From Dryococelus australis (taxonomy: Eukaryota; Arthropoda; Insecta; Phasmatodea; Phasmatidae), in assembly GCA_029891345.1 (NCBI GenBank), contig CM056993.1:228668765-228732764 (forward strand): a stretch of DNA of 64,000 nucleotides. Reading direction: 5' to 3'. A model generated the notes under the pieces. That model was not told where the DNA came from and ran no database searches. It saw nothing but the letters and a program-made list of their open reading frames with translations. Every line of letters begins with the position of its first letter. The first letter of the stretch is position 1. Below are positions 1-64,000 of this stretch, piece by piece. Made by a program: the position numbers and the translations under genes.

Positions 1-1275
1 ATAATTTAGCCTTCCAAATTAGGAGTACAGTTTTCTTTCACAGCCTTCTTTCCAACCCACTTTAAACGTTTATGTCACACCTTTAAAACAATTAACAATC
101 ATTGGCAAAATCAAAATCACACCTGTGTCCTAACTTATATTAATTGGCAACGTGTACCAAGCACTTACAATTAACTCCAATGTGCACCAAACTCTTAGAA
201 TGAATTCAGCCATAACATGGCAAAAAGTATTTTGAAAGACATTTTTAATGAGTTTTACAATGTCTTAACACAATACTAATACCACTATTCCCCAGGTAAA
301 ACCCCTTTTAAACGCAACTTAGAATGTCACACTGTTAAACCTAATTATTTTTCAGTAAATCACACTAATATTCCAGTAATATCCTCTTCCTGACTGAATT
401 TCACCTCTTTTTTTTATTATTATTAATTACTACAACTCTCTAAACACCACAAAACGCCAAGGTAATGATCTCTGATCTGGGGAAGCATTACCATTAATTT
501 TTATTTACCCACGAAAACAATAACTAAATTGGCCCCCATAATTGAGCCTTGGCCACACATCATCATCCCACCCCAACACTCACACCAATAGGCAGTCCTT
601 CAAGCACCACCACTCAGGCCCAGGAGCCAGAGGTACTCTCCCAAACACTCACCATTTCAGCGATGGCCAGTCCTGGACCTCCAGTCTCTCAACACCACAC
701 AATCGACGGAGAGTGTGTATATTCTCCACGTCTGAGCACTTGGATGCCAACTTTTACCCTCCGCCGACACCATTCACTCACACGCCCTAATGGTGAAGGA
801 GGAAGCCAGGAATATTCTCCCTGATTATTCTCACGAACGAGTTCACCCACACAAGCATACAACAGACATATTCAAAACTCATCCACTTTAACTGCGTTAT
901 CATACGACCAGGTACCACACACCAGTTCCGAAAATTTTAAATTAAATCTAAAATACTCTAAGGCAAAGAACCAGTCGAGCTTGGGGAACTTTCTCATCTT
1001 CATAAGTTCGCCGTGCGAAGTAAGAGGACGACATGCCAATTTTTTTCAAAATTGCAGTTATAATTTTTTGTTCAGTAACCCCGCAATATATCAAATGGAA
1101 TTAAGGAAAATGTGCCTACTTTACACTAAAAATAGCCTTTGCTCCAGTTAGTAATGAAGATAACCTAAAGAGAAAACTAGAATGATTGTTTTCATCGTAA
1201 GTTAGACATTCACATAGTGGAGGTGTTGAGGCCTGTTAGTGCCCCTATCTTTGAGGCTAACCTGGAATCCTGCAC
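1..1275. other. Intergenic AT-rich sequence, no gene seen
   Basis: No recognisable gene. Short open frames around 542-824 are rich in Pro, Thr, His and Ser because the plus strand there is C-rich; they overlap in two frames and have no domain, so I treat them as chance. Confidence 0.6.
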
Positions 1276-1581
1276 GAACAGAACAATGCGTGGCCACATG
1301 TGGGACACATCGTCCGACAGTTATTGGTTGATCACCATGTCACACTGCTTCCTTGGCCTGCGTATTCACCGGATCTCTCACCCATCGTAAACTTGTGGTC
1401 CAAGGTCAGAACGACGACTGGCCTGAAATAGTCCACTCGCGTCACAACGAATGAACATTTGGCATTCATCAAAGCAACATGGCTGAAGATACCCCAGACA
1501 GTCTACCCAAGTTTCTCCCTCTGAACACTGCGTCGTGTAGCAGAGGTTATTTCCGTCCAAGGTGAAGCAACACAATACTGA
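1276..1581 (+). pseudogene. Tc1-like transposase C-terminal relic
   Basis: The reading frame starting at 1276 gives a recognisable end of a Tc1/mariner (IS630 superfamily) DDE transposase, which cuts and joins transposon ends in the nucleus. Visible landmarks are NNAWPHVGHIVRQLL (equivalent of the DNARPH catalytic-Asp block), then LLPWPAYSPDLSPIVNLW, the classic block before the last catalytic acidic residue. Here the usual Glu of SPIEHLW is Val, so the active site is lost. Two in-frame stops follow (about 1417 and 1531), with typical C-terminal text (WLKIPQTVY; LRRVAEVISVQGEATQY) continuing to a stop at 1579-1581. The N-terminal two thirds were not found upstream. It is a dead fragment. Confidence 0.85.
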
Positions 1582-4500
1582 TTTCCCTATGTTCAGTACG
1601 TAATACTAAGTTGCAAGAGTAATCATATCGACTGTGTATGATGAGTATTCTGTTCAATAAATCTGGCTGTGATAGCTCATGTTCTTCTTGGTGACGGAAT
1701 TGAATGACAATTAGTGTATTTTATAAGCTTTGTTGAAGATGCGATAAGCCAATCTATTAACTTAGACGCAATGCTTCCCGCTATGGACGATTACTCTTAT
1801 AAGAATAGCAGCACGAGAGTTGAACACACAATAATATTTTTATTTCGTTGTACTTAGACTTAGACACACTTCCGTAGTCACTGGGCCAACGTTTATAGAG
1901 TAAAAGGCAATACTAGCATAAATTTCTCGCCGCACAAAAATAAAATATAAAAATCGCTTCACTTATTTCTTTACGATGACTGCAGCGCTGATAATTTCCA
2001 GTTAAGTTGTCTGTTCCAGCTAATTTGTCTGTGTTAAGAAAGGGAATTAATTTTTTACTTGTTTTCAGAGCTGATTGACTGATAGGTGGTAGCAAGATTT
2101 AATACAGAAATTTCCTATTATGCTACAAAAGTTTTTTTTTTATTTCTACCATATCCACTTGACGAGGGGCGAGTCGTACCCAGAAACACGTTCAGCTGCC
2201 CAACGGGATTTTAATACTTTGAAGAGTGCAGTCTAATGAACCGAAGACAACCAGGAACCGCTGTTAATCACAGGGAATACTCGCTGTGCACACTTAATAC
2301 ACTGTGTTTTTTTCATGCACCTGCATATGTTTTACATGGATGTGCATGATTTAGAAAGTGTGTGCAATACTTTGCATGTGTCTGCACAGCCTTATAACAC
2401 TAATGCTATACTCTTTGTCGAACCACTACCACACTCCGTTTGCCATCCTTGACATTACATATCGTTGCCACTACAATATCAATATTTACACACCCAGCCA
2501 TGGTGTGCGTTCATATTAAGTTGCAGTTCTACATTCATGTTTGTCAGTAATATAAATATATATAATATATCATTATATATATATAATATATCATTATATA
2601 TATATAATTCTCACATTACGTAGCCGACTCCGGCTGTAAACGTTTTTCGTAAATTTAAAAAAAATTATTGCTTGCTTCCATTCATATTTCCAATGATTCT
2701 TTAACAAAATTTGTTCCAGTGTGACCGTCTACCATATGCCGGAGTTTTTTTAGAAAAAATTGTCGCCACCATTATTGTATTAAACAAGCCTTGCCACTTA
2801 AAGAAACAGTCATATATTTTCCAAGATTAATTGTAAACATACTTACATTGTCTCACTGAACATTACATTAGTTTTAATTAGTCTGTATTTTATGAACGCT
2901 TCCATGTCTCAATTTAAGAAAAAAACTGTTATTCTACTTTCAATTAAACATTGTGTAGCTCTCCCTTGCTAGTGTTAGGGTTACTTTATATACAAATATG
3001 TATTCGAGAGGGACTGGGCTCCGTTTATCTGAAAGCCCATTCAGCATTATTTTTACTGAACTTAGATATTCCATCAAAATTACGCAGCAAGTAAGTTACT
3101 TGAAATAATTTGCTAAGACGCGTTGCTACAGGTCCCGTTCTAGTAATCTCAGAACATACCGTTTACGTAATAAGATTTCGAAAACTCATTCTTCATTAAT
3201 TCAGCAAGTTCAAAACGGAGATGATTCTTGTGCTGTCCTGGCAATTTTCTTCCTCGCTTATATGATTGGGCAACACCGGGTTGTTTTACGAGTCTGCCAG
3301 TTACTGGCCCTGTTTCCAAACCCGGCAATTTGCAGTACTTACAGGCAGATATTCTCATGAGCGTACTGCAGGAAGTACTGGCATGTTGATATATCTTCCC
3401 ATTGTATGAATCCGTTTTCCTCCTGTGCTGTACAGCGCACTGCATACTCACTCCTCGTTTCTCTTATCTCGCGCCTTCTACAAGCGTTCTTGAGGAAGGC
3501 GGTGTCTCAAGAGTCAGCAAGTTCTCCACAAGAATACTCGAGCGTACTTGCACGCTCTTGGCAGAAGTACTGCAGCTCTACTCCCTCGTGCCACTTGCTA
3601 GCTCCATATCTCACAGAACGCGGTGTGCACAAGTAAGCACGAGCGCTGCGGGAACTAACGTCAACCAGAAACACGTACCTATATATGCTAAATTTCTATA
3701 CGACATTTAAAGTAGAGTCTATTTATTTAAGACCTTTGGAAAGTCTCACTCTGCGTGAACATCCAAACCATTAAATTAAGAATTACATTTGAATAAGTAA
3801 AAAAAATCTTTTTTTTAATTTGATGTAAATTTTAACTAACAAAACCATTACATGCCGTAATAGTTAACAACATGTATAATTTTGCAAAGAAAACTTTTTA
3901 CCTTTTTTACGAATATAAATATATAGAATCCAGAAAAACCGCACAAAAACCAAAGCTACGACCTTTCGAAATTGTTCGGATAGCGTGAATCCAAGATTCT
4001 GTAGCTATCTTGAGGTATCTCACTATAAGTTATATATAGTCTAAACTATGGGTTTTATAAAAACTTATGTGTCAAAGATGAAATTATATGTTAAAAGCAT
4101 TAATTAAAAATTTTATATTGTTAATTTTTTTATGTTTATCATTAGTGTACAACAATTTTTTCCTAAACACAGCACAATATTAGCCAAACAATTTACATTC
4201 AAAATGGGATTTTTATTCTATATTGTGTAATAGTAAATAAATGTAGATTTAATTATACGGGACATTGAATTATTTCTGGTATACATTTAAATGCAACATA
4301 CACATATGAATTCACAATATTAATTTAACGTGTTAAACAAGATTTCATGCTAACTATTTAACTCTAAATATAAATATTTTCAACTATTGTGATAATTTTA
4401 GAGCAATTAAATATTTACTATCATTTGTAATATGTATCATTTAAGAATCTTCGTCCTCGCACATGCAATATTCGTTCTTGAATTGCTATTATTTCATATA

Positions 4501-5418
4501 AATAAAATTTAAAATATATTAATTATATATATTTCCTATAGAACGTTTAAAATTTTAATATCTTTATCATGGGAATGTTTGTGATTACTGTATACCATAT
4601 AATTTATTTATGAACATTTATAATATTTGTTTCTATATTTGTTTACATATTATTTAATAGGAAATATGTCATGAATACCTATATTATACCATTCAATAAT
4701 CTACAATTATTTCAATAAATATAATTGCTATCGCTTTGGATAATAGGTTAGGTTTACATATAATTTCATTTTTCACATAGTCTTCAAAGATTAAAATAAA
4801 ATACTTTTGAAACTTTTAGATTTGCAGATATGAATTATTGATACACGTAAATATCAACGCTTTAATAATTTTTTGTTTGTTCTTCATTTAAAAAATGTTT
4901 CCGTAGCATATATTCTTCAACATTGCTGGTAAAATTAATGATACGTTTGATTTTCACAGATCAGTTTCTAGTTTACATAAACTTTAGATACTTTTATTTT
5001 ATTTTCTGGTAAGTCTCACATAACATTGAAATTCTTTTACATTTGCCTGTGATAAGTCTTGTTATTTACGTATCATTTGCCAGCCTTTATAATTATTAAA
5101 ATGTTACATATGCCTAAAATATCACAATGATCTTTATTTCGTATAAATCATAGTCAATTTGAGACGATTGTTTAAAAAGCAAGTTGGTTTATGAACAAAT
5201 CTTTATACATTTTATTTAACAGGTACAAATTATGTGAGACTATAAATTCTTAGTTTCCATATTCATAAGTTAAATAAATAATACAAATCTTTATAATTTT
5301 TAAAATGTATAATTTAAATAAATTACAAAATTTTAATATAATTATATTCTAAATTATCAGTTATATATATTCGTATTTTTTAAATCATGAAATTATACAA
5401 TTTTACATGCCTAAGTGG
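1582..5418. other. Intergenic, very AT-rich in its second half
   Basis: No gene recognised. About 3720-5400 is strikingly AT-rich. The overlapping frames at 3149-3710 on both strands show no domain. A two-copy TA-rich repeat lies at 2561-2608. Confidence 0.55.
2561..2608. repeat. Short TA-rich tandem repeat
   Basis: About two copies of a 24-base unit built on TATAATATATCATTATATA. The unit is itself nearly self-complementary, so it can form a small hairpin. Confidence 0.8.
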
Positions 5419-5812
5419 AAACATTATGCAACCGTATCCTCAAGTAACTGCTTATTCTAGTATAGTGAAACATTAAGCAACCGTATCCTCAAGTTTCTGC
5501 TTATTCTTGTATAGTGAAACATTAAGCAACCGTATCCTCAAGTTACTGCTTATTCTAGTATAGTGAAACATTAAGCAACCGTATCCTCAAGTTTCTGCTT
5601 ATTCTAGTGTAGTGAAACATTAAGCAACCGTATCCTCAATTTTCTGCTTATTCTAGTGTAGTGAAACATTAAGCAACCGTATCCTCAAGTTACTGCTTAT
5701 TCTAGTATAGTGAAACATTAAGCAACCGTATCCTCAAGTTACTGCTTATTCTAGTATAGTGAAACATTAAGCAACCGTATCCTCAAGTTTCTGCTTATTC
5801 TAGTATAGTGAA
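5419..5812. repeat. 49-bp minisatellite, 8 copies
   Basis: Eight head-to-tail copies of a 49-base unit containing AACATTAAGCAACCGTATCC followed by a CTCAAG(T)TACTGCTTATTC-type half. Copies are almost identical: the recurrent difference is TTACTG versus TTTCTG, and the first copy has ATTATG for ATTAAG. The array ends at AGTGAAATGAACATTGG. Low divergence implies recent expansion or homogenisation. The period is not a multiple of three, and no coding role is suggested. Confidence 0.95.
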
Positions 5813-6334
5813 ATGAACATTGGTCTGCACCGTCGGGAAGCGGTGCGGAAAACCGCGAGCACTGTTCTTGAAGTTTGTAATGTATTAAATGAAGGAAATG
5901 AACAGAGTCAGATACAAATAAGTTAGCTACAAATGGAAAGAAAATTGTAATATTTCCTTACAAAACACCGATAAAATAGGAGGTAGACAAAATAATAAAT
6001 TTGTACGTCTATTCTGTGATCGTAAAATGTGTTATGAATACTTATTGCAAGGAAGAACGATGCTCCTTTGCATTTTTATGATTAAAATTGTATTAAATAC
6101 GGTTGCGAGACTGTCTGTCATGGCAACTTTACTTTACGTGGAAGAAAGAAATTATTATAGGGCCTATGGTACCATGAACAACTTTATATAATTTAAATAT
6201 TTGGATGATATGCATTCTTTAATTGTGAGATGATAGCTAAAAGGACTTCTAAATAGGCTTATACACACACATATTCACCACACTCACAAGATAAATTAAG
6301 GAATTATTTTTCTTTTATTTTAATGTCTATTATA
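5813..6334. other. Intergenic, nothing recognised
   Basis: No domain-bearing frame, RNA gene or repeat was recognised between the minisatellite and the mariner-like element. Confidence 0.5.
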
Positions 6335-7038
6335 CAGGTTGTTTAAACATTGCATGTCAATATTTTGGAGACACATTCCTCACATCTGGAGGATGAAAAA
6401 ATTTAATATGAACATAATTCCGCAAACGCGTATTTTCTTTACTACCGCACGTAATAAATAACGTACACTGTATGGCCCGCGGGTTGGACCATGTTACTGT
6501 GGAATACCACTGCAGCATTCGCTTGCATGATACGCGACACCTCACGCCACGACACTACACCTATATAACAGTAGGAACTGCACAGGAATTAGTTACACAT
6601 GTGTGAAAGCTTATCGTCGGCACTAAAGGAAATGTTCAGAATGCCCTCCATAAGCACAAACACGCCGTTACATGGACACCCGTATGCGTTGATGAATTAC
6701 GGATTGTTTCGCAAACCGCCATAATACAGTTACAGAGGGTGCCCACATCGTCCGCTGGGGTTGCATACACAAGTGCCTTTAAATTTCCCCATAAATATAA
6801 GTGTAGCGGATTCAAATTAGGGCTCCTCGAGGGCTGGCATGGGGCTGCCAATTACAGCTGCGATGGCATTCCACAGTAACATGATCCAGCCCGCGGGTTA
6901 TACACTGTAAATTATGTGTTACGGACTGCAGTAAAGAAACGAAGCGTTTGCGGACCTATGTTCTAATAACATTTCTTCATCCTCCAAATGTAATAAATGT
7001 TTCCCCAAAGTATTGATATTCAATCTTGCAACATCCTG
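6335..7038 (-). mobile_element. Internally deleted mariner-like element, long TIRs
   Basis: A 704-bp element flanked by TA (6333-6334 and 7039-7040), with outer ends CAGGTTGTT and its inverted partner ending AACATCCTG. The inverted similarity runs inward through a shared block (CATCCTCCA / CCGCGGG / GTTACTGTGGAAT), giving subterminal inverted repeats of roughly 170 bp. Minus-strand frame 6636-6851 keeps transposase C-terminal text (PSRSPNLNPLHLYLWGNLK, then ALVYATPADDV), the mariner-like DDE block with the catalytic region degraded. It is the same family as the copy at 12907-13531. It is non-autonomous and presumably immobile unless served in trans. Confidence 0.85.
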
Positions 7039-7127
7039 TAGTTTGTTCTGTATTGTAAATGTTTATCCTTAGAGTAAAAGTAAAGGTTTGTTTAACGGTT
7101 TTATGTTTTTGGTTTCTTGACAATTGT

Positions 7128-7130
<3 letters not shown>

Positions 7131-7203
<73 letters not shown>

Positions 7204-7224
7204 GTGTGTGTGTGTGTATGTGTA
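7131..7224. repeat. (TA)n(TG)n microsatellite
   Basis: About 35 TA dinucleotides followed by TG dinucleotides. A small open frame runs through it as a Tyr-Ile repeat, which is a by-product of the repeat. Confidence 0.97.
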
Positions 7225-9690
7225 TTAAAGGTGGAATAATTTTTTGATTTCCAATTTTTTAACGTAGGGATATTTTTCACATATTTTAACTGTGTATGTC
7301 CGTTGGTTTAATTTGTTTGTGTGTTCCAAAAATAGTAACACCGTGATTTGGACAAGCCATGACGCAGAAATAAAGCAAAGCACTTTGTTTTAAATTTACT
7401 ACACATGACATAGCGTGTAATATCTGAAATTTGATCAGTGCTTGGCAGAAATGAAACTTAATGATATATTTTACACATGTAAGTTAAAATGCTTGTCTTC
7501 TCAGTCCACACTTTCACACTCAGTTGGCGTTGGCAACAAGCCATACCCTCCTGATGCAGGTTCTACTATCGCACGCCACCACAGCCTCACACAGAAGCTC
7601 TCGTTTGAACTTCGCAAAGAAAACACATTTTTACCAAATTTCAGGGTTGCAGCACTTAATGTCACATAACAGCCACGCATCTGCAGCTTATATTCGGGGT
7701 AATTACAGTTTATAAGTTGATGCATCATGCCTCATTACCTTCCATCTCCAAAGTAAGTCCCATACGAACCAGTATCAGGTGTACAAAATTAGCTTTGTCA
7801 TCAGGGGCCAGAATTTTTAATGACATACATACTGGATATTATTATGAAACCAGTAGAATTATCACCGTGCCGAAGTCCTAGAAACGGTATTCTATTGCCA
7901 AAGTCTATAGGGCAGAAAATAATGAAGGAAAATAAAGTTCCACATCGTTGAGTTTATAGGACCAGTTCTTTCAGTTGCATGAGTATTTAAATTAAACCCG
8001 GAAGGTATACATTCCCCACAGAAGTTTCTTTTGCATTGTAGAGATTCAATCTTATTATTCGTTTCACCCTGTAAAAAATAAATACGTATCGCTCCAGCCG
8101 TTGCCAACGGAGTTAAATGTTGAAATCATTCAGCGAAAAATGTTAGAAACGTCTCACTGTGCTAAATGTTTCGTTCTTGGAAGCACTTTTACGGAGCTCT
8201 TTCAGCCGTTTCGGGATCCCTGCATAGTAATGAGGATGTAAAACAGGAATTATTAAGTGGAAGGCGTCGCGTCAAGTAGGAGGCACCAGCAGTATCTGGA
8301 GAGGCGCGACTTGCGCTGCGTAAGTGCTCGGCACACGGCCAGAATGCAGGGTGTAGCGGAAGTACACCCATCTGTCTTCTACAATGTCGTCTGCATATCA
8401 CTTCCTGTGTCATTCTCATTGTCTCAAATATGCTGGCAGAATGGAGAAAACCCATTTTTGAAAAATAAACAAAAATAGTTTTAGGAATTTCAAATGTATA
8501 CATATTTTTGTACAAATCTAAAAATTGACACTTTAGGCACAACTCAAATTAATTGCGCATGTTATGAAAATGCCTTTGTGTATATATATATATTTGAAAT
8601 TTGTAGCGTAATTTGATCGTATTTCAATTTTGACTCAGATGAAATTTAAAGTTAAAATAACGGGAAGTTACGCCAAAGTGTGAGATAAAGAAAGATCAGC
8701 ATGCGCCTTCTAAGACTTCAAGAAACATTTTAGCTGAAACCAAACTTTGTGTTGAAATAACTTCTTGACATTTTTAAGAATCAAAATTTTAATTAAATTA
8801 CCTATTTCCAAGTTAAAAAAACACAATCCATGTTATTTTTCAAACGATTTGGTATTCTACTTAAATCGTCAAAGATGTTGTGTTCCTTAACCGTACAATA
8901 TACTCAAAATGTAGAACAAAATGTTTGTTGTTGCACCGCATTTAAGACTATGGAGAGGTCTCGCAGAATAGAATTTGTTCTGTTGTGAAATTGTTATTAT
9001 TTCGGCAATTAAATGCAGGAAACGTTGAAAACTTGATGAAAGTTCCTACAGATTTCAAATCTACTGTGCCTGAATTCAATATGACATAGTTACGTAAATG
9101 CAAATATTTAGCGAAGCCAACTACCTCAGCTGGTACATGGTCCTGCATGATGAGCGCCGAGTTTACACCTGGATCCACACATGCGCACTAAGTAATATTT
9201 CATGTGGTATGCTTATATGCGGCTGGAGGGAATGACGTCTCAGCTAGTGGTCGCACACATGGAACAAGATGAATAAGGAGGCCACTGGAGATGATGGAGA
9301 AGGAAGGGAGAGTAATTTGTAAGAGGCCCTTAGTGGTGATGTGTCTGTAACTGTATTGCATTAATAAAACACCAAACATATATTTCTAAACATTTTTATG
9401 TTAAATATTTTAAAATAATGTTATTCGTTCCTTTAAAAATTATTATTTTTATTTCAATACTAAGTTCCCGTATGAGGATAAGAAATTAAAAACCAGTTAT
9501 TGTTTCAAAATGTTAGAAAAATTTTTCTTGATCATTCGAATAAAGATTTTCGAGTTCAGCTTTATCAGTGTCAAGATCCACCAAAGTTCAAGGTCACACA
9601 TAAATAGGCTGAAGTATAAAAGGAAAAACGAATCATAGAAAATATTTTCTATATCAAATCCATGTTCACAATCCCGAATACTATGTCATA
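7225..9690. other. Intergenic, nothing recognised
   Basis: Overlapping frames at 7442-7728 and 8189-8542 on both strands have no recognisable domain or splice context. Confidence 0.5.
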
Positions 9691-11160
9691 AATCATCTCA
9701 TGCTAGAAGTATATATTGCGAGCATCAGATATGTCAAATCATAACATCTTTTGTGAGCCATTTTGTAAGATAATACCACATGAAAAATAAATATTTTGTG
9801 CCATATTTCGGGAAACAATAAAATGATATCTGCCAAATTTGGTAGTCAAATAAACTACATTAGATCATGTAAACTGAGATATTTTAGTAAGTCAGACACT
9901 TATTTTTAAAATGGTGGTAATATAAAAATGTTAATATTACTTTTATATATAATAATGTGACAAATTTTAACATAACTTTGTATAGTGGCCGTATCTATTA
10001 CAGCCATACAATCCGTCTGCCCTTAGCCTCTTTTGTCTAGCTATTTGTAAGATAGCGCAACACAAACGAGCCGAGTATTGTCATATCTCGGGAAACAATC
10101 AACCGATTCCTACTAAATTGGGCAAAACAAATAATGTTTCAGTATCCCCTATAAACTGGCATGTTCTAAGTGATTCTGGCACTTGTTTTAAGATAGCGGG
10201 AGTGTAAATATTTTTTTTTGCATGTTATCTCTACAGAAAACGAAACCAATTTCTACTTAACTTTGTGTGATGGCGAGATATGTTACAACAATGAAATTTA
10301 TCTACACAGGACTTCTTTTGTCTGCAATTTTATCATATAATGCCACATAACTATATTAAATCTACGAAACAATGTAAATCATTTCAAATTATCTTTGTAT
10401 GCTGGCAGTACCTACGCAAACATCAAATTAGCTAAGCGTAATACATTTACTCGTTCGTCGGCCATTTTGGCAGATAGCATCACATGACTACTAAGGTTTT
10501 CTGTCCTAATTAGGGGTAAAAAAACTAACTGATACCCCCCGAATCCAGGCGATAATTTATTATTTTGAATTCAATATAAATTTACAAGCCTTAAGGAGGT
10601 AATCGCGTGTTTTTAAAGCAACAGTCTTGTGAATATTTTCGTTTAGAATGCCATATGTCCCAAACAATTTCAACCGAACTTCATTTGTAACAGTATCTAT
10701 GATTGCCACCGAATGTGCCAATACCAAACAGTTTTCTCCTATATTAATAAACATAGCACTACATGAGAAAATTCATCTTTATCCCATAGCTAGGGTACAA
10801 ATCAACAAATTCCCACTAAATGTTTGACATAAGTAGTATTGCAGTAGGACATGTAAACTTACATAGTTTAAGTGGGCCATAATTTTCTCGAAATGGCTTC
10901 AGTATAAATTATTTCAGTTTACCACATCTGTACAATAAATTGATAAAATTCAAAACAATCTTTGCATGCTGGCTTACTTAATAGAAGAATCAGATATGCC
11001 TATACAGAACGATAGCGCCAAAATGATAAAACAAAGCATTTATGTAATATCTCGGAACCAGTCAACAGTCAACCCATTTCCTCCCTCTTCACACATGTGG
11101 GCTGTGTTGACTTGCATTATTTATGTTACTCATGCACATGTTTTCAATATGATATCCCTG
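9690..11160. repeat. Degenerate tandem array of several-hundred-base units
   Basis: Similar phrases recur in the same order: CCATTTTG(T/G)(A/C)AGATA, then ATATCTCGGGAAACAAT or a variant, then a TACTAAAT/TGCCAAAT phrase. They are seen near 9757-9840, 10035-10130, 10461-10540 and 11010-11080, with fragments near 10870. Spacing varies from about 140 to 430 bases. Copies are very diverged. No coding capacity is visible; it reads as an old satellite-like array or the decayed interior of a repeat-rich element. Confidence 0.55.
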
Positions 11161-11199
11161 TAAATATTTGTGGTTGGTAAACCCACACTACCAAAGCTT

Positions 11200-11385
11200 T
11201 AGACTGAATATTACTGAAGCTGATGCTATGAGTCCTACATCTCAGTTTACGGTACGAGGGTTTTGGGTTCGAGTCCTGGATAAGGCACGTGGGTATTTGT
11301 ATTTGTTTCTCTGGTATTGTATTTCTCTCTGGTCCCATCTCTCATGATATCGCTGTCAGTGAAACAACCATTTACCATTTAAAAA
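11200..11385 (+). mobile_element. tRNA-derived SINE-like element
   Basis: A strong pol III B box (GGTTCGAGTCC) occurs at about 11268-11278 within GGTTTTGGGTTCGAGTCCTGG, preceded by a degraded A-box-like region about 11223-11245. A body follows with CTCTGGTCCCATCTCTCATG and ACAACCATTTACCATTT, the usual insect-SINE arrangement of tRNA-like head plus unrelated body. Boundaries are approximate and no target duplication was identified. Confidence 0.6.
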
Positions 11386-12098
11386 CGGCATCAATATTAT
11401 TTTCATTCATGTGGCGGAAATTGGGGTCTTTGGATATATCCGTAACATCTTCTTATGGAATGTAGTACCCACATGAAGAGACCACGATTGGCACACGAAG
11501 CATAGCTGACGGAGAAGAATAACGGAACTAAACGAGGGAGGAAACGACAACAGTCTGAAAAACACCACCATCCACGTTACCAAAATGCGAGAAACCAGAG
11601 GGACTACCGACTCCTCCCCCCTCCCCCGGAGGGGTTGGAGGGGTTGGAGCACACCGGAGGGAGTCCAGCTCGTCAACTAGGAACCTAGGACCTCGCTTGT
11701 AGACAATCTGTACTTCGGAAATAAATTGGCTTCGTTAGTTTTCCAGGTGACAGTCAGTGCGTTAAGAGCTTTTGTTTTACATTTCAATAAATAATTTAAT
11801 TTTTTCTCAATATCCTACACATATTTATTTGCCGCCAAAATTTGGGAACGCTCAGCGTTATGACAACACAATATCATCTTTGTTGGGCCTTCCTTGGGCA
11901 AGAGCTTTTACTGGTGTTGCAGTCAAGCTGTTCATATTTTAACCCGTTTGCTGAATTTGCGAAATTCCAGAACTAAACATTTTAGTTCATTGTAGAAACT
12001 CTGTGCCGCTCATCACCTAAGCCTAAGAGTACACGCCCGTCGGCTCAGCGTTTTAGAATTTTCATCTTTGATTCATCTTTCAAAAGTGAAGTCTTGTG
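11386..12098. other. Intergenic, nothing recognised
   Basis: A minus-strand frame at 11407-11676 has no recognisable domain. Confidence 0.45.
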
Positions 12099-12549
12099 CA
12101 TTTGGTCATACTGTCAACATACCCATTCCTCTTCTCTCTTGTGAATTTGGTCATACTGTCAACATACCCATTCCTCTTCTCTCTTGTGCATTTGGTCATA
12201 CTGTAAAAACATACCCATTCCTCCGCCCTCTTGTGCATATGGTCATACTGTCAACATACCCATTCCTCTTCTCTTTTGTGCATTTGGTCATACTGTCAAC
12301 ATACCAATTCTCCTTCTCTCTTGTGCATTTGGTCATACTGTCAAATATAAATTCCTCTTCTCTCTTGTGCATTTGGTCATACTGTCAACATACCCATTCC
12401 TCTTCTCTCTTGTCCATTTGGTCATACTGTCAACATACCCATTCCTCTTCTCTCTTGTGCATTTGGTCATACTGCCAACATACCCATTCCTCTTCTCTCT
12501 TGTGCATTTGGTCATACTGTCAACATACCCATTCCTCTTCTCTCTTGTG
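12099..12549. repeat. 45-bp minisatellite, 10 copies
   Basis: Ten tandem copies of a 45-base unit with core CATTTGGTCATACTGTCAAC followed by a pyrimidine-rich ATACCCATTCCTCTTCTCTC half. Because 45 is a multiple of three, long open frames persist: plus-strand frames of 160 and 124 codons with 15-residue repeats, and a minus-strand frame with a TKCTREKRNGYV-type repeat. Opening of several frames on both strands argues that none is selected as protein. Copies differ by few substitutions; one has a two-base insertion (GTAAAAACAT) and one a shortened TCAAATATAA form. Confidence 0.93.
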
Positions 12550-12906
12550 AGCGCTTAGCGGTGACTGTGTGTTACATGCGCAGAGATACGATATGTAGTT
12601 CAAATACGGTACAATAGCACGGCAGTCTTGCAGTACATACGGAACAGGGGACAGTTACGCAATAGTAAAGTATGCGCAAATAAGCTGAACAACTGTTACA
12701 TTATTTAAGCACTAAATCCCAGTGGTTTACAATCATCTCATGGATAGAAACTTGTGTTTTGTTATAATTCATGTGATACTGCGGTGATGCAGTGGAACAT
12801 ACAAAAAAAAACTTTAACAAAATGTAAACGGCGTATTGTCAAATGCGGTTTCCGACACATTGTGGGTTTTGTAGTTTTCATTCCTGTATTCATTGTTTTT
12901 TCTATA
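12550..12906. other. Intergenic, nothing recognised
   Basis: Spacer between the minisatellite and a mariner-like copy. Small frames extend into the mariner-like element and are not independent genes. Confidence 0.5.
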
Positions 12907-13531
12907 CAGGATGTTGCTAAATTACATGTCAATACTTTGGGGAACATCCATCTCATCTGGAGGATGAAAAAATGTTATATGAACATAGGTCCGAAAACGC
13001 TTCGTTTCTTTACTACAGCTCATAATACATAACGTAGAGTGTATGACCCGCGGGCTGGATCATGTGACTGTGGAATACTTTCACAGCTGCTATTGGCAGC
13101 CCCATTCCAGCCTCCGAGGAGCCCTGATTTGAATCTACTAGACTTTTATGTGTGGGGACACTTGAAGGCACTTATGTATGTAACCAGAGTGGATGATATG
13201 TACACCTTTCGTAACCGTATTGTGACGGCTGCGAAACTATCAGGAATACTCCAGGGAGTCATCAATGCATCAGGGAGTCCATGCAATGGCGGGTTGATGC
13301 ATGTTCCTGCTGATGGTGAGCATTTTGAACATTTCCTTTAGTGCCGACGATCGGCATTCTCAGACGTGTTCCTGCTCTGTACGGTTCCTGCTCTTCTTGG
13401 TATAGAGTCGTAGTGTGAGGTGTCGTGTATAATCCAAACGAATGCTGGAATGGCATTCCTCAGTAACATGATCCAGCCCGCGGTCCATACAATGTAACTT
13501 ACGTATTCACATGCAATTTTGCAACATTCTA
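12907..13531 (+). mobile_element. Internally deleted mariner-like element with transposase tail
   Basis: About 625 bp, TA before the left end (CAGGATGTTGC) and a degraded right end (GCAACATTCT then TATA). It is the second member of the family at 6335-7038. The frame 13039-13341 contains the transposase C-terminus: PPRSPDLNLLDFYVWGHLKA, a YVTRVDD segment and a terminal GEHFEHFL, the usual end of DUF4817-type arthropod transposases. The N-terminal DNA-binding part and first catalytic blocks are deleted. Both ends carry the CCGCGGGCTGGATCATGT-like subterminal repeat in inverted orientation. Confidence 0.87.
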
Positions 13532-14343
13532 TATATATCAGCCATATTTCTGCCTCCTCCAGTGGATTGGTGGTTATTTTGACAGTTTTTAAAATGTGAC
13601 TTATTTCCTGTTTCATTTTGGTATGCATCCTTCTATAGCCTGTAATACAGTGACTACCGCAGGCTTCGCGTCTAGTTTCGATGCGTTTATTGAGGCACTC
13701 TGTCAAGTTGTTACAAGTGTAAAACAATTATGACAAATCTTATTCAAATTATTTATGCATAGGTGTAACAAAATGCAGTTTCCAATGGCCGCCAAACGAA
13801 TGACTTCAATTTTAATTAAACCTTGCGATATAAACGGTTTTCCTTATTTCTCTGCCAGTTTCACTGTAAGTTAAATTGCACATAGTTTCATGTATGGACA
13901 TGTTTTAAAATTTTTGTTTAAAAAATGCTGAGTTTTGCAGCGTGGGACTAAATTTACAAATTATGACCGCTAATGAAAACCAAAAACTGACTCTTCGTTT
14001 CATTAACTCGTAGAACGAATACGAGGTGTGCATTTCAGTTGTGCGGTAACCAATAACATTTCCAATAGCGAGTAGCTTTACTCGCGTCACAATATTGTCA
14101 AAACCACATAGCACATTGTCTATTGAAATAAGTTCTTTGATATGTTTATACCATACGTTTGACTACGGTGTAGAGGAAATATGATGTATTCGAATTGCAA
14201 GAGTTATAATTTATTTCGTAATGAGATTGGTTTAATTTCAAAATCAAGTGTAAACGAACAGAACATTTTTGTATGAAAGCGTGATTTTTAATGTTCGTTT
14301 GCCAACTTTTGGGCCAGTGTAGGGCATACGCGTAAGACAAAAC
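13532..14343. other. Intergenic, nothing recognised
   Basis: Minus-strand frames within 13338-14340 show no domain. Confidence 0.45.
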
Positions 14344-14444
14344 ACGGTTTATTTAGTTTCTAGAGTGTGGTTTATTGAGTTTCTAGTGTGTGGTTTATTC
14401 CGTTTCTAGTGTGTGGTTTATTTAGTTTCTGGTGTGTGGTTTAG
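14344..14444. repeat. 23-bp tandem repeat, about 4 copies
   Basis: Units of the type TGTGGTTTATTGAGTTTCTA followed by GTG. Copies differ at one to three positions. Confidence 0.9.
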
Positions 14445-15500
14445 CTGGTCGCGAAAATTAAGAGCTTACAACTTCTCTCTGTTCCGACGGTAAAGAGCAC
14501 AATTTTGGAAGCTCTGCTCAAGAACCACTGTACTCCTCAGTTTGTATCCTTCGCCAAACTCTATGCAAAACTAAAAGTGCTTCTAATACCGGTTGGAAAG
14601 GCAGTATTAGAAGTTTACTAAAAGGAAAATTTCCCCTACTAAGTAACCGCTAGTGTGGGCAAGGTACCATAATTTCTCAAATTTCGACGTAAAAACACAG
14701 GATAATTGCAACAATAATAAATAAAATATAAAACAAATTCGTAGTAACTGATAGAAATTTTCTCTTTATAATTCGCATAGCTTTATATTTTAACCAAACA
14801 CTACCTTTTGGAACAATGCACACCTAGTGGTCGGAATTTTCCTTATGCTAAATTCTCCCATAAGAAATCACGTTTTATTCCTAACCTGCAGTAGAAATAA
14901 TCTTCGTAAAACACTTAATGGCGAAACTTACGTTGCTACGGGCCTTATTACTTTCCCTATGCGCCAGCCGAGAGAAAACATGTAACCTATAGAAACCGAA
15001 ATGTATTATTTATGTGCCAGTTCGTACTGCAATGTTTGTAATGCAAAAGATAACAAAACATTTTGCCATAAATTAAAACACATCACTCGCCACACAACGT
15101 AAAGTCTTAGAAATATTTGACGTAATTCGCTACCAACATAACTGGGATCCTGAACGTCAATGTGTACGGTAGCATATATGCAGTTAAGGTGACCGCCTGG
15201 TTGAAGGAATTTTGCACGTCCGAGGCCTAAATGTGTGGGAGCGCTAGGGGCTACCGAGACATGCGCATCAACTCGCTCATCGCCTCTACGCACAAAGCAC
15301 TGAACTGGCGTGCAGTCTTGCCGTCAATAATGCGCCTCTATTAGACTTTCATTTTATGACGTCATAATACGATTAATGGCTTGATGCATGTCCCTACACC
15401 TTTTAATGTTGCGGAATATTCATACCTAAAAATTCCCGTGAAAACACCCGTCTGAGCCATTTTCACTGTCACAAAATTATCCTTTAGAGAGAAATTTAGG
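14445..15500. other. Intergenic, nothing recognised
   Basis: No domain-bearing frame or repeat recognised. Confidence 0.45.
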
Positions 15501-16585
15501 AACTGATAAACGTATACAGACGCGTAACGTATCTTAAGTGCTATTCGTAAATAGTCCTCACTCAGACTCGTTGGACTGTTTTCAATAAAACGTCTTCCGC
15601 TGGAGCTCTGCACACCGTTCGACGGCCTACCAAGGCGGCCACCTTAAAGGGGAAGTGATAGTTTTTTTTCCACTAAATGCTCACTTCACCACGAACAGCG
15701 TACACGACAACGGCCGGAACAGCATGCAGCTGTGCCTGTAACTGTCTGCGCAGGAGAGCCGTTGAAAATTGCTGACCAGCCCCGAGGGGGAACCACTCAT
15801 TGAACCAATCAATGTTAGTTGCAGGGAGTGCCCTCTGTCCACTCGTCTATTGACGCTGGAACTGTGGCGACGCCGTCTGCCCGTCCTGCGTCGATAACAC
15901 GAATAATTCCGTCCTGGCGCCACTTTTCAGTGCGCTGGACGCCCGCGACTCAGGAAAAAAACAAATGACGCAGAGAGAGCCGACCACGGAAATGTCAATA
16001 ACTCCATGTGGACATTCCAGTTTTTTTCTAGCACATCTTCAGTTTCAAAAACAAAATTAATTTGGTGATTTTTAAATAAACACAGGATGATCCGCCTAAC
16101 GTGGACACCGCCAACATTTTCGAAACGGTCGCAGATCACAAAACACGGTTTACGATAAATTAAATAACGTACGGGGGCAAACAATTTGTCACGAAGTAAC
16201 TATACGTAATACGTGTATGGACAGAAATAATTAAACCACATATGATTTTCCCCTGGATACATACATTTATTTCAAAGGCGTCTGAAAGTACGTGCAAAGA
16301 AGAATTCTGTGATATAGCATATGCAATGGAAAGTGACCCAGAAACGTCAAGAAATAATGTCCAAATATGATTCAAGTTGGGTGGATCGATAGCATGGCAC
16401 AGAGGGCCTGTACTAACAGCTGTAAACAAATTCTTCGTATCGTTAGCCGTGAGATGGGCGTCCGATTGGGATACCTTTTGCCATACATTTTGGACGGATT
16501 GCTTGGTATTTCTGCCACACCCACCGTAAATAAGTAATAGAGCATCCAGTATTTCCTCATTCATAAACTTCAGTGAGTACGTACA
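15500..16585 (-). pseudogene. DUF4817-type transposase N-terminal relic, interrupted
   Basis: Read on the minus strand, 16564 to about 16500 gives MNEEILDALLLIYGGCGRN, matching the helix-turn-helix start of DUF4817 mariner-like transposases. A one-base frame change near 16490 moves the continuation (KMYGKRYPNRTPISRLTIRR) to a second frame. About 750 bp of unrelated sequence follows. At about 15640-15580 a candidate next block (GRRTVCRAPAEDVLL...) resembles the linker before the second helix-turn-helix. The first part is clear; membership of the second block and an insertion between them are tentative. No ends or DDE blocks were found. Confidence 0.6.
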
Positions 16586-17409
16586 GCCACACACTTCAAA
16601 ACCACTTACCATAACAAATCACGTAGACTGGTGCTGCGCTGCTGTAAGGCAGCAGTCCCGCCAGGATCTCTCACTACGCGTGTTGCTTGCTTATAGCTGT
16701 GAACACAGACATTGAGTAAATATACACACTAGAGTGGCAATGGTATACGAAAAAGTTGGACGAGTTTTATGTGTTACTTCCGCGAATGATCCAGAGGAGC
16801 GCTAGAGTTCTCGAAGACGTCATCCGCACAGTGTTGCCAGTTCCGCAGCCGGTAACAGTATGTCATAACCGTGGCCTCGGCTCACCCACGTGTTCGTTAT
16901 AATTCTACCAGAGGCGAGCCTGTCACACGCGAGTTACCAGAATTCGTTGCAGCTGTGAATACCCAACTCTTGATTTACTAGTGGTGGCCGTGGCATGTGT
17001 TTCGTTTATGTCGTAGAATTTTTTGTTTCCTGAAATTTGCAGCAATATCAACTAATATTTGGTTTTATTTACCTCTGCGAAAATTAATTATCATAAATAT
17101 ACAACGGTCATTGTTTTTAATTAAAATAAATTATTTTTTTTATGGTTTACATTGTGCAGTCGAGAGAAATATATGTTAGACGCACGATGGTCTACAAATG
17201 AACGCAATGTTTATAGTTTGCGGTTGTGATCTGCTACAAAGGTGACTGTTCGTAAAAATAATCAGTACGTTCAATGTGTAGATTAAAGTGTGTTTAAGAC
17301 TGTGTCCGAACGTAGGAATGTACTTGTGTATATAAGAATACTACACTCGGCTCGATATGTGATACATTCCGATAGGCATACTTATTGCATCCCTTCCAGC
17401 AACTAGTTA
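16586..17409. other. Intergenic, nothing recognised
   Basis: No gene or repeat recognised up to the TA flanking the palindromic MITE. Confidence 0.45.
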
Positions 17410-17659
17410 CACTGAGAATAATATTTTTGTGGCGGCCACAAAATTATTTTGTTAGTATTCACCCTGCCAAATATTTTGTGGTGTACACAATACATTTTTT
17501 AGCTGGCACAAAATTAGTTTTTAGTGTCCACTAAACTTTTGTGGGCACTAAAAACTTATTTTGCCGCAGCTACAAAAATTTTTGTGAACACTACAAACAA
17601 TTTGGCACGGTGAACACCAACAAAAAATTTTATGACCGCAACAAAATATTTTTTCTGTG
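17410..17659. mobile_element. Palindromic MITE with TA target duplication
   Basis: The whole 250 bp is an imperfect palindrome centred near 17535. Left arm begins CACTGAGAATAATATTTTTG and the right arm ends with its complement (…TTTTTCTGTG). TA lies immediately outside both ends (17408-17409, 17660-17661), as expected for a Tc1/mariner-mobilised MITE. Interior landmarks pair arm to arm: GGCGGCCAC with the GACCGCAAC side, CTGCCAAATATTTTG with CAATTTGGCACG. No coding capacity. Confidence 0.9.
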
Positions 17660-18906
17660 TAGCTAATATATATATATATATATATATATATGAGTCAGTA
17701 AACACAGTTATAGATAATGTATCATTAAAACTGGTAACTACTAGAGGTACATTTCTTTTTAACACTAATATTGGTATGAATAAAAATTAAATGTCAGATT
17801 GTGATATAACATTTTCCCTCACCCGTGCCGTTTACTGTTCTGCATATTAGTTATAAATTCAATTCCACGCCCGGTTTATAACAAACAAAGAAAAAAACTG
17901 GTTATGTTTATCCCGGCTCTTCCAGATAATGAAACGTTAAAGAGTATATATTGTTGAGAACTTTGTTCAGTGGCGTTTCTCGAAAGTTAATACCTCCATT
18001 CCACCCTTTATAAAAATAAATATTAGGAATATCAGTTATGAACTGCATATATATCGCTTTTCAAAATAGTGGCTTATGGGCTGTAAGGGTGCGAGACGTT
18101 CAATCATCGTTTCCCCGTGTACATGCGTATGTCATTTCCAGAGACATGTGAAACATTTACGTACGTAGATGAATACGAACGCTGCATGAACGTACATCCA
18201 TTAAGGAAAAGACATTATGTGAATTGCGGGAAAAGGACATTAATGATCACGTATAGGGGTCAACTCTAACAAAAGTTTGTTTTAAAGCGATAATACAACT
18301 GTCGTGTCTGTATGATCCAAGTTTACAATAATGATGTGGATTAGTGGATATTGTCTGAAGAGTTGACAGCTGTGTGTGTTTACATGTGCAGGAGTGTAAC
18401 AAAGCACACAATTATATATTGTACAATGAAACCTCGGACTTATAATAGTGCGAAACACGTTGACACTGAAGTGTTTATTAGTAGTGTTAACACTAACGAA
18501 CGGATGAAAACTAGACACAACAAAGACAGTCGCAATATTCAACTTCAGACTAGGCACATTACAAAATATAACTATTTCTACACTAAACATCGGTTGAATG
18601 AAATGAGTCAGTGCCAATTACTAATAGACAAGCTAAGGCTGTGTCCGAAAGAACAAATTCGTTATTTTGTAATTTGTCATTTCGTAGGTTTCAATCCGGA
18701 CGTTGTCGAGAATCACTTGTCCAGCACTCGTGGCAAAAAATTCTTACATTAACAGTAATATTTGATTTATATAAATGAAATGCTTAAAATGGACGATATA
18801 TTTCTACAATCATCACTGAACTGCTGCGAATATATTAATGAACCAGAAAATAACATAATATCCAATAACGACTTTAAAATTAAACATGTGTTGCAAAATG
18901 TATAAT
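17660..18906. other. Intergenic; TA microsatellite at 17667-17692
   Basis: A (TA)n run abuts the MITE. A 133-codon plus frame at 18351-18752 has no recognisable domain and no splice context; it could be chance or an unknown relic. Confidence 0.45.
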
Positions 18907-19501
18907 TATAGCGATAACCTGGCATCGCTACCCCGCCTAAGGTCGTGCGGGGTATAGCTGGTGGTCGAGCACAGTTATTCTAAAAACATGCCCCAGTTAG
19001 CCCAGATATAAAAGCTTTCCCGCATGGCGGTGTCCCGCCCCCTCCCCAAGATGGCACCGTGACTCTACGAAGTGTGGTAGTGAGTGAGATTTACCGAAGA
19101 CGAACGCAGCAGACGACCCTAGGCCCAGAGGAGCTCCGAGGCCAACCAGATCTATAGACTTTGGGTGAGCATAAACGCGTTTGCAGTAGGGAGCCATTCT
19201 CGTAACAAGCCATTGTCCCTTTCCACCTTGTATTAGTAATTGCGACAAGGTTAGGGAATTAACTGCGACAATATTGTGAATTTTATATGACTTCTGTTTC
19301 TGTACCCTTAACTAACGTAATTGTATTCTATTGTTCATTAAGCATAAATGTATTGTGTTCTATACTTGAAGGTTGTAATATTAAAATGTATTTTTATAAT
19401 CTGTCTATCTTATTTAGTTGCCGTCATGAGCACCCCTTCGTGACACCCCTTACCGCCTCTTACGGTAACGCAGTGTTTGATGTTGGTTCAAGTAGAGAGT
19501 A
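18907..19501 (+). repeat. 5' LTR of env-bearing retroelement
   Basis: About 595 bp, matching 31938-32540 in the same orientation from GATAACCTGGCATCGCTAC to GTTGGTTCAAGTAGAGAGTA. Shared internal landmarks: GATATAAAAG (TATA box, 19006-19015), GTGGTAGTGAGTGAGATT, and CTTAACTAACGTAATTGTAT. The first bases read TATAG here versus TGTAG in the partner. No clear target-site duplication is visible. The bases after it (19501-19540) contain GGAGGCGCCGGGT, a possible but unproven tRNA primer-binding site. Confidence 0.9.
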
Positions 19502-19894
19502 AGGGCAAGTGGTACACTAATGGAGGCGCCGGGTCTTATTCTCATCTCTTTGCAGCCAAGGTTCACCTGTTCCCAGGTCACATCATAATCGTTTCATTGC
19601 ATATCCTAACTAATATTTTCCACAGGTGTAATACCATTGAGAATAAGCCACCTTTCTTGCCCACCCATTCCCCTCAGAATGATTATTTACGTAGTTATAG
19701 TATTGCCAATTTTACCACTCTTAATGCATGCAGAATAACTTTTTCTTCATTTGCTTAAACAACTCCCTTGTGCTGTGTGCTACCGGAGTGTGTTCTCTTC
19801 TTCCTTCTTGTAGCTTGTTTAATTTTAAGTTTACACCAAGTGCGCTGCACCATATACACGAGCATACATTTTCAACACCCAGTTTACACAGTGC

Positions 19895-21110
19895 ATGGAA
19901 AGGTGCAGTCAGAAAAAAGCATCTAGAGTTTTGCAATTTCTTAAAACAGTTTTGATTGACATGAAGGATTTTGAAAATGATTTCGATGAAAGAGACAGAC
20001 AACACGCCCTTCAAAACACTACCGAAACACCTACTACTAGTCAAATCCAAAACGACGTGGTAGACACATCATTTCCTAGCTCCGGCCACCACTACCCCCT
20101 TGACACACCTCCCCCTCACAGTCCATTTCTAACTCACCATCACAATCACCTGCATCCCTCACTGAATGCTTTGGATTTCCCCTTTACAAGGAAATTGGCA
20201 TTGCTCCCCTCCCTACACGTTCGTTTCCACCCCAACCCACCACACACACATACATTAATTTCGGGCACAATCAAACACAAAACATCATGGCCAAGATCCC
20301 ACCTCCCATTAATGTAATTTTCACACAACCAGAGAAACCCCCATATTTTTCGGGGAAAACGGGGGGAAATATTCAAGAATTGTTGCAACCCTATGAAGTA
20401 GTCGCCGACATTAATGGCTGGACAGACGTCGACAAATATAAACATAATTGTTTTTCTCTGCACGACATCGCCAAGCACACCCTGGAAAACCTGACCAACC
20501 ACCGCGTCCAACCTATCACGTGAACAGAAATAAAAAACAGGTCTATGAAATGTATTTACAAGTGCCGCCGAGACAGAACGTGTCAAACATTTTAATTATT
20601 CCAAAAAACAAGCATTGAACGAGGACACACTCCGCCATATACAGACACTGTAATAGTACAGGGCACATTATAACCCCCACATGACGGACTCCTATTTCAT
20701 TAATGTCATTTGGAAAACTATTCTCCCCCCCCCCCCCCCAATTGTGGACAAGCTCATTGGACTTCCAAATGACATGCTCGAACAAATGCGCGAAAACATT
20801 CGCAGGATAGAACTTGGCATTTTCAATTACCAACAGAATGTTACACAAACCCCCGCACACCCACATTCCGTGCGCCTTTAGGCGGAAATTACTAAACTAA
20901 AACAGGAGCTTGCACAACTTTCGCTCCGCCAACGTGACTCACCCTACCCACATCAGTTCACTCAGCGACATAACTACCCAAGCTTTAGCGTTCCACAACC
21001 TCGAACAGGGTACAATTCCTCCTACCCTAGCCGTACACAGTTCTACACCTACCAACCCGTTCCAAATTTCCCAACCAAGAACATAGGATATCGTGAATTT
21101 CGTTAACCGC
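19895..21110 (+). pseudogene. Degraded gag-like region of LTR retroelement
   Basis: Gag forms the structural particle of LTR elements. Pieces lie in different frames: 19895-20317, then 20287-20523 containing PPYFSGKTGGNIQELLQPYE and VADINGWTDVDKY (a pattern typical of insect Ty3/gypsy gag near the capsid start), then 20681-20881 with DKLIGLPNDMLEQMRENIRR. At least two frame changes and stop codons separate them. A (C)13 run at 20728-20740 lies inside. No zinc-knuckle was seen. The block is too short for a complete gag. Assignment rests on pattern recall. Confidence 0.6.
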
Positions 21111-21907
21111 CACACTCTTTTGGTAATCATCGTGGCGGAGTCAATCACACACATAGTTTTCCCCAGCACCACGACAACACCGCTTAATTTCCCCACAATA
21201 CTGCCAGCACAGCTCACTACAACAGGGTACCTGCTCCCACACCTCCGTCACGTGCATACCACAGAACACAAGTACCCTGCTATCAGTCAAAAAACTTCCC
21301 CATGAGGAAGTAAAACACGCCACCCCGACGACGAAAGCGTCCATGTTAGGGCCGCGTGTAATGCAATTTTTAGCAAAGTGGTGCCCAGCAGATCGTATGC
21401 AGAAATTGCGAGGTTTAATCTCACAGGGGTAAAATTGCAGCCAAGCTCTAGTTTGTCGCCTATCATTTTACCCAGCCGTGTTGTTGACCGTAACCCAGCA
21501 CAAGAACGCCACTCTCGGATCCATTTTGCCAAACCCCGTGAACCACATTGTTCTGCCAGGTTGAGTAAAGTCCCTGTCCTGTAACCACTAAGTAAACAAC
21601 TCTCCATTCCGCCTTCTGTAAAGCGGTCACACAATATGCTGACACATCGAACAGCGTATCAGAAGCCCGCCCTCAGCTACTCTCGCAAGTGCAGCATTTA
21701 TCCCCCCGCACAATTCAGGTCGCAGTTGCCACACCTTCAGAGCCCCCTTACGCGAGAATGCAACGTTGCTACATCGCAGCGATTCATAGCTGTGCAATGG
21801 GCAATTCACGGTCCACATAGCCTAACTAGCGATACCTGCGCGTTGTGCCTCTACATATGACATAAAAGTCATCAAACCAAATAATTTTTATTTTTCGATG
21901 GACGTCG
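21111..21907 (+). other. Unassigned interior between gag-like and env-like parts
   Basis: This is where pol would be expected, but under 0.8 kb is available. Short plus frames at 21378-21584 and 21636-21860 have no reverse transcriptase, protease or integrase motif that I can recognise. Confidence 0.5.
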
Positions 21908-23735
21908 GTGACCGTTTTCGCCGATTTAAAAATAAATTTGGGCTGTCCTGGGTCGTACCACGCCCACGTGGTGCGGCGCTATCTCCGCCCATATCACCAT
22001 AGCGACCTTGTTTTTTGTTCTTTTGTTGCAACAGCTAGACTCTACCCGGAGCCGGCCTACCATACCCACACAGGCTTATACTATGTCACGGCGGTGCCTG
22101 ACGTAGTATATGAGACAAGCATTCCGCTGGTATACAAACTCCAGCTGCAGTTTCTGTCCCCGCCTGAAGTTCTGGACCAATTCCTCCAAATTGCTTGTGC
22201 CGACCACAACAAGAAGACGTGTAAAAATGACAAAATTTTGTACGATTACATGTAGAGAATAGAAGCGGAGTACTGAGAGATTGCCACACCTACATCATTA
22301 CCACTTTCCATGTAAAGCGCGGCATTCAAGTCATAGGAGAGGTGTGTAGTTGGTGCTGCAACTTATTAACGAACAAGCACCTTCACGCTCTCCTACAAAA
22401 CGACTTAAGCCTTGACCAGCAAATCCGAGAACTCCCAGTCAAAATTTACAATACACACGCGTTGAATGTTTCTTTCAATATTGTTAATGATATCACCCAC
22501 AAAGTAGAAAGCAAAATCAACTCCCTATCCGAGGTTATAAATGGCATAACTACTGTATTTAAGTCCCAACAAACTGTATTTAGTACGGCTCGCTCTTTCG
22601 AAACACAAGTCCATTCAACTGTGACAAGTGTTTTACACCTTATGAACAACCTCATCATCGAACATTCCATTGAATCATTCATCCACTCATGCCAACTACA
22701 TCAACTGCCTCTTGCAGTAGTAAACAAAACTCAACTCACTCACATCCTCACGTCCTTGCTGGAACAGCTCCGCAAAATTAATCTTACGCTCAGGAACAAT
22801 CAAGGAACTATATAAGTCATATTCTCTTGAATTCACTGAGTGCTCGTTTTCAGAGCAGCAGTTAGTAATTAAATTGCAAGTGCCTATAATCGATGTTCAT
22901 TCTCAATGGCATGTTTATCACGCCAAGTCTGTCCCGTATCAATTCAACAATCATTCCTGCACACTCCAACTGCCATCTCCTCTCATCGCAATCGACCACA
23001 AAAAAGAATCTGTTAAGGAAAATTCACCACCCACTCACCCCTCCCAGGATGTTGTATTCCTCCCACCCGATGCTCTCATTGGCGACAATGCCAAATGTAT
23101 CACCTCAGCCATTTTGTTTATTGACGTCACATCATTGTTCACCTCATGCAAGTACCACTGCACGCCTACCGTACCTTCTCTGTCACCAATATTTTCCCTT
23201 ACTGGTTTTTTTAGCCAACCACTCTCTCAATACCACGCTGTTATTTACTAACTCATCTTTTGACAAAATCATACACACCCGCCCCTTAACAGCTGTTGAG
23301 CTCCATGTCCCGTGTGGTTGCAAGGTCACCACATCCTCCGGCATCATCACTCATGACACACATCTGTTTGATATGCGGGCTCCCATCGTCACCCTCCATC
23401 AAACGGCCATTCCGGTACATTGGCTATCTGAGCAGTCTTTCCACATTCCCCAACTGTCCCTACCAGAGGGCATTAATTTCTACAACATACCGGCTGCTCT
23501 GATTACTGATTGGCATCTCAACCATACCGACTTCCCTATTTTGCAAGGTGCTGTTCCCAGCCCTACAAGTGGGTGGCTTTTTAACTCCCCTAGCCTATTT
23601 TCCCTTGTCGACCATGCTCATTCTGACTACTTCACTCTCGCCACATTGTTTTTCCTGCTATGCATTGGGACCGCTATTTACATTGAGTTAATAAAAATAT
23701 ATACCCTCCTTATACGCCTTACTGCACCACACTGA
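21908..23735 (+). pseudogene. Env-like glycoprotein remnant of retroelement
   Basis: Three pieces in series: 21908-22255; 22342-22815, a helical segment rich in N-glycosylation-type Asn (heptad-like LPVKIYNTHALNVSFNIVND); and a C-terminal piece in the 22893-23735 frame with a Cys pair in VPCGCKVTTSSG. It ends in a hydrophobic stretch (YFTLATLFFLLCIGTAIYI, about 23627-23683) followed by a short tail and stop. This order matches the membrane-anchored envelope protein of insect errantiviruses. Frame changes and stops make it non-functional. The family is inferred from layout and membrane anchor, not from a search. Confidence 0.62.
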
Positions 23736-24790
23736 GTTGTTTAACACAAGATCACCCCCTCGGTACACTATCGCCGGAATACTCCTCTGTACCCAATTTT
23801 TTATTTTATCACATTTTACCTGCGTTATATATCGTATTCACTTCCGTACTCATGTACCTTTTACTGCAATCAATTATCTTTCGTTTCCCACCTTCATGTT
23901 GTCCTAGCTTCCTTCTACAGTATTACATTTTTTTTTGCCGATGCCTTCACGTAATTACAACTTACACCCAAAGGTCTGTGCCTAAGGATTTAATTTTCTG
24001 AGTTAATTTTGCATGCATTGTAGCAGGCTCACTTAACTTAACTATGTATTGCTGTGCAAAAGACCTACGATTGAGATGTATTTTATTTTATTTTACTTGG
24101 TTGACATACAATTTTGCCTTGTGTGTACTGGTTGTTCAATTTTTTTCTCAACGATTTTCAGATTGTTTTCACCTCCTGCCTACGGCATTTCAACGTCACC
24201 ATATAATTAAGAAATGTTACCTGATAGGGAGTGATTCCATTCAGATTAATTTTTACATCTTTCTCTATCTCAAACAGGCTATGTTGTCCCATTCGTGTCT
24301 GCGTTTATTAATGTGTATTGTCATTACGTTCACTCCCCTCTGCATGGCCTTTTAATGTGTAGATGAGTCAATTGATTATATTTTACTTTTATATGAGTCT
24401 CATATTGACCAGCAGATTCTCAGTCATAATTCAAGTCGTTTTGTGCATTCAGGTGTTATGCCTCCTGGAATTGTGGGTAATAGTACAGTTATTGAGCTTA
24501 GGCCCACAGTTTTGATTATTGCGAAACTTAAACTACATGTATACCTTGCACATTATGAATTACTATGATAACATATTTGAGTTATTGCAGTTCACGCTGC
24601 TTTTACAATTTTACGAGAATTCAGTATATATATATATATATATGTCATAATTTATGGTCAGAATGAGGTAACCCCTCCTATTTGCTGTATGATTTTATTA
24701 CTTCACCTTTGACTAGCACGAAGAAGTCGAGTATTGTCCTTTACATGAGACTAATTTCAAGTTCCTATAACCTTACCTTAGTGTCTATAC

Positions 24791-24837
<47 letters not shown>

Positions 24838-24859
24838 TTGCGAGTTAAGATAGTATTCT
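23736..24859 (+). other. Retroelement non-coding part before nested insertion
   Basis: Pyrimidine-rich then AT-rich sequence with no recognisable gene. TA microsatellite at 24624-24643, and (TA)n(TG)n at 24790-24835 immediately before the foldback element. Confidence 0.5.
24790..24835. repeat. (TA)n(TG)n microsatellite
   Basis: TA run followed by about 15 TG units, ending 24 bases left of the foldback element. Confidence 0.95.
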
Positions 24860-27082
24860 AGTAGTAGGAAATAGTATGTTAGGGCATTAGGGCGTGGGGC
24901 GTCCGAGCCGGAGCCGGGGAAACCACAATCTTGTTACATCACCGAAAACCAAATTGGATGTCTTTGACCATAACCTTTCACCAGTGACCTTGATCTTGAC
25001 CCCAAGGACCTTTGACCTCAATTAACACTAAAAAACATTTTGAAAATTCAAAAAATTGCAAAAGATTCTATACAATACAAAAAAAAAAATCCTACACTAA
25101 GTAATATAAAAAATATTTACAATTATAAAAAATTGTTTTAAAAAATATGAAAAGGGTCCTCAGAAATAACCCATTATTTCCAGAAATGCTGACATGTATC
25201 AGCAACCTAAGTGCTAGGGATCACTGACCCAGGGTCAGACAGGTAACCGGTATCAGTACCTTTGACATTTGACTTTGACATTTGACCTCGAAAATGAAAA
25301 CAGCCACAAAGTATAAAGAATTCACAAAAAATACCAAAAAGCACGAAAAATTTTAAAAAAAATTACAAAAAATTACAATTAAAAATTAGTTATTGAAATT
25401 ATTAAAATATCATTAGATTTTTATAAAACTTACATTTCCGAAAGTACTCCAGCACAATGCACAGCAGACGACTGACTCCCTCGCACACACTCCCTTCACC
25501 AATTCTAATTCCTTCATGTAGATTTTTTCGTTCGTCATTTGTTTACATGCTACTGTAGGCAGGCATCTTTGTTTATATGTTACTGGAGGCCGCCATATTG
25601 GTTTTTCATTCGTTATTTGTTTAAATGCTACTGGTGACAGCCATCATTGTTTATATGTTACTGGAGACCACCATATTTGTTTTTAGTTTGTCATTTGTTT
25701 ATACATTACTGAAGACCACCATCTCGGTAGGCGACTGCCACCTTGATAGGTGACGGCCATTGTAATTTTCCATCCTATGTTCAAAAATTACTTTTTTTTC
25801 GAATAAATGGTATAGCTACATGCATGATGCATGACATACTACATGTTTAATTTATTAAATACTTTAAATACATATTGTTGTTAGTAAAAACATAAAGACC
25901 AACAGGAGGATACGACACACAAATGTTAAGAAAACAAATAATTTTATTATAACAATTTATTATTTTTTTGTAAATATATTTTCACAAGAAAGTAGTTCAT
26001 CACATCATCAGATATTACCGTGATCCTTAAGTGCTCTTATGATCGAAACCACCTCTTTCATGGCCGAGTAATCCACATATTGTTGCCTATCAAGCAAATA
26101 TTTAAGTCTGTTTATAAGTTTGTTGTGATCTTCGGTAAACATATCGTCAGTATACTCGATGTCTTCTGCCTTCTTCACATCACTTGTCGAAGGAAACTAG
26201 TTGGGGACATGTGAAGGACCATCGAGGGAATAATCATCGTCTTAAACACTATCTCTGGTCGTCATAGACACCATCAATGCTGTCTGTATGATCGGCTACA
26301 CTCCCTGCTGCATCTCAATATCAAGTTTACTTTTTTGTGTAGCAAGAGTTATATGTTCATCAGTATTTAGAGCTGACGACTTCACACGAACATCTTGCAA
26401 GTGTATATTCCGCACAAACCGACAGTATTGCACTCATTCCGTCTTCAGCATTAACTATGACGTTATAATCGTCTGCAGAAACGGTACCCATCGATGTAGC
26501 AGGAGGTTTTGATGGCATCACTTGCTGGTTACCAGTAGACGAACCCTCTCGACAGACAGCGAAGAACTGATCGAACACACGTCTGTACCTTTCCCTATGT
26601 AGCAGACAGTCCTTACCGGTTATCAAAAACCCATATTTATTTTTCCTGCACAAGGCACATATATTTCTGAAATCTGATAGAGTCATGTCCGTATTCACAT
26701 GATCATCGTAAACGTGGCGTAAATTAGTATCGTCCATGCGAAACAGCACCAACATGTTTGCATTGTCGTGAAGCATCTGTTTGGGTATTCGCAAATAAGT
26801 CTGACCGAGGTACACAGTCCACATTCACGTGTCGACCCATGATAAAGTATTCTTCAATACAAGTTTGTTTCTCGCAGGCGATGTTGTCAAAGACAAATAT
26901 CGAGTTTCGCATTTCTTCGTTCTGAGGTACGACGGCTTCGTTATCACTGTCTGGGAAATAACCCATGGCTTCCACGGCCTTCAGTACTCGTACCAATGGC
27001 TTTCTACTTCGGTTGCTGGAACGATTTTGAATAAACGTACACGTTCTCGAACCGAAGGCCACTTGGTTCTTCCAGCAGGCTC
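24860..27082. repeat. Left arm of foldback element 1
   Basis: Inverted partner of 27784-29991. The inner edge ends exactly where the sequence complementary to GAGCCTGCTGGAAGAACC begins; beyond it the two sides are unrelated. It also holds A-rich low-complexity sequence (25020-25440) and (G/A)CCACCAT repeats (25560-25760). Confidence 0.9.
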
Positions 27083-27639
27083 AGTAGGATGCACGTCTTG
27101 CCGCAACTCGATGGACCCGCGATGATGCACCTCACTGTATTCGGAAATAGGCTTCCATGACGCGATTTGTGGGAGATAACTTCATCATCAGCATGAATGC
27201 GTAGGGTTAAAGTAAAATCTTGCATGATAATACGTATGTTACCACTACTATCTTGCAGTGAGTGCGATGCTGATTGTGGTGCTTATTGTGAATGTTGTGC
27301 TGATTGTGATTGTGGTTCTGATTGTGATTGCAGTGCTGATTGCATTACTGATTGCGGTGCTGATTGTGGTGCTGATTGTGGTGCTTATTGTGGTGCTCAT
27401 TGTGGCGGTTATTGTGGTGCTGATTGCGGTGCTGATTTTAGTTTCAGAGAACCAGTCCTACAAATTTTAGAATGTCTCTTCAAAATATCATTCCGTGTAA
27501 ACTGTCTCTGGCAGAAATGGCACTGAAATGACATTCTTGTAGTTTTCATCCTGCAGGTCATTTTTTCATGTCGACGCACGCTGCGCAGAGCTGTAAATGC
27601 TTTACCGCGGAAGCGATAAAGCATATGCATCATTGACAT
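26010..27639 (-). pseudogene. Zinc finger / SAPQ repeat / A32-like ATPase gene, decayed
   Basis: Read on the minus strand. First a C2HC finger (FQCHFCQRQFTRNDILKRH, then SKIC; about 27525-27460). Next an in-frame SAPQ-type tetrapeptide repeat (27440-27262). Then a P-loop, CIIAGPSSCGKT (27094-27117), and after one frame change a Walker-B-like strand, NSIFVFDNIA (26877-26906), with GRHVNVDC, as in A32/FtsK-HerA packaging ATPases. After a second frame change come DNANMLVLF, YDDHVNTDMT and KYGFLITGKD, also typical of that family. An acidic tail with several stops ends near 26010. ATPases of this group pump DNA into virus capsids; what it did here is unknown. The second Walker-B acidic residue appears to be Asn. 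Up to the first frame change the finger, repeat and P-loop share one frame, broken only by stops within the repeat. Confidence 0.75.
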
Positions 27640-27783
27640 TTTTACATCTGTATTGTTACAAGTCTGGAATGATACTGAAATGAAAATATATAAAAGGATC
27701 GTATTTATTCCTTTCTCGCCTTCTCATGCCAGCATACATTTTGAACATAGACGAAAACTATATTGCAAAATTGTCACTAGCGA
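27083..27783. other. Unpaired centre of foldback element 1
   Basis: Loop between the arms. It holds the only copy of the zinc finger, the SAPQ repeat and the P-loop segment, all on the minus strand and continuous with the left-arm gene. The last 150 bases (27640-27783) show no feature. Confidence 0.8.
27262..27440 (-). repeat. 12-bp repeat encoding SAPQ tetrapeptides
   Basis: Imperfect 12-base units (plus strand GCTGATTGTGGT). On the minus strand, in the frame of the flanking finger and ATPase segments, they read Ser-Ala-Pro-Gln. Several units carry TCA-to-TAA or TCA-to-TGA changes that make stops. The antisense plus frames (Cys-Gly-Ala-Asp or Val-Leu-Ile repeats) are by-products. Confidence 0.88.
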
Positions 27784-28810
27784 TGAGCCTGCTGGAAGAA
27801 CCAATTGGCCTTCGGTTCGAGAACGTGTACGTTTATTCAAAATCGTTCCAGCAACCGAAGTAGAAAGCCATTGGTACGAGTACTGAAGGCCGTGGAAGCC
27901 ATGGGTTATTTCCCAGACAGTGATAACGAAGCCGTCGTACCTCAGAACGAAGAAATGCGAAACTCGATATTTGTCTTTGACAACATCGCCTGCGAGAAAC
28001 AAACTTGTATTGAAGAATACTTTATCATGGGTCGACACGCGAATGTGGACTGTGTACCTCGGTCAGACTTATTTGCGAATAACCAAACAGATGCTTCACG
28101 ACAATGCAAACATGTTGGTGCTGTTTCGCATGGACGATACTAATTTACGCCACGCTTACGATGATCATGTGAATACGGACATGACTCTATCAGATTTCAG
28201 AAATATATGTGCCTTGTGCAGAAAAAATAAATATGGGTTTTTGGTAATCGGTAAGGACTGTCTGCTACATAGGGAAAGGTACAGACGTGTGTTCGATCAG
28301 TTCTTCGCTGTCTGTCGAGAGGGTTCGTCTACTGGTAACCAGCAAGTGATGCCATCAAAACCTCCTGCTACATCGATGGGTACCGTTTCTGCAGACGATT
28401 ATAACGTCATAGTTAATGCTGAAGACGGAATGAGTGCAATACTGTCGGTTTGTGCGGAATATACACTTGCAAGATGTTCGTGTGAAGTCGTCAGCTCTAA
28501 ATACTGATGAACATATAACTCTTGCTACACAAAAAAGTAAACTTGATATTGAGATGCAGCAGGGAGTGTAGCCGATCATACAGACAGCATTGATGGTGTC
28601 TATGACGACCAGAGATAGTGTTTAAGACGATGATTATTCCCTCGACGGTCCTACACATGTCCCCAACTAGTTTCCTTCGACAAGTGATGTGAAGAAGGCA
28701 GAAGACATCGAGTATACTGACGATATGTTTACCGAAGATCACAACAAACTTATAAACAGACTTAAATATTTGCTTGATAGGCAACAACTCGACCATGAAA
28801 GAGGTGGTTT
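27784..28810 (+). pseudogene. 5'-truncated second copy of the A32-like ATPase gene
   Basis: Near-identical inverted copy of the left-arm gene, starting just after the P-loop, so it has no Walker A motif, repeat or finger. It carries the same two frame changes as the left arm (after SFQQPK, and near VDCVPRSDL), the same NSIFVFDNIA strand, and the tail ending CAEYTLARCSCEVVSSKY before a TGA at 28505. Beyond it the acidic tail continues with stops (FPSTSDVKKAED, DDMFTEDHNKL) to about 28810. It cannot encode a working ATPase. Confidence 0.8.
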
Positions 28811-29991
28811 AGATCAAAAGAGCACTTAAGTATCGAGGTTATAACAAATGATGTGATGAAGTACTTTCTTCTCAAGATGTATTTACAAAATAATAATAAA
28901 CTATTATTACAAATATTAGTTTTTCTCAATTTTTGTGTATCGTATTCCTCTGTTGGTGTTTAGTTTTTCATAACAACAATGTGTATTTAAAATATTTAAT
29001 AAATTATGCATGTAGTCAGTCATGCATCATGCATGTAGCTTTACCATTTATTCAGAAAATAAGTATTTTTTGAACAAAGGATGGAAAATTGCAATGGCCT
29101 TCACCAACCAAGGTGGCAGTCGCCTACCGAGATGGTGGTCTTCAGTAATGTATAAACAAATTATAAACTTTAAAATACTATGGTGGCCTCCAGTAACATA
29201 TAAACAAAGAGGTATAGTAGTATGTAAACAAATGACGAACGAAAAAACACATATTGTGACCTCCAGTAACATATAAACAAAATGGTTGCCTCCAGTAGCA
29301 TGTAAACAAATGATTAACGAAAAAATCAAGTTGGCAGAATGAGTACAGATGAGGGGGAGTGGGTGCGAGTGTGTCAGTCGTCTGCTGAGCATTAAGGTTG
29401 GGGGGGGGGGCGACCTGCTTTGGAAATGTAAGTTTAAAAAAATTTAATGACTTTTTAAAAATGTTTCAATAAAATTTAATAATTAATTTTTAGTTTAATT
29501 TTTAATAATTTTTATTTTTTTAATTTGTTTGTGATTTATTGGAATCTTTTGTGATTTATTGGAATTTTTTGTTAATTATTTTGATTTTGTTGTATTTGTT
29601 ATTTTCAATGTGAAAGGTCAAGGTCAAAGGTCAAATGTGATTATCCCGGTCACCTGTCTGGCCCTTGGTCACTGATCCCTGCACCTAGGTCGCCGATCCC
29701 TGTCAGCATTTCTGGAAAGAAATGTGTCATTTCTGAGGATCATTTTAATATTTTTTTATTAAAATATTTTTATTAATTTTTTAATAATTTTGAATAATTA
29801 TTTATTCAGTATTTTTTATTTGTGGAATTTTTTAAGTAGTTTTTGGAATTTTTAAAAATGTTATTAAAAGGTCGTGGTCAAGGTCAATCAAATTCAAGAT
29901 GGCGGTTGGTTACTTAACAATATGGCAGCTCACCCTGCTCTGGCTCCGACGCCCCACGCCCTTATACCCAAACATACTATTTCCTACTACT
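27784..29991. repeat. Right arm of foldback element 1
   Basis: Inverted partner of 24860-27082. Outer part (29070-29320) has four to five copies of CCTCCAGTAACATATAAAC-type repeats; 29615-29633 has three adjacent AGGTCA motifs; a G-run occurs at 29400-29410. Confidence 0.9.
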
Positions 29992-31916
29992 GATGCCGCC
30001 TGGCATTATGTTTGTTAACGAGTAGTTGTTACTTAGGCCTGCAGGTCTATGTTACTATTTAATTCAGTATACCTACAGTTACAGTAACTGTTGGATTAAC
30101 TTGTTTGCAATTACTTCATCACTTATGCTGCGTATTATTACTGTTCAGATTTTGACGTTCTATTCCTGCCTTGACAGTAGTAGCAAATCTGTAATTCGTA
30201 CTTTTCAATTGGGAATATATCTCTTTGGCTGTCATGTGTATCTGCTCATAATGAACAGTTAGGATTAATTGCTTTTATTCCATATTGAGGGGAATTACAA
30301 TATTGTTACTTGCAGTGCTTGTGACTTAGGCCTAAGGTTATATATTTTTTCTTCAATTATGCGCCTCATGACATTCCCAGTTAAAGAAAAACTGCTCTGG
30401 GAATTAAACTTATAAGTGATATTATCACATATCGGTTTTACAAGTACGAATTTTCGATGACATTCAGCCATATGTGCAGAGATATTTAGTGTATAGTGAA
30501 CTTATCTTATTAATTTCCAGAACTTCACAGGTTCTATCACTTGTATGGCATTATATTTCTAGGTTATAAGCTATTTTTAGAGGGGCATACCACCCTTTTT
30601 TTTATTCACCATTTCACATGTCTGCATATTGTCTGATGTTCTTTTATGTGTATCATGTTCAATAAAATATTTATGAAAACTTCCAATAACAAGTAAGATG
30701 TTTGTAACTATGTTATAGTGTATAGGTTAAGAATGCTATTCTCGACATAAAATATATTTTCAAATTATTTTCATAATAAGTTTTGTTTTATTGTCAATAT
30801 CGCCTTAGGGCATAATATTGTACTTTTCGCCCGATTGCAAAGATTAATTCAACTTAACCATTAAGGTAGAGTGCCATATATCTCTCTCAATGCAATGACG
30901 CACACATGAAAGACACATCACAAATTGCAGTGCTACGAACTTTCCTAAGAGACAGTGCGACGTAAAATTAGTGCTTGCACAATACTTTGTGAGCTTCAAC
31001 AAACTTTACACTCCTGCGTGGGTGTCACATACGTACAAATAGAGTGCATAAAAAGAGAAATTAAACTTTCAGCGCCATGCGCAGGGCTACTACCTACCGA
31101 ATATAAACTTTCTCACGACGATGTCTGTACCTACCAATTCTCGGCTTTTCTATTTTTTCACATGTTTTATGTTACCACTCAAAGTGTTTATTAGCTTGTA
31201 CGAAATGCATATTTTTATATAAAAAAAATTCTAACGAACATAAGTTACAAATACCACTGAGTGTATATATAAGTTGAACGTTTTATTCTCAAATCTGTAT
31301 CAATCACACTTAAGTGTCTGTTTATACTTATCTAGGTAGCTATAATTATCCCACTATTCAAGAGTGTATTACGTAGACTTTTAACCTTGTCTCCTTTCAT
31401 AGCTAATATTTTTGGCATGTTGTCAAGTGTTCATTAAGGAGCAATTATTCCAAACTCCCGCGTACTTGTGCCCATTGCCTAGCTATTGGGATCTCTTTCT
31501 AACTAATTATTAAATGTGGCAGTGGAAACATGCCTTTACTCTCCCCCACGTGTCGCATAAAACATGTTCAGAACTTAAATTGTAATTCCATGGCTAGCTA
31601 GATACTTTGTATCACTGTAACGTATTTCCGAACTAACCCGCCTTGCATTTTGCCCCGAAAATTAACTTAAACTTAAACTTCATTATTTATTTTTCAAATT
31701 CAATATGTGAGTCACAAAATTTTAAATTATTTTTTTTCGACGATGACTCCTACTTGTAATTGCTCCCTCTATACCGCTCTTAAGTCCTCCGTGTATGCAA
31801 CCTTGCGCTACGTTCTCCATTGCCTTGAGATCCTCCGCCTCTCTCACTCACACCCTATGCTATGTTCTCCAACAATGGTCACTACAACAACAGCCGTGAC
31901 GCCTGTTATCTCGCCG
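29992..31916 (+). other. Retroelement non-coding part after nested insertion
   Basis: AT-rich sequence between the foldback element and the purine run. No coding region recognised; the frames at 30026-30262, 30955-31194 and 31707-31937 have no domain. Confidence 0.45.
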
Positions 31917-31934
31917 AGGGTGGGGGGGGGGGGG
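31917..31934 (+). promoter_or_regulatory. Polypurine tract before 3' LTR
   Basis: GAGGG T followed by a run of G ends four bases before the 3' LTR (starting TGTAG). A purine run in this position is where plus-strand DNA synthesis starts in LTR retroelements. It has one pyrimidine interruption. Confidence 0.7.
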
Positions 31935-31937
31935 TAG

Positions 31938-32540
31938 TGTAGAGATAACCTGGCATCGCTACTCCGCCTAAGGTCGTGCGGGGTATAGCTGGTGGCCGAG
32001 CACAGTTGTTCTATAAACATGCCCCAGTTAGCCCAGATATAAAAGGAGTTCGCGCATGACGGTGTGCCCCCCCCCCCCCTCACCAAGATGGTATCGTGAC
32101 TCTACGAACTGTGGTAGTGAGTGAGATTGTATGCTGAAGACGAACGCAGCAGACGACCCTAAGCCCAGAGGAGCTCTGAGGCCAAACAGATCTACAGGCT
32201 TTGGGTTAGCATAAACGCGTTTGCGGTAGGGAGCCATTTGTCGTAGCAAGCCATTATCCCTTTCCGCATTGTATTAGTAATTGCGACAAGGTTAGAGAAT
32301 TATCTGTGGCAATAATGTGAATATTATATGACTCCTGTTTCTGTACCCTTAACTAACGTAATTGTATTCCATTGTTCATTAAGCATAAATGTATTGTGTT
32401 CTATACTTGAAGGTTGTAATATTAAAATATATATTTTTATAATCTATCTTATTTAGCTGCCGTCATGAGCACCCCTTCGTGACACCCCTTACCACCTATT
32501 ACAGTAACCCAGTGTTTGATGTTGGTTCAAGTAGAGAGTA
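31938..32540 (+). repeat. 3' LTR of env-bearing retroelement
   Basis: About 603 bp, partner of 18907-19501. TATA-like GATATAAAAG at 32035-32044 is conserved; poly-C in place of CCCGCCCCCTCCCC near 32067 and scattered substitutions show divergence since insertion. It ends AGTAGAGAGTA, followed by TTGGGTGCCAGAG. Confidence 0.9.
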
Positions 32541-33721
32541 TTGGGTGCCAGAGTTCATTAGGAAACAGGATGAAGGTTAAGTGTTACATAATGCATTATG
32601 AATTATGCACTAGTCTCTTATCTATCATACGGGAACACGTCTTCTGTATTTGCAATTTTGCGTTTATGTTTTAATTTTAAATTCCAGCGAATGGACACAG
32701 GCAGCAAGCCTGTCATGTTTACTTTTGTTCCTAACATAGCCTCGTTTAAAACCACCATATTGAAGCAGATCATACTTCAAAACCGACAGTTGCACACACG
32801 TGCCCTTGTAATATTGTTTTACTTTTACATTACTCTAAATAACAGTTTCCCACCAACTACACTGACTGTCGTAGCCTCAACATTATTTTATAAATATATA
32901 AAATACAACTATTTCTTTCAATGCTTTAGGAAATCCCACCAACCCACACGGCCTGATAAGTAACACTGGGAACCAAAACATAAGAGAACATACATTCGTT
33001 TCTTCTACTCACATCATAACACATGATATATTGCTTAAATATTTCTATTTTAAGTCCAGTTTTATTTCAGACGTCGCAGCTTACGCTGCATTACGGTGTG
33101 AAGGTATTTAAATGCAGCCAAATCAATACATTTATCTGTTCATAGTGTACAGTTGTTACCAAGAATAAGAGAAATATTAATAAATATTTTGACTGTGCCA
33201 AAAGTTTTTCGTGTATTCTGGAATGTTTGTCGTCTCCTAGCCTACAAATAGGTAATGATAACTGTTTACGAACACTATGTAATAATTGGAATGATTTGTG
33301 ACACTAGGGCATTCTGGTGTGTTAACCTTGTGGCATATTTACATAATGATAATTTACTGTTCCTAAAAGCAGTTATGTTCTGTGTACCCCGTGTTTTGTT
33401 GAATGAATAAATACTTTTTTCGTTAACGGCCACTCATTTGGTTTGCACGATTATACTATACTAAAGACATATATTTTATAAGATCGTCCTCATAACAAGG
33501 CGTGTTAATTCATACAGCAAGTGTATATTGGATTCGTTTATCGTGGGTATTTTCTCATTTTTACTAGCTTTCCCCTACCACATAAAAATTTTAATTCTGT
33601 TAGTATAATACTAGCAGTATGTAGTGTATCATATTTTCAAAACAGTTTTTCTTCCGATATTTAAAAAGGAATTAAGAATTTTCTGATGCCTAAATTCTGC
33701 GAGAGGCGTGAGTCGTTTAAG
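32541..33721. other. Intergenic, nothing recognised
   Basis: A plus frame of 121 codons at 32598-32963 is Phe/Tyr/Thr-rich with no recognisable domain. Confidence 0.45.
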
Positions 33722-34862
33722 TCGGCATTACACGATACCCAATTTATACTACTTTCTTTTATACCCGTGGGCACAGCAGAAGGCACACAAGTTTCTATGT
33801 CATAAGGGAAGAAAGAACGCACCCGTTCATACCCACACGTTAACTAAAGTGTTAATATAAACTTGCAAATGGCAGGCAAAACAACTCGTAGGGGACAGAG
33901 GTACAAATGCAACTAAGTTTTATAACTAAGCTCTTTGTGGTGCATCCACAACGTACGACGATTGTTTCTTTTTTTCCCTGGAGAATGCATTTGTTTAGGT
34001 TTAAACTTACGATTACGATTTATGTATGCAAAATGATACGAGTAACGGCACTGCTTATGAATGGAAAACAAGGCACTGTATTTACATGTATGTACGACGG
34101 ACATTTACGCCACTCATTAAAACATTAGCATATTATTTAAACAAGGGCATAGCTAGGAATGTCGTTTGGGCGAGGGGGGAGGAGAGAGATTTCATATTTC
34201 TATTTTTGATTAAAATACGAAACCTGTTTTATTTAAAATTAAGAGTGACATAATTACTTATAATCCATAGGTTCATGAACACATATGGAACCACAAAATT
34301 CTATAAACATTCTTAATGTTTAAGGAAGATCACATATTCCTTGAATTAAAATAAAATAAAATTTGACACTTTGTTTTCAAATTTTATTTTCATTTCGGTA
34401 GGGGGATATGTCCCAATATATCAATTGCCCCCCGCTTAGACTGCGGTATTTAAATATGTATCTTTAATGAGCATAATAATCAATCTTGTGCTCTCCGTAG
34501 TTAAACAAGATTTTACGGTTATAAGGCCAATATAAGACAGAACTGTTACATTATTCAACTCAAGACTTTCATGTGTGCCTGTTAAGATTACTCATGCTAT
34601 AAAGCTCAAATTATCTGCTTCAGAAACCAATCGATGTGATTAGCAAACAACCACTGCTCATCGACTGTACTGTGCTGGTAGTTGTATATTATTACTTTTA
34701 GACAAATATATTCCGGAAATAAACGTTTTCTAACAATAAAATAAGTTATAAACAGCCATAAAGTGTCCCATTATAAAAACTCGTTACCCGTCGGAGATTT
34801 GAACTCTAATATCCACAATTATGAGGCGCAGACCTTCTCACTAACTCACTGAGCTACAAAAA
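33722..34862 (-). repeat. Dispersed 1.1-kb repeat with tRNA-like head, copy 1
   Basis: Inverted partner of 61108-62356. On the minus strand it starts with a tRNA-like segment: A-box-like TAGCTCAGTGAGTTAGT (34856-34840) and B-box-like AGAGTTCAAATCTCC (34807-34793). It proceeds through GGAGAGCACAAGATTGATTA (near 34490) to a conserved end (TGTGCCCACGGGTATAA, then AAATTGGGTAT). Spacing is conserved between copies except for an extra segment in copy 2. No open frame is shared. It could be a long SINE or a non-autonomous element using a tRNA-type promoter. Confidence 0.75.
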
Positions 34863-37800
34863 CCACTGACATTACACACATATAATAAGATATATATAGA
34901 ACATAAATCCACAGTTATAGCGTATTTTATAAATTGGTGTTTATTCTTTTATTTTGACCATGTGAGTAATATGCAACATTTTCTGTTACTTATGGGTACA
35001 TTATGTTTCATTTTGTATGAACGTATGTTTTACAGAAAAAAAAATCTTTTTGTAGACGGGCATACATGATTTGAGTTAGGAACTCTGGTGTCCGCCATTT
35101 TGTCTGGCCCAGCTCGTGGATATAGCAGACATTCAGAACACTATCTACTGTTGCGGAGTTGGGATTGGGGGTGACAGAGATGTAGTGTGAGTGAGAGAGA
35201 TTGTAGATGTCACTGTGACAAAGTCGCCGACATACCCCAGAAAATTTAACCCGGGGAAGTCACTCTAGGTATATCTTTGCTCAGTGGTACAGGTACACTG
35301 CCCGTGCTACCAGCCCACCTTAGTCATATTTGCACATTAATTCTTGGCGTTTCGTGTTACTTTTCACTCCACATTCGATATCACTGAATTCTTCTTTGCG
35401 CGTACTTTCAGATTCCGTTGAAATAAGAGTATGTTTGCAGGGGAAAAATCATATGTGGTTTAGATATTTATGTCCATACACGTGTTACGAATAGTTACTT
35501 TGCGGCAAATTACTTGCCCTCGTACGTGAACTGATTTGGCGAAAACAGCATTTCGTGATCTGCAACTGTTCCAGAGATTTCGGTAGTGTCCACATTAGGC
35601 AGACAATCCTTTATATAAGTTGTTTATAGCATTTTAATATTGTGTTATATGTTGATCATTGATTATTTGATAGCCTGGGACCAAAATGATTTTACCTATA
35701 CAGCAATATTCTGAAACATTTTATCAGAATTCTACATTTATTCGTATTGTGAGGTATATTTTTGTTTTATGTTTTCCAAAGATCTTAAACTAAGTAATTT
35801 TTGTCTGATGCATGGGTAACTGAAGTCAGTTTTGTAAAAATATTTTATTACAGTAATTCGCATTATAAGTAATAGAATTGATTATTGAATTACTGGAAGA
35901 ACAAATTTAGTAACAGACAAGCAAAATGTTGTCTTCTCATTCAGCATACCATATCTCAACATACACTTGTACGATCCCGAACTCCTCTACCACACTAGAA
36001 ACATTTCGACTTTCTTTCAACTTCTCAGTGAATCAACCACGAGGAAAGACATCCAGATGTTGTCTAAAAGGATTGTTTGTTTGTCATATCAGAAATAGAA
36101 CTGTAAGTGGGAGTTGCTCAACCTCACGTGCACTGTGCAATAGCTTCCACTACAATGCTGAGTGTACACCGCGCTAGACGTTCATGTCCTTCGCACACGC
36201 TCACAGTACGTGATACTGCGTATATGCACATGACCTACCATGACATGCTGCGTGTATTGGCATACCCTACTGTTTGTTTGTTCTCGCGCCATATTAACTT
36301 CTACACTTCATACTTTATTTCACACTGGTGTAATTAAAAGTTGTGCTATTCCGAAGGACTTTCACTCTTGAAGAATGAACCACAGGTTCCCAGTTGGTAA
36401 TGAGGTGATTGATCTTCGCTTACACAAACTGTTGAATCAGGCTGTAAGGCTTAAAAAAAACGTAATGAAAATAGCAGGTATGGCCTTAATTTTTTGCAGA
36501 TAACTTTTTTTGCTGTCAGGATTTATGAACGTTTGATGCTGGTTTATGGAGCAGTAAACATAATCAACAAAATGGTTCTCTTGTTGCAACTGCCCAGGAC
36601 CAATCGTTTTCGAGTAATTCTTTGGCTGCAGCGTTAGGTAATGGTGCATACACCACACGACTGCGCGGTCGGTTTAACACTTACTGTAAACAACACCGCC
36701 ATTTTACATCACTGGGACGCTACTCCCTCAGCGCGGGGGTAGATCGGTCCCTTGTGAGGGACCTTGGCCACCCAGTTGGTTCTCAGTTAGATTGCGGAGG
36801 CGAGGAGAAGCTAACCCCCTCCCCCCTCCGCACCCATCAAACATATTTTAAGCTGCAAGGCAACATTCTTGTACAGGATTCCCAGGGTAGCGCTTGGGAG
36901 CTGTTTCCATAACTGATTTTTACTCTCTTTTTCCCTGCCTGTACGGGATAAAAGAGAGTGGTGAAGTTAATTGATTTTATCAGCGCGGAATTTTAAAGTT
37001 CATGACTTGTGAAGTACTGTCACGAGCTCCCTGTGAGAGAGCTAGTGACAGTTTGGTATAAAAAGCGGAGGTTAATAGCCAAATGAAGTTAAATTTTCGA
37101 TATAAGTAGCTTTCCCATGACTGGAGTGGCAAGGGTTTATATAATTAAATTAATTATATGTGTATTGAAGTGGTGAATTTAAGTTTCGCGAAAATTTAAA
37201 TCAGCGTAGTTGTTTCAGTTTCAGTTATTACTTCATATCTCATATGTTAAAAACCAGTAAATAATCTGATTGGTGTGTGAATGCATGTCTGAATGTACCG
37301 TGACGAGCGGCTAAAAGTGAAGTAAAACATGTTAACTCGGGGAAGTCCGAGAGCGATATGGCTGGCGCGATGCTAGCGCCAACTAGTTTTGTTAAACGTG
37401 GTCGATTTTTGTCCCGGACCGATCGGAAAATTCCGGCCAGTTTCGGGGCCTTATTTCTATGAAATCGGGGGGTATAATTGCGCTGAGGGCGTGAATTTAT
37501 ATTTTTAAAGTTGTTTTGAACTATATTCCGTATTGATAATTATTTAGACTTGTAAAATTCGAAAGCAGAGCCATGAAAACACGTCTCGTGAGTGAAGTTA
37601 AAGAGTAATATAGGCCAGAAGGCTCAGATTGGCCGAGAGAACTTGGTGGGGCGGAGCTTATGAAGTTGCTCGAGAGATGGCAGCATGGTCGTTAATTTAC
37701 CGTCAACAGCTTTTAATTGACACGGAAAAATTTAAATAGATTAAAAGCGGTTGTAATTAGAGTTATTAAATCGTCTTAAATAAATAATTGATGCTGCATA

Positions 37801-37942
37801 ACTTAAAATGCTCAGTTGTGTACGACTAGGATATATACGCGATTATTTCGCTCGTCATAGTGATTTATGTTAATGTTATGTGTTTCGGAGTTGCTCCAGT
37901 ACAGAGTAGGGGAAATTGGCATATGCGAGTCTAGTTGACGGG
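34863..37942. other. Intergenic, nothing recognised
   Basis: No host exon recognised. The part next to the LINE ORF1 (about 36600-37942) is where a downstream ORF2 or 3' UTR would be expected, but I see no reverse transcriptase or endonuclease motif on the minus strand there. Confidence 0.5.
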
Positions 37943-39669
37943 CTAGGGGGCCGCAAATGACGCCATGGCTTCGAGAAGTAGCCAGGTTCCCTCATGTTTT
38001 TCTGTTATGTTGCGGAGTTTTAGTATGTAGGGGTGGAAATGAGCCATGAGCGAGGCGAAGTCGCATGCTCGAAGGAATTCCATGAGTTCATGGAAATCCT
38101 GCATTACGTTTCGCATCTCTCCTGACGAATTTCGCTGGCGAGGGCGGGACTGGGGTTGTGTATTTGGCATTGCAGGGGTGTCAAGAGTGGGAGCTGGTTT
38201 GTGAATAGACGCAGAGAGTGCCTGCGAATACGTTTTGCCAGGCTGTAATATCCTGACTGTGAACCTGGACGGGGCAGGAGGTTGTTTGGCAGTTTTCGGC
38301 GCGATTTTCGTAGCAGCAGCAGTAGTTCTTTTCTGCACCAAGTCCAGGAACTTGGGGCAGGTTTTTGAGAGAGCTGTGTGGTCGCATGCGCAGTTACTGC
38401 ACGTCGGCTTGGAGTTGGTTTCGTTTTTTTTGTAAGCACTCTCGGGGTGAGGGCCTGCGCAGTGAGGGCATTTTGTCGGCATGGAACATGATTTTTGGTG
38501 TGTCCTAAAGCGAAACAGTTGCGGCATTGCGCCACGTCTGTCGGCCGTTTCTGGTATTGTCGGGGATGAACTATTGTCATATTTATTCTCGTGACAGAGT
38601 GCAGAGGAGGGATAGAAGTGTTCTGCGCCGCCGTGACACAGAAAAAACGTTGCGGCTCCAACGTGAATTTGGTGGGGTCTGTTTGGTTTGTGATGCGTTT
38701 TTTAAATTGATAAATGTGCTGGATTGAGTATCCGACACATTCCAGGTCTGTCTTGATGTCCGCAATGTCGGTTGTGGGGTGGAGGCCAAAAACTACTTTC
38801 TGTGGGAGCTCGGAAGCTTGACAGAAAGTAAAGTAATGGATGTAGTTCGCTTCTAGCATTGTGCGAGCAGCTGTGAAAAAAATCAAAGTTTTTAGTGAGG
38901 ATTTGCGTTCCGCGAGCTGTGGGGAGAAGGGAGAACCCGTCCCTACTAATAGCTCGCAGTTTCTGAACAAGTAAGTTGTATTTTGTGGCGTCAGGAACCA
39001 CTAATCTGTACTGGTTTTGTTTTTTTTCCGTCGTGTTTGTGGTGCAGCCGTTTGTGTTTTGTGGGTGGAGATGCTTGAAGAGCCGGGATGGTTAACTGCT
39101 GAGGTTTTTTCTGTTACCTCCTTAAGCGGGGAAAACCTATTTTGTGTAGGAATGGTGTTTGAATGTGTCTCAGACTACACAGAATGGAGACGCTTGTTCT
39201 CCTGCGTGGTTGTTCTGTCCCCTTTTCGTTTTACTATCGGGAAGTCGGTTTCCATTTCAAATGTTTCATTTCCTGCGGCCGGTGTTGACGGTCGGGAGGA
39301 AGTTGGTGTGGTCATTGTTGGCGTCGTTGGTTCCGTAAGAGTAGCCAGGAGTATGTCAATGTGGTCGGGGATGCCTTGAGGAAAAATGTCGTAAACAGTT
39401 TGGTGATTAGGTCGTCTCTTTGCCAGTTCTAAATATCGCTTGTTTTCCCGGAGGTACTGTAAGGAGTACGGGCCAGTTCCCGTCATCCACGACGGCTCAG
39501 TCGGTTCCCCGCCCGCCGCCATAACCCGAGAGGGGGGTGGGGGAGGGGTAGGCTCTTTGTGGAGCGACTCTCGATGTGTTGTTTGCAAATTGCGAGAAAT
39601 TGTTGTTAGAAAAGTACCTAGATCGGTGCTATACACTGTGACCGCTGACCCACTAGGGGCTAGGCTCAA
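37943..39669 (-). pseudogene. Jockey-type LINE ORF1 (gag-like), frameshifted
   Basis: ORF1 proteins of Jockey-type LINEs bind the element RNA. The N-terminal piece (39669-39175) is Pro/Thr-rich. After a frame change come NRFSPLKEVTEKT and VVPDATKYNLLVQKLRAI, then a PRE_C2HC-type domain (KVVFGLHPTTDIADIKTDLE, about 38810-38750; RINMTIVHPRQYQKRP near 38580). Three CCHC knuckles follow: CRNCFALGHTKNH (38540-38500), CPHCAGPH, and CSNCACDHTALSKTCP in a shifted frame. The C-terminal frame ends at 37943. At least three frameshifts and one stop make it dead. No ORF2 follows. Confidence 0.82.
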
Positions 39670-42018
39670 GATGACCTGTTTCCAGGCCGATCACAGTGTA
39701 CAGGGTGTGTGCCGCGAAGCTATTAGTCGTATACGGCCAGAAGAAGTAGAGACGCACTCTCCTTAGGCGAAGGCGAAGGCAGCACTCGCGTGAGAGTGTC
39801 TGTGAGGAGTAAACAACATGTACTCTACACTACATTACTGCAGCTTTGTGTTTTTGAGTCAGTCAGTATGCGATGCCTTGCAATGCTGGTATTGCCTACG
39901 CACCTCCTACTGTATCGCAGCCGCCGAAAGTTTTGTATGTGTATCAAGCGAATACAGTGGGTTCTAGGAAGTTGCAGCGAGAGGATTTATTTTTTTTTTG
40001 GTAAATTAGATCAAATTTCTCAATAAACTAGCATCAAATGATCATAAATTCTGGCGGTCGAAAAGATTTCGTTCAAAAAATGGTGACCATTCCTGTTATT
40101 TTCATTATGGGGTTAGGTATCAGTAAGTTTTTCTCTCCTGGAAAAGATCCCGGTAGCAAAAAAACAATGCTCGGAGAGTTTTAATTTAGTTTTGCTTCGT
40201 TTCTGTTTTTTTTAAATAGTTAATAAAGTTTAAAATAACAATTTTTAAGGGCTCATATCTCTATTACTATCCAATTTAGCTGAAGTAACTAGGTCATGCA
40301 CTCAAATTGCAAAAGGGCAAAGTAATTTCCTTTGCACTGTTCCTGTGGTGTGATCGTCAGACTATTCACACCCCACCAAGGCGAATCACGGCGGGGTCAT
40401 CCGGATTGCCGCATGTGCGGAAACATGACGGACGTTGCCGGTGGCAGGCGGGTTTACTCTCAAGGCACTCCACCGCTGGTCCATCTCCACCCTCACTGGC
40501 GCCCCACACTTCGCTAAGCGTCTCTCACAATCTCTCCACTTATTTACGCTGCTCCAGTAGTCACAACCAAAACTTGTATGCAAGTATTTTGCAAATACGG
40601 TTGAATAACGACAGTATGAAGGAGTTTTGGTCAACACAGTCCTGTATTCTCTTGATCTCCAAGTATTGAGGTCTTCTGTAGAGGATATACAATGCACGCT
40701 TTAATTGAAGTGGTTTATAGAGGCGCATGAACATGATAGCAAACGACACAAAATAAACATGTTCGAGCTTCGTTCGACATCTACGGCCAATGGGCTTCTT
40801 TTGTTTCCCGCCAGCCTGTTTTGGATACCTGACTGTAAAATGCCGTGATATGTCTTCCCACTTCGATACCACAATAATTGTTAGCTGGTATGTGTTGTGG
40901 AAAATAAGAGGTTAAACACTTCTCAATTATTAAGATATCCATTACTATACGTCGGTGTAATGTTAATTCTAGTGTGAAATCGAATTGAAATCGCTCGTTA
41001 AACTTCTCTCTGCCAATAAACTGACTTACTTATATTTCAAATTCTTTAATCCATCAACAGTGTCACGTGATTTAAAAAATGTTTTATAACAGCTATATTT
41101 TAATATCCTACATACACTCCTTCATTATTCCTTTGGTTATTAGCCTGGTGTCGTTGTGAGTAGACATTCGGATACTTAAAGGACTAATCGGAATTTGTTA
41201 ACTGTGGTATTTCAAGAATGGTATTCGCAGGCAGCTACTGAGGAGGCATATTTAATAAATATTACAGTCGCGAAAGTGGATATTAACTAAAGAGTTGTGA
41301 AATACGACAATGCAAAAATTCTTTTATTGCCAAAACCCCAAGTAAGCGTAACATTCGAAGTTTTTGGTCTTGCTGAAGGAAGATTTCTTTTTATAGTGTA
41401 TCACATACAGGAGGCTGGCTCTCTTCCATTTTCCGCCACTACTCCATCTCTAGTTGTATCAACCATTATTTTTGCTAGAAGAGAACAACATACCTGTCCT
41501 CGAACCGAGCAGTTGGCTCCGAAATAAATTAAGCTCTTCACATAAATGAGCTCATGAAGGTGTCTCTCCAGCGTAGGCTAAAACGTAGTCATATCTAACT
41601 AAGTAGATAAACTTCTATACGACATTTTAAATAGGTATGTTCATCTTTTAACCACACTTTTAGCCCAAAACTTGTACCAAACATATTTTTTTCAATGTAT
41701 AGCTTTTAGTTTCTGTCCTTTAGTGTGCATTAGGAAAAATAGACGGTAAATTGTTCTTTAGTAAATTTTTCTATTCATGTGCATAATTTCATCACGCAAT
41801 TAAAGAAAAGATATATATTTTGTCCAAAGCAAGTCTCACATAATCAAATCATTATGAGATACCTGCCCATAACTTCAATTATGATGCTGTGCCCCAATTC
41901 CTGGCTTATAAATAATTCATAATAAATATAAAATTATGATGTATGAAAATACTGACTATTTTGAAATGAAAGTAGTGAAGCAAAAGGGAACGTTCACAGA
42001 TGATTGAATAAAGTTGTA
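39670..42018. other. Intergenic, nothing recognised
   Basis: It includes the region upstream of the LINE ORF1 (possible 5' UTR to about 39830). The frames at 40307-40872 and 41297-41527 have no domain. It lies downstream of the CFAP100-like gene's 3' end. Confidence 0.45.
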
Positions 42019-42024
42019 TTTATT
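42019..42024 (-). promoter_or_regulatory. Candidate polyadenylation signal of CFAP100-like gene
   Basis: AATAAA on the minus strand about 205 bases after the CFAP100-like stop codon. It is the first canonical signal I noticed downstream; the AT-rich setting makes chance matches likely. Confidence 0.4.
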
Positions 42025-42228
42025 TTTAAAAAATTATAATACGATACACATTTACATAATACAATTTTAATGTGAAATCAATTACTGCTTAACTAATCAT
42101 GGCATTCATAGGGCAGTTATGTTGTGTTTTACAATTTTTTCGTTTTTAGGTTTAACTAATTTTGCTTCAGAACAATTTTGTCGGGGAGTTGCAGGGTTTG
42201 CCACCTAGTTACAAAATGGATGTTGAAA

Positions 42229-42564
42229 TCAGAAGCCCTCAATGAACGTGCCAACAGAATCAGTGTACTGGCAGTATTCGGTGAAGAAGTGCAAAAAGTC
42301 CTTCTGTTTCTGGGTGAGCTCGACGGGCTTGGGCTTGGGTTTCCTCTTGACCTTGGGCGGCGGGGACCGGAAGTGCACGGGCTTGCCCACCTTGACGAAG
42401 GGTGGCTCCAGGGCCTTCTTGAGGCACCTCACGAGCCTGTCCATCACCTGAGCCTTGACGGCGGCGTCCCTCGAGGCCTGCAGCTCCCTCTCATTGGTCG
42501 CGAGGATGTGTCGCTGTACCTCGTGCACCACGCTACGGGGGTACTTCTCCAGTTGCATCATCAG
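42229..42564 (-). CDS. CFAP100: CFAP100-like gene, last coding exon
   Basis: Terminal exon, 111 codons plus stop at 42229-42231. The acceptor is TGCTCTGTGCAG before LMMQLEKYPRSV, phase 0. The protein is a charged helix (EVQRHILATNERELQASRD), then a Pro/Lys-rich hinge (VGKPVHFRSPPPKVKRKPKP) and an end LTQKQKDFLHFFTEYCQYTD. CFAP100 (CCDC37) with CFAP73 forms the MIA complex on the axonemal microtubule doublet, tuning inner dynein arm f in cilia and sperm flagella. The RSxPP hinge and the closing acidic/aromatic FFT segment are what I recall from vertebrate CFAP100, at matching spacing. Three antisense plus frames over this exon are shadows. Confidence 0.82.
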   Translation of the reverse strand: MMMQLEKYPRSVVHEVQRHILATNERELQASRDAAVKAQVMDRLVRCLKKALEPPFVKVGKPVHFRSPPPKVKRKPKPKPVELTQKQKDFLHFFTEYCQYTDSVGTFIEGF

Positions 42565-44397
42565 CTGCACAGAGCACACTTCACTTACACTTGCACAACT
42601 TACAACTAACTGTATGTGCAGTGGGTGTCGATCTATGTGGGAAGTAAACCAGGCGTGGACAGAACACCTCAAAACAAAAAGTTCATATGACCATACATCC
42701 TAGGCTCGATGATTTCCAAGTTATGGGTCCATGTCACAGAGTGCACTGTTAATAGTCGGTACACCCCATGCTTGTGTACATTATGTGGTAGATATGAACG
42801 TGAAGTTTTGTTTCACTGTTGACGTTCAATGCACGACGGACACCAAACACTTGACAGGCCAATCATAGTGTAAGTTTCTGCAACAATAGTTACATGGGTT
42901 ACTCGAGGGTGTGCCTTTTAACCTGACACTCCGCTCGTGGCTCATGCACGATGAGGCGCCCAACACTTCAGTACTGTGGCCAGAGCTTATCTTGATGAAC
43001 TGATCTCGCACAGGTGGATGGGTGTTGCCTGATTTGCACGTTGCCCTGTTCTGAAACCAGTGGAGGACATCTCAAGACCATTGTTTATGCAGCACATGTT
43101 TCGGGCATTGCAATGCTTCGCCAGCGTGTAGAACAAGGTTGCCAGCTCATCCGTGACACACCTGGAGTGCTTCAATGTGTCAGACATTCACTGATGCGAC
43201 TGTGCAGATGTTCAATCGTATGCAAGCTGGACATTTCGAGCACCTCTGGATCACTGGTGGCACATTTGCCATGCTGAAGTGACACGAATAGGAGTGTATC
43301 AGGTTTGGCCATCAATAATGCAAAAAGAACCTTGGAAGGCCTTACGATTGGGAACCATCGCTTATACGACTTTTATTCAATGGAATTTTAGTATTGTATT
43401 GAGTTGTGTTTGTCTACACCTCGGTTACTTTCTGCATAAATTGATACACACTAAAAATATTCTATAAGTTATTTTAATAAATAGTTTCAATAAAGGCAAT
43501 GCTCATCATCGATTATATATATGCACAATGTATGGCCTACGTAGTCCTTCCCTTCCCACTCCGAACAAGGGTTTCTTCGTCAGAATCTTTCATCTAGACG
43601 CAAATAGGATGATTGCCAAATTCTTATTCTATAATGAATATATTATTTTATTTTTGTTTTTTTTTAATATCTGGCACCTACACGAGATACAAGTATCCTT
43701 AAGTACAGAAGACTTTCTTCGAATAATTCATATATTGTAATGCATTCCCATACTGTTCAACTAGAACACACATGTATTCTCACAGTTAGTGTCTACTATT
43801 ACCACAATTTCTTTGAGATGCCTCAGCGTAATAAAATACGACACAAGACCACGAGGATCTTTGCATTTATTGGGAGTTGCCTACCAAGACTTCGCTGTTA
43901 TGTAAGTTATTTTATAAACCAATACTTTGAGTAATTTAGAGTAGCAATGCTCAAGAATATATTTTGCTGAATATGAAATAAAATTTTTTCGATATAGATT
44001 TAATACAAACAGTTACTGTGTGTAAATAGAATTGTTCGGTGCCATTATATATGCATCTTCGAATTTTATCTTCGATTTACCTTGTTATTGTTTTATTTAC
44101 ATAAATACAGACTTGACTGTGTTGATTAATTTGTCTTCAGAAAGGAACTTATCATGACACCTTATAGAAATATGATCACGATCATTTATTTTTATGAATT
44201 TAAACTTTCCATAAACCAGATATATTTTTATTTCAACTATATGGTGTTGATACAATAATATGTTAACATGATTTGGAAGTGTCTTATACTTTTTGCTGAT
44301 ATTGAATAACTCGAATGTATTTTTAAACGTTGATAGAACTGCCTGAAAAGTTCCAGGTAGTTAGTTACATTATAAATGAAAGTATTAAATAAATTAC
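42565..44397 (-). other. CFAP100-like intron, 1.8 kb
   Basis: Bounded by donor CAG|GTAATT (44398/44397) and acceptor GTGCAG (42570-42565), phase 0. It contains a mariner-like transposase relic at about 42905-43280 and otherwise AT-rich sequence. Confidence 0.8.
42905..43280 (+). pseudogene. Mariner-like (DUF4817-type) transposase relic in intron
   Basis: The plus strand gives scattered DDE-transposase text in changing frames: a HDEAP-like block (usual HDGAP, near 42950), YLDELISHRWMGV (near 42990-43020), GGHLKTIVYAAHVSG (43055-43110), RQRVEQGCQLIRDTPGVLQC, and MQAGHFEHLW at the end (near 43220-43250). The SPDL(T)PLDFF block is missing or destroyed. It is antisense to the host gene. Old and inactive. 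Confidence 0.72.
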
Positions 44398-44646
44398 CTG
44401 GTCGTATCGGGATTCTATGGCTGCCTTCATGTCTATCATCTTCAGGTTACTCTCATTCTTAGCGATGACAGCCTCGTACGTCTCTTCCACGAACACTTTC
44501 AACTTGAGGAGCTCGTCCGACTCCACCAGGTCCTTGAACGTCGTCGACATGAGCTGCCTGGCGTAGCTCTCCAGTTCTGCAGCTCTCGCCTCCTCCCACT
44601 CAATGGCAGTCTTGAACTCTAAGATGGTCGTGGACATGGAACTCAC
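44398..44646 (-). CDS. CFAP100: CFAP100-like gene, penultimate coding exon
   Basis: An 83-codon internal exon, phase 0 at both ends. Acceptor GTGTAAAG|GTGAGTTCC at 44646, donor CAG|GTAATT at 44398. The product is a coiled-coil-type helix: LEFKTAIEWEEARAAELESY, then KVFVEETYEAVIAKNESNL and ending AIESRYDQ. WEEARAAELE is in register with the TAAELE segment I recall from CFAP100, with no gap relative to the previous exon. The exon starts with the donor-like GTGAGT right after AG; AG followed by GTGAG also begins the exon at 58182. Confidence 0.85.
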
Positions 44647-44761
44647 CTTTACACAGTAAAGTTGACAAGTCTATTAGCACAGACATGAATACATTAATAC
44701 TCCGCGAATTATTTCAATGCAAGGTATAAGCCATTTACGGTTAATTCACTCTTTTCAATCG

Positions 44762-45157
44762 AAGCTTTGCCAAAATCACTCTATGTATGCTATGTACGAC
44801 GTGTTTTTTTTTTGTTTTTTTTTTTTTCCTAAATATGACTTTCGTCTGCATTTGATAATTCTATTAACACAACAATTATATATTTTTGGTTAAATTGGCT
44901 TTTTATTTATATTTTACCTATAAATTATAATGTTTGATTTTAAGGTAAAAAAGAGTCAAAACAGGGGGAAATACGTGTGTTGGTAAAGCCTAGTAAGAAT
45001 CAGTTCCCGTGCAAGTCATATTAAAATGAATGCGTATGAATATGCTGCGTTGCCGCTTTGGTGTGATTTTGAACATTTATCTAAGGTTTATTGCATGAGG
45101 CGGATGAAATATTTGAAAGCAAAATTTTAGCAGCGTTTCAGAAAAGTTGGAAGTAAC
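44762..45157 (+). repeat. Intronic dispersed repeat, copy 1
   Basis: Same-orientation partner of about 58425-58806. Matching landmarks: ATCACTCTATGTATG, GTGTGTTGGTAAAGCCTAGTA, GCATGAGGCGGATGAAATAT, and a terminal GGAAGTAACC. Moderately diverged. No coding capacity. Both copies lie just upstream, in gene sense, of a CFAP100-like exon. Confidence 0.75.
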
Positions 45158-46758
45158 CGTGATTCAAATTTTTATTGTTTTATTCTATAATTCTGATTTG
45201 ACTTTAGTTGTTTAGACAAATCCTGCGTGACTGTGGGTCAGCAACCAGCAGAAAGCAGTGCCATAAATAATCCGGTACAAATGGTTAGCACAGTGGCAGC
45301 GGTCAACAGACAAACGATGCTTGCGTGAGTACTTTCCAGGACTATGAAATCTAGCCTGTTGGCAAATAGTCATCTGTTTACGTAGCCTTTCCTGTGCACA
45401 GAGAAAAGAAATTTTGCACGTTTTACGTATAACAATTCTTTGGAAAGTGGTTTCCAAAACTCTTCGTCTAACACTAAATGAAATATATTGCATTATAAAA
45501 ACACTTAGTGTTTTGTGAAACATATAACATTGGTTGTGTCTCCCTGTTTATATCAAACTTGATGACTACTTTACTTGCAAAATTTATTTTTACACATTAA
45601 ATTATACCGTATTATAAAAGTTACTCTAATTTAATAATAATGTTTAAAAAATAATCGTACCTACCAGTTCCCAAATAAAATTAAATAAATAATTTCAGAA
45701 ATAATTGATTAACCTTTAAGGTGTAATATTGTTATATTTCTCACATTGTATTTGCAAAAATTCGTTTACTGAATGATGATGTATATAAATATTTATTTAT
45801 AGAGATTTATGTAGATAGTTATATAATTATTTATATAGGTATTTAAATATATATTTATATAGATATGTGTTTGTTTGTGCGTGTGTTGTTTTTGTGGTCG
45901 AGATCATTATCAAAACTTAATTTAAAAATAAAGTAGACAGAATCCAGCATCTTGTTCGATTGCTATATCACCCTAAATATTGTAGTCATTTGGAACTTTT
46001 CGTCGAACGCACCTTAAGTGACGCGATTTTTCCGCTTTGCAACTGGTCACCTCAAAATTCTAAAAATAACCGAAAATCAACTGCAAAATTGTGACCTGTC
46101 TCCCTCTATACTCTATAAAAACGGAAATCTTACTGATAACTTATGATACTTGAGATCATAGAATTATATTGGTTTTACTAATGTTCTGGCGCCGATTCAT
46201 TATGAATTCTACTGATTTGTCCATCAATAAACTATTTTAAGGACTCTATCCATATATTAATTTGCACAGTGTATAATTTTACAGCACTGCATTATGTTCT
46301 TTTATCGATGCCTAGAATGTTAGGATACTACTATAATCTGTAGACACAGTGATTCTAACTCTCCTTTTTTCGCGACCCTGTGACCAGATGACAATTTTTG
46401 ACAGCTTCTGTCATGACGATTGCAACTGCCCATTGGACTGTACCAGAGCTGTTCTGTATGAAGATGGGTACAATGTTAAATAACTTTAGATTATAATTAT
46501 ATAAAGATTATATTTCACGTATTCATATAGGTCAAAATTGAAATACAGAGCTCAAAATAATTTTGGAAAATACAGAAATCAATACAGTTATGGGTTGACA
46601 AGTTCATTTTACTTGCAGGGAGAAAATGGCAAACGTACAGTGTTTCTATGAAAAAGAAAAATTTTTGATTCCACAAATAAATTAAAATAACAAAATTATT
46701 TACATCTCTGATTATGCAAGGTGTATTTATTTCTCGCTTCCATTTTGAGCCGTTAGTA

Positions 46759-49700
46759 GGCATCTGGAATGTCGGATCTGGATCCGTTCGTCATATTGGC
46801 AGACGAAGCTAGAGGCCATATTGGTCGGTGCAGTCTGCGACCTTAGTAGGCGTCATAGCCACAGTCCGCCATCTTGATAGACGTCACAACCACCATCCAC
46901 CATCTTGGTATGCGCGACCGGCGGCTATATTTGTTCGGTACAGTCCACTATCTCGGTAGGCATCGCAGCCAGGACGGCTATGTAGGTCGGTGAAGTCCGC
47001 CATTTTGGTAGGCGTCCCATACAGGGCTCGATTCCATGTTGGAGTTATTCCCCCTCAAATCACCAAAAACAATTTTAATAAAAAATATTTTAAAAACCAT
47101 TTTCATAACAAATGTCAAAAACAAATTATTTCAAAAAAAAATGTTTAAAAAATTAACACTTGCCGCCAGCACACATTCCCTCACAGTAACACATATCAAC
47201 ACTCTTAAACCCTTCAATAACCCAGTGATCCATGACCTTGAACATGAAGCATGACTTTGACTTATGACCTTGGCCCACGACATTCACTATGACCTTGGCC
47301 ATGACCTTGTAATCTTACCTTGACATTTGCCCATGTCCTTAACCTTGATTTATAACCTTAACCTTCACACATTACCTTAACCCTGACATACAAACTTAAC
47401 ATTGGCATATAAACTTAACCTTGACATATAAACTTAACCTTACATATGACCATAATCTTGACCTATGACATTGACCTTGACTTATGACCTTGTCCCTTGA
47501 CCTTGATCCTGGTGACCTTAAAATAAAAAATGGCGAAAAATATTTAACATTTCTTTTAAAATCGAAGAACATATGTCAACCAACCCCACAACCATAACAA
47601 ACACCCCACACCACCTCGGCATTGGCTTTGCATAACATAAATTATCCCTGCACCCATATCAATCAATGGTATATGCCCATTGACCACTAAATTACTTTAC
47701 CACATATTTTTCCAGTATTGGACACTGTATATAGTTTGCTGGTTATCTTTTTTTTGCATCTACCACCAGAGAGCTCCCCGTAATCCGTTTCGAACCTTTT
47801 TTGGCGACTCTAAATATAAAGTATTTAATGACAATATTTTATTCTAGAAATGTAGAAACAAAAATTATAAAAATCGAGGAACATACAACATGAATCTCGC
47901 GCATCATCTCACCACCTTCACATCACCCTCTCCTCTCAAAAGCAACCCACCAAATCACAAAAAATCTAGAAAAATTGCAAAAAAAAAAATCGAGGAACGT
48001 ATAACATTAAAATCACACTCGTCCCATAACACTCGCTGACCCTCTGTCTGCCCATCGCTCAAAACGTAAAGAAATTGAGAAAAATAGCATAAAAACAAAA
48101 ATAAATTAATAAAAGTTTAGGAAAACATTACATCAGTGATTCCGACACCCATGCTGGATGTTGGTGGCCTTGACCTTGACCCAAATGACCTTGAATTCGA
48201 AAAACTACAGAAACGTACAAATCCATCGAGTTAGAATTACATACCTAATACTAAAAATCAAGTAGGGTGTGTATGACCCTAAAAGTTATATTCTTGTAAT
48301 GATGGCAGAGCATATCCAGTTCCTGGTATGACAAGTAGATCTCTGAATCTCTCCCTATATATTTAATTGGATATAGAGCTGGTCACACTTACGACCCCAA
48401 AGTAAGTTATTAAATTTATGTAGCACATATATCCCCTCTCCCTTCCTCTTCCATTGACAACACAACTCTGTCGCTCTAATTCCCTCGTCATTTACTTACC
48501 ATAGCTCATCCACCATCAACATATATGTATGTCACCCTCCATGAAAACGACTCCCCCCCCCCAACTAATCTAACCACAATAGCTTGAAATAGCTCGTCCC
48601 CTGCCATCCACCTTCGCTATCAACCAACCACGCGATATCCCACCCCTTTCCCTTTCTCCAAATGAAACACCAACCAGTTTCTGAAGAGACGTAACTCTAC
48701 TCAAAACTGGCTCTTGCCATGGCCAATTCAAGCAAAATGGCAAGGACAGTGGTCAGGACTAATCTACCATACCACCCAGCTGTAAAATCAATCGATGACA
48801 ACCAATCTCGAAAAAGTCCACTAATGTGAATGACCAGTCAACTAACCAGTTGTGAAACATTCCTGAAAATTATTCCCCAGTTTATTCATTCACATTATAG
48901 AACTCAGCCGATTTTTAAATCGACCCGAGAAAAGCATAATAATTCATATCCTACCATGCTCGCTCCTCTTACATACACTTGCATACATTGTATTTAAAAC
49001 AGACTAGTAATCGATCGTACACACCACTTAATTAATAAGATTTCAGGGAAGCGGAATGGAATGACTAAGTAATTAAACTCAAATTACTATGTATCCAAAC
49101 ATTTATGTTATTTACTTATGGTATACATGCTGTATTTATAAATATTTAATATATTCTATCTTTACATTTCTCGTATGTTTGTAGATTATGGATAGTAGCC
49201 AACTGTGTCATCTGATATAACACCGATCCTTCAGTTCACATAGTAGATATATCGTTAATGTGTAAGAAATATCCATCTGGTTGCAAAGCGATCAAATGTC
49301 TGAGTCTATTAACAGGTTTTTTCGGGTTTTCGGTAAACATGTAATTGGTATTCCCAGGGTCATCTTAGTCTCCATTTGGCTCATTACAGCAAATAAAAGT
49401 GCGTTCTTGGTGCCTTTGGCCTTCTTCACACCACTTGTCGAAAGAAAATCATTGGTGAAATGTGTGGGAATGTCGAGAGAATCATCGTCCTTCTGATTAG
49501 ATACTTCATCAACACTGTCTTCATAGTCATTATCATCAATGTTTTATTTATGATATTCTTAACCTTCTCTTTCAACCTCAACATCAACTGTAATTTTCTT
49601 TGCAGGTGTCGCATGGTCATCATCAATATTTAGAGACGACAACCAATTATTTTGAAATTCAGCGACTTCATGCGCAAGTCTTGTAAAGGCACATTCCACA

Positions 49701-50576
49701 CAAACCGACTTAAATGCACTAGTTTCGTATCTAGCATTAACTGTCGCATCACTAATGCCCATCAATGCAGTATGGTTTAATGGTGACATCACTTGCTAGC
49801 TTCCAGTAGACGAACCCTTGTAGATCTAGATGTGTTCCTTCAATGTATCGCCTTGCATAAACTGCTCGGTACTAATGTCCTAATGCTTAATTGCACGAAA
49901 AGGGCTCATCGTACATGTTGTTCTTTAATGCCGCCGAGTATGGTAGCTTTTCCTGGAGATCTTCACATAGTAGGAACACTGTTTTCCAAATAATTTTCCA
50001 GCGGTGGGAGAAGGTACATCTATATAGGTAAGCTCTATAGTAAACTTCGTACAATCATTTGCCTGAACATATTCATGACAAAACTAACATTCTTTCCAAA
50101 GTAGTAACTTGTGAATCTACTTTGCCTAGAAACTGCTGTATATACAAACTTACACACATATTACATCAGTGAGATTTAAACAATTTTATGTATCCATTCA
50201 ACGAGACATTTTATCTATTTCTTTGATCACATTACCATGCAGTTACATCTTCAACAGTTTCTTCCAGACAAGTTATTTGCTCAGCTTTAACTCCGTAAGT
50301 GACCTCTCATGATCTATAAATTACCCCTAAATGACTCCAAAAAGACCCCAAAATGTCTCCACCTGCTTTGCGAAAGACCCCTCGTGATCTAAACATGACC
50401 ACACTTGCTCAACAAATGACCTCTCACACTCCACAGCTGACCTCTTCTACTCCGCAAATGACACCTCCTGGTCCAGAATGACTCCTCTTTCCTTGATAAT
50501 GACCTCCCTTCATCTGCAAATGACCCTTCACGCTCAGCAACTGACCCTTAATTCTCCGCAACTGATCCCTCCCCCA
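46759..50576. repeat. Left arm of foldback element 2
   Basis: Inverted partner of 51489-54925. From the outside in: repeats of CCATCTTGGTAGGCGTC type (46790-47010), TGACCTTG-rich stretch (47220-47510), AT-rich spacer, minus-strand protein remnants (49160-50130), and a degenerate 20-to-30-base TGACC(C/T)CTC repeat (50290-50570). The inner limit is approximate. Confidence 0.85.
49160..50130 (-). pseudogene. Left-arm copy of element 2 protein remnant
   Basis: Minus-strand copy of the right-arm coding region. The best frame (49559-49792) reads ATVNARYETSAFKSVCVECA and an acidic SSLNIDDDHATPAKK segment, corresponding to the right-arm VKSVCVECELTRLSHEV region and to the tail of the element 1 gene. 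Upstream parts match the right-arm zinc-finger text but are broken by stops and frame changes. Not functional. Confidence 0.65.
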
Positions 50577-51488
50577 ATCCAGGCTTCGCATTCATGTAGT
50601 GGATTTGCTGGTGTTTTATGTTGTAATTCTCTGTAGTTAGGTAGAAGGAAATCAGCAAGTGCCTATTTGCCAAGTAGATTGGGCCCGCTTGTTATCAGAT
50701 TTACATATCTTACTAAAGTCAAAGTCCAACTCAAAATCTTGGAATCCATTTCTTCTTCACCTTGGCATAACTGTTGTATACTATCGGCAACAGTGCTTTC
50801 TATTGCATCTACGTTATACACAAAGCTACATTCGAGGCATTGAATGCTGTAGTACAATATTCGTTATTGTGAGGCTCTGATTTTTTTAGCTACAGCCAGA
50901 TACAAAATATATATAATCCGCCATATTTTTCTACCTCATCGATAAGATGGTTTATAATATTATGTTTCATTCTTGACAATAACGAGTAAATATCTTGTCA
51001 TATTCGATTAAACATAATATTTAAGAAGACCGCTGAATGCAGATCGCTTCAGGAAAATACCATTAACATTAGGCGTCGATTCGCAGAGCACTGACTTAGG
51101 TTGTATTGTACAATCAAGTTTCGTTGATGCAGGTCGCATCTTCATGTTCGTTGAAGTGAAAGGAAGGTCTTCGTATTCACAATTATTCTTCGTTGTATGA
51201 CGAGAGAAACCTTACAAATCGATGGTTTCAGAACGACAACTGCCATTTTCGTACACAAAATCCATTGTTTTTACAGTAAAGAGTCCAACCTCTGCTCACA
51301 GAAGGCATCATGTCGAATATTTTAAATATAAAAATATGGAAGTACGCTGAGAAAACCCACACACTCGTTCACGCCAGAAGAAAACATGCAGATACCTATA
51401 TACAAATATAAAATATTTTTTTCATTAATTTATATGCATACACATTGAATAGAATTTTTATACCACAAAAAAAAACGACAATTCGAAG
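50577..51488. other. Centre of foldback element 2
   Basis: Unpaired loop of about 0.9 kb. Small overlapping frames at 50659-50880 on both strands show no domain. Unlike element 1, no P-loop or SAPQ repeat is visible. Confidence 0.6.
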
Positions 51489-54400
51489 ATGGAGGAGCAT
51501 GAAGGTTCATTTCCGGAGCAGGAGAGGTCATTGTTCAGGAGGGATCATTTGAGGAGCAGAAGTTGTCATTTTCAGAGCAGGAGGGGTAATGTTTAGGGAC
51601 TGGGGTTATTTGTGGAGCAGGAGTGGTCATTTGTGGAACAGGAGGGAAACATGTGGAGCAAGAGGGGACATTTGCGGAGCAGAGGGGTCATTTGTTGAAC
51701 ATGTGGTCAAGCTGAGAAAATAACTTGTTTGGAAGAAACTGTTGAAGATGTAACTGCATGGTCTTGTGATGAAGGATATATATATCGTTGAATGGTTGCA
51801 TAAAAATGCTTAAATCTCACAGATGTAATATGTTTGTAGGCTTGTATATAGAGCAGTTGCTAGGTAAAGCAGATTCACAAGTTACTACTGTAGAAAAATG
51901 TCAGTTTTGTCATGAATATGTGCAGGCCAATGATTGTAAGAAGTCTACTATAGAGCTTACCTATATAGATGTACCTTCTCCCACTGCTGGGAAATTATAT
52001 ATAAAACAGTGTTCTTACTGTGGGAAGATCTTCAGAAAAATCTGCCATGCTCGGTGACAATAATGAACCACCTGTGCGAAGAGTCATTTTCGTGCGATGA
52101 AGCATTACGACATTGGTACCGCACAGTTTATGTAAGGCGATACATTGAAGGAGCACATTGAGATCTGCAAGGGTTCGTCTACAGGAAGCCAGAAAATCAT
52201 CTCACCAATAGCTCATGCAGCATCTGTAGATATTGAGTCGTCAGGCTATATTGACGAGATAGTTAATGCTAAGGATGGAATGAGTTGAGTAAAGTCAGTT
52301 TGTGTGGAATGTGAACTTACAAGACTGTCGCATGAAGTCAACGAATTTCAAAATAAACGGTCGTCGTTTGTAAATACTAATGATGAACATTCGACTCCCA
52401 CAAAGAATTATACACTTAATATTGAGGCTGAAACAGCATGTTAAGACGATCATAAAGAGAGCATTGATGATAATAACTATGAAAACACTGTTGATGAAGT
52501 ATCTGATGATAAGGATAATGTTTCTCTCGACATTCCCACACATTTCACCAGCGAGTTTCCTTCGACAAGTGGCGTGAAGATGGCTGAAGACGTCAAGCGC
52601 GCTCGTTCATTTGCTGCAATGAACGAAATGGAGAAAGGCAGATGACGCTGAGAATACTGACCACATGTTTACCGAAGACCCGAATGAACATGTTGATACA
52701 CTCAGACATTGGATCGCTTTGCAACACGATGGAGATTTCTTGCACATTGAGGAGGTATCTTTAATCATTTGTGGACTGATGGATCGGTGTTATATCAGAC
52801 GAGACTATTGGTTGCTCTCCATGATCTGAAACATCTGCGAAATGTAATTATGAAATGTATTAAAAAATTAGAAAGATAGAATGTATAAAATAATTAAGGA
52901 AATTAAATTAATTACACCAAAATATATGAATCTGATTTATTAATCAGACCTTTCTGCTTCCCTGAAAGGCTTATTAATTCAGTGGTTTGTGAAATCTATT
53001 GTGAGAGTATGTTGTAGATGAAATTTATGCTAAAGTGTGCAGGACCCGGAGGGGCCATGGTACGAGCTCAAGTATTATGCCTTACTCGGGTCCATTAAAA
53101 AATCGGCTGAATTCTGCAGGGCGAGTCCTTTAAAAGAGGCCCCGTGGGACATGTGTGTAATGGAGTGATGGAATGAGGAAATGCAGACCACGGGGACTCT
53201 TTTAAAGGACTCTAGCCTGTATAAAGCAAACGTATGAACTGGAGAATATTTTTCATGAGTGTTTCGCAAGTGGCAAATTGGAATGGGCATTTGCATTAAT
53301 TGACTTTTTCGAGATTTGTTGTCATCGATTGATAGTATAGCTGGGTAGTATAGTGGATTGGTCTTGACCACCGTTCTAGCCATTTTTCAGGAATTGGTCT
53401 TGGCAAGAGCTAGTCTTGGGTAGAGTTACATCTCTTCAGAACCGGTTGGGGTTTTGTTTAGAGAAAGGGAGAGGGGTGGAGAATCGTGTGGTTGGTTGGA
53501 GGCGTGGGTGGATGTCAAGGGGACGGGCTATTGCAAGTTATTGTGGTGTTTTATTAGATGGGTGAAGGGGGGGTAGTCGTTTGAATGGAGCGTGACATGC
53601 ATATATGTCAACAGTAGCTGAGCTAAGTTAAGTAAATGGTGAGGGAAACAGTGATGACAGGTGTGTTGCCTTGGGGGGGGGGATGTAAAAGGGGTTATAT
53701 GTGCTACATAAAGTCAGCAGTCTGCTTTGGGGGCCGTAAGATTTATCAGCTATACAAACAATGAAACGTAGAGGCGGGGTTCAGAGCGTGCTTGCCGTAC
53801 CAGGGAGTAGATGTGCAGTGCCATCTTTACAAGAATCGACATTTTAGGGTCACACACATACCACTTGTTTTTTCTTAATAGGAATGTAATTTTTACTCAC
53901 TGGTTTTTTCAATTTTTGTTATTTCTTTGAAATTTTTCTCGATTTTACGAGCTCACGGTCACTTAGGTTAAGGTCAATTGCATCAACATCCAACTTGGGT
54001 GTCGAAATCATTGATATAATATTTTCCTAAACTTTTATTAGTTTCTTTGCGTTTTTTTTTTTTGTAGCAATTTTTCTCAATTTTTTATGTGGGGGTTAAC
54101 GAGGGAGAGGGGCGAGTTGAGTGTAATGGGATGAGTTGCTCTATTTGTTAAATTTTTGCAATTTTCTCGATTTGTTATGATTTGGAAGGTGGTGAGAGGG
54201 AAGCGGGTGTAGCGAGGGTGTTGGTATGCGTGTGAGGTTAATGTTGTATGTCCGTAGATTTTTAGAATTTTTTCAAATATTTTTTCTTCTACTTTTCTCG
54301 ATTAAACTATTACGTGTCAATACTTTATGTTTGGAGTCATCAAAAAAATTTGGAAATTGACAACATGGGAGCTCTCTGCCGATAGATGATAATAAATAAA

Positions 54401-54925
54401 TAAATAACTACCAAACTATTTATAGTGTCCAATAGTACTGGCAAAATATGTGTTAAAGTCGTACTTTAGTGACCAATGGGTGAAGCAATAATTTATGTTA
54501 TGTAAAGCCAACGGTTGGGCAGGGGTGGAGTATTTGTTAGAACTGTGGTGTGGGTTAACATAAGTTCTTCGATTTTTAAGAATTATTTTACTTTTTTCAG
54601 TATGTTTAGTTTCAAGGTCATAGGTCCAGGTCAGGGTCAACGTCTTGGTCGAGTTCAGGTATAAAGGTCTTGGGTTAAGGTTATGAGGCACTGGGTTGTT
54701 GAAGGTGTTAGGAGATATGAGGGGTGTGATGGTGAGAGGATTATATATTTTTTATTAAATTATTTTTTTTAATAATTTTTATTGGAATAGTTTTTGGGGA
54801 TGGCTAACATGGCATGGCGCCTAGGCTGTGACGCCAAACAAGATGGCGGACAGCGCCGACCAATATGGCCGTCGGTCGCACCTACCACGATGGCGGACGT
54901 ATCCAGATCCGACATGCCAAATGCC
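51489..54925. repeat. Right arm of foldback element 2
   Basis: Inverted partner of the left arm. 51489-51715 is a G-rich degenerate repeat (GGAGCAGGAGGGGTCATTTG type) complementary to the TGACCCCTC repeat of the left arm; then protein remnants (51788-52800), G-rich spacer, AGGTCA-type motifs (53950-53975, 54600-54660), and CCACGATGGCGGAC-type terminal repeats (54835-54900). Confidence 0.85.
51788..52800 (+). pseudogene. Zinc-finger / acidic-tail protein remnant of element 2
   Basis: First frame, 51788-52057: a Cys-rich segment with VEKCQFCHEYVQANDCKKS and QCSYCGKIFRK, both CxxC. After a frame change comes a finger-like GDTLKEHIEICKG (about 52130-52170). The tail follows: SSTGSQKI, EIVNAKDGMS, a stop, VKSVCVECELTRLSHEV, then acidic text to SEFPSTSGVKMAEDVK (about 52590) and DHMFTEDPNEH with more stops. 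The tail from SSTG onward parallels the tail after the ATPase of element 1. No ATPase domain is present. Function unknown; a nucleic-acid-binding role is a guess from the fingers. Confidence 0.65.
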
Positions 54926-55731
54926 ATGCCTCAATGTCATATTCATCATACTACTGCCATATATGACCTACATTGCCATTATAATGTTGCCTCACATGTT
55001 GTGACGTGCTTTCGACCTGTGTATTGATTTCGTTTTAAGGAAGAAGGTTCCATTCTGTATGGCAAACACTTATGAGACCTAAAAAGTTTTTTGTTGTTGA
55101 GGAGATTAAAGTGCCATTTTTAAAACTGTTCCAGTTATGCTAAGTGTAGGAAAGAACTTGTGTAACGTAATTCATTAATGGAATATTTGTCGAATCGTAG
55201 CTATATCAGACAAGGTCGTAAAACACCAACAGGAGGTGGTGATTGTAGCAGTGTAAATATCGAACCTATACGATTTGTACTGACTCTGAACAGGTAAAAA
55301 TTAAGTGGTTCACAATAGTTTTAAACGCATAATAAGCATGGGTATTGTTATTAAAAATTAAATTAACTGTTTTAAGATACGTGTTTAAAAGGCCAAAATC
55401 CCGTAACATTTTTTAAGACGTTTAAATTTAAGTAGTTAAGAATAATGTTTCTTGCAACTTGAGTCACGATCCTTAAAGGGGGTGTTCGTGGAGGAGTAGT
55501 TTCCTGGTTGTTAGGGTGGTGGGCGAGACCCTCATATACCTCCTCCCGCCCTGTGGCTACAGCCATTATTACTTATAATTATTATTTCCTTATTAAAATA
55601 ATTTAGATCGCGAATTTTTTGCATAACGGCATGTCAGGATCACATGAATACCTTACAATTGATTGAGACATGACTTTTATTTCTGTAAATGTTTCCGTTC
55701 ACTTTATTTGTACATGCCGAAAACATTAAAA
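54926..55731. other. Intron sequence, nothing recognised
   Basis: No repeat or frame of note between the foldback element and the 44-bp repeat. Confidence 0.5.
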
Positions 55732-55835
55732 TTGTGATTCTCACGTGCCATAACGCAATAACAATGGTATCTATATTGTGATTCTCACGAGCCATAACGC
55801 AAAAACAATGGTATCTATATTGTGATTCACGCGTG
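55732..55835. repeat. 44-bp tandem repeat, 2.4 copies
   Basis: Units contain ATTGTGATTCTCACGTGCCA then TAACGCAATAACAATGGTAT. Two full copies differ at a few bases, and a partial third ends at the CACGCGTGGG transition. Confidence 0.9.
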
Positions 55836-56707
55836 GGAAGGGTACTTGCCAAAATCTACCATTTAAACAGCATTTCCTACAAATATAAAACCATGATTTT
55901 TTTGGCAACAAGCATCTTTCGATCTCGCCCTCAAACGCCATTTTGAATTACTGGTTTTTAGCTTATTTCAGGTATTTGAGGGTACTTATTTTTTTGTAAA
56001 GTACAACTATGTCTCTGTCCAAAAATTCTTTATGCTATAGAACAAATATTCTTAACTTTTTTGTGAAGTAACTAAGGCGTTGATTACTGCAGCAATTATC
56101 TAGAGATTCTTGCCACTTTACAATTACAAAATAATGGGTGAATAAAATCTAGTGAATTCGTTTGAAGGCATTTGTTAAATGTAGACGTGCTATGCTAAGA
56201 AATACAGTCCTAAAAAAACGTTGGGCGTCAAGTGTAATATGTTGCACACGAAGATGTTCGCTGAGAGAGTCGGTGTATTACAAAAGAGATTCGTCACGTC
56301 TAGCGTGGTATTCTGTACAGACTGAGTACTTCCATCACATGTAGTCTCCTAGGTCGCAAGCAACTTAGTAAGCAAGAAATCCCGGCGATTCAAAACTTCT
56401 TTTTTATATCTAATTATTGATTCGAATGAAAAGAGAGAGTAGTGTTAATATACGGACAAAAGTCACAATGGTAGTTGGTACCATCTAAATATTGTTAATG
56501 TAGATAGAAACTGCAACAGAACTGTATGCGTGGCCTTCGACTGTGATTGTCTGCAACTATGAACATAGTTCCTATAGCAGATCATACTACCCTTCCTTCA
56601 CAACAGTATCTTACACAGTTCCGGCAACAATCACAACTCTAACAACCTAACAGAAAATTATGATGCTGGTACAGAAGTACCGTTGCTTCTGCCATGAAAC
56701 CTGACTA
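55836..56707. other. Intron sequence, nothing recognised
   Basis: A small plus frame at 56162-56344 has no recognisable domain. Confidence 0.5.
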
Positions 56708-57769
56708 TAGGCTATTTCCGGTAAACTGAACACTTTTGTAAACCCTTATGATCTACTTGTATGCTCGTTGTGTATTCTTCCAACGTGAATAAAATTAACG
56801 TTGCAATATGCTTGACCATTTTGTGAATGCGTAGGTCAAGTGAAACTTTAAATATTTAGTAAAGTAAATACTTTTCGAATTTTCTCATTCTTACACTTAT
56901 ATGCATTAGAAACGAAGAAAGCAATATAAATCATTACTGTTTTCAGAAAATGTTTACTGGCACTTTTAATTCAACGTGAATATATGGAACTAGAGGCTGT
57001 TCACGGTAAAATGAGCACTTTTGAAAGCCCTGCTTATATCTGCTTGTACACACGTCGTGTGTTCTTCAGCCTTAAGTAAAATTAACATTGCCATTGGCCT
57101 CATCACTTTATTCATGCTTCAGTCAAGTGAAAATGTGAAATTACTACAAAAGTAAATATTGTACAATTCTGCTCATTTTTACCCTTCGATGCTTTAAAAA
57201 TACACAAAACTAGAGAAATAATTTGTTATCACAAAAGGTCACCTAACACTTTTCATTCGACGTTTAGATATGGAACAACTTTACCTACATTGTTACCAAC
57301 TTCAATTGGGCACATGCCAGTCAACGGGTCTATAGAAATATAGTCAGGTGTAGGCTGATTACGGTAGAATTAGCACTTTTCAAAGTCCTGCTTAAGATCT
57401 ACTTGTTTGCACGTTGTGTATTATCTCACCTTATATTAAATTTAATTTGCCACGGGCCTCATCACTTAATTCTTGCGTCGGTTAGGTGAAAATGTTAAAT
57501 TATTATAAAAATAAATATTTTACAAAACATATGGTTATTTTTAAAACTTCAATGCATTAAAAAAAAAGAGAAAGCGAAATAAATAATTAAAGTTATCGCA
57601 AATGGTTACCTAACACTTTCTATCAGATTTGAAGATATGGTACTACTTTCGATTCATCGTTCTGAACTTTACCGGTCGCATGTCACTCAGTGCGCCCGTT
57701 AAAGTATACGTAGGTAGGGGCAGGGTTTTTCTAAAGTTTATTTCAAAAGTGCTCACTTTATCGTGAAAA

Positions 57770-57770
<1 letters not shown>
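56708..57770. repeat. Three-copy tandem array with inverted end
   Basis: Three diverged copies starting near 56708, 56991 and 57351, each opening with TAGGCTGATTACGGTA-like then GCACTTTT(C/G)(A)AA and continuing through CCTCATCACTT(A/T)ATTC, AAGTGAAAATGT and ATTTAGATATGG(A)AC phrases. Unit length is about 280-400 bases. At 57720-57770 the opening phrase recurs inverted (AAAAGTGCTCACTTTA), so the array has inverted termini like a transposon. It lies about 95 bases from the donor of the exon at 57865. Confidence 0.75.

Positions 57771-57800
<30 letters not shown>
57771..57800. repeat. (TA)15 microsatellite
   Basis: Pure TA run between the three-copy array and the CFAP100-like splice donor at 57865/57864. 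Confidence 0.97.
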
Positions 57801-57803
<3 letters not shown>

Positions 57804-57864
57804 TCACTTGTTTGATATTTATCGGTGTACGTATACGACACGTAGACAAGCATGTGTCTAGTAC

Positions 57865-58182
57865 CTGGTTCCGGAAAGTCTGCTCGACTTGCGCGCTGGC
57901 CCTGCGCATGTGGTGTAAGGTCTCGGAGAGTGACTCGAGGTGCAGAAGGGAGTCGAGATTCTTGTGCTCCATGTCGGAGAAGATGAGCAGAAGCTGCTGA
58001 GGCTCGGTGAAGTAAAGCTGCAGCTGCTGCGGCTCGGTAGCGACGTCGGCCGAGAACTTGCTGATGAGCATCTCCAGGGAGTCCTCGTCAGGCAGGCTGC
58101 TGGAGGCGTGCCTCACCGTCAGACCAGAGTCTACGTCACTCACAAGGACGCCATGCTCTTGTCGCCAAGTGACTGGGCTCAC
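57865..58182 (-). CDS. CFAP100: CFAP100-like gene, internal coding exon
   Basis: A 106-codon exon, phase 0 at both ends. Acceptor TTCCACAG|GTGAGC at 58182, donor ACCAG|GTACTAG at 57865. The frame reads SPVTWRQEHG, an acidic linker (SSSLPDEDSLEML), then the diagnostic LYFTEPQQLLLIFSDMEHKN and a helix ending VEQTFRNQ. The YFTEPQQLL block followed by F-x2-hydrophobic-E-x2-N is the conserved CFAP100/CCDC37 signature, and the N-terminal SPxxW-x2-E matches the end of the preceding coiled coil. Earlier exons were not found in 58.2-64 kb and must lie outside. Codon use is G+C-richer than the surrounding repeats, as expected of a constrained exon. Confidence 0.87.
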
Positions 58183-58424
58183 CTGTGGAACAACACTCTC
58201 CTCTGCACTCAGCCGAACCTCCCCGAGATTATGCAGTATGTCCCACTACAAGCTGAACCCTCACACTAAACAATTTGGCTGAACGGAGTTCAGAAATTTT
58301 TGTAATAGCTATTTCATAAACTTACAAAAATCTTTTAGGTAAACCTGTTGTACTTATACATTTACAATGTCAACAGCTGTACTGCCATTGCCTTTTCGCG
58401 GTATTTTAACACTTTTTGGACCAA

Positions 58425-58806
58425 ACCTTTCAAAAATCACCCCATGTATGATGTGTTTTGTTGTGTTCTGAATATGCCATATATCACAAGCGTTTTATAC
58501 ATACAATTCATAGAAATTAATGTACCAAGCTTTATACTAAATTTAACTTTTGGTAATGGTTTATCTAAAAATTACAATACTTCATTTACTATGACTATGA
58601 ATTAAAATACGGAGAAAATAGGTGTGTTGGTAATACCTAGTAAAAAATAGTTCGTATGTAAAATGCTAATATACTGAGAGCACACGAATACGGTGCGTTG
58701 TCCCTTCGGTGTAACCTTCTAGACTTGGCAGGCTTTATTTGCATGAGGCGGAGGAATATCCTGAAAGTAGAACTCAAGCGGGGCTTCGGAAAATTTTGAA
58801 GTAACC
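58425..58806 (+). repeat. Intronic dispersed repeat, copy 2
   Basis: Same-orientation partner of 44762-45157: ATCACCCCATGTATGATGTG, GTGTGTTGGTAATACCTAGTA, TGCATGAGGCGGAGGAATAT, TTTTGAAGTAACC. It lies about 240 bases upstream (gene sense) of the exon at 58182. Confidence 0.75.
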
Positions 58807-58814
58807 ATTTATTA

Positions 58815-59650
58815 TTTATGCAGGTTGTTCAGCGACTCAACCAACATACTTCGGCTGCGAGTTATACAGTTAACTGGCAAAAAATGCCATATACACAAGT
58901 TGGCTATGCAGCCCTATTTCAGAGTTACAGGGACAAAATAAATAATAAAAATAAAATTCGAAGTACTGAATATATTTAATACAAATGACTACATTCATGG
59001 TGTATGTCCCACAAAGCTGTTCAAAATGTGCCCAATCTGACTATAAGCAGACACTGCTAGTGTAGCTAGCATAGCCAGTCTTTGCTAGTGTGTCGAGACG
59101 AGTGGTTGTGCAACAATAACAGGAATGTTTACACGTGCAGAGTACGCAGACATAGTGTTTGTATACGAATACTGTGATGGAAATGTGCGTGGGCAGCAGA
59201 TGAGTATACGCGCAGGTGGAAATAGAAGAGGTGGGTCTGTCCCATAGCCGACGAGCTCTCCAGACCTCTCCCCCCTGGACTCTTTATTCTGGGTCTGCCT
59301 GAACTGAAGAGTAGGGTTTACAGCGGACGGCGATCACACACGAGACACTAGTTGCTACAGGCGATAATTGACGCCACTAAAGCCTGCCCACACGACACTC
59401 ATTTCAGTAGCCGTTTTCCTACCTATTTTCTGCTAGCATTTTGCTCCGATGTAGGTTACAATCCAGCTTCCTCTGGAGCGGTCTGGCTCCGGGTATAACA
59501 GTTTTCGTAGCCATGGGCATGCCCGAAACGGTAATAGAACATGTTCTAAGGCTGTTTCCGGATCGTCAGTATATACGTTTAAGTACGTATATTTGCGTAC
59601 TAACAGTGAAGAGTACTTGTCATGTACTTGGTGAACATATTGGGGCATGT
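58815..59650 (+). mobile_element. Mariner-like relic: N-terminus abutting C-terminus
   Basis: Plus frame from 59125 reads TRAEYADIVFVYEYCDGNVR, the DUF4817 helix-turn-helix start. It then jumps within a few dozen bases to SSPDLSPLDSLFWVCLN (about 59255-59305), the DDE C-terminal block, so the central catalytic region is deleted. C-terminal debris continues to about 59650. A possible left end, CAGGTTGTTCAGCGACTCAA, lies at about 58820 and resembles the ends at 6335; the right end was not found. Boundaries are uncertain. Confidence 0.65.
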
Positions 59651-61107
59651 CATCATCGCATCTTCATGTTAGACTGGTCACACGTTCTGGCGAAAATATC
59701 AGAAACTATGTGGCAACAGAAAAATGTGGTTCATGGTGTTATACATACGTTACAACTTCTATGGTTATGCAATATAAAGACACACATAACGATATGAAAA
59801 TTTGAAATTTATTTTTGAGTAATTGTTTTGTACCTTGACATCTTACGAGTTTAAGCGCTAAAACATGACTTAAGCTGGGAATGACGAATTAATATGAGCA
59901 TTAGTGGGCGCGTATTGTTAACAGGAGGAAATAAAAGTCGGCGCAGAAATATTGTTATACACTAGTTGTATGTAGACCAGCAAGGCAACAGGTGTGTATT
60001 GTTTTTGAAGGAAAACTAATACAAATATGCTAATATAATGTCTTTTTTTTTTGGTTGTGCACTTTGAGTACAAATTGTACAGCAGAAAATCTAATTGCAG
60101 GATTATAGACATTCTTGAACATCGGTATCCTGGCGTTATGTTTCTCTGTTCAGCTTCTCTCGATTTCACAAGTATTCATACCACACGAATAGCCTTGGGA
60201 TGTTGCTATACCACGTTAGTGGAAGATTGTAAACGCATTAGAGCAGTTGTTATGGGATTTGTTGCATTTGTTTACCGCATGTAGACCTAAAGGGGCACTA
60301 CACCGAAACTGGCATTCTTTCCTCGTGCCTTGATACGTATCGTACAATGTGTTTGAAATATGCACGTTGATAACAAAAGAAAGAGAAATACAATTCAATG
60401 GCGTTTGTAAGCACTTGGAAATGCGGATTGCAAATATAATATTGTTTGTAACTATACACCTGGGAAACATGCTGCAGACGTCTATACAACGATCAGACTT
60501 TTATTTATAATTGGAAGTACATTTAATAAACTGACGATTATTTACACATACAACAGAACCACATTTTGTAAATACGTATTAACTTTTAAAACTGGTGAGC
60601 TTTATAACCACAAAATGTACACGTTAATTTTCACATCTGAAATAAATTATGGTGACTGTCGTAAGTACGCAAGTATGCCCAGCAAGTATATAATTTAAAA
60701 ACTTGCCAAGTATAGATCCTGTGTGTACTACACTGGGAATTCGGTCAGTGCTATTATATATATGGTGATGTCACATCCGGGGAAAGGTATGCACAAGTAT
60801 GCATTTCTTGAGCATCCGGAAACAGCCTAAATTTCTGCTAAACCCACAGAGCTGTGACGAACAAGATGGCGGTCACCCGAGTAACAACCTCAAGCCGTAT
60901 ATTTCCGTTTACGAAAAGATTACAGGTTATGTAAAACGTATTTATGTACAAAACTGAATTTAATGTACGCATAAGTAATGGGAAACGTTTCAATTTACTC
61001 CCACGGTCATAATATAACACTAAACACAACTTTAAAAATACTTAATAATTATATGGAATTTTGCCGTGTATATATGCCCTAATCGTTTACACGGCTAATT
61101 AGAAAGT

Positions 61108-61555
61108 TGCGTCTGTGGCTCAGCGGATTAGCACGAGGGTTCGCGCTGCTCAACTTTAGGTTTTAGAATTTAAATCTCCGTCGTATAACGACATTTGTTT
61201 AGTTACTTTATGTGATACATTATTGCAGGTCATATTTTAAGTTATTTTCAGAAAACGTTTATTTCTAGACTATATTTGTCTAAAATCAATAATACTAACA
61301 AATAACACAAACCAAAGCTAAATCGAATAACCACAGGCAGCCGACTGCACTGTGCAGTTACTTGCATATTATTGCTTTTAGACATATATATTCTAGAAAT
61401 AAATCTTTTCTAACAATAACATACATGATAAACAACAATAATGAATCACATAAAATAACCAATGAAATAACGTTACACGACGGAATTTAAACTGTAAAAC
61501 CGAAAACTTTGTAGCGCAAACCTGCGCACCAACGTATTATTTCCCGCTTCATTCG
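61108..61555. repeat. Inverted pair of tRNA-headed repeat starts
   Basis: 61108-61300 and about 61320-61555 are inverted copies. The head-to-body path from the CGTCGTATAACG phrase through TTATTTCTAGA and TGTCTAAAA(T/G)CAATAATA recurs on the opposite strand, ending at CGTTACACGACGGAATTTAA (61481-61500). Confidence 0.75.
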
Positions 61556-61630
61556 ACGTTGACGAAGCTCTGGTGAGATCGTATTGCTGACAAGTTCCGT
61601 GCGACAAGCGAAGAGAAAATGTGCCGCGTA

Positions 61631-61706
61631 GAGGGGCCGGGGCGCGAACCCATGACCCCCTCGACTAAAAGTCGGCCACCCTACACTCCTGAGCTATCAA
61701 GGCAGG
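61631..61706 (-). repeat. tRNA-Lys-like pseudogene or SINE head
   Basis: The minus strand has A-box-like TAGCTCAGGAGTGTAGG, an anticodon-loop-like CTTTTAG flanked by CGA/TCG, and B box GGGTTCGCGCCCC. The acceptor ends do not pair, so I do not call a working tRNA. Confidence 0.6.
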
Positions 61707-63731
61707 GCAACCCCCTGAGCCACACACACAACTTACGAACTGATTGTGTACAAACGTCATTTTAGCTTTGTTATAACAGTAATGTTAGCCAAACACACAT
61801 CAAAACCTTATTTTTGTATTGAGGTGTGTTGGCTTTAATTTAGTTTTCTAACCTTATAAGCATGTTTCATTACGGAAAGCACAAGATTGATTATTATGCT
61901 TGTTGAAGATGAATATTTAAATAATATTAGAATGTTTTAATTAGTTGCGTAAATGTCCGTTGTATATAAATATGAACACATTGCTTTGTATTTATTCATA
62001 AGCAATGACACCATTAACATAATTTTCAGTACATTAATAGTCTAGTAGATGTTTGTACTTAAAAACTTAAATAAATATATTATTCAGCAAAAAAAAATAA
62101 TCTTAATGCTTTTTGGATGTATCACAAAGCACTACATACAATATTTTATAACATTTGTACCCCTGTCAACTGTGGAATGTCTGCCATTTGCGAGTTTTTT
62201 GCCTGCTCTTTACAATTTTCTGTTAGCACTTAGTTAACGTGTGGGTATGAACTGATGGATTATTTCTTCTCTTCTGCTATTGAAACTTTTATGCCTTCTG
62301 TTGTGCCCATGGGTATAACAGAACATAACAGAAATTGGGTATATTGTAGGGATGGCTTAATAAACGCAGAAATGAATTTGCAGGCATGCAGTCGCAACAC
62401 GCCATTATAGGCTACAACGTATACACTAAGATGGTGCATATTTTTAACGGCTCGTGTGAGACGTTCAACATGAATGTAGTCAGTTACATTGAAAACATTT
62501 AGTGATTACAATATGTGATTTTGCTGAAGTTGCATCCGTGTAACTCTGAAATGGAGCTGCATAACCTACTTGTGTATATGACATTTTTGTTGCCAATCGT
62601 CTTTATAACATGCTGTCGAAGTATGTCGGTTGAGTCGCGGAACATCCAGTATATGAAAATTTCTGTCGGAAAGGATGACATTCAGTAAGCTGCTGATAAC
62701 ATACCACGAGTTCGAGTTAGATGTGTGCGAACTGCTGATAAGTCATCCCTGCAGAGAATCCACGCACCGTTAAGGGAACTTCTTACCTGGGACGACAGGG
62801 TTGACGGGTTTGGAAAAATTGTGCCCCCTCTCCCACCCCCTCTCAATCTTGTATGTGTTTCCCGTTAGTACTTTCCAGCATTAATTTTGTAAAAATGTAG
62901 ACCAGGGTATGTAAAGTTCTATGATTTTAGATGCAATGGTGCGAATACGTACTTTTCTCTGTAACCTTTCAAGAAGTGTTCAAAATTATTTTTTAGTACA
63001 TATTTTGTATTCGTACAACGTTTCTCTAGACATATGAATGTGAAAAGTTTAGTTGCAAAATACGAGTACAGTTACGTGTCTGCCTTTCAATAAATAAGAA
63101 AAAAATAATAATAAAGCAACAAAATGCTACTATAAAGAAAATACAATCTCACCAAAAAATTTGCATGGTTCCCTCTATGTACCAAGTTTTTTTTTCTGTG
63201 TGGGACTAGCATACTTCTTGTAGTTATGTGTCAAAATTCAAAACTAATATTAATTTCTCCGAGAGATCAGTAAAAACTTACTACTTTTGTCTTTTGAAGG
63301 TAAAATATCGCATATTGACACAAGATTAAATCTTTGGAAACTCTTCGAAATTGAGCACGATGCACAGACGCATCTGTTGCGCAGTGGCAAGTGTCACTGC
63401 TTCTTATGTATAGAATTCGCGTTCACTCTCCGTCATATCATTTGGGATTTCCCAAGTCGTAGTTGGGTAGGAATGAGCCGGCATAGGCCTACAAATTCTG
63501 GCTGACCTACAATTTTAATAGCACGAAAACTTCTGTGTATCATCAAACAGACAGATTACTTATTACAAGTTCAAACAATATCGTACGATATTGCAGGAAA
63601 TTCGTTTAAGAATTACTTCACGCATTGTAATTTTACAGGATATCGATCGATAGCTTACAGTATTTTTTGTACTGTATATTTTAAGCAATTTCTTGCGAAG
63701 TTAATAAATATTTATTTGTAGTGTCACCTAA

Positions 63732-63902
63732 GACCATTCACGACTGGAACAGACTTATGAAAACCAATCTTTGAAAAAACACCCTAGCATTTAGCTGCAA
63801 GCATAATTAGTTTGTTTTACTAGTTATGCATGCAGCTAAATGCTAGGGTGTTTTTTCAAAGATTGATTTTCATGTATAAGTATATTCCAGTTGTGAATGG
63901 AC
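63732..63902. mobile_element. Palindromic MITE, PIF/Harbinger-like
   Basis: 171 bp, almost perfectly self-complementary. Ends GACCATTCACGACTGGAA and GTCCATTCACAACTGGAA (inverted); TAA directly outside both ends (63729-63731, 63903-63905), the 3-bp target typical of PIF/Harbinger. The inner arms (CTTTGAAAAAACACCCTAGC) are identical, leaving a loop of about 30 bases near 63817. High arm identity suggests recent insertion or strong hairpin constraint. Confidence 0.88.
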
Positions 63903-64000
63903 TAAATTACTTTCTAGCAACTAGTTTCCAAAAAAAAAATATTCGTGAAAGTAGAAAAAAAAATTTAGTGTGTAGGTTTTTGTTAGTAACTTCAACAATA

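Follow-up and report, generated by a model that had tools for sequence, protein, structure and literature searches.

Several lineages of eukaryotic DNA viruses are believed to have their root close to Mavericks/Polintons. These adintovirus-like elements have ends such as (AGT)2//(ACT)2, long terminal inverted repeats, 6-bp target duplications and an A32/FtsK-type packaging ATPase of ~230 aa. According to PMC8097293, (AGT)2//(ACT)2 is the commonest end motif of vertebrate Mavericks, and intact copies measure 12.7-24.6 kb. In insects, the accessible text of PMC5803895 presents Sf-Maverick 1 and 2 of Spodoptera as multi-gene elements of nine ORFs, whose A32-like ATP has 228 aa and whose PolB shows a weak Endonuclease VII match, and describes no foldback form. 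Foldback architecture is represented by Galileo, by its transposase a Foldback-like member of the P superfamily, with long repetitive inverted ends grown by recruiting internal sequence and with non-autonomous foldback copies (PMC3573991).

In the present study, we analysed a window of 64,000 nucleotides of the Dryococelus australis genome that contains two foldback elements. Their family shares with Mavericks/Polintons the end motif, the long inverted repeats and the ATPase, and 6-bp target duplications are seen in five of six two-ended units, two of them with one mismatch. In contrast to those elements, its compact units span only 3.9-6.5 kb, the ATPase lies inside the inverted arms, and no polymerase, integrase, protease or capsid was recognised. 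The Spodoptera elements share the insect Maverick ATPase, with no foldback form described in the text cited above, while Galileo shares the foldback form and the recruited inverted ends but owes its placement to a P-type transposase, where the ends, duplication length and gene here are of Maverick type. We conclude, with a probability of roughly 0.8, that element 1 represents, in decayed form, a non-autonomous, foldback-shaped mobile family derived from insect Mavericks/Polintons. A preliminary description of the locus had proposed that a virus-derived mobile element may have been reduced while retaining its terminal arms and ATPase, which agrees with the repeated units, (AGT)2 ends and 6-bp duplications (5/6 units) reported below. 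It also assigned the element to no named class; the ends, duplication length and ATPase instead place the element as a Maverick/Polinton derivative. No account of foldback Mavericks was found in the titles and abstract openings among the matches listed.

Architecture of the foldback elements

Element 1 is a 5.1-kb inverted repeat at positions 24860-29991. Gapped self-alignment paired 24860-27083 with 29991-27784 over 2285 columns at 84.9% identity (E = 0.0), giving a left arm of 2224 bp (24860-27083, + strand), a loop of 700 bp (27084-27783) and a right arm of 2208 bp (27784-29991, - strand), so that the coordinates and sizes first proposed were correct. The left terminus, AGTAGTAGGAAATAGTATGTT (24860-24880, +), begins with (AGT)2, and its 21 bp are identical at both ends; the right terminus (29971-29991, -) is its reverse complement and has (ACT)2 as its last letters. 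Both termini carry AGTAGTAGG. The subterminal motif CCACCATCTTGGTAGGCG (25716-25733, +; mirror copy 29121-29138) has eight matches in the window at up to three mismatches, all eight inside elements 1 and 2 (chance 0.01). A second motif, TTGACCTTGACC (24990-25001, +; mirror copies at 29616 and 29876), likewise has all eight of its window matches inside the two elements at up to one mismatch (chance 0.31), on the + strand in left arms and the - strand in right arms.

The loop contains the P-loop end of an ATPase gene and a 12-bp minisatellite. It also includes a frame (27409-27723, -) with a weak match to C2H2 zinc fingers, whose Pfam E-values of 0.005-0.006 do not reach the curated threshold. 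The match of this frame to element 2, on which nothing here is based, was weak (E 0.007 and 0.061 in single-HSP, window-wide comparisons), with an unrelated place falling between at 0.013, and its match to a frame beside a genomic PolB gene (32%, E 1e-7, one comparison) may be generic to C2H2 domains.

The arms are not uniformly alike. An inner tract of 1004 bp in the left arm (26080-27083) pairs with 27784-28787 in the right arm with only 9 differences (99% identity), and outward of ~28787/26080 the identity falls, each bin of 100-150 positions showing 63-92%. The 99% identity of the inner 1 kb is what an inverted duplication introduced during sequencing or assembly would give, but such an artefact is refuted by the outer arms, which differ by 8-37% per bin. 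Element 2 at ~46759-54925, an older foldback similar in kind to element 1 (arms ~46759-50535 and ~51495-54925, exact ends uncertain), has arms that differ by ~25%, and further loci show the same arrangement between flanks and target duplications of their own, leaving the artefact a negligible probability. The arms of element 2 are 71-76% identical in two main pieces (74% overall) with no sharp step, and only part of the arm is in common with element 1.

A packaging ATPase in both arms

Decayed A32-type packaging ATPase genes lie in both arms of element 1. The left copy (26555-27237, -) reads outward in three frames, with 62%, 52% and 67% identity to P0001 in frames -2, -3 and -1 (tblastn), and the right copy (27762-28312, +) lacks the P-loop end. 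All 35 ATPase queries matched both arms at E < 1e-5, and two frame breaks occupy identical places in the two copies. GPSSCGKT, the P-loop/Walker motif, is confined to the left side, where it falls in the half that belongs to the loop (ORF 27004-27282, -), and thus was not duplicated by the palindrome. The outward-reading decayed gene of the preliminary description is therefore present as a broken copy in both arms, but its P-loop belongs to one side alone.

Element 1 carries the FtsK/A32-type packaging ATPase that characterises Mavericks/Polintons, and it is of the insect type. The protein has ~230 aa, as does the insect Maverick ATP (228 aa, PMC5803895), and the A32 relationship suggested earlier was upheld by a Pox_A32 profile match in 18/18 aligned relatives. 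Foldseek neighbours of the predicted model of one relative, a model of modest quality (mean pLDDT 70), were viral packaging ATPases, including one of an adintovirus and one of a MELD virus, at TM-scores of 0.4-0.6. IMG/VR scans and a GTDB scan yielded no confirmed relatives, searches of phage records found none, and nothing credible was matched among PDB sequences. Beyond the gene, a region at 28320-28712 (+; left counterpart 26155-26547) is common to elements 1 and 2 and faces outward in each, matching 52170-52597 of element 2 at 66% over 431 columns (E 2e-27); a homologue search with the tail that follows the ATPase gave none. Since the ATPase was already broken when the inner arms were last equalised, it renders no service to element 1.

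Copies, termini and target duplications

The arms are repeated many times in the D. australis genome, the left arm alone giving at least 95 match pieces (40 of 12,659 candidates scored), and the copies include repeated units with (AGT)2 ends. Among 20 fetched loci, ten held inverted pairs, two partial pairs and eight a single arm in the stretch seen; because loci were chosen partly for inverted pairs already apparent, 10/20 is not an unbiased rate. The preliminary description had taken single arms in other copies as evidence against a foldback element, and both arrangements are present. The family has the features of foldback-type elements, namely long inverted arms with little between them, in repeated genomic units with target duplications around the pairs.

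Six units had two recognisable ends, and exact AGTAGT stood at 10 of these 12 ends, as in Mavericks/Polintons. Target duplications of 6 bp were perfect in three units (L027, CACTTG; L025, TTCCAT; C3, CGCGTG) and matched at 5/6 positions in two (L018 and L011). The expected duplication was thus found in 5/6 units, perfect or with one mismatch, but not at element 1 itself, whose flanks TATTCT/GATGCC match at 3/6 positions.

These copies also bear on a possible, though somewhat unlikely, alternative in which ordinary Mavericks have unusually long, ATPase-containing terminal repeats and the foldbacks arose by deletion of the middle after insertion. Such deletions would fit the eight single-arm loci, the wide variation in loop and arm lengths among copies, and the C3 unit of 27,773 bp, which is bounded by perfect 6-bp duplications and has ~21.6 kb between its arms. 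However, no Maverick domain was found by Pfam between the C3 arms (10 of 14 open frames of at least 90 aa, scanned within ~15.9 of the 21.6 kb), L025 and L027, at 3.9 and 4.0 kb, are compact inverted pairs flanked by perfect duplications, and two PolB loci lack the arms.

Probable homogenisation of the arms

Inner arm identity exceeded outer identity in 12/12 pairs, with a sharp step in some; the arms therefore seem to be homogenised in tracts. Mates were mutually best matches in 6/12 pairs. Between copies the outer ends are the most divergent part, and the difference between inner and outer arms may thus be due in part to faster decay of these AT-rich ends.

Inner arms that are almost identical across a broken gene, as in element 1, and near-identity over the arms of C3, L018 and L025 could also suggest a long hairpin locus kept for small RNAs against Mavericks, whose inner arms, with their viral ATPase sequence, would give double-stranded RNA on transcription. 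We consider this very improbable. The near-identical tracts sit at different places in different copies, the 9 inner differences of element 1 show no clear enrichment for wobble-compatible changes (2 on the + transcript, 4 on the - transcript), and the unit behaves as a transposon.

Missing genes and proposed origin of the family

A scan of 23 raw frames taken from the two elements recognised no PolB, no retroviral-like integrase, no Pfam match to a P-type transposase, and no protease or capsid, although decayed capsid genes would be hard to see; the preliminary description likewise had no polymerase, integrase, protease or capsid gene in view. Elsewhere in the genome DNA_pol_B_2 gave 54 match pieces, and one PolB frame has an Endonuclease_7 domain and an adjoining weak C2H2 frame. 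With PolB present in the genome and not among the frames scanned from the elements, the family is a derivative rather than a full Maverick/Polinton member. Neither of two fetched PolB loci contained this ATPase or the arms, except for a single stretch of 73 bp that matches the subterminal repeat. Thus the search revealed no autonomous partner sharing these ends, nor any of the longer relatives with polymerase, integrase or capsid genes that the preliminary description had suggested looking for.

For a non-autonomous derivative of this kind, full Mavericks would supply the protein-primed polymerase and the integrase in trans. The arms may have lengthened towards the centre as one end served as template for the other, through strand switching within the homologous ends or through break repair from the opposite arm, and arm pairing would keep homogenising the inner part by gene conversion. 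A bolder proposal is that the foldbacks form a self-standing satellite lineage of insect Mavericks. Their genomes would be palindromic, would be replicated and integrated in that form by Maverick enzymes acting in trans, would keep a packaging ATPase gene in both arms and would have become abundant. In one unit flanked by a perfect target duplication, each arm contains a stop-free stretch of the ATPase, and the gene may therefore matter to such a satellite; we nevertheless regard the proposal as unlikely.

A foldback, gene-poor family using Maverick ends would be a satellite-type parasite of Mavericks in an animal genome. Its arms would document how protein-primed replicons undergo strand switching and gene conversion, and such families may be the source of some of the numerous stray A32 ATPase genes of insect genomes.

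Results

Element 1, the foldback at window 24860-29991, has the inverted repeat claimed in the preliminary description: a gapped self-alignment pairs arms 24860-27083 and 29991-27784 at 84.9% identity over 2285 columns, around a 700-bp loop (27084-27783). The terminal sequence AGTAGTAGGAAATAG is identical at the left and right ends. Identity steps sharply at ~26080/28787, between an outer arm at 63-92% by bin with numerous gaps and an inner tract with 9 differing sites per 1004 bp of arm. The CpG observed/expected ratio is higher in the inner arm (26080-27083; 1.13) than in the outer arms (0.63-0.72), which is in line with a coding origin or a younger inner tract. A 12-bp minisatellite, TGATTGTGGTGC, occupies 27253-27444, between the ATPase and a zinc-finger frame.

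The A32-type packaging ATPase reads outward in both arms of element 1, split over three frames, and its P-loop is found on the left side only, outside the palindrome. Two frame breaks fall at matching places in the two arms, indicating that breakage of the gene preceded the latest homogenisation of the inner arms. The longest raw frame gave 23 protein matches at E <= 0.01, with Dryococelus among those named. An alignment of 18 of these 23 relatives, each of which matches Pfam Pox_A32 (E <= 0.01), gave 3509 matches at E <= 0.001; in the 120 of these that were listed, few carry organism names, and those that do are insects (Popillia, Trachymyrmex, Cyphomyrmex). The structure model of P0001, a related protein (mean pLDDT 70), has viral packaging ATPases as its nearest predicted structures, with TM-scores of 0.4-0.6. 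A bracovirus protein ranks first, followed by giant viruses and a MELD virus protein, with an adintovirus FtsK-like protein further down (E 0.009); the top PDB match, the STIV2 packaging NTPase, is weak (E 0.003). A partial Maverick is known from Cotesia congregata bracovirus (PMC5803895).

Element 2 (~46759-54925), an older foldback, has arms at 71-76% identity in two main pieces and 74% overall, falling towards the ends and low in the innermost bins too. It shares with element 1 a post-ATPase stretch oriented outward in both arms. All eight window matches of the subterminal motif CCACCATCTTGGTAGGCG (0.01 expected) and all eight of TTGACCTTGACC (0.31 expected) lie inside the two elements. TTGACCTTGACC is on the + strand in every left arm and the - strand in every right arm, and the two elements differ in motif order. 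No ATPase was detected in element 2 with 35 queries, the best match outside element 1 being no better than E 0.06.

Other short palindromic repeats (6331-7040 and 12903-13507; 17441-17631; 61152-61509) had no blastn match to either element. Long frames at 37943-39690 (-) and 22231-23735 (+), by eye retroelement gag-like and membrane-protein-like pieces, had no Pfam match.

Searching the 3.4-Gb assembly with the left arm gave at least 95 match pieces, a lower bound since 40 of 12,659 candidates were scored. Twenty loci were followed, chosen partly for inverted pairs already visible. Ten hold inverted pairs including inner arm sequence (L011, L013, L015, L018, L020, L022, L024, L025, L026, L027), two hold partial pairs (L012, L014) and eight have just a single arm in the stretch seen (L009, L010, L016, L017, L019, L021, L023, L028). 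The ATPase is broken or partial at all 20.

Two loci have additional features. Beyond the L019 arm is a second, more divergent ATPase (5529-6187, +; 38-48% to P0001, three frames), oriented as expected for an opposite arm; L019 is possibly a hybrid unit carrying two ATPase lineages. Adjoining the main L012 copy is an extra diverged inverted pair with a very short loop (5517-6091, +; 6147-6790, -; 66-67% to the arm).

Exact AGTAGT stands at 10 of the 12 ends of the six two-ended units. Target duplications match at 6/6 positions in L027 (4049 bp, CACTTG), L025 (3908 bp, TTCCAT) and the unit on contig C3 (107698744-107726516; 27,773 bp, CGCGTG), and at 5/6 in L011 (5246 bp) and L018 (6488 bp). 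The L018 left terminus occurs twice in tandem, at 1670 and 2075; its duplication is seen with the outer left end and not with the inner. Element 1 matches at 3/6, counted as missing. Vertebrate Mavericks are described with (AGT)2//(ACT)2 ends and 6-bp duplications (PMC8097293); the Dryococelus units resemble them in their ends and, in five of the six, in a perfect or one-mismatch duplication.

Discussion

The ends, inverted arms, near-identical inner tracts and, in copies other than element 1, target duplications characterise this family. Inner arms exceed outer arms in identity in all 12 pairs compared (element 1, C3, L011, L018, L020, L024-L027, L013, L015, L022), with a small gap in L013, L015, L020 and L022 (81-83% versus 75-78%, longest matches). 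The mate arm is the best match in element 1, C3, L018, L024, L025 and L026 and is not in L011, L013, L015, L020 and L022; in L027 the short left arm is closest to its mate and the right arm is not. Between copies, too, divergence is greatest at the outer ends (mostly 66-72% identity, some short pieces higher), so faster decay of AT-rich ends may contribute to the contrast. In C3 the step is sharp, from 600 bp at 74-77% to 2.4 kb at 97-100%; the ATPase is stop-free in both arms over the stretch seen, while the outer ends differ at about a quarter of positions. Either the C3 ends were already unlike at insertion or conversion continued afterwards.

The C3 arms lie ~21.6 kb apart. The ~15.9 kb of this interval that was read holds 14 frames of at least 90 aa, one inside an arm, and no Maverick domain was found in the 10 scanned. 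The interior may be captured host DNA or a nested insertion. DNA_pol_B_2 gave at least 54 match pieces in the genome (91 of 6289 candidates scored). The longer relatives with polymerase genes, which the preliminary description suggested looking for, did not emerge: two loci of the protein-primed polymerase (9.9 kb each, plus 5 kb beside one) lack both ATPase and arms, and all that links them to the arms is a single 73-bp hit on the subterminal repeat. One polymerase frame carries an Endonuclease_7 domain and adjoins a weak C2H2 frame.

We propose that Maverick polymerase and integrase would mobilise the foldback units in trans. Arms may grow when one end is copied onto the opposite end, comparable to the extension of terminal inverted repeats treated for Galileo in PMC3573991, and pairing of the arms could then permit gene conversion. 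For protein-primed replication, PMC8097293 includes the expectation that end repeats serve the jumping-back step. The initial view of a reduced, virus-derived mobile element is supported, tempered by single-arm copies, the missing duplication at element 1 and an autonomous partner not found. We conclude that these elements are most probably non-autonomous Maverick derivatives of foldback shape.
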